Origin: a virus
DNA: 53,734 nucleotides
Reading direction: 5' to 3' (one strand)
IMG/VR virus record: IMGVR_UViG_3300003691_000007
Coordinates: 1-53,734 of that record
The notes below the pieces were generated by a model that worked only from the letters and a program-made list of their open reading frames with translations, searched no databases and had not been told where the DNA came from. Made by a program: the position numbers and the translations under genes. This document shows, one piece after another, positions 1 through 53,734 of the stretch. Positions within the stretch are counted from its first letter, which is position 1; the number at the start of each line of letters is the position of its first letter.

Positions 1-111
1 CACTTTGCTTGGCGCTCGATCATCAAATTCTGACATATCATCGCGTTCGGCCAGCTTGTTTGAATAACTGTAAATCCTGCCTGTACCTTTTTGCTTTAGC
101 ATTTTAGCCAT
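1..111 (-). CDS. Small virion-module protein, cut by the window edge
   Basis: An open frame starts at 111 (MAKMLKQKGTGRIYS...) and runs off the left edge after 37 codons. An AGGT ribosome site precedes the ATG, and the gene sits 13 bp after the decoration-protein stop. If the window is circular, the frame continues at 53734 for five more codons and ends in TAA at 53717, giving 42 residues and ending 2 bp before the adaptor gene at 53714. The protein is basic at the N-terminus and acidic later. I do not recognise it. Its place between the capsid/decoration genes and the head-tail adaptor suggests a minor head or assembly role. Confidence 0.6.
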   Translation of the reverse strand, partial: MAKMLKQKGTGRIYSYSNKLAERDDMSEFDDRAPSKV

Positions 112-124
112 TTCTTTTACCTAT

Positions 125-529
125 TTAGATATCAATAACAACCATGCTTACCTTAATCTTTGCTGTAGCAGCATTATTTAAGATTGTCATGGTAACGTCT
201 GTTTCAACATCGTAAACTTCACCGTTGCTATGAGCCTCTTCTGTAGTGGCATAGCCAGATACAGTAGAACCAGCAACATTGCCATCGGCGCCATCAATAT
301 AAGCATCGACATTGGCATCACCAATATCAAGCGTTAGTGTTGCGCCTTCCGGTGTCAAAACAGTTACTACGGCTGCCAGCATTAAAACACCTGCCGGAAC
401 CGTAAACAATGTTAACACATCATTGGTCACATGGTTTGTTAGTGAAAAATCAATCGTATTAGAGATAGTTCGTGCAACAGGGCTCACACCTGGAATACCT
501 GAACCTACTGAATAATCGGCATTTGCCAT
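125..529 (-). CDS. Probable capsid decoration / head protein
   Basis: A 134-residue protein with GAGGATATTATC before its ATG, directly downstream of the major capsid gene. It is rich in Gly, Ala, Thr and Val with alternating beta-type stretches (for example TLTLDIGDANVDAYIDG) and ends in KVSMVVIDI. It has no Cys and no transmembrane or signal segment, so the Ala/Val-rich stretch near residues 45-60 is more likely a buried strand. Small beta-rich proteins just after the coat gene are commonly head-decoration or stabilising proteins. That assignment rests on position and composition, not on a recognised motif. Confidence 0.6.
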   Translation of the reverse strand: MANADYSVGSGIPGVSPVARTISNTIDFSLTNHVTNDVLTLFTVPAGVLMLAAVVTVLTPEGATLTLDIGDANVDAYIDGADGNVAGSTVSGYATTEEAHSNGEVYDVETDVTMTILNNAATAKIKVSMVVIDI

Positions 530-554
530 GATAATATCCTCAAAAATTTAAAGT

Positions 555-580
555 AGGTCCACCAGTTCATTAGTGGACCT
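555..580 (-). terminator. Hairpin after the major capsid gene
   Basis: A perfect 8-bp inverted repeat (AGGTCCAC / GTGGACCT) with a 10-nt loop begins 7 nt after the capsid stop codon. In the minus direction it is followed by ACTTTAAATTTTTG, a broken U-rich run. It may be a partial terminator or an RNA-stabilising structure that lets the capsid message accumulate above its downstream neighbours. Confidence 0.5.
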
Positions 581-586
581 TGCTAT

Positions 587-1495
587 TTATACCTTGGAAA
601 CAACACCATGTACCAGAGCTTCAGGGTTCTTAACTTCATACCCATACACACTTAGTCCACGGTTTAGCGTACCGAATGTGCTCTCTGCACGTAAACTCTC
701 ATTGTTTACAAACTGATTTGCAAACGTGAGTGCCGACTTGTGACAAGCAATAATGTCAGTCTTACCTGAAACAGTATTGAGCAAGTTGCTTGAGAACACT
801 TCAAAGCGGTCAAGCATACCAATACTTCCATTACGGAAGATGGAAGTACCGTCACCAGCTAGACTTGCGTCTCGTAGGTCCGACTTCTTAATCATTCCAC
901 AAACCCATGCTGGAAGAATAAGGCCGCGATTTTCCTGGTCAATGTCTTGCTCGTCAAGAATAACGCCAAGATCAACGATGTATTCCATGACGTTACTGGG
1001 GTCAAGGACTATCGGAGCGCCAGAAGTTCCAAGATTGATATCACCACTGATTTTACCAGCGGTAGTACCAGAGTTTGCAGCGTGAGCATCGGCATAGATA
1101 TCGCCAAAAATGTCACGCTCGATTTTGATCTTCATCTTCTTAGCGGCATCACCCGTCCAATCAGCTTCATAATCATAATCAGATTGCTTTTCGTCAACGT
1201 CTTCGGAAATAAACGACCAATACTTACCTTTGTCGATCAACAGTTCAACAGTATCAGGCTCAGGGCGCTGATTAATGAGAGTTTGACCTTTGTGGTAGTC
1301 CTGGATATCAATGTCAGGAGTTGTTCGGATTACTACCTTATCACCCATAGCCTTAATTAAGCCTTCATAATCGGTGTTAGAGATAGAAGAAAGGCAGGTT
1401 GCTTCGTAAAATTTACGGAGCATTTTACCTGCCCAAATTGTAGGATGCATACTCCCTGAATGGGATGGTACGCCTGATGCTGATGGATAAGCCAT
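587..1495 (-). CDS. Major capsid protein
   Basis: A 302-residue protein preceded by GAGGTGATTTAAAA and its ATG. It follows portal and scaffold genes and precedes a decoration-like gene, the standard place of an HK97-fold coat protein. The N-terminus (MAYPSASGVPSHSGS) is a short flexible arm. The middle has an acidic stretch around residues 95-110 (DVDEKQSDYDYEAD) like the E-loop/spine region, and the C-terminal half has strand-rich segments ending NPEALVHGVVSKV. The length suits a podovirus coat protein without a cleaved delta domain, with a separate scaffold just upstream. I did not see a diagnostic short motif, so the call rests on context, size and overall character. Confidence 0.85.
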   Translation of the reverse strand: MAYPSASGVPSHSGSMHPTIWAGKMLRKFYEATCLSSISNTDYEGLIKAMGDKVVIRTTPDIDIQDYHKGQTLINQRPEPDTVELLIDKGKYWSFISEDVDEKQSDYDYEADWTGDAAKKMKIKIERDIFGDIYADAHAANSGTTAGKISGDINLGTSGAPIVLDPSNVMEYIVDLGVILDEQDIDQENRGLILPAWVCGMIKKSDLRDASLAGDGTSIFRNGSIGMLDRFEVFSSNLLNTVSGKTDIIACHKSALTFANQFVNNESLRAESTFGTLNRGLSVYGYEVKNPEALVHGVVSKV

Positions 1496-1534
1496 TTTTA
1501 AATCACCTCAGTTTAGCGAGGCGACCTAACAAGC

Positions 1535-2374
1535 TTATCCTTTCGTGATAAGTCCTGCGCGCCCCGCAGCTTCAATTTGCGCTTCAATTTTCACGGCATC
1601 GTCATCTGAAATTCTTTTTTCAGCGCAAGCCTTGTAGAAAGCAGATACTTCACTTTCTTTGAAACCCTTAATTTGTCCTGCTTGCGTATCAACCGCAGCC
1701 TGACTATCTGGTATAAACTCTGCTCTATCGGATAGTTTTGGAGTCTTTTTAGTGTGCGCTATGTATCTTTTGAATACAGCCACAACAGTTTGACTATCTA
1801 ATACACCGTTAGCGTGTTCAAGAATCGCTCTCATTGAATTACCAGAGATATCGTCTCTTGTATCACCTAGCCAGTGCATAAAGTCTGGAGAATCGTTGAT
1901 CTCGTTAAAGTTTGGTATTGCTGCGTCAACTTGCGACCAATAGAAGTCTACTTTCTTCTTATGAGCGTCCTTACGCATGGACAACACTTCATCTTCTAAC
2001 TTTTTGGTCTTACCATCGATAGCCTTATTCGTGGCATCGGTAATACCTTCAACCAATTCACTTCCATACTCGTTAGCAAACTCTTCACTAAACAGACTTT
2101 CATTACCGTTTTTAGTCGTTAGCTCTTCAACTTGTGTTGATAAAACATTTAGCTTTTCAGCTAGACTTCTGTTCTCGGCCTGTAGTCTTGGGACCTCCTG
2201 CCGGTATTTTCCGTCTAATACAGAGTACTTATGCTCCCAATCAATACTATCGGGCTTTTTAGTACCTGCACCTTGGTCAAGTGTTCCCTCATTGGGAGTT
2301 TGGCCTTTAGCTTTTGCAATCGCTTCATCAGCAAGTCGATCTTGCTCTATAACTTGTTTGGGTAAATTACCCAT
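1535..2374 (-). CDS. Scaffolding protein
   Basis: A 279-residue, highly charged, mostly helical protein between portal and capsid genes. Its N-terminal 60 residues are Gln/Lys/Asp-rich and look disordered. A coiled coil follows at about residues 60-90 (LQAENRSLAEKL...) with more helical charged segments, and the C-terminus is Ala/Lys-rich (EAQIEAAGRAGLITKG). Scaffolding proteins guide procapsid assembly and leave or are degraded before packaging. A ribosome site (AGGAGTAGGATAG) precedes the ATG. The 137 bp upstream (2375-2511) holds no gene, only a repeated GGTGTTCG octamer of unknown meaning. Confidence 0.75.
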   Translation of the reverse strand: MGNLPKQVIEQDRLADEAIAKAKGQTPNEGTLDQGAGTKKPDSIDWEHKYSVLDGKYRQEVPRLQAENRSLAEKLNVLSTQVEELTTKNGNESLFSEEFANEYGSELVEGITDATNKAIDGKTKKLEDEVLSMRKDAHKKKVDFYWSQVDAAIPNFNEINDSPDFMHWLGDTRDDISGNSMRAILEHANGVLDSQTVVAVFKRYIAHTKKTPKLSDRAEFIPDSQAAVDTQAGQIKGFKESEVSAFYKACAEKRISDDDAVKIEAQIEAAGRAGLITKG

Positions 2375-2511
2375 CTATCCTACTCCTAATCGAGCCTATG
2401 CCACTCTGAGGTATTCGTTAAACGAGCCTTTAGCATGGTGTTCGGTTACTGCTTAATACTGTGGTGTTCGCTTGTTTCGAGTCACAATAAAAGCACTGGC
2501 ACAATACGCGC

Positions 2512-2784
2512 CTAATAATCGGTAGCGTGTGAAGACAAAACTCTGTTACGTTCTGTCAACTCTTCTACCTGTTCTCTGTCATTATATAAGTCATTTATCC
2601 TACGCACAAGAGAGCCAAGAAGTGATATAACCGCTTGATTTCCTTTGACTTTATCAAAATCCGGCTCCGTTCTTAACTCTTTCATCACCAGCGAATCTAG
2701 CTCTTCCAGGTAAGGTACAACCTCTTTCAACCTAAAGCTATCGGCCTTCAGCGGGATAGCCTCGTTTATTAAATCGTCATACAT
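2512..2784 (-). CDS. Small helical protein coupled to portal
   Basis: A 90-residue acidic helical protein (MYDDLINEAIPLKADS...). I chose the ATG at 2784 because it overlaps the portal stop codon by 8 nt (ATGTATGA), a typical translational-coupling arrangement; the frame stays open upstream inside portal. It has several Leu/Glu heptad-like stretches, no Cys and no membrane segment. Its place between portal and scaffold suggests an assembly or portal-associated role, but I recognise no family. Confidence 0.65.
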   Translation of the reverse strand: MYDDLINEAIPLKADSFRLKEVVPYLEELDSLVMKELRTEPDFDKVKGNQAVISLLGSLVRRINDLYNDREQVEELTERNRVLSSHATDY

Positions 2785-4876
2785 TCTGCATCGCCTGTGC
2801 GTTAGCTTGCTGTTCTTGCTGCTGCTTGCCAAGTGCTTGCTGTTGCGCTTGTTGCTCTAATTCAGCTTGTGCTTGAGCCTGTTCCTGCTCTTTTCGCATC
2901 ATGTTTTCCATTTCATCGCGTGTCGGTATGATTTCATCACCGTCTATTTCATAAGCCTTTAGTGCGTCACGTAGTAACTGTGCGCGACCAGGTAGTCCTA
3001 GAATCTTCAGGTCCACTTCATTAACTGTAGCTTGCAAAAATTCTTTACGTCTTAATTGCTGCTGCTCTTTAACAATGAGAGATTTTGCGCCCTGTGCTTT
3101 AATTTCAAAGTCACCTTTCGCAATATTATCAAGAGGACCCCACACCAAAAGATCAACGTATGTTTCCTTTGTAACTCGCTCAACCATCTTATCAACCGAG
3201 GCAAGTATCTTCTTGATACCACGTCCGGCACTGTTCATCAGCATTGATAGTCCGCTGGCAGTAGCACCAGCACCACTTACATCAGACTCACCGTAAGCAT
3301 AAGATGGTATTCCGCTGTATTGGTCCGCAAGTGAACTGAAGTACTTATAAACAGACATTAACTCGTTTGAATTGCTTGATACCTGGAAGAAGTTTATTGC
3401 CTTACTTCCGGCTCCAGATGATTTGCTAGACTTTGTTTGAAAAATTCTACCCGGATACCACTTAGTTGCATCCTCACCTTCAGCAAGTCGATCTTTATGC
3501 ACCTCGGCCATTGGGCCACTAGACATTCCCATGTTATTAGATAATGCTCTGGCGCAAGCATTACACATGCCTTGAAGGTCTTTTATGATTTCAGGTACGC
3601 CAATACCCCAAAAAGAACCACGGATTATATCCATCGATCTAACAGAGTACGGCCTTTTACCTAAAGGATGGTCGTTTAGCTTGGCGAATATAACTTCATT
3701 ACCGATAAATACAACCTTAGCCTGGTATTGCTTGCTTGAATCTTTTATCTGCTCAGTACTCATACCCCAATCAATAAGCATTTGACCTTTAACTGTTGTA
3801 TGGTGTTCTATTCCATCAATTGTGCCATCGGGTGTATCTCTTAAATCGGCACGTTCACGACCTTCTAGGTGTCTTAGCTCAGAATCAATCCATAACCAAT
3901 TTTCTAAGTCTCCGCTAATGTCATTTTCTAAGACACGTCTTATTGCATTAGGATTGTACCCACTCATTCGGGCCTCGCCTGACTCAACTGCAACAGCTAT
4001 ATTGTAAAGCATCGATTTCTCAAAGTTTATTCTCTCACTGATAAAGCCGCTATCAGGACACTTTGAGTTAGGCGATGGGTACAGGTTGAATGGAGATACC
4101 GCGTAATACTTTCGTTTAGGTACAATTTTTACAACCGGCTTAAATCCAGGGCCCCATGTAAGTTTCTCTTCCATCTTAATGACCGGACCTTTCATGATCC
4201 CAGCTTTAAGAGTGACCATATCACTCACGAACCCTTCTAATTCATCATACCAACCACCTTCTAGTAAGATATCATCGATAGCATCTTCCGCGATATCTGC
4301 GCGTCTTGCCGACTCTCGCTTCAGCTCCCTAATGAATATTTCCTTAAATTCCTTCACTGTCTTGTGCATATCTTCCTGGGTTTTAGGTATTACTATGCCA
4401 GCCTCGTCTAATTCTCCAGTACTATCAACATGCTTTTGAGCATACTGCTGTATTCGTTCGATTATTTCAGGGGGCAAGTCAGGAATTGGAGATGGAGTTA
4501 CACTATAAGGTCTATCACTACCCATCATGTCGGAAAGCCAGGCTTCAGCCGCTCTACACTTAATCGATGTTAGCTTCATGTATATTTCTGAACCACCGAA
4601 CGAGCGTATCTGCTGCAATTTTTGCGCTGAGTATTCGCCCTTACGCTGCCTCATTGACTCCAACATTTCTTCTTCAGGCACTCTTTTGGCATCCCTGGCC
4701 ACTTGCCATTCCCTGCGACAATGGGCCGCAAGCTCAAGAACAGGGGCCTCCATTTGCTTTTCCTGCTCTAACTTGTCTGCCTTTTCAGTATCCAGCTGCT
4801 CCTGGTACTGTTCGTTGCTCTGTACTTGCATGAAGTTACCAGTGCCTAACCTTTGTATAGCGCCCATTATGACCAT
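2777..4876 (-). CDS. Portal protein
   Basis: A 699-residue protein immediately downstream of the large terminase, with overlapping ends. It has an N-terminal charged helical region, a central core with wing/stem-like segments (KYYAVSPFNLYPSPNS; a tract containing DIIRGSFWGIGVPEI) and a long C-terminal tail of Gln/Ala/Glu from about residue 660 (QAQAELEQQAQQQALGKQQ). The portal forms the dodecameric ring through which DNA is packaged and ejected and to which the tail attaches. The length is typical of large podovirus portals, whose C-terminal barrel extends into the head. ATGs at 4876 and 4867 are both possible; GGGAG lies just upstream. Confidence 0.85.
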   Translation of the reverse strand: MVIMGAIQRLGTGNFMQVQSNEQYQEQLDTEKADKLEQEKQMEAPVLELAAHCRREWQVARDAKRVPEEEMLESMRQRKGEYSAQKLQQIRSFGGSEIYMKLTSIKCRAAEAWLSDMMGSDRPYSVTPSPIPDLPPEIIERIQQYAQKHVDSTGELDEAGIVIPKTQEDMHKTVKEFKEIFIRELKRESARRADIAEDAIDDILLEGGWYDELEGFVSDMVTLKAGIMKGPVIKMEEKLTWGPGFKPVVKIVPKRKYYAVSPFNLYPSPNSKCPDSGFISERINFEKSMLYNIAVAVESGEARMSGYNPNAIRRVLENDISGDLENWLWIDSELRHLEGRERADLRDTPDGTIDGIEHHTTVKGQMLIDWGMSTEQIKDSSKQYQAKVVFIGNEVIFAKLNDHPLGKRPYSVRSMDIIRGSFWGIGVPEIIKDLQGMCNACARALSNNMGMSSGPMAEVHKDRLAEGEDATKWYPGRIFQTKSSKSSGAGSKAINFFQVSSNSNELMSVYKYFSSLADQYSGIPSYAYGESDVSGAGATASGLSMLMNSAGRGIKKILASVDKMVERVTKETYVDLLVWGPLDNIAKGDFEIKAQGAKSLIVKEQQQLRRKEFLQATVNEVDLKILGLPGRAQLLRDALKAYEIDGDEIIPTRDEMENMMRKEQEQAQAQAELEQQAQQQALGKQQQEQQANAQAMQNV

Positions 4877-6312
4877 GCTCCCGCGTGTGGTGTTACTTTT
4901 TCTTGTGCAATGACTCGGCCCTCAGACTTAATCATCCCGAACCTCACGCCATACGCTGCATATTGCAGTCCATCATGCGGGTGAGAGTATTTGTTCTTTA
5001 GCGGTGAACTCTTATACCTGGTATCACCTTTAATCTGTAGCCTCTCGATCTTGTATCCACCAAGAAAGCCTTTTCTTATTGTCTTGCAATTACCTCTATC
5101 GAGAATCATGCCCGGCTCACCGTTGACCATGATGCTCATGTATCGAGAAACGTTATCTAGCCTGAAGTCAATCGCATTAGAACCAGCCGGTTCCGCAATG
5201 ATTCCTTCTTCCTCCATAAAATCAAACGCTGACCTTTCATCATCACCCTTAGCGACTCCTGCCGGATCACCAAAAGAAATAATACTCATGCCGGCATACT
5301 CGTTAGCCAGGTGAGGAACAACAACGTCACGGCAAAATTTCCTTATTCCCATTCCTTCGCCTTCAGTATCCACGACCAATTCATCAAGTATTCTAAATTG
5401 ACCCATCGGTGAAAGCTGGGTAATAATGGCTGTAGGTGTGCGACCAAAGTCAAAGCCGATAATCAAAGGCAAGCCTCTTAATACTTCCAGTTTATCCGCA
5501 CTGTGAATAAAATCGTTATATTCCGGATAGCATGGCCGGCCATCCTGGACACTTCCGTAAAGGCCCTGGATATATACCTTAATCCATTCCTTCGTTTTAC
5601 CTGGTATGAGCCTAGCCCAATAATCAAAGCCTAACTCATGATTCTGTACGTTCTCAGCCTTACCTATGTTCGGTATGTATGAATTTCCGAACTCAATCAT
5701 TGCTGGAGGCTGTTGGTAAAACTTCCAATTTTTCGGACACTCTTCCTCTGCGGCCTTATACCACCAATGGTCATCATCAGGTGGATTAGTATCCATAATC
5801 GCACCAGACCAGTTAAATCCACCATTTTCTTTAGATGGATAGCGGCCTGTCCTACTCATTCCACCGTCAATAAGGCTCTTTCTTGTCTCGCGGGCCTCAT
5901 TAAAGAATATCCCGGTCAACTCCAACGAAAGAAGTTTCTTAACGTCTTTCTCTTTTTCAAGAGATATGAAGTAGATTTCAAGCCGCACATCATTCACGTC
6001 TACATTTGCCCTAATTGGCGCGTCATACACTATCTTTGTAATAGGGTACGGGAACCAATCAAGCCAGGTTTTGATCGTTGTTGTTTTTAATTCTGCATAA
6101 GTATTCCTTGTTATCGCCCATCTTGAGCGCCTTAGACCGTCATACCCCTTAACCTGGAGAGATGCCAGTCTAAATATTTCCTGGATGCACCCAACACTCT
6201 TGCCACTACCTATTGGACCCATCACACCGCGCATGAAATAATCGCTCTGACCGTGAAACTTGGCCAGTGTTGGTTCAGCCTTATAGGTTATGGTGCGCTC
6301 TTTACGCTCCAC
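4867..6312 (-). CDS. terL: Terminase large subunit (packaging ATPase/nuclease)
   Basis: About 481 residues. The N-terminal ATPase has a Walker A (GPIGSGKS, near residue 35) and a Walker B/catalytic carboxylate segment (TGIFFNEAR, near 135-142). The C-terminal RNase H-like nuclease has the expected acidic clusters: GFDFG, RILDELVVD, SFGDPAG and HPHDGLQYA. It drives ATP-dependent DNA translocation into the prohead and cuts the concatemer. The frame is open to a TTG at 6327, but the GTG at 6312 has a better ribosome site (AGGTG five bases upstream), so I prefer it; the gene then overlaps its upstream neighbour by 11 nt. The ends overlap portal. Confidence 0.93.
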   Translation of the reverse strand: MERKERTITYKAEPTLAKFHGQSDYFMRGVMGPIGSGKSVGCIQEIFRLASLQVKGYDGLRRSRWAITRNTYAELKTTTIKTWLDWFPYPITKIVYDAPIRANVDVNDVRLEIYFISLEKEKDVKKLLSLELTGIFFNEARETRKSLIDGGMSRTGRYPSKENGGFNWSGAIMDTNPPDDDHWWYKAAEEECPKNWKFYQQPPAMIEFGNSYIPNIGKAENVQNHELGFDYWARLIPGKTKEWIKVYIQGLYGSVQDGRPCYPEYNDFIHSADKLEVLRGLPLIIGFDFGRTPTAIITQLSPMGQFRILDELVVDTEGEGMGIRKFCRDVVVPHLANEYAGMSIISFGDPAGVAKGDDERSAFDFMEEEGIIAEPAGSNAIDFRLDNVSRYMSIMVNGEPGMILDRGNCKTIRKGFLGGYKIERLQIKGDTRYKSSPLKNKYSHPHDGLQYAAYGVRFGMIKSEGRVIAQEKVTPHAGAWS

Positions 6313-6613
6313 GATCACCTGACACAAGTATTGTTATTTCAGCCGATCCCGTAGGCGCTGTAGCTGCTGCAAATCCTGCTCTCACTTCATGTATTCCAGC
6401 AACAAAGCCAGTTTTAGTAGTGGTAGTATCCTGAGCAATTGTCTCAAGCAATGACCACTGAGCTGAATCGTCACCAGTTTTTGGCCTGGATTGAATAAGG
6501 ATATCCGCGCCACTAAAGGAACCAGCAACAGAAACATCAAAGTTTCCACTAACTAACTTTGTTACCCATGTATCGGCTGTAGTTAATGTACCTGTCTCTC
6601 TATTGATATTCAT
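6302..6613 (-). CDS. Beta-rich protein between terminase subunits
   Basis: A 103-residue protein of unknown function inserted between the small and large terminase genes, overlapping both neighbours by a few bases. The sequence is Thr/Ser/Ala/Gly-rich and strand-forming (VTKLVSGNFDVSVAGSF; SAEITILVSGDRGA), with no Cys, signal peptide or charged helix. The composition resembles small capsid-decoration or Ig-like virion proteins rather than a packaging enzyme. It may be a second head-surface protein displaced from the capsid cluster; that is inference. Confidence 0.65.
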   Translation of the reverse strand: MNINRETGTLTTADTWVTKLVSGNFDVSVAGSFSGADILIQSRPKTGDDSAQWSLLETIAQDTTTTKTGFVAGIHEVRAGFAAATAPTGSAEITILVSGDRGA

Positions 6614-7113
6614 TTTTCATCATTCCCGTAATTGTAATTCATGTTAATTTCAACGCCACCGTCTAACTCCATCTTATCAGTAAACAGCTTATGGTGCTTG
6701 CCGACCAATTCAAGTGCTTTATCCTTATCAACAAGATCAAATCTTGTCACAACATCACCAGATTTACTGACGCTATGGCTTATCCCTTTAATGAGCCTAC
6801 GTGTGGCCGCGTTCATCTCCATAAGTGTTTTTGGACTGCCGTCTTCATGAAAAAAGGCGATAGGATCAAACATTGCTCTTTCTGAAAGCTCAATCATCAC
6901 ATCGACAGCCTCCATCTCATTCTTAGCATCAGCCCTTTCAACCACCTTATTTATTATTGCCAGTACCTTCTCATTCTTCATAAGCCTGGCAGCCGCGACC
7001 GATGGAGAAGAGTACCCAGCAAATTCAGCCGCTTTCTTCTGCTTGTACCCGTTTTTAAGGTATTCGTAAGCAAAAGACTTCATTTTTTCCGTGATTTCGC
7101 CTTTTCTTTTCAT
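6610..7113 (-). CDS. terS: Terminase small subunit
   Basis: A 167-residue protein whose N-terminus (EKMKSFAYEYLKNGYKQKKAAEFAGYSSPSV, here described as residues 10-40) has the helix-turn-helix pattern of the Terminase_2/XtmA family. An oligomerising helical middle (VMIELSERAMFDPIAFF) and a C-terminal beta segment (GVEINMNYNYG) follow. It recognises the packaging site and loads the large subunit. The stop overlaps the next start (ATGA). Confidence 0.88.
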   Translation of the reverse strand: MKRKGEITEKMKSFAYEYLKNGYKQKKAAEFAGYSSPSVAAARLMKNEKVLAIINKVVERADAKNEMEAVDVMIELSERAMFDPIAFFHEDGSPKTLMEMNAATRRLIKGISHSVSKSGDVVTRFDLVDKDKALELVGKHHKLFTDKMELDGGVEINMNYNYGNDEK

Positions 7114-7115
7114 GC

Positions 7116-7535
7116 TTACATTCCCCCGGGTGTTCGTATTGGCTTTAATTCTTTGGCCCTTAACCCATATCCGAACACTTCACAGTATCCATAGTTAAAA
7201 GCATCCTCACCAGTGAAGTCATTGGCGTTTACCATGTGTATAACACCGTCTATAAAGCACGAGTTATGGCCGCATATATCCTGGACCTCATGAAAGTCAT
7301 GAAACTTTATCGAGTAATCGCTATTTTTTGGCGTGTAAAGCTGGTATTCGGTCCACCTTTCATTGCAATTGCTACCGTTAAGCGCTGGCTTAGGTCCAAG
7401 ATCAAAGCTGAAGTCAGGCTCAAGCCTATCTGTAACCCTAGTAGTGTTAACAATGGGAGTGCATGAAGCGATAACAAGGATCATCAACATAGATAACGCC
7501 ACGTTTACAACCATGAAGTAGATTGTGTTCCTCAT
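7116..7535 (-). CDS. Probable phage lipoprotein, Cys-rich
   Basis: 139 residues from the ATG at 7535, which overlaps the upstream stop (TAATG) and has GGAGGG seven bases upstream; the longer open frame lacks such a site. A hydrophobic segment (residues 5-23) ends in IASC, a plausible lipobox with Cys25. The mature part carries further cysteines (SNCNERW, DICGHNSC, GYCEVFG), suggesting disulfides in the periplasm or outer membrane. It forms a pair with the exported protein upstream. Lipoproteins of this kind can mask receptors or block superinfection, but nothing in the sequence proves that. Confidence 0.7.
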   Translation of the reverse strand: MRNTIYFMVVNVALSMLMILVIASCTPIVNTTRVTDRLEPDFSFDLGPKPALNGSNCNERWTEYQLYTPKNSDYSIKFHDFHEVQDICGHNSCFIDGVIHMVNANDFTGEDAFNYGYCEVFGYGLRAKELKPIRTPGGM

Positions 7536-7975
7536 TACTCGAACCCTCCCCTGTGTAGTACTGTCTCCCGACAATGTATGTTCAATCCTGTAACCTTCTC
7601 CCCTAATGAGTTAAGATATTGCCCCTTAGTGTAGGCAAAGGTACAGTACTTGTACCAAGTGTTCACCACACCATAGAGGATGAACTGGGGTAGTGTACCC
7701 TCTCCCCACTGGCCATTACCCTCTGGATCATCATATACAATCAGATCGGAGCTCTCGCAAAAGAATTCATCCCCTCCAAGGTATACCCCACCACAGAAAG
7801 CCCGATCCACCACTAGATCATCTGGACTACTAGCATCATACGGCACATGGGTAACTTGAACATAAGTAGTCACCTCTGCTGCCTCTACAGAGTAAGTAAC
7901 CCCCAACATCAATAGTATTAGGATAGCCATAACCATCTCAGCACTATTGAATAACTCCACTATCTTTTTCATCAT
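7535..7975 (-). CDS. Exported Cys-containing protein
   Basis: A 146-residue protein with a Sec-type signal: positive N-terminus (MMKK), hydrophobic core at about 13-27 and a likely cleavage site after VEA near residue 33. The mature part has four cysteines (AFCGGVY, FFCESSD, KYCTF, IHCRET), consistent with two disulfides. It is coupled to the following lipoprotein by a TAATG overlap. Both lie between the fibre gene and the terminase genes. Function unknown; a cell-envelope role during infection is the simplest reading. Confidence 0.7.
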   Translation of the reverse strand: MMKKIVELFNSAEMVMAILILLMLGVTYSVEAAEVTTYVQVTHVPYDASSPDDLVVDRAFCGGVYLGGDEFFCESSDLIVYDDPEGNGQWGEGTLPQFILYGVVNTWYKYCTFAYTKGQYLNSLGEKVTGLNIHCRETVLHRGGFE

Positions 7976-7994
7976 ATCTACCTTTTAAGTTAAA

Positions 7995-10900
7995 TTAAAG
8001 TGTTACATCAGCCTGTAGCTGTTCCTCTCCCATGTCGTACTTATAGAAAGTAACCCCATGCCATAGTCCGGTATATCCAGCCCCCCAAGGTCCAACCCTC
8101 CCCATGTGTAACTTGGTGCTGGCTGCGAAACCTTTATCACCAGTATAGGCAACAGGAGTATTTACCACTCCATTATACCCGACCTGAGTCTCCGATCCAT
8201 TCCAGCGCAACCCTGTCTTGAAAGGAAGAATAAAATCATTAACTCCGTCAATACCTAAAGATCTAGAGTAAGTAATGGGTGAGCCTGAATTAGAGAGTAT
8301 TTCTACTGTAGAAGCTATTTGGAGGCCGTGACCGTAAAAAGTACCTTCATCAGTGGAAAGCGGGTAAGACTTGCTTCCATGAGTACCATCAACGCCAAAC
8401 AACTTAAACTCACCTGTAAACCCTCCAGCATCATTAGTTATAAGATCATCCTTTTCCCCTTCCCAATAAGATTCATTACGAGTCTCACCACCTTTAATCA
8501 GGCCAGAGTTTACTCGCTCAGGGAATGTTTGATCTTTCTCAACCTGAACCCAATCTACGATGCAAGATGCCTCAGCGCCCGTGAGTGTTGACGTTACTAC
8601 TCCGGCATAGTTAAACAATGCTGGTGCTATCTTCATGTGTAAGTCCGTATACGCCACACCGATATCATCATAATTTAAAGTAACCTTCCACCAATCGCCC
8701 TCCCTATCTACCCGATACTTTCCATTTGTAATGGTATGCTCGTGCATACTCCCATCGTCTGTTGCAAGCCCAAGTATCATAAATTCTGTGCTGGTGCTTT
8801 TAAGGTAAATACCTACCCGCCTATACGTGTTTGTGTCAGCCTTTACAAAAACCGTTGCACCATGCTTTCTTCCAGCAATTACAACTATATTTGGAGCGTC
8901 AAAGGTGGCAATCCAGCTAGAATCATCATCCTGCATCCTCCACGCAGTATTTGGCTGGCCATCTATTCCTACCTCTGTCTGGTCAAGCTGGTGAGTGCCA
9001 AAGGCTGTCCACGTAGAGAAATCTCTATAATTCGCAGCAGCCACGGCATTTGTTCCCGCTCTCTGAGTAAGCAACCAAGGGTGGTCATCTAATGACGCAG
9101 GTAAAATATCTGAACCTACCGACTCAGTAACTATGTTACCGACAAATGTATTCCCGTTCTCTGTTGTGAACGTAGCTATTCCTGGCAGCGTCTTCTGTAC
9201 AGATAGTATCTCAATATCGTACGTGTCATTTGAAGATGCCTGTATTCTGACTTCATTTTTAGCATCAGGAATAAATACATTCTCTACAATAGTATCCTCG
9301 TTTAAATAACCTGAGCCGACTATATAAGCACCAAGACTTCCTGTTCTTATATACACGCCACCATTAACGTGATTAAACATTCTTACCCTCACATAGTACT
9401 CAACACCGTCCTCCCAATTAAATGTGGTGTAGCACTTTTTATAAGCACAATTAGTCGCGCTTAATATTCCTGCATTCTCTGTCCATCCTGCCTCAAGGGT
9501 CCAATCACCATTAGCAGGATGTGTCCATAGCTCTATCCCATCTGGCGCTCCATTTGGTACATACTCCGATGGATTTTGATCAACTTTCCCTGTGACATCC
9601 TCAATCATTAGGTTGTGAATGTTGCCAGTGATGACTATTGTTGTTGAGTTGGTACTATTTGCTGTGGTTGGTAGTCCTGTTGTCACCCTGTTAATGCCAT
9701 CGTTTGTTAAAGTGCTAAAGGAAAGACCACCTGACGTTCTAACTGTAGAGCCTGCCTCACCCTCCATTGTTAATACATATTCATTCCCAGCAATAGGAGT
9801 AAAGGACTGACCTTTAGGATGATTTGACCCAATAACAATGTTTTCAACTGTTCTACTTAAGTCAGAATTAACTACATTATTAACAACAACATTAGGGTTC
9901 TTTGTGTTGAACCATTTGTAGCCGGTGGTAAGAGACTGAACAGAAACAACCTCAACGTCCATGTGAATCGGTGTTCCTCCATTTTGAAATCTTATGTTAT
10001 TGGCAGAAGTGGCTGTAAACGTACCGCTGTACAGTCCATTTCCTGAACTGCCTATAACATTATTAATCATAGGCCCTCCATTGCCAGCTTGGACTGTAGT
10101 ATTTCCTGAAACATGATTCGTAACTAAAACCTCAACGAAATAAGAATCACCTTCTACCCAATCAAAGGGTACTTCAGCAGCCGACCACCCAAGGTTAGGG
10201 TCAGGGTAGTTGATAGTGGCTACGCCATTTAACGCTGTCCACACTAACTGTCCTGCAAATATCCAATCCCCATCCGGAGGGTTAGCCCATAGCTCTTTCC
10301 CATCGGCAGGGCCTACAGGAACATACTCGGCTGGGTTAGTGTTGGACTGGCCTGTTACATTCTCCACTAAGAGTTTCTGGAAATATACAGGCGTACTATC
10401 TCCATTGTTTTGGGAGACAACCATAGCCCGTAAAGTAGATATAGCAGCGCCGCTCGGCACAGTACCCGTGACGCTATACTTTACCCATTCTGTAGATAGT
10501 AGCTGCTGTGGGAAGTCTCCAATTATGGTATAAGGGGAAACTCCTAACTGTAACCTAAGCCCGCCTTTATTGGTTAGTAACTGGGCCGCATCCACCCGCA
10601 TCTCACAAGATATAGTAACAGTCATACCCTGTGAATCTGGAAGTCCAGCGCCAGAGTCTAAGAGAATACCTACATAGGTAGCAAAAGTATTAGCGTCCGA
10701 GGCGATAGAGTTATAAGTCTTTATAGGAGTTCCCGTGAAGGACACATTCTGCCACCCCGCACAGTCCTCGGAGTTATACCCTTTCCTGTGTATAAGGTTC
10801 TCAACCATTCTCCCGCCACGAAAGGGAGGAAGTTCGGCTGGTGATTCCACATATTTACCATCGTGATCCAGGACCATAACAGCCGAAGTGCCGGTGTACT

Positions 10901-11039
10901 CTACTTCATACAGCCCGGTCGAATCAAACAAATCTTTCTCTAAAGGGAAGTAAACCTTTGTTAATGCCTCGGCATCCTCACTAAACAATGCACCCCTCAG
11001 TACGTTGCTTATTACGTTTGATAATACGTTTCTAATCAT
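7995..11039 (-). CDS. Large fibre / receptor-binding-type tail protein
   Basis: A 1014-residue, Gly/Thr/Asn-rich, beta-strand-rich protein. The N-terminus is helical (MIRNVLSNVISNVLRGALF). Two related modules occur at roughly residues 232-400 and 487-640, each opening with NPxEYVP...DGxELWxxPxxGDW and containing W-x-x-G...Y(F/Y)V-V...FNHV-G. The rest resembles carbohydrate-binding or concanavalin-like repeats (WQNVSFTGTP; VDWVQVEKDQTFPER), and the last 100 residues look like a LamG-type end (GLWHGVTFYKYDMGEEQL). The probable role is host-surface binding. Its place next to lysis genes, away from the tail genes, suggests an exchangeable adhesion module. Confidence 0.75.
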   Translation of the reverse strand: MIRNVLSNVISNVLRGALFSEDAEALTKVYFPLEKDLFDSTGLYEVEYTGTSAVMVLDHDGKYVESPAELPPFRGGRMVENLIHRKGYNSEDCAGWQNVSFTGTPIKTYNSIASDANTFATYVGILLDSGAGLPDSQGMTVTISCEMRVDAAQLLTNKGGLRLQLGVSPYTIIGDFPQQLLSTEWVKYSVTGTVPSGAAISTLRAMVVSQNNGDSTPVYFQKLLVENVTGQSNTNPAEYVPVGPADGKELWANPPDGDWIFAGQLVWTALNGVATINYPDPNLGWSAAEVPFDWVEGDSYFVEVLVTNHVSGNTTVQAGNGGPMINNVIGSSGNGLYSGTFTATSANNIRFQNGGTPIHMDVEVVSVQSLTTGYKWFNTKNPNVVVNNVVNSDLSRTVENIVIGSNHPKGQSFTPIAGNEYVLTMEGEAGSTVRTSGGLSFSTLTNDGINRVTTGLPTTANSTNSTTIVITGNIHNLMIEDVTGKVDQNPSEYVPNGAPDGIELWTHPANGDWTLEAGWTENAGILSATNCAYKKCYTTFNWEDGVEYYVRVRMFNHVNGGVYIRTGSLGAYIVGSGYLNEDTIVENVFIPDAKNEVRIQASSNDTYDIEILSVQKTLPGIATFTTENGNTFVGNIVTESVGSDILPASLDDHPWLLTQRAGTNAVAAANYRDFSTWTAFGTHQLDQTEVGIDGQPNTAWRMQDDDSSWIATFDAPNIVVIAGRKHGATVFVKADTNTYRRVGIYLKSTSTEFMILGLATDDGSMHEHTITNGKYRVDREGDWWKVTLNYDDIGVAYTDLHMKIAPALFNYAGVVTSTLTGAEASCIVDWVQVEKDQTFPERVNSGLIKGGETRNESYWEGEKDDLITNDAGGFTGEFKLFGVDGTHGSKSYPLSTDEGTFYGHGLQIASTVEILSNSGSPITYSRSLGIDGVNDFILPFKTGLRWNGSETQVGYNGVVNTPVAYTGDKGFAASTKLHMGRVGPWGAGYTGLWHGVTFYKYDMGEEQLQADVTL

Positions 11040-11281
11040 TGATCCGTCCAGGTTGTTTTGATAGTCGCTTCAAGTTCTTCTGATCGCGCCTGTCTGCGAA
11101 TGGATAATACCTTGAGCTTGCTCATTGTCGTTTCATTCAAGCACAAGAGCTCATTTTTGGCTATTTTGGGGTAAATTCGGTAATCTGGTGGCAATTCCAA
11201 TGGAACCTGCCTATATTCAACTTTTGTAAAGCAGCCAGTTAAGCTACTCAAAATGACTATAATCAGGGTTAACTTCTGCAT
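11036..11281 (-). CDS. Rz1-like outer-membrane spanin lipoprotein
   Basis: An 81-residue protein with a short lipoprotein signal (hydrophobic stretch ending SLTGC, Cys17) and a mature part containing a proline segment (PLELPPDYRIYP). It overlaps the upstream inner-membrane spanin gene by 38 nt in another frame, the classic Rz/Rz1 arrangement. Outer and inner spanins join across the periplasm to fuse the membranes at the end of lysis. The last bases overlap the fibre gene start. Confidence 0.75.
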   Translation of the reverse strand: MQKLTLIIVILSSLTGCFTKVEYRQVPLELPPDYRIYPKIAKNELLCLNETTMSKLKVLSIRRQARSEELEATIKTTWTDQ

Positions 11282-11501
11282 CTTTCACCTCCGCGGCCTC
11301 TTTCTTTCGTACTTCTTCAACGGCCTTATTCACTTTTGCTCTTGAGCCGCGCTCGATAGCATCATTTGTTACCTGGCGCTCAAGTTTATTAATCTTCCGG
11401 GTTCTAAGTTTCGACCAAATAGCAAGGCCACTCACCAATACAGCAAGTATCCCAGCGCCAATGAGCTTTGCTTTACTCAGTAACAGGTTCAATAGTTTCA
11501 T
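11244..11501 (-). CDS. Rz-like inner-membrane spanin
   Basis: An 85-residue protein with one N-terminal transmembrane helix (residues 12-30, LIGAGILAVLVSGLAIW) followed by a charged coiled-coil stretch (INKLERQVTNDAIERG...VRKKEAAEVK). The N-in topology with a periplasmic coiled coil is the i-spanin pattern. It overlaps the holin-like gene at its start and the lipoprotein partner gene at its end. Confidence 0.75.
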   Translation of the reverse strand: MKLLNLLLSKAKLIGAGILAVLVSGLAIWSKLRTRKINKLERQVTNDAIERGSRAKVNKAVEEVRKKEAAEVKDAEVNPDYSHFE

Positions 11502-11694
11502 GTGTAATAAACCTCAAATAAATGTTAATCATGCTTGTTGATAATGCCAGGGTAAACATGACGTAAATATAAGCATCATCGCCCATAGTGCTTTTAAGCA
11601 TCGGGAACACCAGTTCAACGGCTGCAATTATCGCTGCAAGTACTGGCATGAACGCATTAAATCGAATTGTTCTTGATTCTGACCATTTTTTCAT
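11473..11694 (-). CDS. Holin-like two-helix membrane protein
   Basis: 73 residues with two predicted membrane segments (about 16-34, PVLAAIIAAVELVFPML, and 43-62, YIYVMFTLALSTSMINIYL) joined by a short polar turn, with a basic N-terminus and polar C-terminus. Size, topology and position between the endopeptidase and spanins fit a holin that sets the time of lysis. No family signature was recognised, so the class is inferred from context. Confidence 0.65.
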   Translation of the reverse strand: MKKWSESRTIRFNAFMPVLAAIIAAVELVFPMLKSTMGDDAYIYVMFTLALSTSMINIYLRFITHETIEPVTE

Positions 11695-11696
11695 AG

Positions 11697-12002
11697 TTAT
11701 ATACTCTTCGGATCGTATTCAACGTGGATATGTGTCTTGTGTATAATCACTTGGTAACCAAGACCAAGCACATTTGATAGCTTTTCCGCTGCTTCAAAAA
11801 TTTGAGAGTCAGAAAAATACCGCGTCCTTAGATCAACTGCCATTCCGTAGTAGTGAAAACTCCACTTTGAATGATCTCCGTCTAACCCCGCAGTAACTAC
11901 AAGCTCCTCACCCAGTTCACGCCATATCCTATCAGCCTGGATAAGAACCTTACGCATTTTAATGTTAATGCCCCTAATGTTTACACCATCTTTAATCTTC
12001 AA
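11697..12002 (-). CDS. Endolysin: M15-family peptidoglycan peptidase
   Basis: A 101-residue enzyme with the zinc-binding pattern of M15 peptidases: SFHYYGMAVDLR (His50, Asp57) and HIHVEYD (His93). Such phage enzymes cleave peptide stems in peptidoglycan (L-alanyl-D-glutamate or D-Ala-D-Ala type). It is a bare catalytic domain with no signal peptide or wall-binding module, so it would need the holin for export. The start is a TTG overlapping the upstream TGA. I accept it because a strong ribosome site (AAGGGAG) lies just upstream; the first ATG is 15 codons in. Confidence 0.85.
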   Translation of the reverse strand: MKIKDGVNIRGINIKMRKVLIQADRIWRELGEELVVTAGLDGDHSKWSFHYYGMAVDLRTRYFSDSQIFEAAEKLSNVLGLGYQVIIHKTHIHVEYDPKSI

Positions 12003-12472
12003 TCTCTCTCTCCCTTATATATACCACAAGCAATAAGACCTTCTTCAGTCTTCCTTACTCTTGTTTCTAATTTTTCCGAGCGCTCTTCGGACCTGTTCAT
12101 GTGTTCCGTCAGGCCCTTTAATTCGTGCATAACAGGATCAAACCCTGCTTTTATAGCCTTTTCCACATCATCTTTCGTTGTTACAGTTAGTTGAAGTGCA
12201 TGAACCTCGCCTAAAACCTTTTGTATTTCATTCATAACATGATGGTTTTTGTCTCTATGTTCCCGGTCCACTCGTTCGGACCTATCAATCGCTTCAGTAT
12301 GCTTTCGGTCAATCTTGTCGTGGATAGAGTCTTTAAGCTCTGAAACTTTACCGGAGTTCATAGCATCTCCATCTTCTATTTTCTTGTGTATTCGCCTGTT
12401 TGTAGCGAGCCATCCGACTGTTGCAGCTAAAATCCATCCGCTGACTATCGATAACCAGTGCTGTATTTCCAT
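11999..12472 (-). CDS. Membrane-anchored coiled-coil protein in lysis cluster
   Basis: 157 residues: one N-terminal membrane helix (residues 6-24, WLSIVSGWILAATVGWLA) then a long, highly charged helical region with repeated Asp/Glu/Lys/Arg/His heptads (SELKDSIHDKIDRKHTE...; EERSEKLETRVRKTEE). It lies between a lipoprotein and the endopeptidase. It could be a second spanin-like or holin-regulating protein, or a structural component. No known family was recognised. Confidence 0.6.
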   Translation of the reverse strand: MEIQHWLSIVSGWILAATVGWLATNRRIHKKIEDGDAMNSGKVSELKDSIHDKIDRKHTEAIDRSERVDREHRDKNHHVMNEIQKVLGEVHALQLTVTTKDDVEKAIKAGFDPVMHELKGLTEHMNRSEERSEKLETRVRKTEEGLIACGIYKGERD

Positions 12473-12474
12473 GC

Positions 12475-13197
12475 CTATTCACCACAGCCTTCATCTGCCG
12501 GATCACATGGCAAATAGTTTATATCATCTGAGTCTTGCCGGCCTGAGTTACTGTTATCAACATCATCAGAGTCTATCCTGCCTGAATTGATTGTCGTGCC
12601 ATCGCCTGATCTATCACCGTCACCATTGTTGTCACCTATCACATAACCGTCACCGTAAGTAACGTCCTCGCTTGATGTGTCACCCAGGTTCCCGCCTACG
12701 GTAAGCACAGAGCTTGTGTTGCTTGTTGTGTTGACTGAGTTATCGGTGTCACCATAATTGCCGCTGACAATAAATGATGTACTCGATGATGTATCCATTC
12801 CCGCAATTGTATTAGCAACACCAACGATTGTTCGTTCTGTTGATTCTACGGAGACTTTACTTGTGAAGAAATTTGTAACGAGTCCAGCATAAGGAGTAAG
12901 TACTTTTATTGCCTGAACGTAAGGATTTTGCTTTTGTACGGGCCTGGGAATGGCTTGAGCTGGCGCATTATTGCCACCACACGACACAGAGAGCGATTCC
13001 ATCCCTGAAATAGTCAATGTTTCTCCAGGTTTAGCCTTTAGTTCAAAACATGGCCTTGATGCCAGTTCAAACGCTCGCGCCTGATTCCTTTCGTAAACTA
13101 CGAGAGATTCCTTGTAGTTCGGGTCAATCCTTTCCTGGGTGCTAGAACACCCGGCCAGAATAAATGCAGCTAATATTAAGAGAATTGTTGATCTCAT
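12475..13197 (-). CDS. Late lipoprotein with Gly-Asp-rich tail
   Basis: 240 residues from the ATG at 13197 (preceded by GAGGTCAGGAAA). The longer open frame would bury the lipoprotein signal, so it is rejected. The signal is a hydrophobic stretch ending LAGC (Cys17). The middle has two Cys and a hydrophobic segment (VLTPYAGLVTNFF). From about residue 145 it becomes low complexity with recurring GN-GDT, GDG and DSDD units (GNYGDTDNS, GNLGDTSSE, DNNGDGDRSGDG). Such tails occur on phage lipoproteins next to lysis genes. The role is unknown; it is the first gene of the late block. Confidence 0.7.
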   Translation of the reverse strand: MRSTILLILAAFILAGCSSTQERIDPNYKESLVVYERNQARAFELASRPCFELKAKPGETLTISGMESLSVSCGGNNAPAQAIPRPVQKQNPYVQAIKVLTPYAGLVTNFFTSKVSVESTERTIVGVANTIAGMDTSSSTSFIVSGNYGDTDNSVNTTSNTSSVLTVGGNLGDTSSEDVTYGDGYVIGDNNGDGDRSGDGTTINSGRIDSDDVDNSNSGRQDSDDINYLPCDPADEGCGE

Positions 13198-13231
13198 TTT
13201 CCTGACCTCGGATTGTTTTATTGTACCGCTA

Positions 13232-13260
13232 ATTCTACAGTGCGAGGCATTTTGCCGCAA
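13232..13260 (-). promoter_or_regulatory. Candidate late promoter
   Basis: On the minus strand, TTGCGG and TAGAAT are separated by exactly 17 nt, about 35 bp upstream of the first late gene at 13197. It reads as a moderate sigma70-type promoter at the head of the whole late block and is the only good candidate I found for it. Confidence 0.5.
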
Positions 13261-13373
13261 ACAGTCGGAGATTTATTGAAATACGCCTTAAAATATCCCA
13301 TTGTGGGTATTAAATGTTTCCGGTAACGTCTATATTATGGACCTATATTAAACGAACACCCAGGAGCGCCAGC

Positions 13374-13613
13374 ATGAAAATAGATTACCAACTTTGTTCA
13401 GAAGAAGTTAAAGGCCAAGAACCTTTGCTTGTGCTGAATAATATCGAGTACCACAGTTTGAATGGCCACATTATAGCCATATCACACAATTTGAAGAAGG
13501 CACGACACATGCACTGTAAATCAATCGATAATGTTATTAAAACAGGTCAGTACGCATTGATTGAGTTGCGCGGCAGCATGTGTCAGGCATTTTTAAGAGA
13601 CTATCCAGGTTGA
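13374..13613 (+). CDS. Small unknown protein, first gene of plus-strand block
   Basis: 79 residues from the ATG at 13374 (CAGGAGCGCCAGC upstream). An earlier in-frame ATG at 13314 lies inside the promoter region and lacks a ribosome site. Mixed alpha/beta composition with His/Cys (KKARHMHCKSID; GSMCQAFLRDYPG) and no known motif. Diverging from the late block and opening a group of tiny genes, it is probably expressed early. Confidence 0.6.
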   Translation: MKIDYQLCSEEVKGQEPLLVLNNIEYHSLNGHIIAISHNLKKARHMHCKSIDNVIKTGQYALIELRGSMCQAFLRDYPG

Positions 13614-13623
13614 GGGAAATACA

Positions 13624-13836
13624 ATGACTAACTTTACAGAAACAGCAAAAAAAATAGCCTTGGAAATAATTGAAGAAATTAAGCAAGGTGGAAGCGATGA
13701 TTTAAGCGAGATGCTATTAAGTGTTAAATCTCATGCTTATGAAATAAATAACAAACACGATGAAGAATTGTCGGGCGAGGTTTTGTCCGAAATTTTCAGA
13801 TTATGTTCAATTAAATTAACTGCTACAGACAAGTAA
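13624..13836 (+). CDS. Small acidic helical protein
   Basis: A 70-residue protein with GAGGG before its ATG, following the previous gene by 10 bp. Helical and acidic (KIALEIIEEIKQGGSDDLSEMLL; HDEELSGEVLSEIFRL), with no Cys before Cys near residue 63 and no membrane segment. Function unknown; its position suggests an early host-interaction protein. Confidence 0.6.
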   Translation: MTNFTETAKKIALEIIEEIKQGGSDDLSEMLLSVKSHAYEINNKHDEELSGEVLSEIFRLCSIKLTATDK

Positions 13837-13920
13837 AGTGCCACTCTCAAGCAAACATAGGCAAACAGCCCTAAAAAATGTGTAAGGATAAGCTGAAGGA
13901 AATGAATCTTAAATAATATA

Positions 13921-13958
13921 GTAAAACGCTTTACGTTAAATATATAGCGTGGTACTAT
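13921..13958 (+). promoter_or_regulatory. Promoter with overlapping palindrome
   Basis: TTTACG (13930-13935) and TACTAT (13953-13958) are spaced by 17 nt, a good sigma70 layout 38 bp before the gene at 13996. The -35 overlaps a palindrome, GTAAAACGCTTTAC (13921-13934), and ACGCT/AGCGT arms (13926-13930 and 13946-13950) bracket the spacer. This looks like an internal promoter under operator control. Confidence 0.5.
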
Positions 13959-13995
13959 AGATTTACTGAAACAAACAACAGAAAAGGCCAGAAAA

Positions 13996-14541
13996 ATGAT
14001 TACATCTAACTTTATATACGGAACAGCGGCAAATAACATGCACGGTGATTTAAACGAAGCGATAGAAGCGAATGTCTTAACAGAAAAAGAAGTTAGCGCT
14101 TATCTCAGCATATCAAGTTGTATAATGAATGGAAAAATATACAAAGACGAATATCCAGAGTTGATACAATTTAAACTTGATGAGTTCTTCAAAAGAGACG
14201 TTCTCGACTATGAAGACTTTTCTAGAAAATGCAAAGAACTTAGCGGCGACAAGGATGTAACCGTTTGCAATCCTGATCTTTTTGGTTCTGGAAGGCGCTG
14301 TTATTATACAAATGATGGAAAAACGATTGAAGTTAGTTTTGTAAGCAGGTTTGAAAAAAAAGAACTAAGACCTCACGCGAGAACTCTTACTGAATATATC
14401 GGCGAGGAGTTTAACGGCTCGCAAAAGTCCTTTGCTTCCGCTCAAAAAGTTCAACCGCCCCAAGTCACACAATGGCTAGATAAGAAATTCATTGTTGTAA
14501 ATGATGTACTTTATAGTGAAAGACGTGAACTTGTGAAATAA
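13996..14541 (+). CDS. Unknown protein with possible C-terminal DNA-binding segment
   Basis: 181 residues behind its own promoter. The N-terminal two thirds is mixed, with acidic helices (KEVSAYLSISSCIM; KLDEFFKRDVLDYEDF). The last 45 residues (a GSQKSFASAQ segment, then QVTQWLDKKFIVVNDVLY and SERREL) resemble the short helix-turn-helix tails of some Cro/YdaS-like phage proteins: a sequence-specific helix (PPQVTQWL) followed by a beta hairpin. It could regulate the two divergent control regions. That function is inferred only from the tail. Confidence 0.6.
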   Translation: MITSNFIYGTAANNMHGDLNEAIEANVLTEKEVSAYLSISSCIMNGKIYKDEYPELIQFKLDEFFKRDVLDYEDFSRKCKELSGDKDVTVCNPDLFGSGRRCYYTNDGKTIEVSFVSRFEKKELRPHARTLTEYIGEEFNGSQKSFASAQKVQPPQVTQWLDKKFIVVNDVLYSERRELVK

Positions 14542-14557
14542 ATGTGAATAATTTTGC

Positions 14558-14580
14558 CCCGGAATCATTAAGGTTCCGGG
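14558..14580 (+). terminator. Hairpin between plus-strand genes
   Basis: CCCGGAA (14558-14564) and TTCCGGG (14574-14580) form a 7-bp stem with a 9-nt loop, followed by ATTTAA. The U run is weak, so it is at best a partial terminator separating the gene at 13996 from those after 14622. Confidence 0.4.
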
Positions 14581-14621
14581 ATTTAACCCAAAACTTACTT
14601 TAATTAACAAGAGAAATAATC

Positions 14622-14894
14622 ATGAATATATCATTAAACCTCGAATCTACAAGCATACAGGCGCTTACTGAAGAGTTATGTGTTAAGACAGCAGATGATA
14701 ACATTGTCGGCTATATTAACGTCACAATGCCTGAAACTAGCATTACTGACAGTGATAATGTTAAGTCTTTAGTAAGAAAGATTAACAATGTAACTAACTT
14801 AGTCTGTAGTGCAATAACCATTAGCACTGATGATACTTCGGATATCTTAACAGCCCTGGTAGAGTTGGTGAATGAGGTGAAGGCATATGAATAA
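14622..14894 (+). CDS. Small unknown protein
   Basis: 90 residues, Thr/Ser/Val-rich with alternating strand character (NISLNLESTSIQALTEEL; VGYINVTMPETSITDSDN) and a helical end (DILTALVELVNEVKAYE). AAGAGAAATAATC precedes the ATG. It overlaps the next gene by 8 nt. No recognised family. Confidence 0.6.
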   Translation: MNISLNLESTSIQALTEELCVKTADDNIVGYINVTMPETSITDSDNVKSLVRKINNVTNLVCSAITISTDDTSDILTALVELVNEVKAYE

Positions 14895-15084
14895 TGCAAT
14901 CTTACTGAAAGTTGAAGTTAGCGACCGCGATTCTGGCGATGTGGTTAGTGCTGCGGAGTATAAAGCGGCTGCAATCTCTTTGCTTGATTCTATTACTGAC
15001 GATATGCTTTTATCTGACGAGCCGTTTATTGTTTTCACCACTCCCAATAAGAAGGTTATCGGATTTGTGGAGAGTTTGCCATGA
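14887..15084 (+). CDS. Small unknown protein
   Basis: 65 residues with a beta-type start (NNAILLKVEVSDRDSGDVV), a helix (AAEYKAAAISLLDSI) and a final hairpin (PFIVFTTPNKKVIGFVESLP). It overlaps both neighbours by a few bases, so it belongs to a tightly coupled operon. It may form a complex with its neighbours; function unknown. Confidence 0.55.
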   Translation: MNNAILLKVEVSDRDSGDVVSAAEYKAAAISLLDSITDDMLLSDEPFIVFTTPNKKVIGFVESLP

Positions 15085-15257
15085 ACTCTTATCGAGTAGT
15101 TGATAAGACGGCAGCCGCGTCTTACAAAGATTATCCTGGCTACAAGCAGTTTTTCATTATCAACGGCAATGACAATGTGATTCACTCTACATACAACACA
15201 CTCAAAGAGGCGCTTAATGTTGCCTTTGAATTAAATCTAAAGGAACAAATGCAATGA
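15081..15257 (+). CDS. Small unknown protein (58 residues)
   Basis: Starts with an ATGA overlap of the previous stop and ends with another ATGA overlap into the next gene. The sequence MNSYRVVDKTAAASYKDYPG continues into a strand (YKQFFIINGNDNVIHS) and a helix (LKEALNVAFELNLKEQ), resembling a compact beta-beta-alpha fold. The precise overlaps at both ends support translation. Function unknown. Confidence 0.6.
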   Translation: MNSYRVVDKTAAASYKDYPGYKQFFIINGNDNVIHSTYNTLKEALNVAFELNLKEQMQ

Positions 15258-15751
15258 CAAATACTAACATAAAAGACGATGGTTCGCACCCAACTCACGC
15301 GATACTAAATGAGATATCTCAGTTATCACAATCAATATTTCTCGATGTTTTTCCCAATGGCCACTTTGAATCCGTTGTACGTGAATCATTTACGCCAGGC
15401 CTGACATTAGTGCTTAGATTGTTCTCTGTTAAGGACGTTACACAACTCCAGGGCCGGAGAAGACTAAACGACCCAATGAGGTTTGTTATCTCTGTACGCA
15501 TTGTAAACGATCAAATTCAGTCAAAGTTAATCAGTGGTGGAATATCTAAGATCAATGATCTATCGGATATCGGCTTTATTCGTGAGCCTGACTCTTTTAA
15601 AGCCGGCAAAACATCGAGCATGGAAAGATACGCCAAGATATTCCGAACAAGTGTTGAATCGATGCGCTGTAACTTCCTTAACGCCTACTTAGAAAATGCT
15701 TTGTTTGATAGCGAAAGGTTTGATTCTAAATATTTTATCGAGGAGATATAA
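15254..15751 (+). CDS. Unknown early protein
   Basis: A 165-residue mixed alpha/beta protein. It has a helical start (HAILNEISQLSQSIFLDVF), a basic middle (LQGRRRLNDPMRFVISVRIV) and a helical end with a single Cys (SMRCNFLNAYLENALF). The stop overlaps the next start (TAATG). No motif recognised; the basic middle could contact nucleic acid. Confidence 0.6.
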   Translation: MTNTNIKDDGSHPTHAILNEISQLSQSIFLDVFPNGHFESVVRESFTPGLTLVLRLFSVKDVTQLQGRRRLNDPMRFVISVRIVNDQIQSKLISGGISKINDLSDIGFIREPDSFKAGKTSSMERYAKIFRTSVESMRCNFLNAYLENALFDSERFDSKYFIEEI

Positions 15752-15897
15752 TGAAATCATCTGAAAGAGTTAAGAAATTCCGTGAGATAAAGGAAAAACA
15801 CGGCATGAAGCGCCACGAAATCTATTTAAGGAAAGGTGAGATACAGAAAGTAAGAGCATACGTTGAACAGCTTAGACTTGCGGGAACCGAAAAATAG
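15751..15897 (+). CDS. Tiny basic helical protein (48 residues)
   Basis: MKSSERVKKFREIKEKHGMK continues RHEIYLRKGEIQKVRAYVEQ and ends LRLAGTEK. GAGGAGATATA precedes the ATG, which overlaps the previous stop. The pattern of a basic start, short strand (RHEIYL) and helix (QKVRAYVEQLRL) recalls ribbon-helix-helix or antitoxin-like DNA-binding proteins, so a regulatory role is plausible. Its 3' end overlaps the convergent VRR-NUC gene by 26 bp. Confidence 0.6.
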   Translation: MKSSERVKKFREIKEKHGMKRHEIYLRKGEIQKVRAYVEQLRLAGTEK

Positions 15898-16339
15898 CTT
15901 TATTATTGTGGCTCAAAGTATTACCCCTAAGTTCTGCTTTGCACTCAGAAAACCCCCGGCCCCCAGCTGGGGTTTTTTTTGCCCCGCGTTCTTCAGGAGA
16001 GATATAACAAAACAACACATCAAGGGCTTGTTCAGCTCCACGACATACCTCAACTCTATTGCCTTCCGCTCTAAGACTTTCAATTACTATCTTCTGATCG
16101 TCGCTAACAGTACCACCGCTCTTTACTTTCATTTCTATGTACAGAGAATGATAACCGCCCCGCGATACTGGTAAACACAAATCAGGCATACCGGCTAATA
16201 AACCTTCGTTCACTAATTGCCGGCCTTTACCTCTTTTACCACCATTAGGTATGGCGTATATCTTATTTAGCGTGGGTAAAGCGCGGCAAGCTTTAACAAC
16301 AATGTTTTGTTCCTGCCGCTCAGTTAGTTCAGCCTTCAT
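15872..16339 (-). CDS. VRR-NUC domain nuclease
   Basis: 155 residues. The VRR-NUC fold (PD-(D/E)XK superfamily) shows a glycine/basic loop (PNGGKRGKGR, 31-40), GMPDL (Asp53), YIEMKVKSGG (Glu69-x-Lys71) and a conserved Gln82 (DDQK). Phage enzymes of this type act as structure-specific nucleases, perhaps resolving recombination intermediates before packaging. Residues beyond about 115 are odd: they read through the convergent terminator (GAKKTPAGGRGF) and into the opposite gene, suggesting an extended or decayed 3' end. It is the last gene of the early block. Confidence 0.85.
   Translation of the reverse strand: MKAELTERQEQNIVVKACRALPTLNKIYAIPNGGKRGKGRQLVNEGLLAGMPDLCLPVSRGGYHSLYIEMKVKSGGTVSDDQKIVIESLRAEGNRVEVCRGAEQALDVLFCYISPEERGAKKTPAGGRGFSECKAELRGNTLSHNNKAIFRFPQV
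15949..15980 (+). terminator. Rho-independent terminator of the plus-strand block
   Basis: AAAACCCC (15949-15956) pairs with GGGGTTTT (15969-15976), with a C-rich 12-nt loop and a run of eight T (15973-15980). It lies about 50 bp after the last plus-strand gene. The reverse strand also gives a stem followed by TTTTC, so it may act both ways, although it sits inside the 3' end of the VRR-NUC gene. Confidence 0.75.
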
Positions 16340-16665
16340 CTTTTCTCGCCTTCAATGGTCAGTATGTAGTTTTCCCATAACAGGACCATTGTTCTTTTCA
16401 TGCCGATATGAAAGTACTCAAACATTTCACTCTTACTTATGCCGTGGCTATTATTCCTACCATCAAAAGCATCATGACATTCTGAACACATGTAGCACAC
16501 GAAAAGATCATGGCTCTTTAACCCTGTTCCTTTGCCATCGTGTAAGTATCCACTGTGAGCAGCGACCGTTGTCTTCGGATCAGAATTGCAAATGCCTGGC
16601 AGGTTCATTTGACAGTTCTGGCCCTTTGCGAATTTGAGTAACGTCCTACTTCTTATCATCATCAT
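16336..16665 (-). CDS. DUF1364-like zinc/HNH-type phage nuclease
   Basis: A 109-residue protein with the DUF1364 layout: basic N-terminus, NCQMNLPGIC (Cys18, Cys26), AAHSGYLHDGKGTGLKSHD (His37) and the cluster CYMCSECHDAFDG (Cys57, 60, 63, His64). These zinc ligands and the HNH-like core are typical of lambda-nin-region proteins thought to be nucleases. It overlaps DUF1367 upstream and VRR-NUC downstream by 4 nt each, so the three are co-translated and probably act together in recombination or junction processing. Confidence 0.8.
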   Translation of the reverse strand: MMMIRSRTLLKFAKGQNCQMNLPGICNSDPKTTVAAHSGYLHDGKGTGLKSHDLFVCYMCSECHDAFDGRNNSHGISKSEMFEYFHIGMKRTMVLLWENYILTIEGEKR

Positions 16666-17111
16666 GAGAACCCAAGTATAAGGTTTACCTGGCGATCAAT
16701 CTCTTCCTGGGATGACCCGATCATTATATCACGCAATATCACATTGATTGACCTGGAATAGAATTTATCAAACTCAAGATCACACATTGAGCCAAAAGAT
16801 ATTGATCTTGGAGTGTATAGCGTCTTAGTAACTGGCTGCTCGTTTCTAAAGTACTCCATCACCGTAGTATCAAAATGGCCTAACCGCATTTTTATATGAA
16901 GTAATAAGCTGGTCTTGGTTTCGTATTTATCACTATTCGCATTAACCACGCCAAGCATTACAAAGTACTTTTGATGAAACTTTAAATTCCTTGGCTTTGT
17001 TACTGCCATCTTATAAAGCTCACCATGCTTTAACTTTTTAGCAAGCTCTTGGTCCTCTTCAGTAACAGGGCAAAACATTCCCCCGATCTTCTTCATGTAT
17101 ATTATAGCCAT
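16662..17111 (-). CDS. DUF1367 phage protein
   Basis: 149 residues from the ATG at 17111 (GCGAGG six bases upstream; a GTG at 17117 is possible but poorer). It matches the DUF1367 pattern of lambdoid phages: an N-terminal (F/V)CPVTEEDQELAKKL segment, then PRNLKFHQKYFVMLGVV, then a body with SFGSMCDLEFDKFYSR. The family sits with recombination/nin genes; its molecular role is not settled. It overlaps the DUF1364 gene by 4 nt. Confidence 0.8.
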   Translation of the reverse strand: MAIIYMKKIGGMFCPVTEEDQELAKKLKHGELYKMAVTKPRNLKFHQKYFVMLGVVNANSDKYETKTSLLLHIKMRLGHFDTTVMEYFRNEQPVTKTLYTPRSISFGSMCDLEFDKFYSRSINVILRDIMIGSSQEEIDRQVNLILGFS

Positions 17112-17213
17112 AAACACCTCGCGTTAAAATTTTGGTGCTTGTGTGAAACGGACTGCACCTCGCCCCCTGACAGTTAGCGCCCCGGAACCCCAGGACGAAA
17201 GCCACACTTCTAA

Positions 17214-17687
17214 CTAATCTACCTCTCCAACAAACCTACATATTTCTGACACTTTCTCTTTGTCCGTCATATCTGAGTTGATAGCTTCAAGTATGACCCC
17301 AAAATCAAGCGGCTTATCTATATGTTCCGGCAATTCAGGCTCAACAATCGTATATCCTGATATTCCCTTAGCGTTCCAATCAGGGTATCCGATAGGGCTA
17401 GACAAGTAAGCAACATCATCACCTTCAGCCCACCTTATTATCTTATCCTTCATCGGGTGAGGTTTAAGTTCTTTCACGATATCAAAATAAATCGATCCAA
17501 GTTGTATGAAGTGATAATCATCGCCAACCTCGATAATGTAGTCAAAATTATCTTCTACCTTATAGGCTCGGTACACAACACCAGCTTTTAACACGGAGCG
17601 TTTAAGATCATTACTATCAATGTCATTTTTAAGAGTGATATACACCACCTTCCCCTCCAAAAATGATACTTTGCTCTTTTGTTTCAT
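17214..17687 (-). CDS. Unknown early protein
   Basis: A 157-residue acidic, mixed-fold protein with strand-rich segments (KVSFLEGKVVYITLKND; DYIIEVGDDYHFIQLG) and a Trp-containing middle (KIIRWAEGDDVAYLSSPIGY). Its ATG overlaps the previous stop (ATGA). The 100 bp downstream (17112-17213) contains only a G-rich imperfect hairpin before the DUF1367 gene. No family recognised. Confidence 0.6.
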   Translation of the reverse strand: MKQKSKVSFLEGKVVYITLKNDIDSNDLKRSVLKAGVVYRAYKVEDNFDYIIEVGDDYHFIQLGSIYFDIVKELKPHPMKDKIIRWAEGDDVAYLSSPIGYPDWNAKGISGYTIVEPELPEHIDKPLDFGVILEAINSDMTDKEKVSEICRFVGEVD

Positions 17688-17950
17688 TCTTGTGCCTCAC
17701 TTTCCGCGCTATCTGATAGACAAGCTGTTTTGACGCCAATACATTGATGTATAATTCGCACACAATCAGGGCAGTTTATAGCCTCTACATCAACTACTTT
17801 AAATGACCCAGCAGTAAGTGGATCACTATCCAGTGTTACACCGCAAATAGTGTAATCATTGAATTTGCCATCAAGGTGGTACAGACCGCTTACTGTAATA
17901 GACCCATCGTAACAATCCTCTCCGTCACCATTAAATTCTACTGCTTTCAT
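17684..17950 (-). CDS. Small Cys-containing protein
   Basis: 88 residues from the ATG at 17950, which overlaps the upstream stop (TGATG) with GGAG upstream; the longer frame starting in the previous gene is not preferred. Beta-rich, with VEAINCPDCVRIIHQC carrying a CPxC pair that might bind a metal. The phrase FEAINCP/VEAINCP also occurs in the small gene at 20741-20965, hinting at shared ancestry. Function unknown. Confidence 0.55.
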   Translation of the reverse strand: MKAVEFNGDGEDCYDGSITVSGLYHLDGKFNDYTICGVTLDSDPLTAGSFKVVDVEAINCPDCVRIIHQCIGVKTACLSDSAESEAQE

Positions 17951-18186
17951 CACCCACGCTCCCAAACATGACCAGCAGCGACACAAGCTTTCTCAACGCT
18001 CGCATAAGTAGCAGGGCCGACAATGAACTCAATGCATTGTTTAATCCGATTGCCGGACCTTATAATGCGCACCCCTGTTTTTTCGTTATCTGCTATCAAT
18101 GAGTATTCTTGCGTGTACTCGCCATTTTCTGAGTCAGTAAACATCACGGCTTGCTGCTCTAATACTGTTTCGCTTGTTATTATCAC
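17950..18186 (-). CDS. Small unknown protein, GTG start
   Basis: 78 residues. The GTG at 18186 has AGG six bases upstream; an internal ATG 14 codons later is an alternative. Strand-rich (NEKTGVRIIRSGNRIKQCIEFIV) with a helical end (SVEKACVAAGHVWERG). No motif recognised. Confidence 0.5.
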   Translation of the reverse strand: MIITSETVLEQQAVMFTDSENGEYTQEYSLIADNEKTGVRIIRSGNRIKQCIEFIVGPATYASVEKACVAAGHVWERG

Positions 18187-18193
18187 AATCTAT

Positions 18194-18433
18194 CTACCTA
18201 TAAAGACCATTAGAAATACGGATGCCATCAATTATATCTGAGCGCATGTCATGGCCACCGCCTAGATAAATGCTGGTATAGTCTGGTGCTCTAAGGGAAG
18301 CCCCGTAACCGCCATTCTCAACAGTAATAACAATTTCATATCCTTCCGGCAAATGTTTTGCGGCAAGTTCAATACACGCATCAACAGTATCAGGAATTAT
18401 TGATATATCTTTTTCAACGTCTGCTTTACTCAT
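18194..18433 (-). CDS. Small unknown protein
   Basis: A 79-residue protein: a helical N-terminal half (SKADVEKDISIIPDTVDACIELA, here residues 2-24), then a glycine-rich strand segment (VITVENGGYGASL; YLGGGHDMRSD). The start overlaps the previous stop and carries the recurring GGGGTAAATAGATC leader found before several genes in this block. Function unknown. Confidence 0.55.
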   Translation of the reverse strand: MSKADVEKDISIIPDTVDACIELAAKHLPEGYEIVITVENGGYGASLRAPDYTSIYLGGGHDMRSDIIDGIRISNGLYR

Positions 18434-18627
18434 GATCTATTTACCCCTAATTTAATACGCTTACTAAGAATATGCGCTATAACCGAAAATGACGGATAAT
18501 CATTAAGTATTTCTTTCTTAATTTCTTCCTGAAGACTTTTCGTAAACCTCTCGCCCTTCACGTTTCCTGACGCAATAGCTTTAGCCTTGCGCTGCTCAAA
18601 AGTTCCACGTTGCTTTGCTTGTCCCAT
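18430..18627 (-). CDS. Small basic protein, YjeI/early-type
   Basis: A 65-residue protein, strongly basic at the start (MGQAKQRGTFEQRKAKAIAS). This resembles the N-terminal 'GQAKxRGTxExR' opening seen on many short phage and plasmid proteins of unknown role. A helical C-terminus follows (LQEEIKKEILNDYP). Its last codons (GVNRS) are written in the leader motif of the next gene. Confidence 0.6.
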   Translation of the reverse strand: MGQAKQRGTFEQRKAKAIASGNVKGERFTKSLQEEIKKEILNDYPSFSVIAHILSKRIKLGVNRS

Positions 18628-18628
18628 T

Positions 18629-18874
18629 TTATTTGACCCTTTTTCCTATCATTATTCTAAATGGTAAAAACACAATAGATATTGATCTTGTCAAAACCCC
18701 ATCAGAGTATTCTCTAGTTTCAAAAGACAAATCAAGTAAGCAAGTCTTTCTGAAGTGACAATGTTCTGTAATATCCTCTTTACTCCACAAGAGTGTTTTA
18801 GCGAAATTTAAGCCAACCCTATACCCAAGAAATTCAAAGTGCAGTCCCTTCATTGATTTAGTTAGTGGCTTCAT
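18629..18874 (-). CDS. Small unknown protein
   Basis: 81 residues from the ATG at 18874, which has a strong GGAGGG site seven bases upstream; an earlier in-frame start lies inside the previous gene and lacks one. Aromatic and basic (GLHFEFLGYRVGLNF; LPFRIMIGKRVK) with two Cys and a mainly strand character. The start lies inside the 3' end of the preceding gene (16-nt overlap). Function unknown. Confidence 0.55.
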   Translation of the reverse strand: MKPLTKSMKGLHFEFLGYRVGLNFAKTLLWSKEDITEHCHFRKTCLLDLSFETREYSDGVLTRSISIVFLPFRIMIGKRVK

Positions 18875-19073
18875 CTTGTCCCTCCAGCGCCTCAATCCTT
18901 CTTCCAAGATCAATAATTTCTTTGTCTCTTTTTTCTAATTCCATTTCTATTTCTAAACTCAACTCTTTTGAGAATTTATCCATCACTTCTTTTTTTAATT
19001 TTGGTTCGCCTCCTCCAGTAAAAATAACAATCACAAACACAATCATAAACAGCCAAAATCCAAACCCTTCCAT
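18858..19073 (-). CDS. Small membrane-anchored coiled-coil protein
   Basis: 71 residues: an N-terminal membrane helix (residues 4-19, FGFWLFMIVFVIVIF), a short Gly-Gly linker, then a charged coiled coil (KFSKELSLEIEMELEKRDKE and onward). The topology is the same as that of the protein at 30880-31221. GGGGTAAATA precedes the ATG. A membrane-associated early protein of unknown function. Confidence 0.6.
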   Translation of the reverse strand: MEGFGFWLFMIVFVIVIFTGGGEPKLKKEVMDKFSKELSLEIEMELEKRDKEIIDLGRRIEALEGQDEATN

Positions 19074-19089
19074 ATTATTTACCCCTTAA

Positions 19090-19455
19090 TTATATAACTG
19101 ATATTGCCGTCATATCCTTTACGACCACTTTCCTGCCGCCACCAATGGGATACTTCCCGTTACCTAGTATCTTTATTTGCTCAACGGTGCTTTCGGATAG
19201 GATTTTATTTTTAATTTCATCCATATCTAAATCCATAGTCCTTTCTAAATACCTCAAGATAGCGTGTTCCGTTACTATCGGATCAACAACTTTCAATTCA
19301 TCGATACTTTTACAAACAGCACAATACTCAGCCGACTTATTGCTATAAGCCCTTTGCGCTGATTTTATATCTTCTAACATTAAGCCCAGGCTTACCTCAA
19401 GTTTCGCTTTCCTGCTTTGCAGCCCCTTGAGTTCCTGCGTTTTCTTAATTGTCAT
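19090..19455 (-). CDS. Helical protein with C-terminal toxin-like beta domain
   Basis: 121 residues. An N-terminal coiled coil (LKGLQSRKAKLEVSLGLML...) is followed by a compact region reading VTEHAILRYLERTMDLDMDEIKN with a final strand segment (GRKVVVKDMTAISVI). The 'HAILRYLER' plus later beta hairpin recalls the BrnT/DUF4258-like small ribonuclease fold ('Hax-R'). I only suggest this: the family match is from memory and catalytic residues were not confirmed. It overlaps the upstream gene by 11 nt. Confidence 0.6.
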   Translation of the reverse strand: MTIKKTQELKGLQSRKAKLEVSLGLMLEDIKSAQRAYSNKSAEYCAVCKSIDELKVVDPIVTEHAILRYLERTMDLDMDEIKNKILSESTVEQIKILGNGKYPIGGGRKVVVKDMTAISVI

Positions 19456-19765
19456 GGATTTCTTCTTCTGGCCCAGGTAAAAAACTGGTTTCGTTCATCT
19501 GTTCGTCAGTAAGTTTCTGATGAACCTTTATGTTTTCATCGATAGACAATGCTTTAGACATTACAGTAATTGTATCTATTAAATCTCGTCTATCCCAATG
19601 ACTAAGATCATCGACAACATCATTTTTCCAACAATGGGTAAATCTATCGCCCTTAACAACCCTATCTTCTGGCTTATTAAAGCCAACACATATAAACGAA
19701 GTCCCGCAGTTAGAAACTATTGAATCTAACGGGGTGCAGTTTGTTTTATTTCTTGAACATTTCAT
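19445..19765 (-). CDS. Small Cys-containing protein
   Basis: 106 residues with an N-terminal cysteine group (KCSRNKTNCTPLDSIVSNCG) and a further Cys near residues 28 and 46, which could form a small metal site. The C-terminus is acidic (LPGPEEEIHDN). GGAGTAAATAG lies directly before the ATG. Function unknown. Confidence 0.55.
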   Translation of the reverse strand: MKCSRNKTNCTPLDSIVSNCGTSFICVGFNKPEDRVVKGDRFTHCWKNDVVDDLSHWDRRDLIDTITVMSKALSIDENIKVHQKLTDEQMNETSFLPGPEEEIHDN

Positions 19766-19778
19766 CTATTTACTCCTA

Positions 19779-19967
19779 TCAAAACAGTTGCATATCATGT
19801 GCGTAAGCTAAATTCTCTAATTCATCAGTTTTAGCTCTGAAATCCTTATAAACATAATTATAAAATTTACCCTCAGCTTCTCTTTTAGTATTCTCGGCTT
19901 TCATGCCTTCAATTTCCGCTTGTACGGAATATATCAAGGCTAATCTTTTTACGTCATTTGATTCCAT
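19779..19967 (-). CDS. Small helical protein
   Basis: 62 residues, almost entirely helical and charged (LIYSVQAEIEGMKAENTKREAEG then KDFRAKTDELENLAYA), with no Cys and no membrane segment. It overlaps the upstream gene by 14 nt. No family recognised. Confidence 0.5.
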   Translation of the reverse strand: MESNDVKRLALIYSVQAEIEGMKAENTKREAEGKFYNYVYKDFRAKTDELENLAYAHDMQLF

Positions 19968-20307
19968 TGCCTGACCTCAATATATTAATTTCTTCTTCCG
20001 TCATGCCAGCATCAATCGCTTTTTTCTTTGTCTTCTCCAAAAGAATGTTCTTTTTCTCATTAATCAAATCATCTGTGCTTGGCTTCACAATGCACCCAGG
20101 GACAAGCCATTTTAATTCTCCTTCCAACTTTATTGCTGTTAATTCTTCTATCAAGCAATCTGAACCTTGCACACCTTTTTTTCTACCCAATCTTTTTGCC
20201 GTTGATATTTTTTCAGTGACATACATAACGTATGATGCCCCACGACCTTCCGTGTTATCTCTGTTTCCAACAACACAGAAAACTTTTTTAACTTCTGATA
20301 TAGCCAT
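19954..20307 (-). CDS. Unknown early protein
   Basis: A 117-residue protein, basic in the middle (KRLGRKKGVQGSDC; KKNILLEKTKKKAIDAG) with a strand-rich N-terminal third (KVFCVVGNRDNTEGRG). GGAGTAAATAGATT precedes the ATG, and the upstream gene's last codons (WSK-stop) are written in that leader. Function unknown. Confidence 0.55.
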   Translation of the reverse strand: MAISEVKKVFCVVGNRDNTEGRGASYVMYVTEKISTAKRLGRKKGVQGSDCLIEELTAIKLEGELKWLVPGCIVKPSTDDLINEKKNILLEKTKKKAIDAGMTEEEINILRSGNGIK

Positions 20308-20310
20308 AAT

Positions 20311-20526
20311 CTATTTACTCCAGTTTTTATATCTCATACAGATATGATCCCTGATTCTTTGATCCTCAATTCTACCTATAGGACAATCATCACAATAATG
20401 CATGGCGGCACAATCTACCTCTGTTACAATCAGGTTACACGCCACTTCAAGAGCCTCATTTCTTGCCTGTAGCCTTGTTATTGGGGTTAGTGCGTCAAGT
20501 TCTGCCCTACTCAATAAATATTTCAT
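20311..20526 (-). CDS. Small Cys/His protein
   Basis: 71 residues. A helical start (LSRAELDALTPITRLQARNE) is followed by a cluster CAAMHYCDDCPIGRIEDQRI...HICMRY, with Cys/His spacing suggestive of a zinc-binding knuckle. GGGGTAAATAATC precedes the ATG. It could bind nucleic acid or protein; this is unproven. Confidence 0.55.
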   Translation of the reverse strand: MKYLLSRAELDALTPITRLQARNEALEVACNLIVTEVDCAAMHYCDDCPIGRIEDQRIRDHICMRYKNWSK

Positions 20527-20545
20527 GATTATTTACCCCACGCCC

Positions 20546-20737
20546 TCATTCATCATCGCTATTAAATACTGTCAATATAGGCATAAAGGCCACCACCGCT
20601 GATAGTATCGATAATTCTAAATCCAATGATCTTTGATGTTTTGATATAAAAACAGCAAGATATATAAACGCTGAAGCCCATAAAGCACCAAAAATCAACG
20701 CTATCGCCCTATTTAATACTTTTTCTGCTTTCTTCAT
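20546..20737 (-). CDS. Small two-helix membrane protein
   Basis: 63 residues with two hydrophobic segments (about 10-29, IALIFGALWASAFIYLAVF; and 40-57, LSILSAVVAFMPILTVF), a positive N-terminus and an acidic tail (NSDDE). It lies in the early block, not the lysis cluster, so a holin is unlikely. It may alter the host membrane or exclude superinfecting phage. Confidence 0.55.
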   Translation of the reverse strand: MKKAEKVLNRAIALIFGALWASAFIYLAVFISKHQRSLDLELSILSAVVAFMPILTVFNSDDE

Positions 20738-20740
20738 AAT

Positions 20741-20965
20741 CTATTCTTCCTTCCCGTAAAGGATTTCTGTAGGACAATTTATAGCTTCAAAAACATTTTC
20801 TCCGTCTTTGGTGAATCCAGTAAACATTGGAGTGTATGAATCTTCAAATTCTAAGGAATTATCTACAATCCGATCTAGTAAAAGCCCTCCATTGTAGACA
20901 CAGCCAACATGATAAGAATTAGAGCCTTGAAGGTTCACAATCGTTAAACTTTTAATCTTGCTCAT
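20741..20965 (-). CDS. Small unknown protein
   Basis: A 74-residue, strand-rich protein (KSLTIVNLQGSNSYHVGCVY) ending with FEAINCPTEILYG, similar to the VEAINCP segment in the gene at 17684-17950. Start preceded by GGAG. The two may be distant paralogues kept apart in the operon. Confidence 0.5.
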   Translation of the reverse strand: MSKIKSLTIVNLQGSNSYHVGCVYNGGLLLDRIVDNSLEFEDSYTPMFTGFTKDGENVFEAINCPTEILYGKEE

Positions 20966-21218
20966 TTTTAATCTCCGTCTTAGGTGGTAGTCTTACGCAA
21001 TTTCTTAAAAATATTAAATCGTTGCCACAATCAATAATTGTCTGCTCGACAACCCTTCTTAGCTTTTCCTCAATTCTATCAATATTTACCATAATGTTTG
21101 GTATTTCATCCCTATTTTCACAAAGCCTAAGTTCAACACTTCTTATCGTATCTGTCTTTAAAATGTCAAACTTTCTCAAAAGCCTTGTTATTTCATCGGG
21201 TTTATTAATATTTCCCAT
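20952..21218 (-). CDS. Small helical protein
   Basis: An 88-residue, helical, charged protein (ITRLLRKFDILKTDTIRSVE; IDRIEEKLRRVVEQTI) with two Cys near the end (IIDCGNDLIFLRNCV). It overlaps neighbours at both ends. No family recognised. Confidence 0.5.
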   Translation of the reverse strand: MGNINKPDEITRLLRKFDILKTDTIRSVELRLCENRDEIPNIMVNIDRIEEKLRRVVEQTIIDCGNDLIFLRNCVRLPPKTEIKNEQD

Positions 21219-21426
21219 TTGCTAATTCCCTAATAAAAGAATGGTCTATTTTAGTGTATCCAGCATTCGTGCTAAGAATTACATTCACTTCTGACGTTTC
21301 ATTTACTGAAAACTCTAAATCTAAATTATGATTGCAATTAAAATAGCAAAGATAAACCTCAAAACTGGCTTCATGCTTTTCTAGCACGTCTGCCAGGTCC
21401 TTTAAAAAATCTTTTTCTTTACTCAT
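21205..21426 (-). CDS. Small unknown protein
   Basis: 73 residues with a helical start (EKDFLKDLADVLEKHEASF) and strands (VYLCYFNCNHNLDLEFSV; VNVILSTNAGYTKID). The start overlaps the previous stop (ATGA) and shows only a weak ribosome site, so translation is probably coupled. Function unknown. Confidence 0.5.
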   Translation of the reverse strand: MSKEKDFLKDLADVLEKHEASFEVYLCYFNCNHNLDLEFSVNETSEVNVILSTNAGYTKIDHSFIRELANGKY

Positions 21427-21920
21427 GCTTTTGCTTTCTCAGACAACAGCTTTTCCAGTGAAGATATTGTTTTATTATTCCTGACGGCTATTTGCACAAG
21501 TTTGTTGGCCTTATTATCAAGGTCCCTTTTCATTTGCGCTATAAGATTTTCCATGTGCTTTTCAATGTTTGCTAGAAGTGGGTCCTTCGTGCAAGAGCCG
21601 TTTATATTCAGCTTTCCTTCATAAAGTCTGCTTAGGCGAGTTTCAGCCATATCAAGTATGGATTCGTATTCTTCGGTTTTTTGCCATCCAATAGGTATGG
21701 TGATAGGTTTTTCAAGCACTGTGTTGATTAAGTACTCGACTTTAGCCGAGATAATTTTCTCAGCCGATTTTATAACAAACTTTTCTAAACGCTCCTGGAC
21801 TTTTGGCTCAATCCTACTCACAAGCTCTGCCACTAATTCACGCGCTATTGCACTATCAACGCCTTCATCGTGTCTTGCGCCAAAATCGCCTAAATCTATC
21901 GTTGCTTTAATTTTCATCAT
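21423..21920 (-). CDS. Unknown helical early protein
   Basis: A 165-residue protein, largely helical (ARELVAELVSRIEPKVQERL; KHMENLIAQMKRDLDNKANK), with a short strand start (MMKIKATIDLGDFG). One Cys, no signal or membrane segment. AGGGGTAGC precedes the ATG. Possibly an oligomeric scaffold-like early protein; no family recognised. Confidence 0.55.
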   Translation of the reverse strand: MMKIKATIDLGDFGARHDEGVDSAIARELVAELVSRIEPKVQERLEKFVIKSAEKIISAKVEYLINTVLEKPITIPIGWQKTEEYESILDMAETRLSRLYEGKLNINGSCTKDPLLANIEKHMENLIAQMKRDLDNKANKLVQIAVRNNKTISSLEKLLSEKAKA

Positions 21921-21950
21921 GATTTGCTACCCCTATGGTTTAATTTAACT

Positions 21951-22163
21951 TCACTCATAATCAACATCGGTTCCACCCCTTACCCCTTTTACTGACTCTT
22001 GCCTTTTCTCAATCGATTCATTGTAAATAAGACACATAACCATTGCCGGCTCCCTTGGGCTTTTTATCCATTCACCATTTATTAGCGCGTATGCAAAACC
22101 ATGTGCGCCAATCTTATGTTTAATCCCGTTTATTAACACTGTTTCTTCTTGATAAACTGGCAT
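21951..22163 (-). CDS. Small protein with GAHGF-NGEW domain (paralogue 1)
   Basis: 70 residues. The motif KIGAHGFAYALINGEWIKSP near residues 17-36 recurs with few changes in the gene at 22847-23131, so the two are paralogues of a compact beta fold. The tail here is unrelated and acidic (RGGTDVDYE). Role unknown; duplicated small domains in early blocks often modify host targets. Confidence 0.6.
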   Translation of the reverse strand: MPVYQEETVLINGIKHKIGAHGFAYALINGEWIKSPREPAMVMCLIYNESIEKRQESVKGVRGGTDVDYE

Positions 22164-22210
22164 GTTTACTTGGCCTTAATAGATTGTAAGGCGATTATAT
22201 CACGCGCAAC

Positions 22211-22834
22211 TTAATCATCTTCAGCCACTTCGTAATTATCCCAACATGACGTAACAGCGGTTGTCCATGATGTTTTCCCATCCAAAAAACACCAGCACCG
22301 GCCTTTTTCATCAAAATGAGATAAATACCTGTTTTCTTTGTTGGTAGAATCATCAGCCCATACAATCATCCTTGTATTTTCCGGCAAATCAGGTGTAGGC
22401 TCTTCGGCCTCAGTAAGCCATTCAGGTCTGCATGTCCAAAAGAAACCTTCTAATGACATATTATTAGTATCAGGGTTTATGCCTGAGATTTTTTGTATAG
22501 TTCCGTCCAACCGGTTCATCTGGTCATTCCAAATAATGAGATTGTCATTATTTACAGGCTTAGAAATTAGCACCCAATCACCTACCTGCAATCTGCAAGG
22601 AACCTCTCTGTCTTCAATTACTATTGGCTCGCGACCATGATAAAGGTCTGGAATTTTGTCAGAAACAAATTTTTTCCCTTCACGGGTATACGGAATCCTC
22701 ACCTCTTTGTTATGTACGTCCTTAAATTCAAACAACACAACCGAAGTGTAATTACCCATTATTTCACTATCAACCACAACACCTGGCCCGTGTGCAATTG
22801 AATGTACCGGATCATCTTTTCTGAAGTCGCTCAT
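22211..22834 (-). CDS. Unknown beta-rich early protein, possible CarD-like N-terminus
   Basis: A 207-residue, strand-rich, Trp-rich protein. The first 60 residues (DDPVHSIAHGPGVVVDSEIM, then YTSVVLFEFKD) resemble a small beta barrel of the CarD/TRCF-interaction or Tudor-like kind ('V-H-GPGVV'). Later segments (RLQVGDWVLISKPV; GTIQKISGI) repeat a barrel-like pattern, followed by a Trp/Cys-rich end (GRCWCFLDGKTSWTT). If the CarD resemblance holds it could contact host RNA polymerase, which is speculative. AGGGG precedes the start. Confidence 0.55.
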   Translation of the reverse strand: MSDFRKDDPVHSIAHGPGVVVDSEIMGNYTSVVLFEFKDVHNKEVRIPYTREGKKFVSDKIPDLYHGREPIVIEDREVPCRLQVGDWVLISKPVNNDNLIIWNDQMNRLDGTIQKISGINPDTNNMSLEGFFWTCRPEWLTEAEEPTPDLPENTRMIVWADDSTNKENRYLSHFDEKGRCWCFLDGKTSWTTAVTSCWDNYEVAEDD

Positions 22835-22846
22835 TTCAAACCCCTA

Positions 22847-23131
22847 TTAGTAAACATATCTTAAAGTTTTTTTATTCCATGCTCGTCTGTAATGCTCCCT
22901 GCATAACCCGTACTTGCTTTTGTGAGTTTCCATGCAACCCTCTTCAATGCACTGTTTACGTCCACTCTCTGATGTTTTTGTGAACCCTGAAGCAGCCACT
23001 TCAACCTCGTCACGGGTCTTTGTTGATCTAATCCACTCACCATTCACAAAAGCATAAACAAAGCCGTGAGCGCCAATTTTGCACAACACACCGCACACAA
23101 TAGCCTTTATTTCTTCTTTCTTTGATAACAT
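22847..23131 (-). CDS. Small protein with GAHGF-NGEW domain and zinc-knuckle tail (paralogue 2)
   Basis: 94 residues from the ATG at 23131 (AAGGGG before it); an upstream in-frame start lies inside the HNH gene. The first half repeats the KIGAHGFVYAFVNGEWIRS motif of the gene at 21951. The second half has CIEEGCMETHKSKYGLCREH, a Cys4/His-type zinc knuckle like those at the ends of HNH proteins. A fusion of the duplicated domain with a zinc module next to an HNH gene is notable. Confidence 0.6.
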   Translation of the reverse strand: MLSKKEEIKAIVCGVLCKIGAHGFVYAFVNGEWIRSTKTRDEVEVAASGFTKTSESGRKQCIEEGCMETHKSKYGLCREHYRRAWNKKTLRYVY

Positions 23132-23141
23132 AAATACCCCT

Positions 23142-23576
23142 TTAATCTTCAGCACCGGCCCATGCCCGACCATATTTAATATCACTAATCAATCCTTCGC
23201 TTACGCCAAATCTTTCTGCAAGAGCTTTTCTTCCACCCCACTTGATATTTTTTAATGCTTTCTTTATCTGAAGTACGTCAGACAAGGTAAGTTTTGCCCC
23301 CTTACCCCTTCTGCAATTTTCAGCTTGCGTCACTATATCCAAGTGATTTGGGTTCACGCATCTTGTGTTGCTGCATTTATGATCGATAACACGGTTATTA
23401 GGTATTTGACCAAACATTTGCTCATACATCCATCTGTGCGCTAATACAGTCTTTTTATTTACCGTCTTTTTCCCATAGCCTGTTTTTTTATTAACGCTAC
23501 CAATCCAATTCCAGCACTGGTTTAAATCTTCTGGAAAATCCACCATCTTTTTAATTGTTTGTCCTGCTGCTGGCAT
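23142..23576 (-). CDS. HNH homing-type endonuclease
   Basis: 144 residues. The HNH core reads VLAHRWMYEQMFG (His47), VIDHKCSNTRC (Asp65-His66, Cys68, Cys73) and VNPNHL (Asn77-His78), the HNH_3 pattern of phage homing endonucleases. The C-terminal 45 residues (KLTLSDVLQIKKAL; RKALAERFGVSEGL) form a helix-turn-helix that would bind target DNA. The ATG at 23576 lies five bases after AGGAGG. Its place just behind the SSB gene suggests a mobile insertion into the replication operon. Confidence 0.85.
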   Translation of the reverse strand: MPAAGQTIKKMVDFPEDLNQCWNWIGSVNKKTGYGKKTVNKKTVLAHRWMYEQMFGQIPNNRVIDHKCSNTRCVNPNHLDIVTQAENCRRGKGAKLTLSDVLQIKKALKNIKWGGRKALAERFGVSEGLISDIKYGRAWAGAED

Positions 23577-23585
23577 CACTTCCTC

Positions 23586-24155
23586 CTAGAACGGGATGTC
23601 GTCAGAAAACTCTTCATCACTCATTGGCCCCTGATTCCCCGGCAAACTCGCCTGACCTGGGTCTGATGTGTACTGATTCGGGTCGTTATGCTGGTGCTGC
23701 GGTCTTTGTTGCTGCCTTCCCTGCTGTGGCCGCTGTTGCTGTCCTTGCTGTCTGCCTTGCTGGTATTGACCTTGATGGCCATTGCTGCCGCCTCTTTGCT
23801 GATTTTCTTGTGAAGCATTAGGATCACCGAGCATATTCATTTCACGGCCAACAATTTCAGTTGTGTATTTCTCAATCCCGTTGTTATCAGTCCACTTTCG
23901 AGTTTGCAGCCTACCTTCCAGGTAAATTTTACTGCCTTTTTTCAGGTATTCAGCCGCAACTTCAGCAAGTCTCGCCCACAACACTACACGATGCCATTCA
24001 GTAAATTCTTCATACTGGCCGGTATCTTTGTTCTTCTTCGAGTCAGCCGTGGCAACGGTTAGTGTTGCTACTGCTTGACCGCTGGCTGTATATCGAACTT
24101 CAGGGTCTTTACCGAGGTTCCCCAGTAAGATTACTTTATTTACTCCACGCGCCAT
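23586..24155 (-). CDS. ssb: Single-stranded DNA-binding protein
   Basis: 189 residues, similar in size to E. coli SSB. The OB fold spans residues 1-110 ([42 protein letters not shown]-type segment). A Gln/Gly/Pro-rich linker follows at about 120-165 ([20 protein letters not shown]), then the acidic tip ending DDIPF that recruits partner proteins. It protects single strands during replication and supports the ERF/exonuclease recombination system. The tip is a good match to host-type SSB, so it may recruit host enzymes. Confidence 0.95.
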
Positions 24156-24156
24156 G

Positions 24157-24459
24157 TTATTGCTCCGATGTTTTAATTAAGTCGTTTTCACCAATCCAAT
24201 GATCGCTTGTACCGAACATTTTAATCGCTTTCTTCATCATTTTGTAATGAGATCGAAAGCAAGCAGGGCTTAACTTTGTAGGCATACCGCGCCTCACTTT
24301 CACAAAGCCCTCACCTTTGATAAAAACCCCATCAATCGTTGTTCTGTCAGGTACAGGCTCGAAAACAGGTGGCGAGACAGCCGCATAATCAACTTTCTTT
24401 TGACCGACACTCGCAGCCTCCGCAGCCCTTCTTAAAAACTTTGCTTTTTTACCATTCAC
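24157..24459 (-). CDS. Unknown basic protein
   Basis: A 100-residue, basic protein ([20 protein letters not shown]) with a long Pro/Val middle ([18 protein letters not shown]) and a helical end. It overlaps the previous gene by 4 nt and lies 1 bp before the SSB start. The replication context suggests a nucleic-acid role; no family recognised. Confidence 0.55.
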
Positions 24460-24749
24460 GACATTCCCCTCAGTCTTATATCTGATTTTTCACTGGCGCT
24501 GGTGAGTGCGCTAATCACATTCACAGAGCCACTGTTGAAAGTACCAACGTACAAAATATCACCACGCTCAATCCGAGATTCCGTTGTAACCGTACCACGG
24601 GGAACACAATCTAACTTTCCGATTGTAGATATCCTCCGGTGTTGTGGAGACACGAAAAAAGGGCCGTCACACATAAAAACCGCAAGCTCCTCTGATCCTC
24701 CCGCGCTATTTATTCTTTTCAAAACATTATCAACCGTTGCTATTGTCAT
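24456..24749 (-). CDS. Unknown protein
   Basis: 97 residues, Ser/Thr/Arg-rich, with strand-type segments (LAVFMCDGPFFVSPQHRRIS; GDILYVGTFNSGSVNVIS) and one central Cys. GGCGGTGAAAA precedes the ATG. The ends overlap the next gene by 4 nt. It could be a small replication accessory factor; unproven. Confidence 0.5.
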   Translation of the reverse strand: MTIATVDNVLKRINSAGGSEELAVFMCDGPFFVSPQHRRISTIGKLDCVPRGTVTTESRIERGDILYVGTFNSGSVNVISALTSASEKSDIRLRGMS

Positions 24750-24831
24750 TTTTCACCGCCTTTTTATTTATCATGCAAATATAACACTTTGACCGTAAAA
24801 CTCGTATAGCCACACATATGTATTCCAATTT

Positions 24832-25482
24832 TCATAGTTTTATGTTATCCATCAAGGCAAAAGCCTCACTTGCTGTCATTGGCTTGAGTTCGCCAAGGTC
24901 AGGATTGAATTTACTACGAGATATCGATTTAAACTCTTTCGGTTTTTCAAATAATTCATCATTTTGGATTCGTGAGACATAGCGCAAGTAAGCGGCCTCA
25001 AACTGCTTGAAGTACTGCTCTTTCTTCCCTTGCCTGATCTCAACCACTCCAACTTCGTGAGCTGCAAGATAAACAATATAAAACTTCCAATTGTAATTGG
25101 CCGCCATGCTGTACGCGCTGTCTGCACACGGCACACCGAGCGATGCGGGGTCAGGCTTGCACCAGCTTACAATTTTACCGATGGACGGCAAAAATGGGTT
25201 TTTATCAAGCCGAGACATTGATTTGCAGTTATCTATCTGCTCGATGGTGTTAACTCCAGCATCACTTAGCGCAATGATTAATTCTTTTTTCCACTCGTCA
25301 TGCTCCATCACTGACTTGAACGAGTTGCGCCAGGCCGGGTGAGTTGCCTTCAGCATCCTTGCCAGGCTGTTTACTATTTCCACGCTTTCTTTCTTCGCGC
25401 TCTGCAACGTCTCGCATGGCTTTGTCGTGCCAACTTGTGTCTGCATCCCAATCTTCGGTATTGTCTCGATTACTTTTTTCAT
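24832..25482 (-). CDS. Lambda P-like replication protein
   Basis: 216 residues. The core resembles lambda P: a helical region with HDEWKKELIIALSDAGVNTI near residues 61-80, then RLDKNPFLPSIGKIVSWCKP near 91-110. P-type proteins load the host DnaB helicase at the phage origin through O. A ribosome site (AGAGGG) sits before the ATG at 25482, although this start lies inside the O gene, so codons 1-62 overlap O by 185 nt in another frame. An internal Met43 would avoid most of the overlap but lacks a good site. Confidence 0.8.
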   Translation of the reverse strand: MKKVIETIPKIGMQTQVGTTKPCETLQSAKKESVEIVNSLARMLKATHPAWRNSFKSVMEHDEWKKELIIALSDAGVNTIEQIDNCKSMSRLDKNPFLPSIGKIVSWCKPDPASLGVPCADSAYSMAANYNWKFYIVYLAAHEVGVVEIRQGKKEQYFKQFEAAYLRYVSRIQNDELFEKPKEFKSISRSKFNPDLGELKPMTASEAFALMDNIKL

Positions 25483-26182
25483 TATCGCCCTCTTGGTCGT
25501 AAGTTCCTTCGATGATTTTTATATAGTTTCCTTCAGTCATCATCCACTCTAAATTTGGTTTCCATTTTCGCTTGTTGTTCCCGGATAAAAAATGGCTCCT
25601 GGATACCATCATAAAAAATCCAGCCCAATAATTGATATTGCTCTCTTCATTCCATCTTGCGCCAATAGATTTTTTTCTCTTCTCCGAGAGTTTTTTTATT
25701 TTAGGCAAGCCTGGCAAAATAGAATGGTAGAGGTCCACAATCTGTCCGAAAGGGCAGTTGTTTTTTTTCCTTTCTTTTACTTCTTTATGGTTAATGACTG
25801 GTTCAATGACTGGTTTGTGTACCGTTTTCGGTACTGGTTCGAGTACCGTTTTCGGTACTACCCTTGTACCGTTTTCGGTACTGGTCCCGTTTTCGGTACT
25901 GCTTTTCTTAGCTAAAGCCCTATGCTTGCTGGACTTCAGTAATTTATACTTTGTGCTTACCCCTGTGCTTTTTTTTGATTTTATGTACCCACTCTCCTCA
26001 AGTTTTCTTATTCCTGATATCACGGTTTTACGGTCAAGCCCGGTATCGGTGCTGATCCTTTTTATTGACGGATAGCACGAAAAACAATCACCGGACCTGT
26101 CGGCAAGCGATAGCAAAACCAACTTATTTGATCCTGGTTTTACCGCCTGTTTCCACGCCCATATTGTAGCTTTTAAGCCCAT
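25298..26182 (-). CDS. Lambda O-like origin-binding replication initiator
   Basis: 294 residues. The N-terminal winged helix-turn-helix (residues about 20-75: LLSLADRSGDCFSCYPSIKR and on to KTVISGIRKLEESGYIKSKK) is the DNA-binding domain of phage replication initiators. Residues 95-121 (TENGT repeats, VPKTVLEPVPKTV) are encoded by four palindromic iterons, as in lambda O. The rest is a basic, Trp-containing C-terminal part (GARWNEESNINYWAGFFM) ending in a charged tail. It would bind the iterons in its own gene and recruit the P-like protein downstream. Confidence 0.82.
   Translation of the reverse strand: MGLKATIWAWKQAVKPGSNKLVLLSLADRSGDCFSCYPSIKRISTDTGLDRKTVISGIRKLEESGYIKSKKSTGVSTKYKLLKSSKHRALAKKSSTENGTSTENGTRVVPKTVLEPVPKTVHKPVIEPVINHKEVKERKKNNCPFGQIVDLYHSILPGLPKIKKLSEKRKKSIGARWNEESNINYWAGFFMMVSRSHFLSGNNKRKWKPNLEWMMTEGNYIKIIEGTYDQEGDNEKSNRDNTEDWDADTSWHDKAMRDVAEREERKRGNSKQPGKDAEGNSPGLAQLVQVSDGA
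25735..25899. other. Predicted replication origin inside the O gene
   Basis: Four copies of GTACCGTTTTCGGTAC lie at 25819-25834, 25843-25858, 25866-25881 and 25884-25899; only the last has one mismatch (GTCCCG). Each is a perfect inverted repeat of GTACCG around TTTT. On the left is an AT/pyrimidine-rich tract (25735-25800) and a doubled AATGACTGGTT. This is the lambda ori layout: iterons for the initiator plus an easily melted region in the O gene. Confidence 0.75.
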
Positions 26183-26185
26183 TAT

Positions 26186-26374
26186 TTAAGCCTGTTTTTT
26201 CGCTGGTTTTCTGATGTGATAATGAGCCTCTATTGCATCCTCGATTACCTCAATATTGCGCGATGGGTGCGCTCTCATAAACTGTACTAGGTGTGGCTTC
26301 ATTCGCACCGATATCATTATTCTTTTTTCACCAGGAGGCAGCTTTTTTCGGCCCGTAGTTCTGCTTTCTTCCAT
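26186..26374 (-). CDS. Small ribbon-helix-helix-type regulator
   Basis: 62 residues: a basic start (TTGRKKLPPGEKRIMIS), then the pattern ISVRMKPHLVQFMRAHPSRN, a beta strand and two helices like Arc/CopG proteins, and a basic tail. It is the first gene of the minus-strand early block, directly beside the divergent promoters and the inverted repeat, which fits an autoregulatory repressor. The family assignment is by pattern only. Confidence 0.6.
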   Translation of the reverse strand: MEESRTTGRKKLPPGEKRIMISVRMKPHLVQFMRAHPSRNIEVIEDAIEAHYHIRKPAKKQA

Positions 26375-26404
26375 TTTTACTTACCCTATATTAAGTGAAC
26401 AGCT

Positions 26405-26434
26405 ATGCTATTCCGAAAACTCTATTACTGTCAA
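26405..26434 (-). promoter_or_regulatory. Promoter for the minus-strand early block
   Basis: On the minus strand, TTGACA (26434-26429) and TAGCAT (26410-26405) are spaced by 18 nt, a strong -35 with a fair -10. It lies about 30 bp before the ribbon-helix-helix gene start and drives replication genes leftwards. Confidence 0.6.
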
Positions 26435-26464
26435 TACCTATAGTACGTTAAAGCTATTTAGGTA
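26435..26464. promoter_or_regulatory. Inverted repeat between divergent promoters, likely operator
   Basis: TACCTATAG (26435-26443) and CTATTTAGGTA (26454-26464) form an imperfect palindrome abutting the -35 of the leftward promoter and about 30 bp from the rightward one. A bound dimer here could control both early blocks. The ribbon-helix-helix protein next door is the first candidate binder. Confidence 0.45.
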
Positions 26465-26492
26465 TATATGGGGATATAACTTCATTTAAGTA

Positions 26493-26520
26493 TTGACAAT
26501 CGCAGGAATAAGACTATTAT
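26493..26520 (+). promoter_or_regulatory. Promoter for the recombination block
   Basis: TTGACA (26493-26498) and TATTAT (26515-26520) with a 16-nt spacer form a good sigma70 promoter, 25 bp before the first small gene at 26545. Confidence 0.65.
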
Positions 26521-26544
26521 CACCACTCACTTTGAGGTGGTTGT

Positions 26545-26721
26545 ATGTATAAAGTGTTACCAATAAGAAAGAAAGTTATTAAAAGATGCAGGGTTCTTTT
26601 GTTTGAATCGTGTCCTATTACTGGCGCATTGTTTTTGGTTATCACTATGCCGGCAGCAATCACGCTTAATCCAATTACCTTTGATAGATCGTTAAATCAA
26701 AAAAGACTGAGGATATGTTGA
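26545..26721 (+). CDS. Small Cys-containing protein with hydrophobic segment
   Basis: 58 residues starting MYKVLPIRKKVIKRCRVLLF and ending NQKRLRIC. GAGGTGG lies before the ATG and the stop is 1 bp before the ERF gene. It has a strongly basic start, a hydrophobic stretch (PITGALFLVITMPAAITL) and three Cys. First gene of the recombination block; function unknown, possibly a membrane or regulatory peptide. Confidence 0.55.
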   Translation: MYKVLPIRKKVIKRCRVLLFESCPITGALFLVITMPAAITLNPITFDRSLNQKRLRIC

Positions 26722-26722
26722 T

Positions 26723-27490
26723 ATGAGTAGCAAAGAAGTAGTAACAAAAATGGAACAAGGGGGAAGTGATATGTCTATTTCATCTGATCCTATGGTTATG
26801 ATTTCTAAGGCCATTGGCTCCGGACTAGATGAAAATCAATTAAAAATGCTGATGGACCTACAGGAAAGACATCAGAATAACATGGCTAAAGTGGCGTTTA
26901 ATAAGGATATGTCACTGTTCACAAAGGAAATGCCAACAATCGTTAAGGACGCGAGGGTTACTTACAAAACAGCAAAGGGCCTAACTGATTACTCCCATGT
27001 AACGCTGGCCAACGTAGTAAAGCATGTAAACCCTGGTATGGCTAAGAACAACCTTTCTTTTGGTTGGAGAACATCACAAAACAACGGATCAATTACTGTA
27101 TCTTGCGTTGTGACTCATGCTGATGGCCATAGTATCGATACATCACTAACTGCCCCGGCTGATCCTTCAGGTGGTAAGAACAGCGTACAGGCAATAGGTT
27201 CTACTATATCCTACTTGCAGCGATATACATTGCTTTCAATACTCGGTGTTGCCGTGTTTGAAGATGATGATGCGGTAAGTGTTGGAGATAAGGTTGATCT
27301 TATTTCTCAAGATAAAGTAAATACCATTCATTCTTTAATTGAAGAAACTACATCGAATGTTATTATATATCTTCAGGTCTTGTCAGACTCCTTTGGAGTG
27401 ACTATTAAGACGGTTGAAGATATACCAGACAAATATTTTCTTAGTTCAGTTGCTATGCTTGAGAAGAAAAAGAAGAGTAAGTTGTCGTGA
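26723..27490 (+). CDS. erf: ERF-family single-strand annealing protein
   Basis: 255 residues. The ERF superfamily core is clear: FNKDMSLFTKEMPTIVKDAR (about 59-78), the TDYSHVTLANVVKHVNPG segment, then GGKNSVQAIGSTISYLQRYT (about 150-169) with the conserved serine/tyrosine/arginine run. It anneals complementary single strands made by the exonuclease encoded next, supporting recombination and concatemer formation. The acidic C-terminal part (EDDDAVSVGDK) is typical. AGGATATGTTGAT precedes the ATG. Confidence 0.92.
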   Translation: MSSKEVVTKMEQGGSDMSISSDPMVMISKAIGSGLDENQLKMLMDLQERHQNNMAKVAFNKDMSLFTKEMPTIVKDARVTYKTAKGLTDYSHVTLANVVKHVNPGMAKNNLSFGWRTSQNNGSITVSCVVTHADGHSIDTSLTAPADPSGGKNSVQAIGSTISYLQRYTLLSILGVAVFEDDDAVSVGDKVDLISQDKVNTIHSLIEETTSNVIIYLQVLSDSFGVTIKTVEDIPDKYFLSSVAMLEKKKKSKLS

Positions 27491-28125
27491 GTATGCCATA
27501 TTCCAGCGACCTGATACTACCGAATCTTGAGCAAGGTACGGATGCTTGGTTTGAAGCAAGACGAGGTGTTGTTACTGGTAGTAACTTCGGGAAAATTATA
27601 ACCCCTAAAGGTGGCTCAAGTTCTCAAAGCAAAGACTATATGTGTAAGCTGGTTGCTGAATATGTAACTAAAGAGGTTGAGCCATCTTTTAAATCAGAAT
27701 ATATGAAGGATGGGAACGATAACGAAGGGTTTGCGATAAGCAATTATAACTTTATCAACGATGTAGTTACTGAGCATGTTGGCCTGGTGTACATGGATGA
27801 AGAAAGGAATGTTTCGGTAAGCCCGGACGGTTTAAGAGTTGTCAATGGGTCCATTGTTGGTGGTGTTGAAGCAAAATGCCCTAAGCCAGCAACGGTGGTT
27901 AAATATATTGTCGATAACGCATTGCCTGATGTATATAAAGCCCAGGTTCAGGGTTCTATGTGGGTATGCAGGTGTGATTGGTGGGATTTTATAGCCTACA
28001 CCAAACTGTTAAAACCGATGCTAATACGAGTACACAGGGATGATATTTATATCTCCAAAATGAAAGAGTTAGTATTGTGTTTTGTTGAGGAAATGATTGA
28101 AATGAGAAAAGAGGTAGTACAATGA
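27487..28125 (+). CDS. YqaJ-type phage exonuclease/recombinase
   Basis: 212 residues with the YqaJ/lambda-exonuclease core: TDAWFEARRGVVTGS near 18-32, a conserved acidic position in DGNDNEG (Glu80), SPDG (Asp114), the catalytic GVEAKCPKP (Glu128, Lys130) and a Gln-Gly at 155-156 (AQVQGSMWVC). It degrades one strand of a DNA end so that the ERF protein can anneal it. It starts at a GTG overlapping the ERF stop; an ATG two codons later is possible. Confidence 0.92.
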   Translation: MSMPYSSDLILPNLEQGTDAWFEARRGVVTGSNFGKIITPKGGSSSQSKDYMCKLVAEYVTKEVEPSFKSEYMKDGNDNEGFAISNYNFINDVVTEHVGLVYMDEERNVSVSPDGLRVVNGSIVGGVEAKCPKPATVVKYIVDNALPDVYKAQVQGSMWVCRCDWWDFIAYTKLLKPMLIRVHRDDIYISKMKELVLCFVEEMIEMRKEVVQ

Positions 28126-29120
28126 GTGAATTAGAGCTAATACCACAAGAAAACGCCTTATCAGTGTTTTGTCAGGAAGATGGAATGGTTCCTTATGTTG
28201 ATAAGGTCCGCGAAATGGTTGATAACTTCGAGCATGACGTTAAAACACCAGCCGGTCGTAAAAAATCGATAACTTTCTCGGCAAAAATATCTAAGTACAA
28301 GGTGGCAATGGATAATGTGGCCAAAAAAACCACGGAAGATATCGATGCGACCAAGAAAAAGGTAAACGCCTCACGTAAGTACCTGAAGGAAAATTTAGAC
28401 GAGCTGCGCGATCTGGCGCGACTTCCTGTAACAGAGTATGAAAAGCATGAAGAGGTTAGAATTAAAACCCTTCAGGAAAGAGTTTGCTATATTTCAAGCC
28501 TTAGCGATATCTGTAGTTCGGGTGATATCTCACTAGAAGATATCCAGGAAAACATTGATATCTTGTATAAGATAGAAATAGATGAAACCTTTGAAGAGTT
28601 CCAAGATAGAGCTGATTCAGCTAAAAAGGATTCATTTAGTGCGTTAACGTCGGCATTTAACCGCGAAAAAGAAAGAGCTCGTGATATAGAAGAGTTAGGT
28701 AAGTTGCGTAAGGATGCCGCAGACCGGGCAGAAAAGGACCGCCAGGTAGCAGAAAATGAAAACGCCAGGATAAAGGCAGAGTGCGAGGCCAAAGACAAGA
28801 TTGAGCATGAAAAGGCCAAACTTGCTGAAGCGAAAGAGCGCGAGGAGGCCCTAATTAGGGAGAACGAGCGTATTAAAGCTCAGGCCGAGCAGCAAGCAAA
28901 GCAAGCAGTCATTGATGAAAGGAACCGTCAAAAGGAAAAAGACCTGGAGGATGAAAGGGCGCGATTGAAGTTAGAAAGAGACAAGCAGCACGTATCTAAG
29001 ATAAGAGGTGAGGCTAAAACCGATCTAATGAATATCGTTTCGGAGGAAGTGGCAAAGAAGATAGTTTTAGCCATATCCAATAATGAAATATCGAATGTTA
29101 ATATAAATTACGGTGGTTAA
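28122..29120 (+). CDS. Coiled-coil protein of the recombination block
   Basis: 332 residues. The N-terminal third is helical and Lys-rich (KTPAGRKKSITFSAKISKYK) and the middle mixed (SDICSSGDISLEDIQENIDI). Residues about 185-300 form a long charged coiled coil (EHEKAKLAEAKEREEALIRE). It overlaps neighbours (ATGA) and sits in the usual DUF1351-like slot next to ERF and YqaJ genes, suggesting a recombination accessory role. I cannot assign a named family with certainty. Confidence 0.6.
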   Translation: MSELELIPQENALSVFCQEDGMVPYVDKVREMVDNFEHDVKTPAGRKKSITFSAKISKYKVAMDNVAKKTTEDIDATKKKVNASRKYLKENLDELRDLARLPVTEYEKHEEVRIKTLQERVCYISSLSDICSSGDISLEDIQENIDILYKIEIDETFEEFQDRADSAKKDSFSALTSAFNREKERARDIEELGKLRKDAADRAEKDRQVAENENARIKAECEAKDKIEHEKAKLAEAKEREEALIRENERIKAQAEQQAKQAVIDERNRQKEKDLEDERARLKLERDKQHVSKIRGEAKTDLMNIVSEEVAKKIVLAISNNEISNVNINYGG

Positions 29121-29121
29121 T

Positions 29122-29481
29122 ATGATGGATAAACAAAGATTTACCGATGTACCGGAGTTCTTGGCAGACCTTGATGCCGGAGTGTTTGAACAGAAGATAG
29201 CAATGGCTCTTTCTGATATCGCAAGCGGTGTTGTTACTAACGCGAAAAATGGAAAGCTAGTTGTTACTTTTGATTTTGTTCAAGTGGCTAACAGTTCTCA
29301 GGTGAACATAACACACTCAATTGTATCTACAACGCCAACAGGAAACGGAAAGGTCGTAGATCACAACGCAACAAACACGCCTATGCACGTTGGAAACGGT
29401 GGTAAAATTACATTGTTCCCAGAAAATCAGGGGCAATTTTTCAATAAGGCCGGAACAGGCCCTTTCCAGGAGAGTAAATGA
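29122..29481 (+). CDS. Unknown protein of recombination block
   Basis: 119 residues from the ATG at 29122, which has GGTGG five bases upstream; the GTG at 29113 lacks a site. A helical start (FLADLDAGVFEQKIAMALSD) is followed by strands (GKLVVTFDFVQVANSSQVNI) and a Gly/Asn-rich end. Such small proteins between the exonuclease and DUF2303 genes occur in many phages and may be accessory nucleases or Gam-like inhibitors; nothing here settles it. Confidence 0.6.
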   Translation: MMDKQRFTDVPEFLADLDAGVFEQKIAMALSDIASGVVTNAKNGKLVVTFDFVQVANSSQVNITHSIVSTTPTGNGKVVDHNATNTPMHVGNGGKITLFPENQGQFFNKAGTGPFQESK

Positions 29482-30299
29482 TGGATAAAGAAGTATTGAA
29501 GCAAGCGCAGTCTTTAACAGAGAAGTTAAACGATTCCGTAGGCGAAAGAACAGACTTCGAGACAATGCTGGTTCCGAACACTTCTCAGATAATTGATCTT
29601 GAAGAGTACCAGGAAACCCGAAACATATTCCGCGGATCATACACGACCGATAATATTCAGTCCTTTGTTAAGTATGTAGCAGACAACAAAGGCCAGCAAT
29701 GCTATGTAGATGCTAGGGAAATGGAGGCTCGTGTAATTTTCGATATTGATATCGATGGAAAGCCTGGCCATTGTAAGCACTCAGCATGGTTATATAGTAG
29801 AAAAACGGCTGACTTCAGTCTCGTGCTTGGTGTTAGTGGTTCCGAAATGACTCAGCAAGCGGCTTATGAGTTCCTGACAGACAATAAACATGCTCTTATG
29901 GCGCTTGATAGTTCTGGAGAGGAAGTGAGCCTTAATCATGCGATTTTAAAGATACAGGCCATTGAAGCTGAACGCATAAGCAGGTCAAACAGCGATATTT
30001 CAGATTTTTCAGCGTCAAAATCAGCGCTTGAATCAATCGAAGTTAGCGGTAACGGTGGAGTTATTCCGTCATACTTTAAATACACTGTTAGGCCGTATGT
30101 TTGGCATAAGGATATCGATGTTCTGTTAAGGGTTAGCATCTTGCTTTCTCATTCAAAGGAACTGAAAATCATCTTAAACATAGTTAATGAAGATAAAATG
30201 CTTGAGAGTATCGGGCTTGAATTTCTCGACTACGTTGAAGGTAAAATATCCGAGTCATGCGATGATGTTCTTACTTACATTGGTAAGCTAAAAACATAA
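29478..30299 (+). CDS. DUF2303-family protein
   Basis: 273 residues matching the DUF2303/YfdQ family: an acidic start (LTEKLNDSVGERTDFETML), TDNIQSFVKYVADNKGQQCY, an acidic strand (RVIFDIDIDGKPGHCKHSAW) and the later KYTVRPYVWHKDIDVLLRVS. Family members sit with ERF/RecT recombination genes, and their function is not well known. A ribosome site (CCAGGAGAGTAA) overlaps the previous stop. Confidence 0.82.
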   Translation: MMDKEVLKQAQSLTEKLNDSVGERTDFETMLVPNTSQIIDLEEYQETRNIFRGSYTTDNIQSFVKYVADNKGQQCYVDAREMEARVIFDIDIDGKPGHCKHSAWLYSRKTADFSLVLGVSGSEMTQQAAYEFLTDNKHALMALDSSGEEVSLNHAILKIQAIEAERISRSNSDISDFSASKSALESIEVSGNGGVIPSYFKYTVRPYVWHKDIDVLLRVSILLSHSKELKIILNIVNEDKMLESIGLEFLDYVEGKISESCDDVLTYIGKLKT

Positions 30300-30304
30300 A
30301 AAAC

Positions 30305-30328
30305 GTGCCGGGCTTGCCCCGGCACTTC
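30305..30328 (+). terminator. Hairpin after the DUF2303 gene
   Basis: GTGCCGGG (30305-30312) pairs with CCCGGCAC (30318-30325), giving an 8-bp GC-rich stem with a 5-nt loop just after the DUF2303 stop, followed by TTCTATT. It is a fair terminator with a weak U run, so some read-through into the next three genes is likely. Confidence 0.55.
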
Positions 30329-30342
30329 TATTGGGGTAAAAA

Positions 30343-30648
30343 ATGAATATAACCGGATTGAATAATAGAACGCCTACAATCAAATGCCGAGACAAGGATA
30401 TCTTGTCGGTAATTAGAATAATAAACGGCTCTCCATTAAGAGCCGAAAGTGAAAAAATTGGTATAAAGTACGGACAAATGACGCGGCTATACCAGCGGGT
30501 ATTAAATGAAGTGTGCCGATATAATATCGACAGGATGGAAGTTAAGGACCCAATTCTCTTTACCCGGTCAATGCCAGAGGCAAGAAAAAACAAAGAGGAA
30601 TGGTTGGGTTATATCAGAAACTTCATGGATAGCAGGGGGATGGAATGA
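30343..30648 (+). CDS. Small basic protein, possible regulator
   Basis: 101 residues, basic and helical (NNRTPTIKCRDKDILSVIRI; RKNKEEWLGYIRNFMDSRG). The middle (KIGIKYGQMTRLYQRVLNEV) could be a helix-turn-helix-like stretch. GGGGTAAAAA precedes the ATG, a variant of the leader seen in the minus-strand block. Function unknown. Confidence 0.5.
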   Translation: MNITGLNNRTPTIKCRDKDILSVIRIINGSPLRAESEKIGIKYGQMTRLYQRVLNEVCRYNIDRMEVKDPILFTRSMPEARKNKEEWLGYIRNFMDSRGME

Positions 30649-30893
30649 GCATCTATGACGTAACTTTTATTACAATATTTATGCTTGTTCTTTGCTACAT
30701 CGCTTACACTGGGGCATGTTTCGCGGCAATTCTTGATGAATTAAAGGATAATGAAATTAAGATCACGTTCGCAAAGTTTATCGCGGCAATGCTTGTTGCC
30801 ATAGTAATGATAGCGACAGCGCCACAAGTTAAGGAAATTATAAAGCGTAGCTTAGTTATAAATATCGAGGTAAGTACAAATGAGCAACTTTGA
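30645..30893 (+). CDS. Small two-helix membrane protein
   Basis: 82 residues with an N-terminal hydrophobic helix (FITIFMLVLCYIAYTGACF) and a second one (FIAAMLVAIVMIATAP), then a basic/acidic tail. It overlaps the previous gene by 4 nt and the next by 14 nt. Membrane protein of the recombination block; function unknown. Confidence 0.55.
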   Translation: MSIYDVTFITIFMLVLCYIAYTGACFAAILDELKDNEIKITFAKFIAAMLVAIVMIATAPQVKEIIKRSLVINIEVSTNEQL

Positions 30894-31221
30894 GATAATA
30901 GCGTGGGGAATTGTCGTAAGTATTTTTCTTTACAATAATTTCTTCAAAATAATCCCTGACAAACTCCAGGAACAAAGAATTCACGACCTGAATGAAGATA
31001 TAGAAAAACTAAAAGGTATGGCTAAATCAGCAGCTATTAACTTTGAAGCACTTGAAGAACACATCAATGAAAAAGATATAATAATCAAAGACTTGAAGCG
31101 CGATAACCACATGCTTGTTGATGAAGTTGGAATATTAACAAAGGCCATAATCAAACAAGATCAAATGGTTAAAGACGTAAAGTTGAAATACGGGCCTCAA
31201 GTACCACTTGAAAGCAATTAG
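30880..31221 (+). CDS. Membrane-anchored coiled-coil protein
   Basis: 113 residues: an N-terminal hydrophobic segment (FEIIAWGIVVSIFLYNNFF) followed by a long coiled coil (LNEDIEKLKGMAKSAAINFE; EEHINEKDIIIKDLKRDNHM), similar in plan to the gene at 18858-19073. Last gene of the plus-strand block, 65 bp before the convergent terminator. Function unknown. Confidence 0.55.
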   Translation: MSNFEIIAWGIVVSIFLYNNFFKIIPDKLQEQRIHDLNEDIEKLKGMAKSAAINFEALEEHINEKDIIIKDLKRDNHMLVDEVGILTKAIIKQDQMVKDVKLKYGPQVPLESN

Positions 31222-31285
31222 TTAGCCATGTAATATCAATGTGTCTCGATTAAGACATGAGAGGTTTCGCATAGCCCCTCAGCCC

Positions 31286-31319
31286 AAACCCCTGGTAAGT
31301 CGCTTACCCGGGGTTTTTT
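31286..31319 (+). terminator. Strong terminator between convergent blocks
   Basis: AAACCCCTGGTAAG (31286-31299) and CTTACCCGGGGTTT (31303-31316) form a 14-nt stem with one mismatch and a TCG loop, followed by TTTTTTA. It ends the plus-strand recombination block, 9 bp before the end of the giant late gene on the other strand, and probably limits collision between the two. Confidence 0.8.
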
Positions 31320-31327
31320 ATTGCCTG

Positions 31328-34300
31328 TTATTTCTTTTTCTTCTTCTTCATTTTTTGCGCTCTTTCGAGAACGTCCATCATCTTGCTTTCAAGCCTCTTT
31401 TGCTCTTCCATCAGTTCTTCCTTGCTTATATCCTTTCTGTTATAGGCTCTCTCAGCTTTCCTTAACGCAGCTTTTATGGCTCGTTCGTTCTTTGATATAC
31501 CGTAAGCCCTAAACTCTCTCTGAAGCTCAATATTAAACCCAGCAGCTTTAATACCAAGTACACTTAGGACCGCGAGAGGTACGCTGTAAGTTCTACCAAG
31601 CATATCCTCCTTGCCCTTAGCCGCATTGATAAGTTTCTCCTGGGAATAAGAGTAAGGTATCCACGGAGCATTTGGAGACATAGATTTATAAAGGAATTTC
31701 ATTGATGATGATACTTTCTCTGCCACAGAGTCCATATCAGGGTCGTAGATATCCTTCCCGGTAAATACTTGTCTGTTTGCATACAGTTCAGCGCCAATTG
31801 CCAGCAACCCGCCTGGTATCATTGGTCCAGGTATGTAGCCTGAATCATGCTGATTCGTATCAAAGATATCACCAACAGGTATCCAGCGCCTAATATCAAG
31901 GTAAACAGGATCGCCATTGTTATCATCGAAAGGTGTTCTTATCATGCGCGGTACACCAATCCAGGTGTATCCACTCTGATGTTCTGGCATTACAGAGCGC
32001 TCTTCTTCTTCATCGCCAGGGTTAAGTAAGTAACCGGCCATACTTGCAACATACGCTAATGCAAAATACTTAGGTAACTTCCACGGTCTTTCAGCAAGAG
32101 CCTTTGCAACAACTGGAGCTGCACGATAAGAGTAAGCAATAAACGGCAAGAATGATCTTCGTGCCGCATTTACCCACGGTGCGCGAATGTCATAGTTAAG
32201 AAACTGTCTTCTAGCCATCGCAGCCGCTTCAACAGAAGAGTCTCCAAGTTCCTTACGCCTAATGTATGTAGCAAGCCTGAATATTTCATCCTCAAGCTGA
32301 TACATGTTTAGCATCTTATCGTCTGCTTTAGCTATCGCGCTAATAGCTACCTTAGCTGATCCTTTAGCCACGTTAGCGAGTTCACCCTTCAGTAATCCTT
32401 TTCGCAAGGTATTTAGTGCGCCTAATAAGCCTCCTTTACTCATAATATCATCAGAGTTTTGGCTGGTTATCTCTCTTAATATAGGATCAAGTATTTCCTT
32501 CTTAATTTCAGAGTTTACAAAACTTGAGCCAAAAGCATTATCATCTACCGCTTGTTGGTAGATATCAGATTTTTTCAGGTATGACTTTATTGCGTTCCTT
32601 AAATCACGCGCACGAATGTCGGCCATATCCATGAATATCAGGTTTGACATTACATTGTTTACATGGACCACTGGGTTCCTGGCAGTCTTATTTAGTTTCC
32701 ACTGAGTAAGTAGCCATTGCCATGATCCGTGTTGATTTACCTTATCAAGCTGGTTTAAGTCGCGCCAAACTTCTCCCTTTACATACATGCCGGCAAGTGA
32801 TCCCCACTTCTTAACGCCACCTGTTCCACTTATACTTGTGTTTGGTACTTTCACCCAATCTACACCGGCATAAGTTCCGGCCTTTGAGTTTCTTTTGTTG
32901 TCAGGGTCTACAGCATTACCGGGGTCTTGATGTGTGGCCCACTCTTTGTTTTCCGCAATTGTCTTAAAGAACCTACCATTTGCTATCTGTTCTGACATAA
33001 GCATGAAAGTCTTTGCAACGGTATATCTGGCATCTAGTATTTGCCCCATATCCTTTCGTTCAGCCTTTGTGTAGTCGCGCCACAAAGTTATCTTGTTACC
33101 CTTGGTCCAACGAGCCTCCCATTCTCCACGGCTTTCCCATGCGTCATACTTGGCTGGTATTTCCTGGTCTGCTGGGAGGTATACGCGCTCAAGCACTCTT
33201 CTTTTTTCAGGCCCACCTTCCTCAACACCTTCTATTGTTTCAGTTCCTTCGCCTACAGATTTCAACCGATCAAAGATTAAGAATTTTCTCCCGATGAAAG
33301 TTTCGTCAACCTTCCCTTTGCTTAACTTCTGCTCAAACCATCCTGGTACATTTTTAGCAAGCGTACCCATCTTAACCGAAAGCGTAAGCCCTCTTCCCTT
33401 TAGCATCCCATCAGACTTGCTTAGTCTTCTTTTTTCCATTCTCTTCAATATGAAGCTGGACACAGTTCCCGCGTTTTCTTCATGAGACTTATATACGCGG
33501 TGCATATACTGGCCTCTATTGCGCTCGTAGCTTTCCTCAGATATAAGTCCAAGATCAACCATTTCTCTGCCGTAGTTATCAATAGCAGCTATTATTGGAG
33601 TAGAAAAACCCTTTAGTCGTTCGCTTGTAAATGCGTTATCCGGGTCTTCTATCAAGTCATGCAGTAGTTTCGCCTCGTCAGAGCTTACTCCACGATCAAT
33701 CATATCTCTTACTACCTTCTCTCCTTCAAGTGCTATTCTACGTTGTTCAGCTCCCCTTTCCGCGTCCGCTGATACATACTCGTCAGACAATCCATGACGG
33801 TCAATAAGTCCAGCCCGGAAAACACCAAGTATATTATCCACAGTGGCATTTCCGGTCTTCTTGTTTTCAACTAGGTCTTCAGTCCACCCGTATGCTTTCA
33901 CTCCATGTTTAAATCTACCGTGGCTATCGAGCGTCTTTACTACACTAAAAGGATACCTAAACGCTTTATCCAAGTACTGGCCTTCATCCTTTTTGATTTT
34001 TTCAGTCTTATTTTCCTCGCTATCCTGCTTTCTTGAAAATGTCGGCTTATCAGATTGCGCGTTAGGTGCTTTTGGATTCTTACCGCCAGATACAACATGA
34101 CGTGAAGACTTAGCGATAATAGACTGCAATGAAGCCTCGTCCATCGATCCTATCCCATGTTTCGCAAGCCATAACCTTACTTTAGCAATAGCGCTTTTGA
34201 TAATTGGGTGCTTATGGTCACGCTCTGCCAGGTGAGCAAAAATTTCTCTCGCCTCTTGAGACTCTTCTAAATTGTACTCGCCAGTTTCATCATTAAGGTA

Positions 34301-37300
34301 GTTTTTCTTTATCCTCTCGATAACTGCCATTATCCGCTTGTTCTTAACCTTCTTTAGCGCCCTTATTTTTTTAAGAGAGTCCTCCAGGTTGCGCCCAAGT
34401 ACAGCCTCAATACCAGCATGACCAACAAGCTCATGAGCAAGTGTAGTTTTTAATTCTTCAGAAGTGTTTTGATCTGCAATTATATAAACATCACCTTTGA
34501 ATGAAGCGCCTTTGATATCACTAGGCGCGTCAAAAGGTAATTCAGACACAGATTGAAGCGCGTGTATTCTTATTCCTTCCGGGGCCTTATATTTGGCCTT
34601 AGCAATGTATTTCTCAACCTCCGCTTTAGTTACACCAGATACCTTTTCTCCGTCTTTCTTGAACAAAGCGCCAGTATCTCCACTGATTCCTTTAGGATCA
34701 TTATTTTCTGATTCTAATGAATCGAATGATTCAATAGCTTCATCCATTGGCTTACCACCAGCGTCTTCAAACTTACCTCTGTGGGTTCCTCTTAATCCCA
34801 TAGTCACAATTTCAGTTAGCCTTTTAATAGCCGCCTTAATTTTTCTAGGCTTAACAATTGCTGTCATTTGAGCGCCATTGCCGTAAAAATCGCCAACTAT
34901 ATCTCTTAATTCTGAGTCAAACTTTACAGCCCTTGCGTGTTTGTACTTTTGCGCCTTTGATACAGTAATAACAAAATCATCACCACTGTAACCCATTATC
35001 ACTTCCTTTGATTCGTGATAAGAAAGATCATAACGGCCACGGTTATCTTTGTGGTACTTGAGCAGCACATCAATGTCACGAACAATTATATGGTCCGTAG
35101 TAGTACTTGTATCGCCATCTTCATTAAAAGATGATGGAGTAAGTATTCCCTGGTGAGTTTTTCCTTTGTCATCGGTGAAGTTTACGATCCTTCCAGGTAG
35201 CTTTGCCAGGCCATTTATAATATTTCCAGTGGCAATGTACCTTGTTTCCCTTTTAATAGTTGCCTCTTCGGAGAATATTCCATCAACCCTTTGATCTAAT
35301 GTTTCATTAGGGTTTTTATATATCCCTGCATTAGTTGATACGGTAGAGTTAAATCCCAGTTTTGTAAGCGGTAAAGTTACACTGTAAACACCACTATTAA
35401 CCATGAAGCGCACAGATACCTTTGAGCGCGAATAAGGATTGCCTTTTCCGTTCTCATGCTTATCATTGACTGATACAACAATGCCTTTTGTTTGAGTTCC
35501 TTCTTCAAGCGTAAGATTAAATACTTCTCCAACACTGTACCTTTGTATCAATAACTTAGTTTCTTCGATCTCCTCTTTTGTCTCGCGCTCTCTTATCTCG
35601 GCTTTTTCTAGTGCGTCAGCGTGTGAGGAAAGCATCTTGTCGTAATTTTCTGATCCTTTCTTTGTGTTTTTGAATTTCTCATGGGTGTCACTTAACCTCG
35701 CGCTGGTTTCCTCCAGGTATGAAAGATATGATGTGTCGGTATCTTTCGTTGCAATAATTTGATCTGAAGTAAGAACCGATTTTTTGTTAAGCTCCTTCTT
35801 TACCTGGCTGGCTCTTGGTGGCTTGCCCTGATACTTTGAGTTTACTTTGTGTAAAGTAGTGTTCCCGCCAAAAATAGATGATGGGTCCTTACCTTGATAA
35901 ACCACCTTGCTTTCGATTATTCTCGCATCAAGGTCTAAGGTTTGAGCGATAAGATCATTTTGTCCTGTCTTGTTAAGATACTCTATAAGTTCGTTGTATT
36001 CTTTTTCAACGTCCTTATAGAATCTCTCCTGCTGCCTCCACGGTAGAACAGCAAGCCGGCCTGTAGCTTTTAGGGCAAAACCTGGCATCTCTGCCGCCTC
36101 TGCTGAAGAATTGCCTCTCATGTCAAGTTTTTCTGCTAATGCCTTATCTTCTGCAAGGTAACTACTCACCACGATATCACCATACTTATTCATGATATCT
36201 GCGGCTTCAATGCTTGTGTCTGATTCATCGTTCGCACTTGTATTAGCGTTCAATGAAGACAATTTTTTAGCGGTAACCGACATAGGTCTTTTTTCTGCCG
36301 GTAAATCAGTAGACATAAGAGTGTAGTTAGGTACAACCACTTGGCCAGTACGATTAACGCGGCCTAGCATTTGCACTAACGTATTAATATCCTGCATCGG
36401 CTGGATAACAACCATGTGTCTTTTGTTTTGATCTTTGAAGTTCTCACTCGCATGAGCGCTTAGTCCTGTAGCGCCAGCCGAGTTAAGCACAAGAGCATCA
36501 AGATTGCCATTGTTAAACTTATCAACGGTTCCTCTCTTGTTCTTACGTTCAACTGTGTTGCGTCTTGATACGACCGGAACATCGCCCGAGTAATCTATTG
36601 AGTAATCACGTCCGGTAATCTCACCAACATTGATACCCTCTTCGCTCAACTTGTATTTTATGTAGTCAATTGGGGAAATTGGTAGGTTGTCAGGTATTTT
36701 GGCTTTTAATATCTTAACCTTCGCTTCATCGTAATATTCCCTGGTGGTATCGTCCAGAGAATCAAGAGGAATAATAACCTTCTTTTTCTTGCCTCTCACG
36801 TCTACGTGAGTCATTACACGGGAACCATCCAGAGCTTTAAGAAGAATATCCTTATATGACGCTCTTATTTCATCACCAACAACCAGGTCATTGTCCTTTA
36901 TATAGTCGGCAAGGAACGATCCCATAGTGTTTTCGAGTGCTAATACTGGCTTTTCACCCTTTTTATATGATGCAATTGCCTTTTCAATAGCCTGGTCAAC
37001 TTTGATAGTTAGTAAAAATTGTCGTATATAGTTATGGATTATCGAGTTAAATCCAGCATGGTTTACTGTTGAAGATGATTTGTTTCCAGCACTGTACGCA
37101 CCACCACCTTCATCCTTTGCATTTTCGATATATATCTTAGCAAAGCCACTATGAAACATTCTATCGGCCTCCATGATGGCCTCTAGCCCTGAATTTACAT
37201 GGTCAGAAGTTTCTCTGTGATAGTCTCCATTCTCTACGTCAACAACCGTAGGTATTGATATTCCTTTAAGTGATCTCTCTCTCCGGAATAACTGACCGCT

Positions 37301-40300
37301 TTCAGTAAGCATGTTTGCTATTACTTGCTGAAGTGGTAGTCCTCCGCGCTGTATCGAATCAATTAAATCATCCGAATCATCTACAGAATCCATTATATCG
37401 GTCCTGTAGTATATCGGCATATTCTCAGCTCTCTTTGCGTAAGTAGCTGATAAGTACAACACCGGGGCATCCCTGATAACATCGTACATAAACCCTGCAC
37501 CATGTATCCGCTTGACACCCTTTACTATCGATTCTCTTTGACCGGATATGTTATGGGATTCGTCAAGAACAAAGAAAGCGTTATGCTTTAGGGCATTTAT
37601 TAGCTTTCTCTGCTTGTTATCTGTGGTTATCTGGCTGTAGGTCATGAAAAGCATGTCGTTTTCAGGCTCTAGGTATCCTGTCTCGATCATGCTATTTATC
37701 TTTTCTGTTCTCTTTTTGGTCTTAGGAACATTGCCATTTTTCTCACTTGCAATAACACTATTGTTATTCAGTAAGAATGGGGATATGTCACTTTCACCGA
37801 TATCATGTAAATCGTCATACATGTCGGTAAATAGATTTTCTTTTTCCGTGATGAATATTGGAGTTTTTCCAATTGCTTTAGCGTATCGGATAATACCAGC
37901 AGCCTGTCGGCCCTTACCAACACCTGTAGAGTCGGCAATGATTATTGCCTTGTTTTTCTCTTCGTTGTTATAGATTGAGGCAGCAATGGTATCTACCTGT
38001 AAGCCCATGAAAGCATTGAATAATTCCTCCTTACTATCATAACCTAGCTTACTCATAACATAATCATCCACTGACATTCCTATGTCTTTCTCCATCCTAT
38101 CAAGAGCAATTTCTATGGATTCAGCCATGTTTTTAGGTATTAAAACGTCTTCATTTTTACCTTTACTCTTTGATGGGTATGCAACCTGAAAGTCTGACGC
38201 ATTTACATCAGGCTCCTTTCCAGGCTTGCTATCAGGTTTTCCAGTGTTTGACTTTCTGCCAGAGTCTTTGTTGGGGCTACTGACGTTACTTCCTTTAGTC
38301 GAACCCGATCTATCAGGTCTGATAGTGGTCCCTCCGTCACCATTGCCCTTGCCATCGCTCCCGGCTTGTCCTGCGTCCCTATTGCCGCTGACATTCCCGG
38401 AACCCCCGCCAACATTGCTGCCGGATTTTCCACTTTTTCCATCATTTCCATTAGCTTGTCTACCATCATTTCCTTTAGTATCCAATCCTCTTCCGGGTCC
38501 GATTCCAGAATCAGTACCTCCGATTCGTCCTTCGTTAAGTCCTCGCTTTCTGGCATCCAATACTGCGTTGACGTGTTCATATATACTACTCCACTCAGTT
38601 AGTCTCTTAATTGTTCCGGCTTTCGGACCTATGCTTTCGGTCTTATTTCTACCTTCAATGGTAATAACTCTGATAGGCCATGCCGCGCCCTGTCTTGTGT
38701 ACAGCTTGCCATCAACTTCAAAGTGATCTGCCACATTGTAATTAGAGTATAGCCAGTTAAAAAATGTTCTATCGCCATTACTTTGAGCACCAGCAACTTT
38801 GTGTGCACCAATGATTAATGTAGCTTTACCATCATCCTTCATTGCCTCAAGAGACTTAATGACAATGGCATGATCTATCGATTCAATTTTATAGCCGTCT
38901 TCATCTATTGATTCGTTTCTGCCTTCACTGTTCTTTAGTTTTCCGAAAGGTGGATTCTGTATTACCGCATCAACCATGCCTTTTGGCTTGTACTTTGTCG
39001 CATCATTTTTCGTAACAGTGAAGCCCATATCTTCAAGGTTACTTGCCCTATCATCGTTCAACTCATTAACAATGCTGTTTTGGTCCGAACCGATTAACAA
39101 CATTCCATTACCTGCTGTTGGTTCGTAGACTTTAGTGCCTTTTTTGATTCCCGATAACTTGGAGGCGAGGTAGGCAATTGGCGCTGGTGTGCTATATGCC
39201 TGGTTCTCAATACTTGTCGAGGACCGCATGTTTAAAAGCGGTTGAGACTTGTATTGCTCCAATAGTGTTGAAAATGTACTTTCCAGTGTGCTTTCACCAC
39301 TAACGGTATTTCTGGCCTGTAAAACAAGAGCAACTTCAAATTGTTCCTGCGCGTCTTTTACCTGTTCAGCCGTTACTTCCTTAACATCAATGCCTTTATG
39401 TTCGGCATATTTCTTCTTCAGAGAATTGTTATCCTTTATTTCCTTTATGTTTTCGTAAAGGAAATCAGATAGCTTTATCCCTTTTTCTTCAGCCGATCCG
39501 TTGCTGGATTCGTTATCTTTATGCTCGTTAGCTTTTTCTTTCCGCTGTCCGTAACTCGGTCTAACCAACCCTCTAGGCTTTCCTTCCCGCGATCCGCGTA
39601 AGCCTGCTTTTTCGCGTCTTTCCTTTTCTGCTGCGAGTCCGCTGTCTGCCTGTTCATAAGTTTCTCCTGTCGCGTAAGTGAAGTCTGCACCTACCTTGTA
39701 AATTATCTCTCCCTCAAGGTTCGCTTCAATGACTGCCTCTTCAAGCAACTTCCTAGCTTTCTTGAGTGTTTCGTGTACGTCTTTTTCTGTGTCACCTTGT
39801 AGTATAAACTCGTCACCTGACTTGTGGTATACCCACTCAGACACATTGACAAGGGCATCAGCAACAACAATAAGAAGAGCATCGCCAGCTTCATGGCCCC
39901 CCATGTGATCGTTTACAGCTTTTAGGCCATCAACGTCTATGCTTACCTGGACCTTCTTCGGGTTCTCTTCGATATCCTTCTTGTACTGCAAGTAGTTTTT
40001 CAGGCCTGTTAGCGGGTGAGTGAAAGCAAGTTTGCGTAATGTCGCAATTTCTGCATCCTTTTCGTCTTCATCAAGACTGTCTACTTCTTCACGTTTCTTT
40101 TCATCTACTCGCTTATCGGCTGAATCAAGACTGTCTAGCGCATCCATTCCTGAATTATCAAACTCAGGATGAAAGTAAACCATTGAATAAAGAGACTTCA
40201 AGTAAGGCTCTATCACATCGCCCAGGTCGCTAATCATTGCTTTACTGAACGCAGTAAACTTTCTTGCTCCTGATTCAATGTGTCCACCGGCAACCACCGA

Positions 40301-43300
40301 GGCAAGTTGCATTGTCTCAAAATCAAGCCCGGCATTTAGATTTGCCAGCTTTTTAATGAGTTCTGCCCGGGCAGCGGCCACCTTATCTTCGGTGAATAGC
40401 TTATTTCCGGCCATTTTCCCTGGCTTTTCTGGGCTATCCGCTTTAGTTTCTTCCGGCTTTTGTTCTTTCGGTGCTATGAGCACACTTTTTTCATCGGTCT
40501 TATCTGTCTGTTCTGCCGGACTTTCATTTTGTTGCTGTTCGTTACGGTGAATCCTGTCTGCATTAGTGATCCATACCTTAAATTCATCCTCCTGGAACGT
40601 CTGAATACCTCTTGCGTTACTCTTTCCCGCCTCAAAACTTCCTTCATACGCGGCAATTGCTTCAGAGCGAGAGTAGTAATTCATCATTACCTTATGTTCA
40701 TCAAATTCATCATTGCTATCATGCTGAGATATTACATAGATTTCTTTTGAATCAGGGTAATCACCAACAAACACGTCCATATCATCGCCATCAGCACCGC
40801 GATATCCTTTAAGGTCCCCGTAATGCGCGTCCGATGGCATAGTGATTGACCACTTTTTACCGCTTTCATCGGTTCCTGATCTTGTTGCACCGGCTGGAGT
40901 TTCAATTGCAATGTTAAAACCGTGGATCGCTATCCGGCCCTTCTTGTAGTTATCTGCCTGTATTTGGCTCTCAGTAGGGCTTACATTGGTTTCGTTCGCA
41001 GCTTTATTAATAGCCTTGTTTTCTTTCTTACGGCTTACATCGGCTGCTTTCTTATCCTTTTTCTTACCTTCAAGATGCTTTCTAACCTCACCAATGAAGT
41101 TAGATATTGATTTTGAAGTTGCTTTTCCTGCCTTGATATCTCTTGCCGCAGCACTCAGCGCATCGGAAACTTCGCCTTTTGAGTTAGCCAGCTTTGAAAC
41201 TATGGATATTATTTCATCATCCTTAGTCATTTGTGTTTTGTTGGCATCGGTATCTAGTTGGTTTCCACCGATGTTTGATATATCGCTGTCATTATCAACA
41301 AGCATTGTTACTATTCGCTTGTTTCCTTTGATCTTTTTGAGTGCACCATCAAGAACAACGGCTCTTTCTTTAAATAGGCTCTCTGTTATCTCAACGTCAC
41401 CAAACAAACCACCCTGCTCAGTCCTGGTATCAAAACCCGCAGCGTTAGCCTGGTCGATAATCATTTCAGCTTGGCGCTTGTTGGCCGGCTTAGTCTTTGC
41501 AAGCAAGTCAATTATGCTTGATTGTTCCGCATCACCCTCGACCTTATCACCAACCAAAGATGCAAAACCTTCAGGGATTATTTTATTAACCGCCATTTGG
41601 AAAGCATTGTCACCAAGTTTAGTAAGCCCCCTCGCATCTTTTATCAATTGGCCGCTTTTTGGTAGAGCCTCGACCATATCACCCATTGTTTCATCGTTCG
41701 GATCAACATCACGTAGAACCTTAGCTCCATCAAGTGCTGTTCCTGATCCTTCGGCAATATTCTTGAACGCTGCTAGGCCACGAGCCTGAACATCGCTAAT
41801 ACCATCGCTTTCCTTCCATACAAGTGAAGGTATCTTTATTCCGTCTTGGGTTCCTTCGTCCATAAGCCTGTTAGCAAGACCGAATCTCTGATGGCCATCG
41901 GCCACAAAGTCCTGACCGCTTTCGTCCTGCCAAACTGCCGAAACACCAGCAAGATTATCATCCCACTTTTCAACACCTTTAAGCCTATCGGTCACGCCTT
42001 GAGAATCGCCACCTTCTTTAAACTGGAATCTTTCAGCATCAACCTGGGTTTCTCTTGGGTCAACATCAACATGCCGGCTTTCACCAGGACCGGAGATAGG
42101 TTGATCCTCAGATACATCAATAGAGCCTTCTTGCGTATAATCAACTGGCGCTTCAACGTCAGGCGCAACAGCATCAGGCGCTTGCATTTGCTCGTCTGTT
42201 AAAGGAATCATACTTCCCGCAGCAAACAAGTCTATGGCTCCAAGGCTGTCTTGGTTATATATAACTCGTGTTGGCATAGTTTGGCCATCAGGAGTGTTTG
42301 TACCTAAGTTTATAGGTGGAGGCGCACCGCCAGGGTTATCACCTGGTTCATCTTCTGGAGGCAATCCAAGTAAAACACCGGCATCATCACCAGGCCCGTT
42401 AGGTCCAGGCGGGTTATTTGGATCATCGGGATCATTTGGTCCATTAGGACCTGATGGATCGTTAGGATCGTATGGTTTTTTACTTGCTCTTGAACTAGCA
42501 ATAGCACCGGCAACGTCAGCGGGCATTGTTATTAACTCAAGCAGTCCCTCAGCAACAAGCTCTTCAAATTTTATTTCCTCGCCCATTGTGTATGCAGCAA
42601 GAGCTTCACCACCCATCCCTCCCATCACCTGGAAAGCGGATTGAACAGATACATTTACAACTTGGTTTCCAATTTTTAGAGGCACGAACCCTGCCGTCAG
42701 TCCATCAACACTTGCCTGGGCCAATGATCTTGTGAACGCTCTGAATGACGCTTCATCTATTCCGTAACCTTCCTCAAGTTGAGCTATGGTGTTACTACCC
42801 AATGTTTGAGCCATGCTTGAAACAGCACCACCCGCAGCACTACCCAGCACCTTACCACCAACTCCTGTTACTACTTTACCTACCGCTCCACCAGTTAATG
42901 GAGTTAAAGCCATTGGTATTGCTTGTTCTGCCGCTACCTCAGTTAAGAATCCTGTGGTGTCTGGAGAATCCCAAGCCTCCTTTATGAAAGCCCCCATAGC
43001 TTTAGGGGCAGCCGTCCACCCTTCGGTTTCATCGTAGGTTTTCTTTGTTCTTTCGAGCGCTCTTGCCATTGTAGGGTGATTCGGTATATCTCCTTTTTTA
43101 TCTTTCACCCAGTTAAGAGCTTTCAGCCTAAGATCGTCTTTCCACCCTTCAATATCATACCCTAGCGCCTCGCCCGCAGCGTTGATTGCTCTTGGTAATG
43201 GCATTATAGAGTCAGCAATTTTATCCATTGTTACCGCTGTTGACATGGCAGTAAGCCCGCCTTTTTTTGTTGCGCCCACACCACCGCCACCAGCGGCCTC

Positions 43301-43495
43301 ATGGTCAACTATCTCCCTTTCTTTATCTACATCAGTTGACCTAGTTTTAAACTGATCCCAAGCATAATCAAACTGATCTTCAGTTACTTTTGGCGCTATA
43401 TTGGTATTAAAATAATGCTCTCTTACCTTTTCTTGATCTCCTAAATCTAGTGATTTGTATCTTTCAGAGTCAGAGACTTCATTCCACTTTATCAT
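31328..43495 (-). CDS. Giant polyvalent protein: ParB-like, PPase-like, GGDEF, N6-methylase, Sno helicase, zincin-like
   Basis: 4055 residues, over a fifth of the genome. In order: a start resembling ejection proteins with a Gly-rich possibly membrane-interacting stretch (about 200-240) and a Pro/Asn linker (340-395); a ParB/sulfiredoxin-like domain (about 470-570, VADGHQRFG); a pyrophosphatase-like domain (850-980, IAIHGFNIAIETPAG...DMDVFVGD); a DarB-associated helical segment (1030-1105); a GGDEF-like domain (1155-1305, HPLTGLKN, DVDGLKAVND, GGHEAGD, SGDEF); an N6-adenine methylase (1415-1620, EPTAGNGM, NPPFGKL); a Gly-rich linker; a Strawberry-notch helicase (1790-2480, TGVGKGR, DESHN, GRVNRTGQ); an HELVGHAG metallopeptidase-like domain near 3020; and an LPD38-like C-terminal region. 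Known relatives such as P1 DarB travel in the virion and block host restriction. It follows the ejection genes, so virion delivery is likely. Confidence 0.93.
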   Translation of the reverse strand: MIKWNEVSDSERYKSLDLGDQEKVREHYFNTNIAPKVTEDQFDYAWDQFKTRSTDVDKEREIVDHEAAGGGGVGATKKGGLTAMSTAVTMDKIADSIMPLPRAINAAGEALGYDIEGWKDDLRLKALNWVKDKKGDIPNHPTMARALERTKKTYDETEGWTAAPKAMGAFIKEAWDSPDTTGFLTEVAAEQAIPMALTPLTGGAVGKVVTGVGGKVLGSAAGGAVSSMAQTLGSNTIAQLEEGYGIDEASFRAFTRSLAQASVDGLTAGFVPLKIGNQVVNVSVQSAFQVMGGMGGEALAAYTMGEEIKFEELVAEGLLELITMPADVAGAIASSRASKKPYDPNDPSGPNGPNDPDDPNNPPGPNGPGDDAGVLLGLPPEDEPGDNPGGAPPPINLGTNTPDGQTMPTRVIYNQDSLGAIDLFAAGSMIPLTDEQMQAPDAVAPDVEAPVDYTQEGSIDVSEDQPISGPGESRHVDVDPRETQVDAERFQFKEGGDSQGVTDRLKGVEKWDDNLAGVSAVWQDESGQDFVADGHQRFGLANRLMDEGTQDGIKIPSLVWKESDGISDVQARGLAAFKNIAEGSGTALDGAKVLRDVDPNDETMGDMVEALPKSGQLIKDARGLTKLGDNAFQMAVNKIIPEGFASLVGDKVEGDAEQSSIIDLLAKTKPANKRQAEMIIDQANAAGFDTRTEQGGLFGDVEITESLFKERAVVLDGALKKIKGNKRIVTMLVDNDSDISNIGGNQLDTDANKTQMTKDDEIISIVSKLANSKGEVSDALSAAARDIKAGKATSKSISNFIGEVRKHLEGKKKDKKAADVSRKKENKAINKAANETNVSPTESQIQADNYKKGRIAIHGFNIAIETPAGATRSGTDESGKKWSITMPSDAHYGDLKGYRGADGDDMDVFVGDYPDSKEIYVISQHDSNDEFDEHKVMMNYYSRSEAIAAYEGSFEAGKSNARGIQTFQEDEFKVWITNADRIHRNEQQQNESPAEQTDKTDEKSVLIAPKEQKPEETKADSPEKPGKMAGNKLFTEDKVAAARAELIKKLANLNAGLDFETMQLASVVAGGHIESGARKFTAFSKAMISDLGDVIEPYLKSLYSMVYFHPEFDNSGMDALDSLDSADKRVDEKKREEVDSLDEDEKDAEIATLRKLAFTHPLTGLKNYLQYKKDIEENPKKVQVSIDVDGLKAVNDHMGGHEAGDALLIVVADALVNVSEWVYHKSGDEFILQGDTEKDVHETLKKARKLLEEAVIEANLEGEIIYKVGADFTYATGETYEQADSGLAAEKERREKAGLRGSREGKPRGLVRPSYGQRKEKANEHKDNESSNGSAEEKGIKLSDFLYENIKEIKDNNSLKKKYAEHKGIDVKEVTAEQVKDAQEQFEVALVLQARNTVSGESTLESTFSTLLEQYKSQPLLNMRSSTSIENQAYSTPAPIAYLASKLSGIKKGTKVYEPTAGNGMLLIGSDQNSIVNELNDDRASNLEDMGFTVTKNDATKYKPKGMVDAVIQNPPFGKLKNSEGRNESIDEDGYKIESIDHAIVIKSLEAMKDDGKATLIIGAHKVAGAQSNGDRTFFNWLYSNYNVADHFEVDGKLYTRQGAAWPIRVITIEGRNKTESIGPKAGTIKRLTEWSSIYEHVNAVLDARKRGLNEGRIGGTDSGIGPGRGLDTKGNDGRQANGNDGKSGKSGSNVGGGSGNVSGNRDAGQAGSDGKGNGDGGTTIRPDRSGSTKGSNVSSPNKDSGRKSNTGKPDSKPGKEPDVNASDFQVAYPSKSKGKNEDVLIPKNMAESIEIALDRMEKDIGMSVDDYVMSKLGYDSKEELFNAFMGLQVDTIAASIYNNEEKNKAIIIADSTGVGKGRQAAGIIRYAKAIGKTPIFITEKENLFTDMYDDLHDIGESDISPFLLNNNSVIASEKNGNVPKTKKRTEKINSMIETGYLEPENDMLFMTYSQITTDNKQRKLINALKHNAFFVLDESHNISGQRESIVKGVKRIHGAGFMYDVIRDAPVLYLSATYAKRAENMPIYYRTDIMDSVDDSDDLIDSIQRGGLPLQQVIANMLTESGQLFRRERSLKGISIPTVVDVENGDYHRETSDHVNSGLEAIMEADRMFHSGFAKIYIENAKDEGGGAYSAGNKSSSTVNHAGFNSIIHNYIRQFLLTIKVDQAIEKAIASYKKGEKPVLALENTMGSFLADYIKDNDLVVGDEIRASYKDILLKALDGSRVMTHVDVRGKKKKVIIPLDSLDDTTREYYDEAKVKILKAKIPDNLPISPIDYIKYKLSEEGINVGEITGRDYSIDYSGDVPVVSRRNTVERKNKRGTVDKFNNGNLDALVLNSAGATGLSAHASENFKDQNKRHMVVIQPMQDINTLVQMLGRVNRTGQVVVPNYTLMSTDLPAEKRPMSVTAKKLSSLNANTSANDESDTSIEAADIMNKYGDIVVSSYLAEDKALAEKLDMRGNSSAEAAEMPGFALKATGRLAVLPWRQQERFYKDVEKEYNELIEYLNKTGQNDLIAQTLDLDARIIESKVVYQGKDPSSIFGGNTTLHKVNSKYQGKPPRASQVKKELNKKSVLTSDQIIATKDTDTSYLSYLEETSARLSDTHEKFKNTKKGSENYDKMLSSHADALEKAEIRERETKEEIEETKLLIQRYSVGEVFNLTLEEGTQTKGIVVSVNDKHENGKGNPYSRSKVSVRFMVNSGVYSVTLPLTKLGFNSTVSTNAGIYKNPNETLDQRVDGIFSEEATIKRETRYIATGNIINGLAKLPGRIVNFTDDKGKTHQGILTPSSFNEDGDTSTTTDHIIVRDIDVLLKYHKDNRGRYDLSYHESKEVIMGYSGDDFVITVSKAQKYKHARAVKFDSELRDIVGDFYGNGAQMTAIVKPRKIKAAIKRLTEIVTMGLRGTHRGKFEDAGGKPMDEAIESFDSLESENNDPKGISGDTGALFKKDGEKVSGVTKAEVEKYIAKAKYKAPEGIRIHALQSVSELPFDAPSDIKGASFKGDVYIIADQNTSEELKTTLAHELVGHAGIEAVLGRNLEDSLKKIRALKKVKNKRIMAVIERIKKNYLNDETGEYNLEESQEAREIFAHLAERDHKHPIIKSAIAKVRLWLAKHGIGSMDEASLQSIIAKSSRHVVSGGKNPKAPNAQSDKPTFSRKQDSEENKTEKIKKDEGQYLDKAFRYPFSVVKTLDSHGRFKHGVKAYGWTEDLVENKKTGNATVDNILGVFRAGLIDRHGLSDEYVSADAERGAEQRRIALEGEKVVRDMIDRGVSSDEAKLLHDLIEDPDNAFTSERLKGFSTPIIAAIDNYGREMVDLGLISEESYERNRGQYMHRVYKSHEENAGTVSSFILKRMEKRRLSKSDGMLKGRGLTLSVKMGTLAKNVPGWFEQKLSKGKVDETFIGRKFLIFDRLKSVGEGTETIEGVEEGGPEKRRVLERVYLPADQEIPAKYDAWESRGEWEARWTKGNKITLWRDYTKAERKDMGQILDARYTVAKTFMLMSEQIANGRFFKTIAENKEWATHQDPGNAVDPDNKRNSKAGTYAGVDWVKVPNTSISGTGGVKKWGSLAGMYVKGEVWRDLNQLDKVNQHGSWQWLLTQWKLNKTARNPVVHVNNVMSNLIFMDMADIRARDLRNAIKSYLKKSDIYQQAVDDNAFGSSFVNSEIKKEILDPILREITSQNSDDIMSKGGLLGALNTLRKGLLKGELANVAKGSAKVAISAIAKADDKMLNMYQLEDEIFRLATYIRRKELGDSSVEAAAMARRQFLNYDIRAPWVNAARRSFLPFIAYSYRAAPVVAKALAERPWKLPKYFALAYVASMAGYLLNPGDEEEERSVMPEHQSGYTWIGVPRMIRTPFDDNNGDPVYLDIRRWIPVGDIFDTNQHDSGYIPGPMIPGGLLAIGAELYANRQVFTGKDIYDPDMDSVAEKVSSSMKFLYKSMSPNAPWIPYSYSQEKLINAAKGKEDMLGRTYSVPLAVLSVLGIKAAGFNIELQREFRAYGISKNERAIKAALRKAERAYNRKDISKEELMEEQKRLESKMMDVLERAQKMKKKKKK

Positions 43496-43510
43496 TTTAA
43501 TACCTATTGA

Positions 43511-44947
43511 TTAATTAAACGCGCCATTAATAAAATCGTCAACTTCTACTTTACTTGCGGTCGGCTTGCCCGCAGCAACTCCACCCACCTTCTCTTCTAC
43601 TTGCGGTGGGTTTTCACGGACTATCGCCCCGCCTTGTTGCTGTTGCTGAGGTTGAGGTTGTCGCTCTTGCCCTTGCTGCTGGCCGGCAATTTCCATCATT
43701 ATCCCGAAATACTGTTTTGCAAGTTTTTCAGTCTCTTCCTTAGTAAGCCCACCAAATATACTTTTACCGCTAGATACCGCTAACGACATTGATTTTTGAG
43801 CTAGTTTCTGCCTTATCTCTTTAGGGTTTGTTCCTTTCTTATAGCTCTCTGCTTCAATTGCCATTTGCCTTGCTGTTTTCCGGTCAAGTCCTGGCGTTGA
43901 ATCCATTAAAGACTGCTCCAAAAATTGAATATTTTTCATCTGGGCAGTATCTCCGGCTTTGTGCTTTCCATAAGCACCATCCAAAACCTTTGACATTGTG
44001 TTAGGTCTAAACATAAGAAAGCCCATATCCTTATCGCCATCGCCATAAAACATTTCGTCAAAGGTTGTTTGTATTTTCTTACCCGATGGATCGGTAACAG
44101 TCCACGTACCATCCCCATTATCAACCGGCATCTCAAAATTAAGGCCATCAGGAACATAATCCCGATGATATTCAAACATCGGTATCAGAGATTTAGTTTG
44201 TACGGATTCAGCATAGGTTTCATCCCACGCTTTCGTCATAACAGCGTCTTGCTCCTTCCTTGTTCCTGCCATCCACTCCCTCTCTGTTTGGGCCGCATTA
44301 GACTCATGGACCTGCTGACGATAATTGTTGTTTTTTTCCTGGTGCTCAATCAGGTCTTCAGCGTTTTTTGTCTGATATGTTGTGTGCAGAGTTGCAAGGT
44401 AGTTCTCACCATCCTGGTTCTCTAAGCTATGCTCTGACTTCTTTTGATCGTAATCAGTTTTATTTCTTTCTATCGCTTGTTCTTGCGACTGCTGCGACCA
44501 ATCTTCATTTTTTTGATCTAAGTCGATCTGATTCCCTACCGTTGCAATTTCATTTACTACTGGTTGTTGATTAAGGTCATGAGCGCTCTTCCCGGCTGCG
44601 AGGTTTGCTTGATCTACTGCTGCTGGATTATTTATATCTCTCAATGCGTTCTTTTGTGCGATATCTCCAGGCGAGTTATTAAGGTTATTCGTCTGATCTG
44701 CAATACTCACTTGGCTTTTCAGTTGCGCCAATTCCTCAGTAAGCATCCTGTTTTGCTGAATTATATCTGCCGCCTCCAGGTCTTCCTCTTGACCACGCAA
44801 AAGCGCCTGACGATTCCCCTCACGGACCGGGGCATTGTCGTTGTATTCATCTTCCTTAAGCTGCGCTCTTCTTCTTCGCTCCAATCTATCCTGCGAATCC
44901 TGAAAGCCTTTTATTGCGCCTCTTGCTGCGCCACCTGTACCATAAGC
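43511..44947 (-). CDS. Internal virion / ejection protein
   Basis: 478 residues from the ATG at 44947 (strong GGAGGAGG upstream); a longer frame would start inside the previous gene. The start (MAYGTGGAARGAIKGFQDSQ) resembles P22/LUZ24-type ejection proteins. Long helical, Asp/Gln/Lys-rich stretches follow (LEAADIIQQNRMLTEELAQL), and the C-terminus is Gln/Pro-rich (QERQPQPQQQQQGGAIVREN). Probably ejected with the DNA. It lies between a smaller ejection-type protein and the giant polyvalent protein, matching the usual three-gene ejection set. Confidence 0.7.
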   Translation of the reverse strand, partial: AYGTGGAARGAIKGFQDSQDRLERRRRAQLKEDEYNDNAPVREGNRQALLRGQEEDLEAADIIQQNRMLTEELAQLKSQVSIADQTNNLNNSPGDIAQKNALRDINNPAAVDQANLAAGKSAHDLNQQPVVNEIATVGNQIDLDQKNEDWSQQSQEQAIERNKTDYDQKKSEHSLENQDGENYLATLHTTYQTKNAEDLIEHQEKNNNYRQQVHESNAAQTEREWMAGTRKEQDAVMTKAWDETYAESVQTKSLIPMFEYHRDYVPDGLNFEMPVDNGDGTWTVTDPSGKKIQTTFDEMFYGDGDKDMGFLMFRPNTMSKVLDGAYGKHKAGDTAQMKNIQFLEQSLMDSTPGLDRKTARQMAIEAESYKKGTNPKEIRQKLAQKSMSLAVSSGKSIFGGLTKEETEKLAKQYFGIMMEIAGQQQGQERQPQPQQQQQGGAIVRENPPQVEEKVGGVAAGKPTASKVEVDDFINGAFN

Positions 44948-44954
44948 CATTATA

Positions 44955-45707
44955 TTAACCTCCTCCAAACAAAACATCGTCTGACATTGCGTCAGTGTTC
45001 ACACTTGTTGATCCAGCGCTCGTGCTAGATGATCCGCTACTAAACATGTTATCCCAATCAAAACCACCGGCAATATTTCCTAGAGTTTCACCCCATGCGG
45101 CAGAATCGTTAGCGTTCCGTCCTGTTTGTTGCATTTGAGTAGAAGACACGCCATTTAATGTGCTCCCTGCTCCAGCCAGCAAGCTACCAGAGTTAGAATA
45201 AAGAGTGTTTGCATTACTCATTATTCCACTACCTATTCTCGAGGCTCCAAGTTTCTTATCAAAATTAAGCCTCTCGGTTTCAGCCCGGCCTTTATTCATG
45301 TTTCCAACAAGAGATAATGCCTTGCCTTGTTTGTTTTTACGAGTAGCCTCTTGGCTCATTCCATCGTATGAAGACACGCCTCTACGCTGTAACGCTCTAC
45401 GCTGCTGGTCTTCAGAGCTATCAAACGCATTAGAGTTGTCTCGCGCTATTGCGGTGAAGTCGGTTTTATCGTCCTCCATCGCATCACGAGCAATAGCTTG
45501 GTTTATTGGTGCAAAGTCTCTGTTGTATTGATCGTATTGCTCGTCACCTCTAGTCCTCATATCGCTGGACATTGACTCTTGTTGAGTTGCAATATTCTCT
45601 CGCCCGGCTTGAATCCTGGCTTGCTCTGCTGCGTCTGCCTTTGCTTGTTTTCTTGCTTTGCTACCGCTGAACAAGCTAACCGCGCCACCTATTAAAGCAC
45701 CCCACAT
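44955..45707 (-). CDS. Small internal virion / ejection protein
   Basis: 250 residues. The N-terminus (MWGALIGGAVSLFSGSKARK) is a Gly-Ala hydrophobic segment followed by Lys/Ala-rich coiled coil (KQAKADAAEQARIQAGRENI). The middle is Asp/Gln-rich and the end is Ser/Gly-rich low complexity (MFSSGSSSTSAGSTSVNTDA). This plan matches P22 gp7-like and T7 gp14-like ejection proteins that help form the channel across the envelope. AGGAGAAATACC precedes the ATG. Confidence 0.7.
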   Translation of the reverse strand: MWGALIGGAVSLFSGSKARKQAKADAAEQARIQAGRENIATQQESMSSDMRTRGDEQYDQYNRDFAPINQAIARDAMEDDKTDFTAIARDNSNAFDSSEDQQRRALQRRGVSSYDGMSQEATRKNKQGKALSLVGNMNKGRAETERLNFDKKLGASRIGSGIMSNANTLYSNSGSLLAGAGSTLNGVSSTQMQQTGRNANDSAAWGETLGNIAGGFDWDNMFSSGSSSTSAGSTSVNTDAMSDDVLFGGG

Positions 45708-45717
45708 GGTATTTCTC

Positions 45718-47622
45718 CTATGCTCCTAATGGAACAGTTGTTTGCATCATAAAAAAAGTTTGTTTAGCTATCGACCAATTAAGAACACTTGGCGAACCAT
45801 CAAGATTAAGAGGTCTAACAAGTCGTGCTGTAGCCCTTATTGTTCCGCTCCCCGCTGAAACCATTATAACCGGAGTTGCTGTAGCTCTGTTTAATGATGG
45901 TCTTATCTGCTCAACCCACACAACTGAGTTATCAACAAGAATTTCCAATCTATATGCGCTGAGTTGGTTGTCGTTCTTGCTTACAACTACGCAGCACACA
46001 ATAGCTACTTGAGTAGTTGTTATTCCTGGGGGTAATTTTACATCAAAAGAGCCAGTACCAGAAGGAACCGTAAGTTGGCCAGAAGGTAGGCTCAAAGTAC
46101 CGCCAAAAAATGCGTGTCCATTGTTATCCACGTAGAATGTGGAGTTTGACTTGCTTGGTGATTCAGTCGATGGGCCACACCATAAGCCGAAACCACCGCC
46201 ACCAATTTGCACTGTTTTTTCATCGGTCCTGAATCGTCCTGCTCCAGTAACAAACAAGTTACCAGCAAGTCTTAATGTTCCGTTCTGCTCAAAATAGAAT
46301 ACGCTATCACTTCCACCTATTGAGTTTTTACCGAACCATATAGGGTATTGGCCGCTATTTGAGTTAATGCCTGATATCACTACCCTGTATTGGCCGGCAG
46401 CATCGCTTGTAGCAATGGTATTTCCTATAACTCTGTTTGCCTCAAGAAGTCCGGTCCATACTGAATTTGCGTTAATCTGGTCTGCACCAATAGTCTGAGC
46501 CTGGATTGAATTAGCCGTAATTGTTCCATCGACAACTAACGCACCATTAATGCCAACAGTTGAAACACCTCCAACGGTTGAAACAATGAAAGGGATGATC
46601 GATGAACCATCTTCATCAACAATAGGCGATGCAACGGCAAAATTTTCTGCTCGGACCACAAAGGAAGATGATGTGGAAATGTTTTGCCCTGTATATGGGT
46701 TTAACGTCACCAAGGAGGATATGCCAAAACCTACAACGTATCCATTTGTATCAAGCCTTACCGAATATTCACTACCAAACTCTGTACCCGGTCGATTCAC
46801 ACCAATACTTGCATTTTGGCTTATAGCGGCATAAATATCTGTAGCCGTCTTCACTTGAGCCAGGTTAATCCTGCTTTGAACGCATGTAGAGTAAATTATG
46901 TTAGGATTATCAGGATCGCAATCAACCAGGTCTATCCGGTCGTTAAGCGACTTAAATATCTGACTTTCTGTTATTTGGCCCTCTAAAACATCAAGAACAT
47001 ACTCAGGATCATTTGCGGTTGTACCGTGTATTCCTATTGATCCCTCGTTAGGCGTAAACAATCCTATTTCTGTTTCATCGTCTATCGTAAAGCCTACCCA
47101 TCTTATCCAATACCACCTTTCACCCTGACCTTGCTCATGATCGTCACCAGGCCGATAAAGCCCAACACCAGTATGAGTAAAAAAGCTACCAGGTGAGGTT
47201 CCTATCGATACTGCATCTACAAAATTTGGCGTGGTTGATGCGTATACCTCAGTGTATGCAAACTGTCCTGTCTGCGGCCAATCCCACAATATGCGGATAC
47301 CATCCCATAAGGATAAGGTTCTTACGTTCTGATGTGAATCTGGTATCTCTGTGTCAGAAAAATCCGGTGGAGTTAAAAAGCCACCACCAGGATCACCGCC
47401 AACTTCAGGAGGAAGGATAACACCGGAACCACCGGACGGATCATAAGTAGCTAATCCACCATCTTTCAGATCACGAAAAGACACAAAGCTATCTAAATGC
47501 TCACCAGTTATACCGAAAGCCTGGTCCAATCTTTCCTTTGTTGCGTTAAACACCCGACCAACGACACCGGACTCATTAACTTTAGGAATAGATTGTATCT
47601 GCTGCTTTCTCACCTTAGACAT
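45718..47622 (-). CDS. Tail fibre / receptor-binding protein
   Basis: 634 residues. After a helical start (NESGVVGRVFNATKERLDQA), the first half has fibronectin-like strands (LSLWDGIRILWDWPQTGQFA; ERWYWIRWVGFTIDDETEIG). The centre has DUF1983/lambda J-type fibre segments (VDGTITANSIQAQTIGADQI; NANSVWTGLLEANRVIGNTI). A beta-rich C-terminus may be the tip (FYFEQNGTLRLAGNLFVTGA). It is probably the main fibre contacting the host. It overlaps the upstream gene by 8 nt. Confidence 0.75.
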   Translation of the reverse strand: MSKVRKQQIQSIPKVNESGVVGRVFNATKERLDQAFGITGEHLDSFVSFRDLKDGGLATYDPSGGSGVILPPEVGGDPGGGFLTPPDFSDTEIPDSHQNVRTLSLWDGIRILWDWPQTGQFAYTEVYASTTPNFVDAVSIGTSPGSFFTHTGVGLYRPGDDHEQGQGERWYWIRWVGFTIDDETEIGLFTPNEGSIGIHGTTANDPEYVLDVLEGQITESQIFKSLNDRIDLVDCDPDNPNIIYSTCVQSRINLAQVKTATDIYAAISQNASIGVNRPGTEFGSEYSVRLDTNGYVVGFGISSLVTLNPYTGQNISTSSSFVVRAENFAVASPIVDEDGSSIIPFIVSTVGGVSTVGINGALVVDGTITANSIQAQTIGADQINANSVWTGLLEANRVIGNTIATSDAAGQYRVVISGINSNSGQYPIWFGKNSIGGSDSVFYFEQNGTLRLAGNLFVTGAGRFRTDEKTVQIGGGGFGLWCGPSTESPSKSNSTFYVDNNGHAFFGGTLSLPSGQLTVPSGTGSFDVKLPPGITTTQVAIVCCVVVSKNDNQLSAYRLEILVDNSVVWVEQIRPSLNRATATPVIMVSAGSGTIRATARLVRPLNLDGSPSVLNWSIAKQTFFMMQTTVPLGA

Positions 47623-49651
47623 TTGATAGCCCCTTCAATTCTTCCACTGTCTCGGCTATGTGTATTCCTTGAAGCTCGACATTACCGTATACCTCAATAG
47701 ATACATCATTATATTGACCTGGAGGAAGTCTGAATATGCCTAGTCTTTCTGAATAGCTTGTCCCACTAAATGTTTTGGCGAAAATAGTTTCTGTGTTAGC
47801 GGTTCCAACTTTTTTTACTCTTAGGTATAAAGCAAATTTATACCCACTTACACCCACGCCATCACCATCTACAGAGTAAGGAGTTCTGTCTATAAATACC
47901 TCGGCAGCGCCAAACGACACCTGCCTTGAGAAAGAAAATGTTTTAGATACCCATTGATATTGTTTCGGCACTCCATAGCCAGTATCAAACTTCATTATGT
48001 CCGTTGGCGTGTTGTAAAATTTGCTCGATAGATACAAGATACCATCATCACTTACGTCAACCGTACCATCTATCCTTGCGTCAAGAAGGTATCCGTATAT
48101 AAGATGACCATTTTCCGGCTCATACTTCGTTATAACTAGGCCTTTATCTTCCTGATACTCAAATATTGTTGTCCCTATTGGTGTTGAAAGAAAGTATTTC
48201 CCATCATAAAAGGTGGCCGCTACTGCATTTGCAGCATAACTAGACACCCAATCACGCCTAGATATGTAGCTCTTTGTGACATTTCTTGACCCGTTGTTAG
48301 AAACAAGCTCAAGACCATAGTTTGATACAAAAAATACCCCGCTACCGGCTGAAACCATCGATCTTTTATAAAGACATATACCGGCCCCCTCAATCTTATC
48401 GTAGCTAAAACTCTCAGGATCAGCACCAGAGCCGACATAAGTAGCTGTTTTCGTACAGATAACAAGGTTATAACCGTATTGAGCTATGCCGGTAATGGGC
48501 GAATCAAGTCTTTTCTTGTATATCTCAGGCCAGGCATAAGGAACATCGGGCACAGAGAAACATAATTCATTGCGTGAAAAGCCAACCATAAAGCCATTAG
48601 GCATTAACAGTAAGCCGTCAAGGTCAGGCTCAGGAAGATTCCAATCATTAGATGGCAGTATCTCGCCTATGGATGCGGCATCAACACCATCAGTAAAAAC
48701 AGCTTGAGAGGCATTTATCTCACCGACAAAATACAAATCAGCGCCAGAATCACCGGAAAATGACCTGTAAATCCTTTTCTTTGTCCAGTTAAATGTACCT
48801 GTCAGTCCGTCAACCGTTTTAGACATTGATGGGCTTGTTGCTGTAGTTACACTAACGATAGAGCCATCACCAACATCAACAACTAGCGATACATCAGATG
48901 GCGCAGACTCTTCACCCCAATCAGTTACGTTTGTTGATACATAAACCCTAGATTTTATCTCAGACTCTTTATACACCCTTTTCCATGATCCAGAAGATGA
49001 TGTAGATATTATCTCTGTATCATTAAGAGTGAAGGAAGATGCGTCAACCTTAGTTATTGTGTACTCACCACCATCAAGATTTTCAATTGAAGTGTTTGAT
49101 ACAGATACTCTATTGCCGGTAGATAGGCCGTGAGGGAATACGCTGTTTACTATAGCAACACCACTGTCAGCACTAATGGAAACTGATGATATGATGTTAT
49201 CAGGAAGTTCAGCCACAACAGCCAACGGAACAGAAGTAGGCGCTGGTACGCCAAGTTCTCTGACATTTGTTGGCCATGTGTTGTGTCCTGACGTTGATGC
49301 AGCAAGAGCCCTGTTTGTAACTTTTGGCCATCCTGTAGTGAAGTGAGGAGATGCTTTATAGCTCACCTTATTCATCGAGAAGTATATTCTCTCGCTTTCA
49401 TCATCAGGAACCGGACCGCCAGTTATATCAGCATCAAGATCAAAAAGAATTGTGGCTCCATCATTGAACCTATGAAAAGAATACACGGGTGCTGTGTGAG
49501 GAGTAGACAATTCAAGTAATTCAGGACGGTACGACCGAACATCACCATCCTCTATCTTTGTGTTTACCGCTTTCGTGGCCTCGGCATTAGACAGTTTTTT
49601 ATTATTCTGTATTGGTCTTATCCCGGAAAACCTATCTATCTTTATGTGCAT
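47615..49651 (-). CDS. Large tail protein (nozzle/stabilisation type)
   Basis: 678 residues from the ATG at 49651 with AAGG eight bases upstream; the GTG at 49660 is less likely. It is strand-rich throughout with no Cys-rich or coiled-coil zones. Recurring blade-like segments (VYSFHRFNDGATILFDLDAD; GDSGADLYFVGEINASQAVF; RDWVSSYAANAVAATFYDGK; YFLSTPIGTTIFEYQ) suggest a beta propeller, as in podovirus nozzle or tail-tube proteins. Its place between adaptors and the fibre gene fits the tail nozzle. Family not certain. Confidence 0.65.
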   Translation of the reverse strand: MHIKIDRFSGIRPIQNNKKLSNAEATKAVNTKIEDGDVRSYRPELLELSTPHTAPVYSFHRFNDGATILFDLDADITGGPVPDDESERIYFSMNKVSYKASPHFTTGWPKVTNRALAASTSGHNTWPTNVRELGVPAPTSVPLAVVAELPDNIISSVSISADSGVAIVNSVFPHGLSTGNRVSVSNTSIENLDGGEYTITKVDASSFTLNDTEIISTSSSGSWKRVYKESEIKSRVYVSTNVTDWGEESAPSDVSLVVDVGDGSIVSVTTATSPSMSKTVDGLTGTFNWTKKRIYRSFSGDSGADLYFVGEINASQAVFTDGVDAASIGEILPSNDWNLPEPDLDGLLLMPNGFMVGFSRNELCFSVPDVPYAWPEIYKKRLDSPITGIAQYGYNLVICTKTATYVGSGADPESFSYDKIEGAGICLYKRSMVSAGSGVFFVSNYGLELVSNNGSRNVTKSYISRRDWVSSYAANAVAATFYDGKYFLSTPIGTTIFEYQEDKGLVITKYEPENGHLIYGYLLDARIDGTVDVSDDGILYLSSKFYNTPTDIMKFDTGYGVPKQYQWVSKTFSFSRQVSFGAAEVFIDRTPYSVDGDGVGVSGYKFALYLRVKKVGTANTETIFAKTFSGTSYSERLGIFRLPPGQYNDVSIEVYGNVELQGIHIAETVEELKGLSNV

Positions 49652-49802
49652 CCTGTTCACCTTCTTTTATAAGGTTGTTATTTATAATCTTTATCGCTTC
49701 ATTAATCGCACCAATCATCGGCTCTTTTGCCGACTGCGGCAATGTTTGAACAAAATCTTGTGATACGTTGGCGATTAACTGTATTGCTTCATCTAAATTC
49801 AT
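49632..49802 (-). CDS. Small helical tail-module protein (56 residues)
   Basis: Starts MNLDEAIQLIANVSQDFVQT and ends KEGEQDAHKDR. The ATG overlaps the upstream stop (ATGA) and the 3' end overlaps the next gene by 20 nt. Almost wholly helical, no Cys. The gene is real by its exact coupling at both ends; its job in tail assembly is unknown. Confidence 0.6.
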   Translation of the reverse strand: MNLDEAIQLIANVSQDFVQTLPQSAKEPMIGAINEAIKIINNNLIKEGEQDAHKDR

Positions 49803-50113
49803 TTATCCTTTACCTTTATTTCAAATTCATGTTCACGAACACGACCATCGTCAGTAGTTATGACGCTAGTCACTTTGTAAGTTGTGCCATCATCACCACC
49901 ACCAACCCATATTTTAAAAGAAGTTGCTGGAGTGTTAAGTAAAACTGTTTCCGGGTGCAGCCCTGGACCTAACAAAAGGTCATTTACACCAGTATTTCCC
50001 TCGATTGTTGCGACAACAGAGGCAATACCATCACCAGGTAACTCTTCAAAGTGATCTTCCATCGATACTTCATAATCAATAATTTCACTTGGCTGTTTTT
50101 TCTTAGTTATCAT
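49799..50113 (-). CDS. Phage fibre-tail adaptor-like protein (Gp77 type)
   Basis: 104 residues. The pattern SEIIDYEVSMEDHFEELPGD, then IASVVATIEGN, then the conserved IWVGGGDDGTTYKVTSVITT and DGRVREHEFEIKVKDK matches small Ig-like phage proteins that join fibres to the tail. The Gly-Gly-x-x-Gly...Tyr-x-Val-Thr core is the clearest sign. Placed between two tail genes. Confidence 0.7.
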   Translation of the reverse strand: MITKKKQPSEIIDYEVSMEDHFEELPGDGIASVVATIEGNTGVNDLLLGPGLHPETVLLNTPATSFKIWVGGGDDGTTYKVTSVITTDDGRVREHEFEIKVKDK

Positions 50114-51990
50114 TGGAACACCATTGTATTGTCGTATTCAGTTAGTTCCATAATGGAATCATCTGGATTGAAGATCATTGTCCTATCATCAGGGGCATGA
50201 GCAAAAAGGTTTGTTGATATGCCACCAATCATTGTCATTGATCCACCCATAGAGCCTAGCGAATATGCTGCGTTATACGCGGAAGATGAAACCTCGCACG
50301 TTGAATCAATGGAAGTGTCATTGGCGTTTATAAGAGCGTTCACATTTGCCGATGAATCCATTTCCATGTCAACTTCGGTTGAAGTGAAGAAAGAGGCGCT
50401 TGTGCTAAACGCAACAGACATATCACTATCTAGGTCCAGGTCGCTTACCGGGCGTGTAGCCTTGATGCTCCCATGACTTATATTCAGTGATCCGGCCAGA
50501 GATGAAGACACCAATCCTGTTCTATCTTGATTTCCTGGGGATACGCTTAACGTGTCGCTCATGCTTGCGCCAGTAGATACAGCGTTCCTTAGTGGGTTCG
50601 ATTCAATCTCTGACGTTGGGCTTAGCGTAGAGTTCCCTCTAGCCGCCATTATTGTTCTGCTACCAATAAGAACTGTTGAGTTTAAGTTAGCTTTACCAGA
50701 CAAAGGGCTATCATCAATGATCGCAGTACCACCTAACAACGATGAAGACTTGTAGACTGCGCCCGGTGTTGCCGATACATCAGAAACTAACAAAAGAGGG
50801 TTAACTTCTGCATAATTAGCGCCTATGAAGTTGATTCTCATTCTCAGTCCTGACAGCCTTACGTCTTCATCCATAGTTAGGCCGAAAGTTATACCAAACT
50901 GACTGCTATTCACTTCAGATGGAGTTATTCCAGGCTGACCCCATTGCGCGATAGTCCTCGATGTTTCTGTGTTTGAGTAAACATCAGTTATCCCATTAGG
51001 TAGATACAAAAGATAGTTGCTGGCCAGCGGATCATTTGGGTTTGTATAGTAACTAATATCAGGATCACTAGCCCAATTAAGAGTAGTTGTTATCCTTGAT
51101 GCCGGGTCAATGTATGGCCTACCATCAAGAAGTAAAGCGTATGTTATATCACATAGCCCTGACGGTATTATATTTTGAGGATTGAAAATAGTGTCCGTAT
51201 TGTTCGGTCTGTTAGAATCAATATGTATATCTATGGATTGAATTATTGCGTCTTCTGGTATTTCAAAATCGAAGCCGTACAGGTCTGTTTGGGCGTAATA
51301 TTGATTACCTGGATCATCATCCAGAGCCTCGGCATAATCAGCAACGGTCCTATATATATTGTCTCTAGTGGAAACAACCTTATCAAATAGCGCCCAAGTT
51401 GTTTCACTGTTTGAAAACTCAACGTATTTTACAGTTTTTGATCCCTCTTCGTATGTAAACCCGGTAGAAGTTACATCGAGCTTTGTGCCATCATCAAACA
51501 CAATGAATGTTTTTACTGCGCCAACAGATAGATTTGCAGAGAAATAGACGGTTAAGTACGGTTCATCATTTACCGGCCTCAAGAAAAACTCTTGAGTTAT
51601 TCTTTGTCTTATTGCGGCTCGTCCGTTAAATCCAGCAAACAGCGTGACAACAATAGGCCCGCCAAGCACATGAGGATAAGCGGTAACAATGCCAGTTCCT
51701 TCAGTCACAACTTCCCATCCAGTTATGTTTGGATTGTAAGTGTTTTCAGGCTCATTCATGGTAAAATCGCCATTAGTTAAAAATAGCATATTCTCCATTG
51801 TGGGATTTTCTGTGGTTGTATAGTCAAGCAGAGCGTCCGCATTGGTTATCTCCCTGTTTACAGGGTCATGGCTTACATATTTTGGTGACTTCCATCCAGT
51901 ACTAGCCATAATTTTTTCCTCGAAACTATCGTAAAACACGCCTCCCATAGCGAGAGGCGATAAAGCAAGCAGCAATAATACTCTTATCAT
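50110..51990 (-). CDS. Large tail/structural protein with optional signal peptide
   Basis: 626 residues from the ATG at 51990, or 598 from a second in-frame ATG at 51906. The longer form begins with a Sec-type signal (MIRVLLLLALSPLAMG) and FYDSFEE. The shorter one (MASTGWKSPKYVSHDPVN) has the better ribosome site (GAGGAAAAAATT), which itself encodes the EE. The body is beta-rich with Asn/Thr/Ser (TENPTMENMLFLTNGDFTMN; SALAGSLNISHGSI-type end). It lies among tail genes and is probably a fibre or baseplate-type protein. The coupling to 52000 (9 bp) suits the longer start. Confidence 0.6.
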   Translation of the reverse strand: MIRVLLLLALSPLAMGGVFYDSFEEKIMASTGWKSPKYVSHDPVNREITNADALLDYTTTENPTMENMLFLTNGDFTMNEPENTYNPNITGWEVVTEGTGIVTAYPHVLGGPIVVTLFAGFNGRAAIRQRITQEFFLRPVNDEPYLTVYFSANLSVGAVKTFIVFDDGTKLDVTSTGFTYEEGSKTVKYVEFSNSETTWALFDKVVSTRDNIYRTVADYAEALDDDPGNQYYAQTDLYGFDFEIPEDAIIQSIDIHIDSNRPNNTDTIFNPQNIIPSGLCDITYALLLDGRPYIDPASRITTTLNWASDPDISYYTNPNDPLASNYLLYLPNGITDVYSNTETSRTIAQWGQPGITPSEVNSSQFGITFGLTMDEDVRLSGLRMRINFIGANYAEVNPLLLVSDVSATPGAVYKSSSLLGGTAIIDDSPLSGKANLNSTVLIGSRTIMAARGNSTLSPTSEIESNPLRNAVSTGASMSDTLSVSPGNQDRTGLVSSSLAGSLNISHGSIKATRPVSDLDLDSDMSVAFSTSASFFTSTEVDMEMDSSANVNALINANDTSIDSTCEVSSSAYNAAYSLGSMGGSMTMIGGISTNLFAHAPDDRTMIFNPDDSIMELTEYDNTMVFQ

Positions 51991-51999
51991 ATCTCAACC

Positions 52000-52410
52000 T
52001 TATGAAAGCGTTATTGTGATCTCGTTCTGTGGAAACGTGATTGTATCCGAAACAGCAAGTGTCTTTGCTGGAGATAAAGCACCATGCATTAGCATGTTTC
52101 CACCACTTGAGGCGGTCCATAAACTCATGTGAGTGATTGTTACACTACCATCAGCAACAGCCGGAAAAGTAATCACGTTATCATTTGTGACGTATCCACC
52201 CGTTGCATGAGGAACCGTAAAACCATCGGAAACAGACGCGGAGTGCATTTGCTGGCGCGTATAAGCCGAATCGGTAATCTCGTTTGCAGTTGATGAATCA
52301 GTCGGGTCGGCAGTATGCAAAGCAAGGTAAACAGCGCCACCAGTATAGCTAGTGCCTCTAAGTACCGCGTTCAACAGTTCTACTTCTAAATAATCAGACA
52401 TTGCAGCCAT
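52000..52410 (-). CDS. Short tail-fibre-type protein
   Basis: 136 residues. The segment DYLEVELLNAVLRGTSYTGG, then VYLALHTADPTDSSTANEIT and SAYTRQQMHSASVSDG matches the common phage 'ALHTADP' fibre-protein family, followed by strands and SLWTASSGGNMLMHGALSPA. Family members are small tail-fibre proteins of unclear exact place. AGGAGATACACAAA precedes the ATG. The neighbours are adaptor and large tail genes. Confidence 0.7.
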   Translation of the reverse strand: MAAMSDYLEVELLNAVLRGTSYTGGAVYLALHTADPTDSSTANEITDSAYTRQQMHSASVSDGFTVPHATGGYVTNDNVITFPAVADGSVTITHMSLWTASSGGNMLMHGALSPAKTLAVSDTITFPQNEITITLS

Positions 52411-52422
52411 TTTGTGTATCTC

Positions 52423-53064
52423 CTAGAAAAAAGGTTGGTTATATCCGGTAGGACTAGCAGTAGTGTTTTGTCGTTCTACTATTATTTTGCACCGGGACAT
52501 TTCAGCGAAAAAATCTTTTTCGTACTTTGAAGAGAGCTTGGAGTTTCCCCAGGGCATCGATATTTGCTCTAAAGCAAGGTATCTAGCACCAAGAGCAATG
52601 GCAAAACCCCATGTTTCTACAAGTTCTCTATCTAATTTCTTTGCGCTAGGCGATGGAATGTAAGCAACACGCATATCTAATGAGTTGGTGTTTGCATAGC
52701 CCTCACTTGGCGCGGGTATAAGCCTTATCTGACGTTGGCCAATACCTACATATTTCTCAGGGGTTCCTTCCACTCGTGCGTAAGCAAAACTAAAACCACT
52801 ATGATTTACAGGTGTTAAAGGATTATTACCGGCCTTTAACCACATAAGCATGTATGGAATTGTGTTGCTACTGACGTTCTCTATGTCGTAGATTGCCTCT
52901 AACGGGTCAAGATCAACGTCTTCAACCGTTTCCTGGCTAATCAGAGTATGCTTTGAAAATTCAATCGCAGATTCAATGACAAGGTTTTTCGCTACCGGGT
53001 CCGGTAATCCAGGAACAACAGAAAGAACCTTAGCTTTTATTTCATCAAAAGACTTAAACAGCAT
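52423..53064 (-). CDS. Probable head-tail connector protein
   Basis: 213 residues, mixed alpha/beta: a helical start (SFDEIKAKVLSVVPGLPDPV), then ATLD-like strands (YMLMWLKAGNNPLTPVNHSG; QRQIRLIPAPSEGYANTNSL) and a helical end (ALGARYLALEQISMPWGNSK). It overlaps the upstream adaptor by 1 bp. Position and size fit a second connector or tail-completion protein; no signature seen. Confidence 0.6.
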   Translation of the reverse strand: MLFKSFDEIKAKVLSVVPGLPDPVAKNLVIESAIEFSKHTLISQETVEDVDLDPLEAIYDIENVSSNTIPYMLMWLKAGNNPLTPVNHSGFSFAYARVEGTPEKYVGIGQRQIRLIPAPSEGYANTNSLDMRVAYIPSPSAKKLDRELVETWGFAIALGARYLALEQISMPWGNSKLSSKYEKDFFAEMSRCKIIVERQNTTASPTGYNQPFF

Positions 53065-53714
53065 TATCCTTTCCTCGCGTAAGCGTCACCCATTAGTTTT
53101 ACAACTGCATCAGCGTTAATCCCAGCTTTAGGAGATACCTCGGCTGCAAAGTTTGCCTTGTGGTAGTTTGCTCGGCCACCGCTAGCATAATCAGCCTCTT
53201 TGCTAAATGCCTTATACAAAATGTACTCAACAGCAGCGGGAGATAGTTCGCTTTCAATGGGCCAGCCTTCCGAAGTTGCTGTAATTACACTAGGTCTGTA
53301 CTTAGCCTTTAAAATAACCGTACCTGGTGTAGCGTCCGGCTGAGGCGGGTATACGTGGCAAGTATCGGCAACATCATCATCGTACATAAAATGAATAACC
53401 TTGGCGTTTTCTTCTTCCTGTACCCATCCAGGATAAGATATGTCAAAGGCCGATCTATCAACCCTCGTCACAACACTACCATCCAAATTTCTCACAACAT
53501 CAAGAACCCGTATAACATTATTGAATGTTTGTTGAGTTCCACCAACAAGCGGGGCCTCAATTGTTTTTACATTGCAAGTTGGAACAATGAGGCATATTTC
53601 AGCAACGGCATCGTTTAGCCATCGCAAAAGCTCTTCATCGCTCCACCTAACACCATTATCATCCTGTAAGATATCCCTACAGGATGATATAACGGTTGAT
53701 ACAGAAACAGCCAT
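53064..53714 (-). CDS. Head-tail adaptor protein (DUF6682 type)
   Basis: 216 residues with the adaptor pattern: helical SSCRDILQDDNGVRWSDEEL and LLRWLNDAVAEICLIVPTCN near the N-terminus, a central beta part and a C-terminal helix pair (AAVEYILYKAFSKEADYASG, then RANYHKANFAAEVSP). I recall this layout from phage adaptor/DUF6682 proteins that dock on the portal. The start at 53714 follows the possible end of the gene cut at base 1 by 2 bp if the genome is circular. Confidence 0.75.
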   Translation of the reverse strand: MAVSVSTVISSCRDILQDDNGVRWSDEELLRWLNDAVAEICLIVPTCNVKTIEAPLVGGTQQTFNNVIRVLDVVRNLDGSVVTRVDRSAFDISYPGWVQEEENAKVIHFMYDDDVADTCHVYPPQPDATPGTVILKAKYRPSVITATSEGWPIESELSPAAVEYILYKAFSKEADYASGGRANYHKANFAAEVSPKAGINADAVVKLMGDAYARKG

Positions 53715-53734
53715 CGTTAAGAGGACAACAACAT

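Follow-up and report, generated by a model that had tools for sequence, protein, structure and literature searches.

The window analysed here is a whole IMG/VR virus record (IMGVR_UViG_3300003691_000007) of 53,734 bases from a podophage-like virus, and it carries a giant gene that starts with ATG and runs for 4055 codons without an internal stop, as checked in the ORF and its translation (Table 1). The gene takes up 12168 of the 53734 bases, or 22.6% of the genome, and the initial annotation of this DNA, which described one gene of 4055 residues making up 23% of the genome, was correct in this respect. That annotation had also placed the gene at the end of a series of ejection proteins. It is indeed the final gene of a leftward late operon and sits among virion morphogenesis genes, but the genes preceding it encode head, tail and unknown proteins. 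The 488-aa upstream gene was considered as a conserved partner and rejected, as no homologue of it adjoins the giants of relatives.

Despite the absence of terminal repeats at the ends of the 53.7 kb window, late-gene order continues over them, with the major head protein at 587-1495 and head and structural proteins at 52000-53714; the genome therefore looks circularly permuted, near-complete and cut within the head-gene block. A nucleotide search with the first 25 kb of the window against phage records gave no match. Elsewhere in the window, four direct repeats of about 21 nt (TGTACCGTTTTCGGTACTGGT) with an inner palindrome lie at 25809-25903, within a lambda-O-like replication protein gene, and are likely an iteron origin. 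A homing-endonuclease-like ORF is found at 23142-23579 (PADLOC HEase 3.5e-9), and a 1014-aa protein encoded close to the terminase genes (7995-11039) has no PHROG match. Positions 29478-30299 encode a DUF2303 protein; the DUF2303 protein gp10 of phage JC1 was detected in virions by mass spectrometry (PMC9144972).

Table 1. The giant gene, the parts of its product and the late genes upstream of it, in window coordinates.
Feature	Residues	Window position	Strand	Basis or remark
Giant polyvalent protein gene	4055 aa	31328..43495	(-)	Single ORF; homologous giants in 80 viral contigs
N-terminal region	1-340	42476..43495	(-)	Without family match
ParB/Noc-like module	475-830	41006..42073	(-)	AlphaFold model; Foldseek and VIA matches to ParB, Noc, PadC
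InPase domain	843-976	40568..40969	(-)	Pfam PF18823, 1.4e-41
Conserved module of about 86 aa	1031-1116	40148..40405	(-)	Common to BcepIL02, PEp14, Parlo and many polyvalents
GGDEF domain	1140-1300	39596..40078	(-)	Pfam 1.4e-7 (1161-1294); DosC/WspR matches; 72 viral relatives
N6-adenine DNA methyltransferase (MTase)	1373-1641	38573..39379	(-)	PF02384, 9.5e-6
Gly/Ser/Asp-rich MTase-helicase linker	1650-1765	38201..38548	(-)	Read from translation
Strawberry-notch type SF2 helicase/translocase	1770-2509	35969..38188	(-)	PF13872, PF13871
Two conserved post-helicase regions	2510-2887	34835..35968	(-)	In 81/89 and 80/89 proteins compared
Zincin metallopeptidase-like domain	2960-3140	34076..34618	(-)	Motif conservation; confident part of model
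C-terminal tail	3165-4055	31331..34003	(-)	Module homology at 3590-3840; lysine run at end
Upstream late genes: 488-aa; 250-aa; 634-aa tail-fibre-like; 681-aa head-closure/internal-virion-like (relative of BcepIL02 gp63)		43511..49660	(-)	

The N-terminal region of the protein gave no Pfam match above the cut-off and no phage match; residues 1-139 are weakly common to a few relatives, and a Pro/Gly/Asn/Asp-rich linker follows the region, reaching about residue 400. The ParB-like module was missed by Pfam. An AlphaFold model of residues 470-835 (mean pLDDT 73), built with five relatives in the alignment, had Noc and ParB as its top Foldseek matches (E 2.5e-5), and VIA gave Z scores of 8.7 to ParB, 8.2 to PadC (rmsd 3.1 over 96 residues) and 6.3 to sulfiredoxin. 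The module consists of a ParB N-domain (DGHQR at 533), a helical DNA-binding-like domain and further helices. The helices after the N-domain reached a VIA Z of 5.6 to the Noc DNA-binding domain, and in the model the module seems to include the ParB-type helical domain. Homologues of the module occur in the relatives L009-L012 and L014 and in Ruegeria phage 45A6, a phage not found to carry the Strawberry-notch core. The InPase domain has the acidic motif DGDDMDVFVG; it also has a match in a phage portal of solved structure (9b41), at the portal's C-terminal part. In three relatives (L060, L061 and L063) the InPase was matched as two separate stretches, for example residues 257-296 and 343-464 of L060, possibly reflecting an insertion within the domain.

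The GGDEF domain carries its box as SGDEF at 1226 and the motif DVDGLKAVND at 1187, and the cyclase residues D1187, N1195, D1205 and G1227-D1228-E1229 are all present. The RxxD inhibitory site is absent both from this domain and from its viral subfamily. The window copy is atypical in having one extra residue after 1196 and a Tyr at 1168, a position occupied by Arg or Lys in most relatives; because of these two features, the predicted cyclase activity is less sure for this copy than for its relatives.

The core of the protein is a methyltransferase followed by a helicase. The N6_Mtase score in Table 1 was obtained by scanning the pre-helicase segment alone; the motifs are STP, EPTAGNG and NPPF (at 1514), the last of which is kept in 126 of 128 homologues. 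The helicase has both Strawberry-notch Pfam domains between residues 1845 and 2509 (Helicase_C_4, 3.8e-23; AAA_34, 3.6e-20), together with Walker A, DExH and motif VI, which places it in the Strawberry-notch family. Its motifs GVGKGR (1858), DESH (1978) and GRVNRTGQ (2378) are made of residues kept in 11 relatives. Solved structures matching the profile of the MTase-helicase core were not found, and PADLOC recognised only a generic MTase.

All six domain types listed in the initial annotation (ParB/sulfiredoxin, InPase, GGDEF, MTase, Strawberry-notch and zincin) were thus recovered, with one correction: the zincin motif, given there as HExxH, is actually HExxxH (HELVGH at 3021). H3021, E3022, H3026 and E3084 are conserved. 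The HExxxH form occurs in 32 of 35 homologous stretches and HExxH in two (BcepIL02 and Parlo), while 34 of 36 rows retain Glu 3084. A clade of polyvalent metallopeptidases with HEXXXH, in which a Glu of the following helix supplies the third ligand, was recognised by Iyer et al. (PMC5512222). Structure prediction by segment, suggested earlier as a check on the domain assignments, bore out the ParB/Noc fold (Z 8.7) and gave moderate support for the zincin fold, whose confident part has several zincins among its structural neighbours (Z 5-6), but the model of residues 2950-4055 (mean pLDDT 51) was unusable beyond the zincin. Foldseek with this model, which is unreliable past the zincin, returned nothing significant.

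Within the C-terminal tail, residues 3590-3840 are a diverged copy of a module found near the C-terminus in about 60 giants, and a lysine run (KKMKKKKKK..., window 31331-31360) closes the protein. In BcepIL02 and Ruegeria phage 45A6, LPD38 directly follows the shared C-terminal module. The final 215 residues of the giant protein are weakly collinear with the LPD38 region, and the segment before LPD38 is homologous; whole-protein and segment scans gave no Pfam match to any LPD module. A membrane channel formed by TM-like segments was also considered and rejected, the hydrophobic peaks at 1204-1224 and 3969-3992 being weak. No capsid-targeting signal was recognisable in the giant protein.

Relatives were collected with an alignment of the core as query, which was required since viral contigs scanned with one sequence at a time, of the core or of the C-terminus, returned nothing. 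In viral contigs the alignment matched 170 relatives and in bacterial genomes 304, and 80 of each were kept. The 63 complete viral relatives have a median length of 3963 aa, 27 of them being 4055 aa or longer, and the giant gene has a median share of 22% in 27 contigs longer than 45 kb. The size of the giant protein is ordinary for its kin. The argument that 12 kb spent on one protein implies strong selection therefore adds little, as about 4 kaa and about 22% of the contig are the family norm; selection is better attested by the conserved catalytic residues. The same data bear on whether the gene is partly decaying baggage, with some domains dead and its length a matter of drift. The private N-terminus and the extra residue and Tyr 1168 of the GGDEF domain would suit such decay, but the 4055 open codons, the intact catalytic motifs of the MTase, helicase, InPase, GGDEF and zincin domains and a length typical of the family all argue against it, and we regard it as very improbable.

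Across the family, the MTase, the helicase and the two post-helicase regions travel as a unit, while the InPase, ParB, GGDEF, zincin and 86-aa modules are variable. On a helicase tree (FastTree, 54 helicases), the numbers of rows and changes were 13 and 11 for the InPase, 16 and 9 for the zincin, 3 and 3 for ParB and 2 and 2 for GGDEF, with some absences unreal because the proteins are cut by contig ends. Such turnover of accessory modules around a fixed core is as expected for arms-race cargo. The exact domain set and order of the giant protein were absent from the other proteins sampled. Its nearest row on the helicase tree, L010 (IMG/VR 3300032040_000017), likewise has ParB, GGDEF, MTase, Strawberry-notch helicase and zincin; in L010, however, the GGDEF domain stands before the 86-aa module, whereas in the window protein it stands after it, and L010 has an ART domain and no InPase match. 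Bacteroides phage BS-TP4 has the same core in a protein of 5391 aa. Bacterial genomes, mostly of Bacteroidota, carry the core too, in shorter genes, and head packaging is therefore not essential to the core.

The giant protein falls into a class already described, the polyvalent proteins of Iyer et al. 2017, as its single chain unites at least two enzymatic domains that are unrelated to each other. Its Pfam domains and late-gene position bear out the earlier description of a polyvalent multidomain protein with an MTase followed by an SF2 helicase. All of its domain types are described among the polyvalents of Iyer et al. (PMC5512222), where the Strawberry-notch helicase is reported in 'a few instances' and a protein of an Acetonema prophage joins GGDEF, a SWI2/SNF2 ATPase, adenine MTase, zincin and ART. 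The window protein differs from those polyvalents in its private N-terminus and strongly diverged C-terminal tail.

The Bcep22-like podophages have a DarB-like protein of 4.5-4.9 kaa at the same place in the late operon, taking up about 20% of the genome and likewise carrying an MTase and an SF2 helicase. Synteny with BcepIL02 extends to relatives of gp53, gp55, gp57 and gp63 in the window, and BcepIL02 has the C-terminal tail module in common with the window protein. BLASTP against the BcepIL02, PEp14 and Parlo proteins matched only the region of the 86-aa module (38-44% identity) and, weakly, the MTase in PEp14 and Parlo. However, BcepIL02 gp70, JC1 gp69 and the PEp14 and Parlo proteins have an SLT transglycosylase N-terminus that the window protein lacks, and BcepIL02 and PEp14 match SNF2-related helicases, whereas the window protein has a Strawberry-notch helicase, an InPase and a GGDEF domain.

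The label 'DarB-type' given in the initial annotation holds for the order of the domains, as in P1 DarB an N6-adenine MTase precedes an SF2 helicase (the window protein having TP and NPP[YF] in its adenine MTase), and virion carriage is a feature of DarB. It does not hold further: P1 DarB has 2255 aa, a helicase that is SNF2-related and not Strawberry-notch, and none of the accessory domains of the window protein, and BLASTP between the two found no similarity. The window protein is DarB-like in domain order and does not appear to be a close relative of DarB.

We propose, with a probability of roughly two in three, that a podophage-like virus makes the giant protein late as polyvalent cargo, which is probably packed into the head and ejected with the DNA, protecting the latter as it enters. 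Packaging in the head as internal cargo and ejection with the DNA are suggested by the gene position, the virion counterparts in JC1 and P1, phage N4 and the InPase-bearing portal. The JC1 counterpart, gp69, has 4515 aa, takes up 22.1% of its genome and was identified by 51 unique peptides in virions purified on CsCl (PMC9144972). A signal at the N-terminus directs P1 DarB into the capsid (PMC9024508), and in N4 encapsidation depends on the C-terminal region of the injected RNA polymerase, the part that bears a zincin (PMC5512222). The earlier suggestion of virion cargo is thus plausible from the late-gene position and the syntenic JC1 counterpart. The protein might instead work late inside the infected cell, for example by modifying progeny DNA or excluding rival phages, and not be injected. 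Its place at the end of the late operon would fit this, and no sequence feature proves packaging, but the detection of the JC1 counterpart in virions by mass spectrometry and the portal to which a relative of the InPase belongs make an exclusively intracellular role quite improbable.

Once ejected as cargo, the MTase-helicase core may run along the incoming double-stranded DNA, methylating adenines or displacing proteins ahead of any attack by restriction enzymes or other defences that sense DNA. DarB and the type I/III enzymes suggest such a protective role for translocation and adenine methylation; P1 DarB acts in cis to shield DNA against type I enzymes (PMC5512222), virion defence being demonstrated for P1 DarB and not for the Strawberry-notch subfamily. 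The same parts could be read differently, as a machine primarily for ejection and entry in which the chain and tail move the genome in, the helicase pulls the DNA and antirestriction is secondary. We consider this unlikely. It would draw on the late position, on an SF2 translocase acting on entering DNA and on a tail module that is common to about 60 giants with differing enzyme sets, as would suit delivery by the tail, but the core also occurs in shorter proteins of bacterial genomes, and the tail, whose model is too poor to judge, has no fold match to a known ejection protein.

In a defensive cargo, nucleotide and DNA would be the ligands of the ParB-like module, and the targets of the InPase and GGDEF domains may be the host nucleotide pool or the nucleotide signals of immunity, as suggested by the proposals of Iyer et al. 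and by the current picture of cyclic-nucleotide immunity, e.g. Panoptes (PMC12657218). The zincin may process the giant chain or a host target; processing of multidomain chains by polyvalent metallopeptidases was proposed by Iyer et al. (PMC5512222). Packaging or exit may be the role of the C-terminal tail, which is more widely shared than any other end module. If this polyvalent reading is true, the phage injects several enzymes as one chain, and delivery and counter-defence become experimentally separable, the family itself separating a fixed part (the MTase-helicase core and, in many members, the C-terminal tail) from exchangeable cargo.

The GGDEF domain is the least explored part of the giant protein and is common to many phage giants. 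Iyer et al. termed it 'not very widespread' in polyvalents (PMC5512222), and here one scan of viral contigs, made with three query sequences and two peptide patterns, found 72 loci with the subfamily. The domain lies inside ORFs of more than 1000 aa at 62 of the 72, a proportion that may lean towards giants as two of the three queries came from giants. As a control on the patterns, all 39 loci found only by the first box carry G-D-E in the second, and the 6 loci found only by the second box keep D, D and N. Among 59 non-redundant sequences, D1187, N1195, G1204, G1227, D1228 and E1229 are invariant, and D1205 is present in 53. The near-invariant catalytic residues, the missing product-inhibition site and the recurrence in different architectures led us to a tentative and rather doubtful suggestion, drawn from sequence comparison, that phages carry a dedicated clade of GGDEF cyclases. 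Mostly part of giant and probably virion-delivered proteins, and in some phages encoded next to an antirestriction gene, these would make a cyclic dinucleotide around entry, blunting or misleading nucleotide-signalled immunity or resetting host physiology. This clade is the testable new point to come from the analysis of the giant protein.

The InPase was also considered as a dedicated partner of the GGDEF domain. The two occur in the same ORF at 16 of the 72 GGDEF loci, many ORFs being cut by the end of the fetched stretch, and are separated by about 100 residues or less in 11 of these 16; the InPase is present in 30 of about 130 core-set proteins. As there is no clear excess of co-occurrence, the link is only suggestive and the partnership was not retained.

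A phage search placed GGDEF relatives in 51 records, with Yuavirus and Bordetella siphophages among the carriers. The stand-alone GGDEF proteins of Yuavirus and Vojvodinavirus (PMC8471281) belong to the same subfamily, the window copy being about 34% identical to that of the Yuavirus PaSz-4; the PaSz-4 domain, however, is a separate 156-aa gene, whereas that of the window is part of a giant chain. In PaSz-4 the stand-alone GGDEF gene is followed by an antirestriction gene (L089, 9004-9979; Pfam PF03230), and by annotation the two genes stand in the same order in NEU2024 and Churro (L246 and L247), making three Pseudomonas phage genomes examined.
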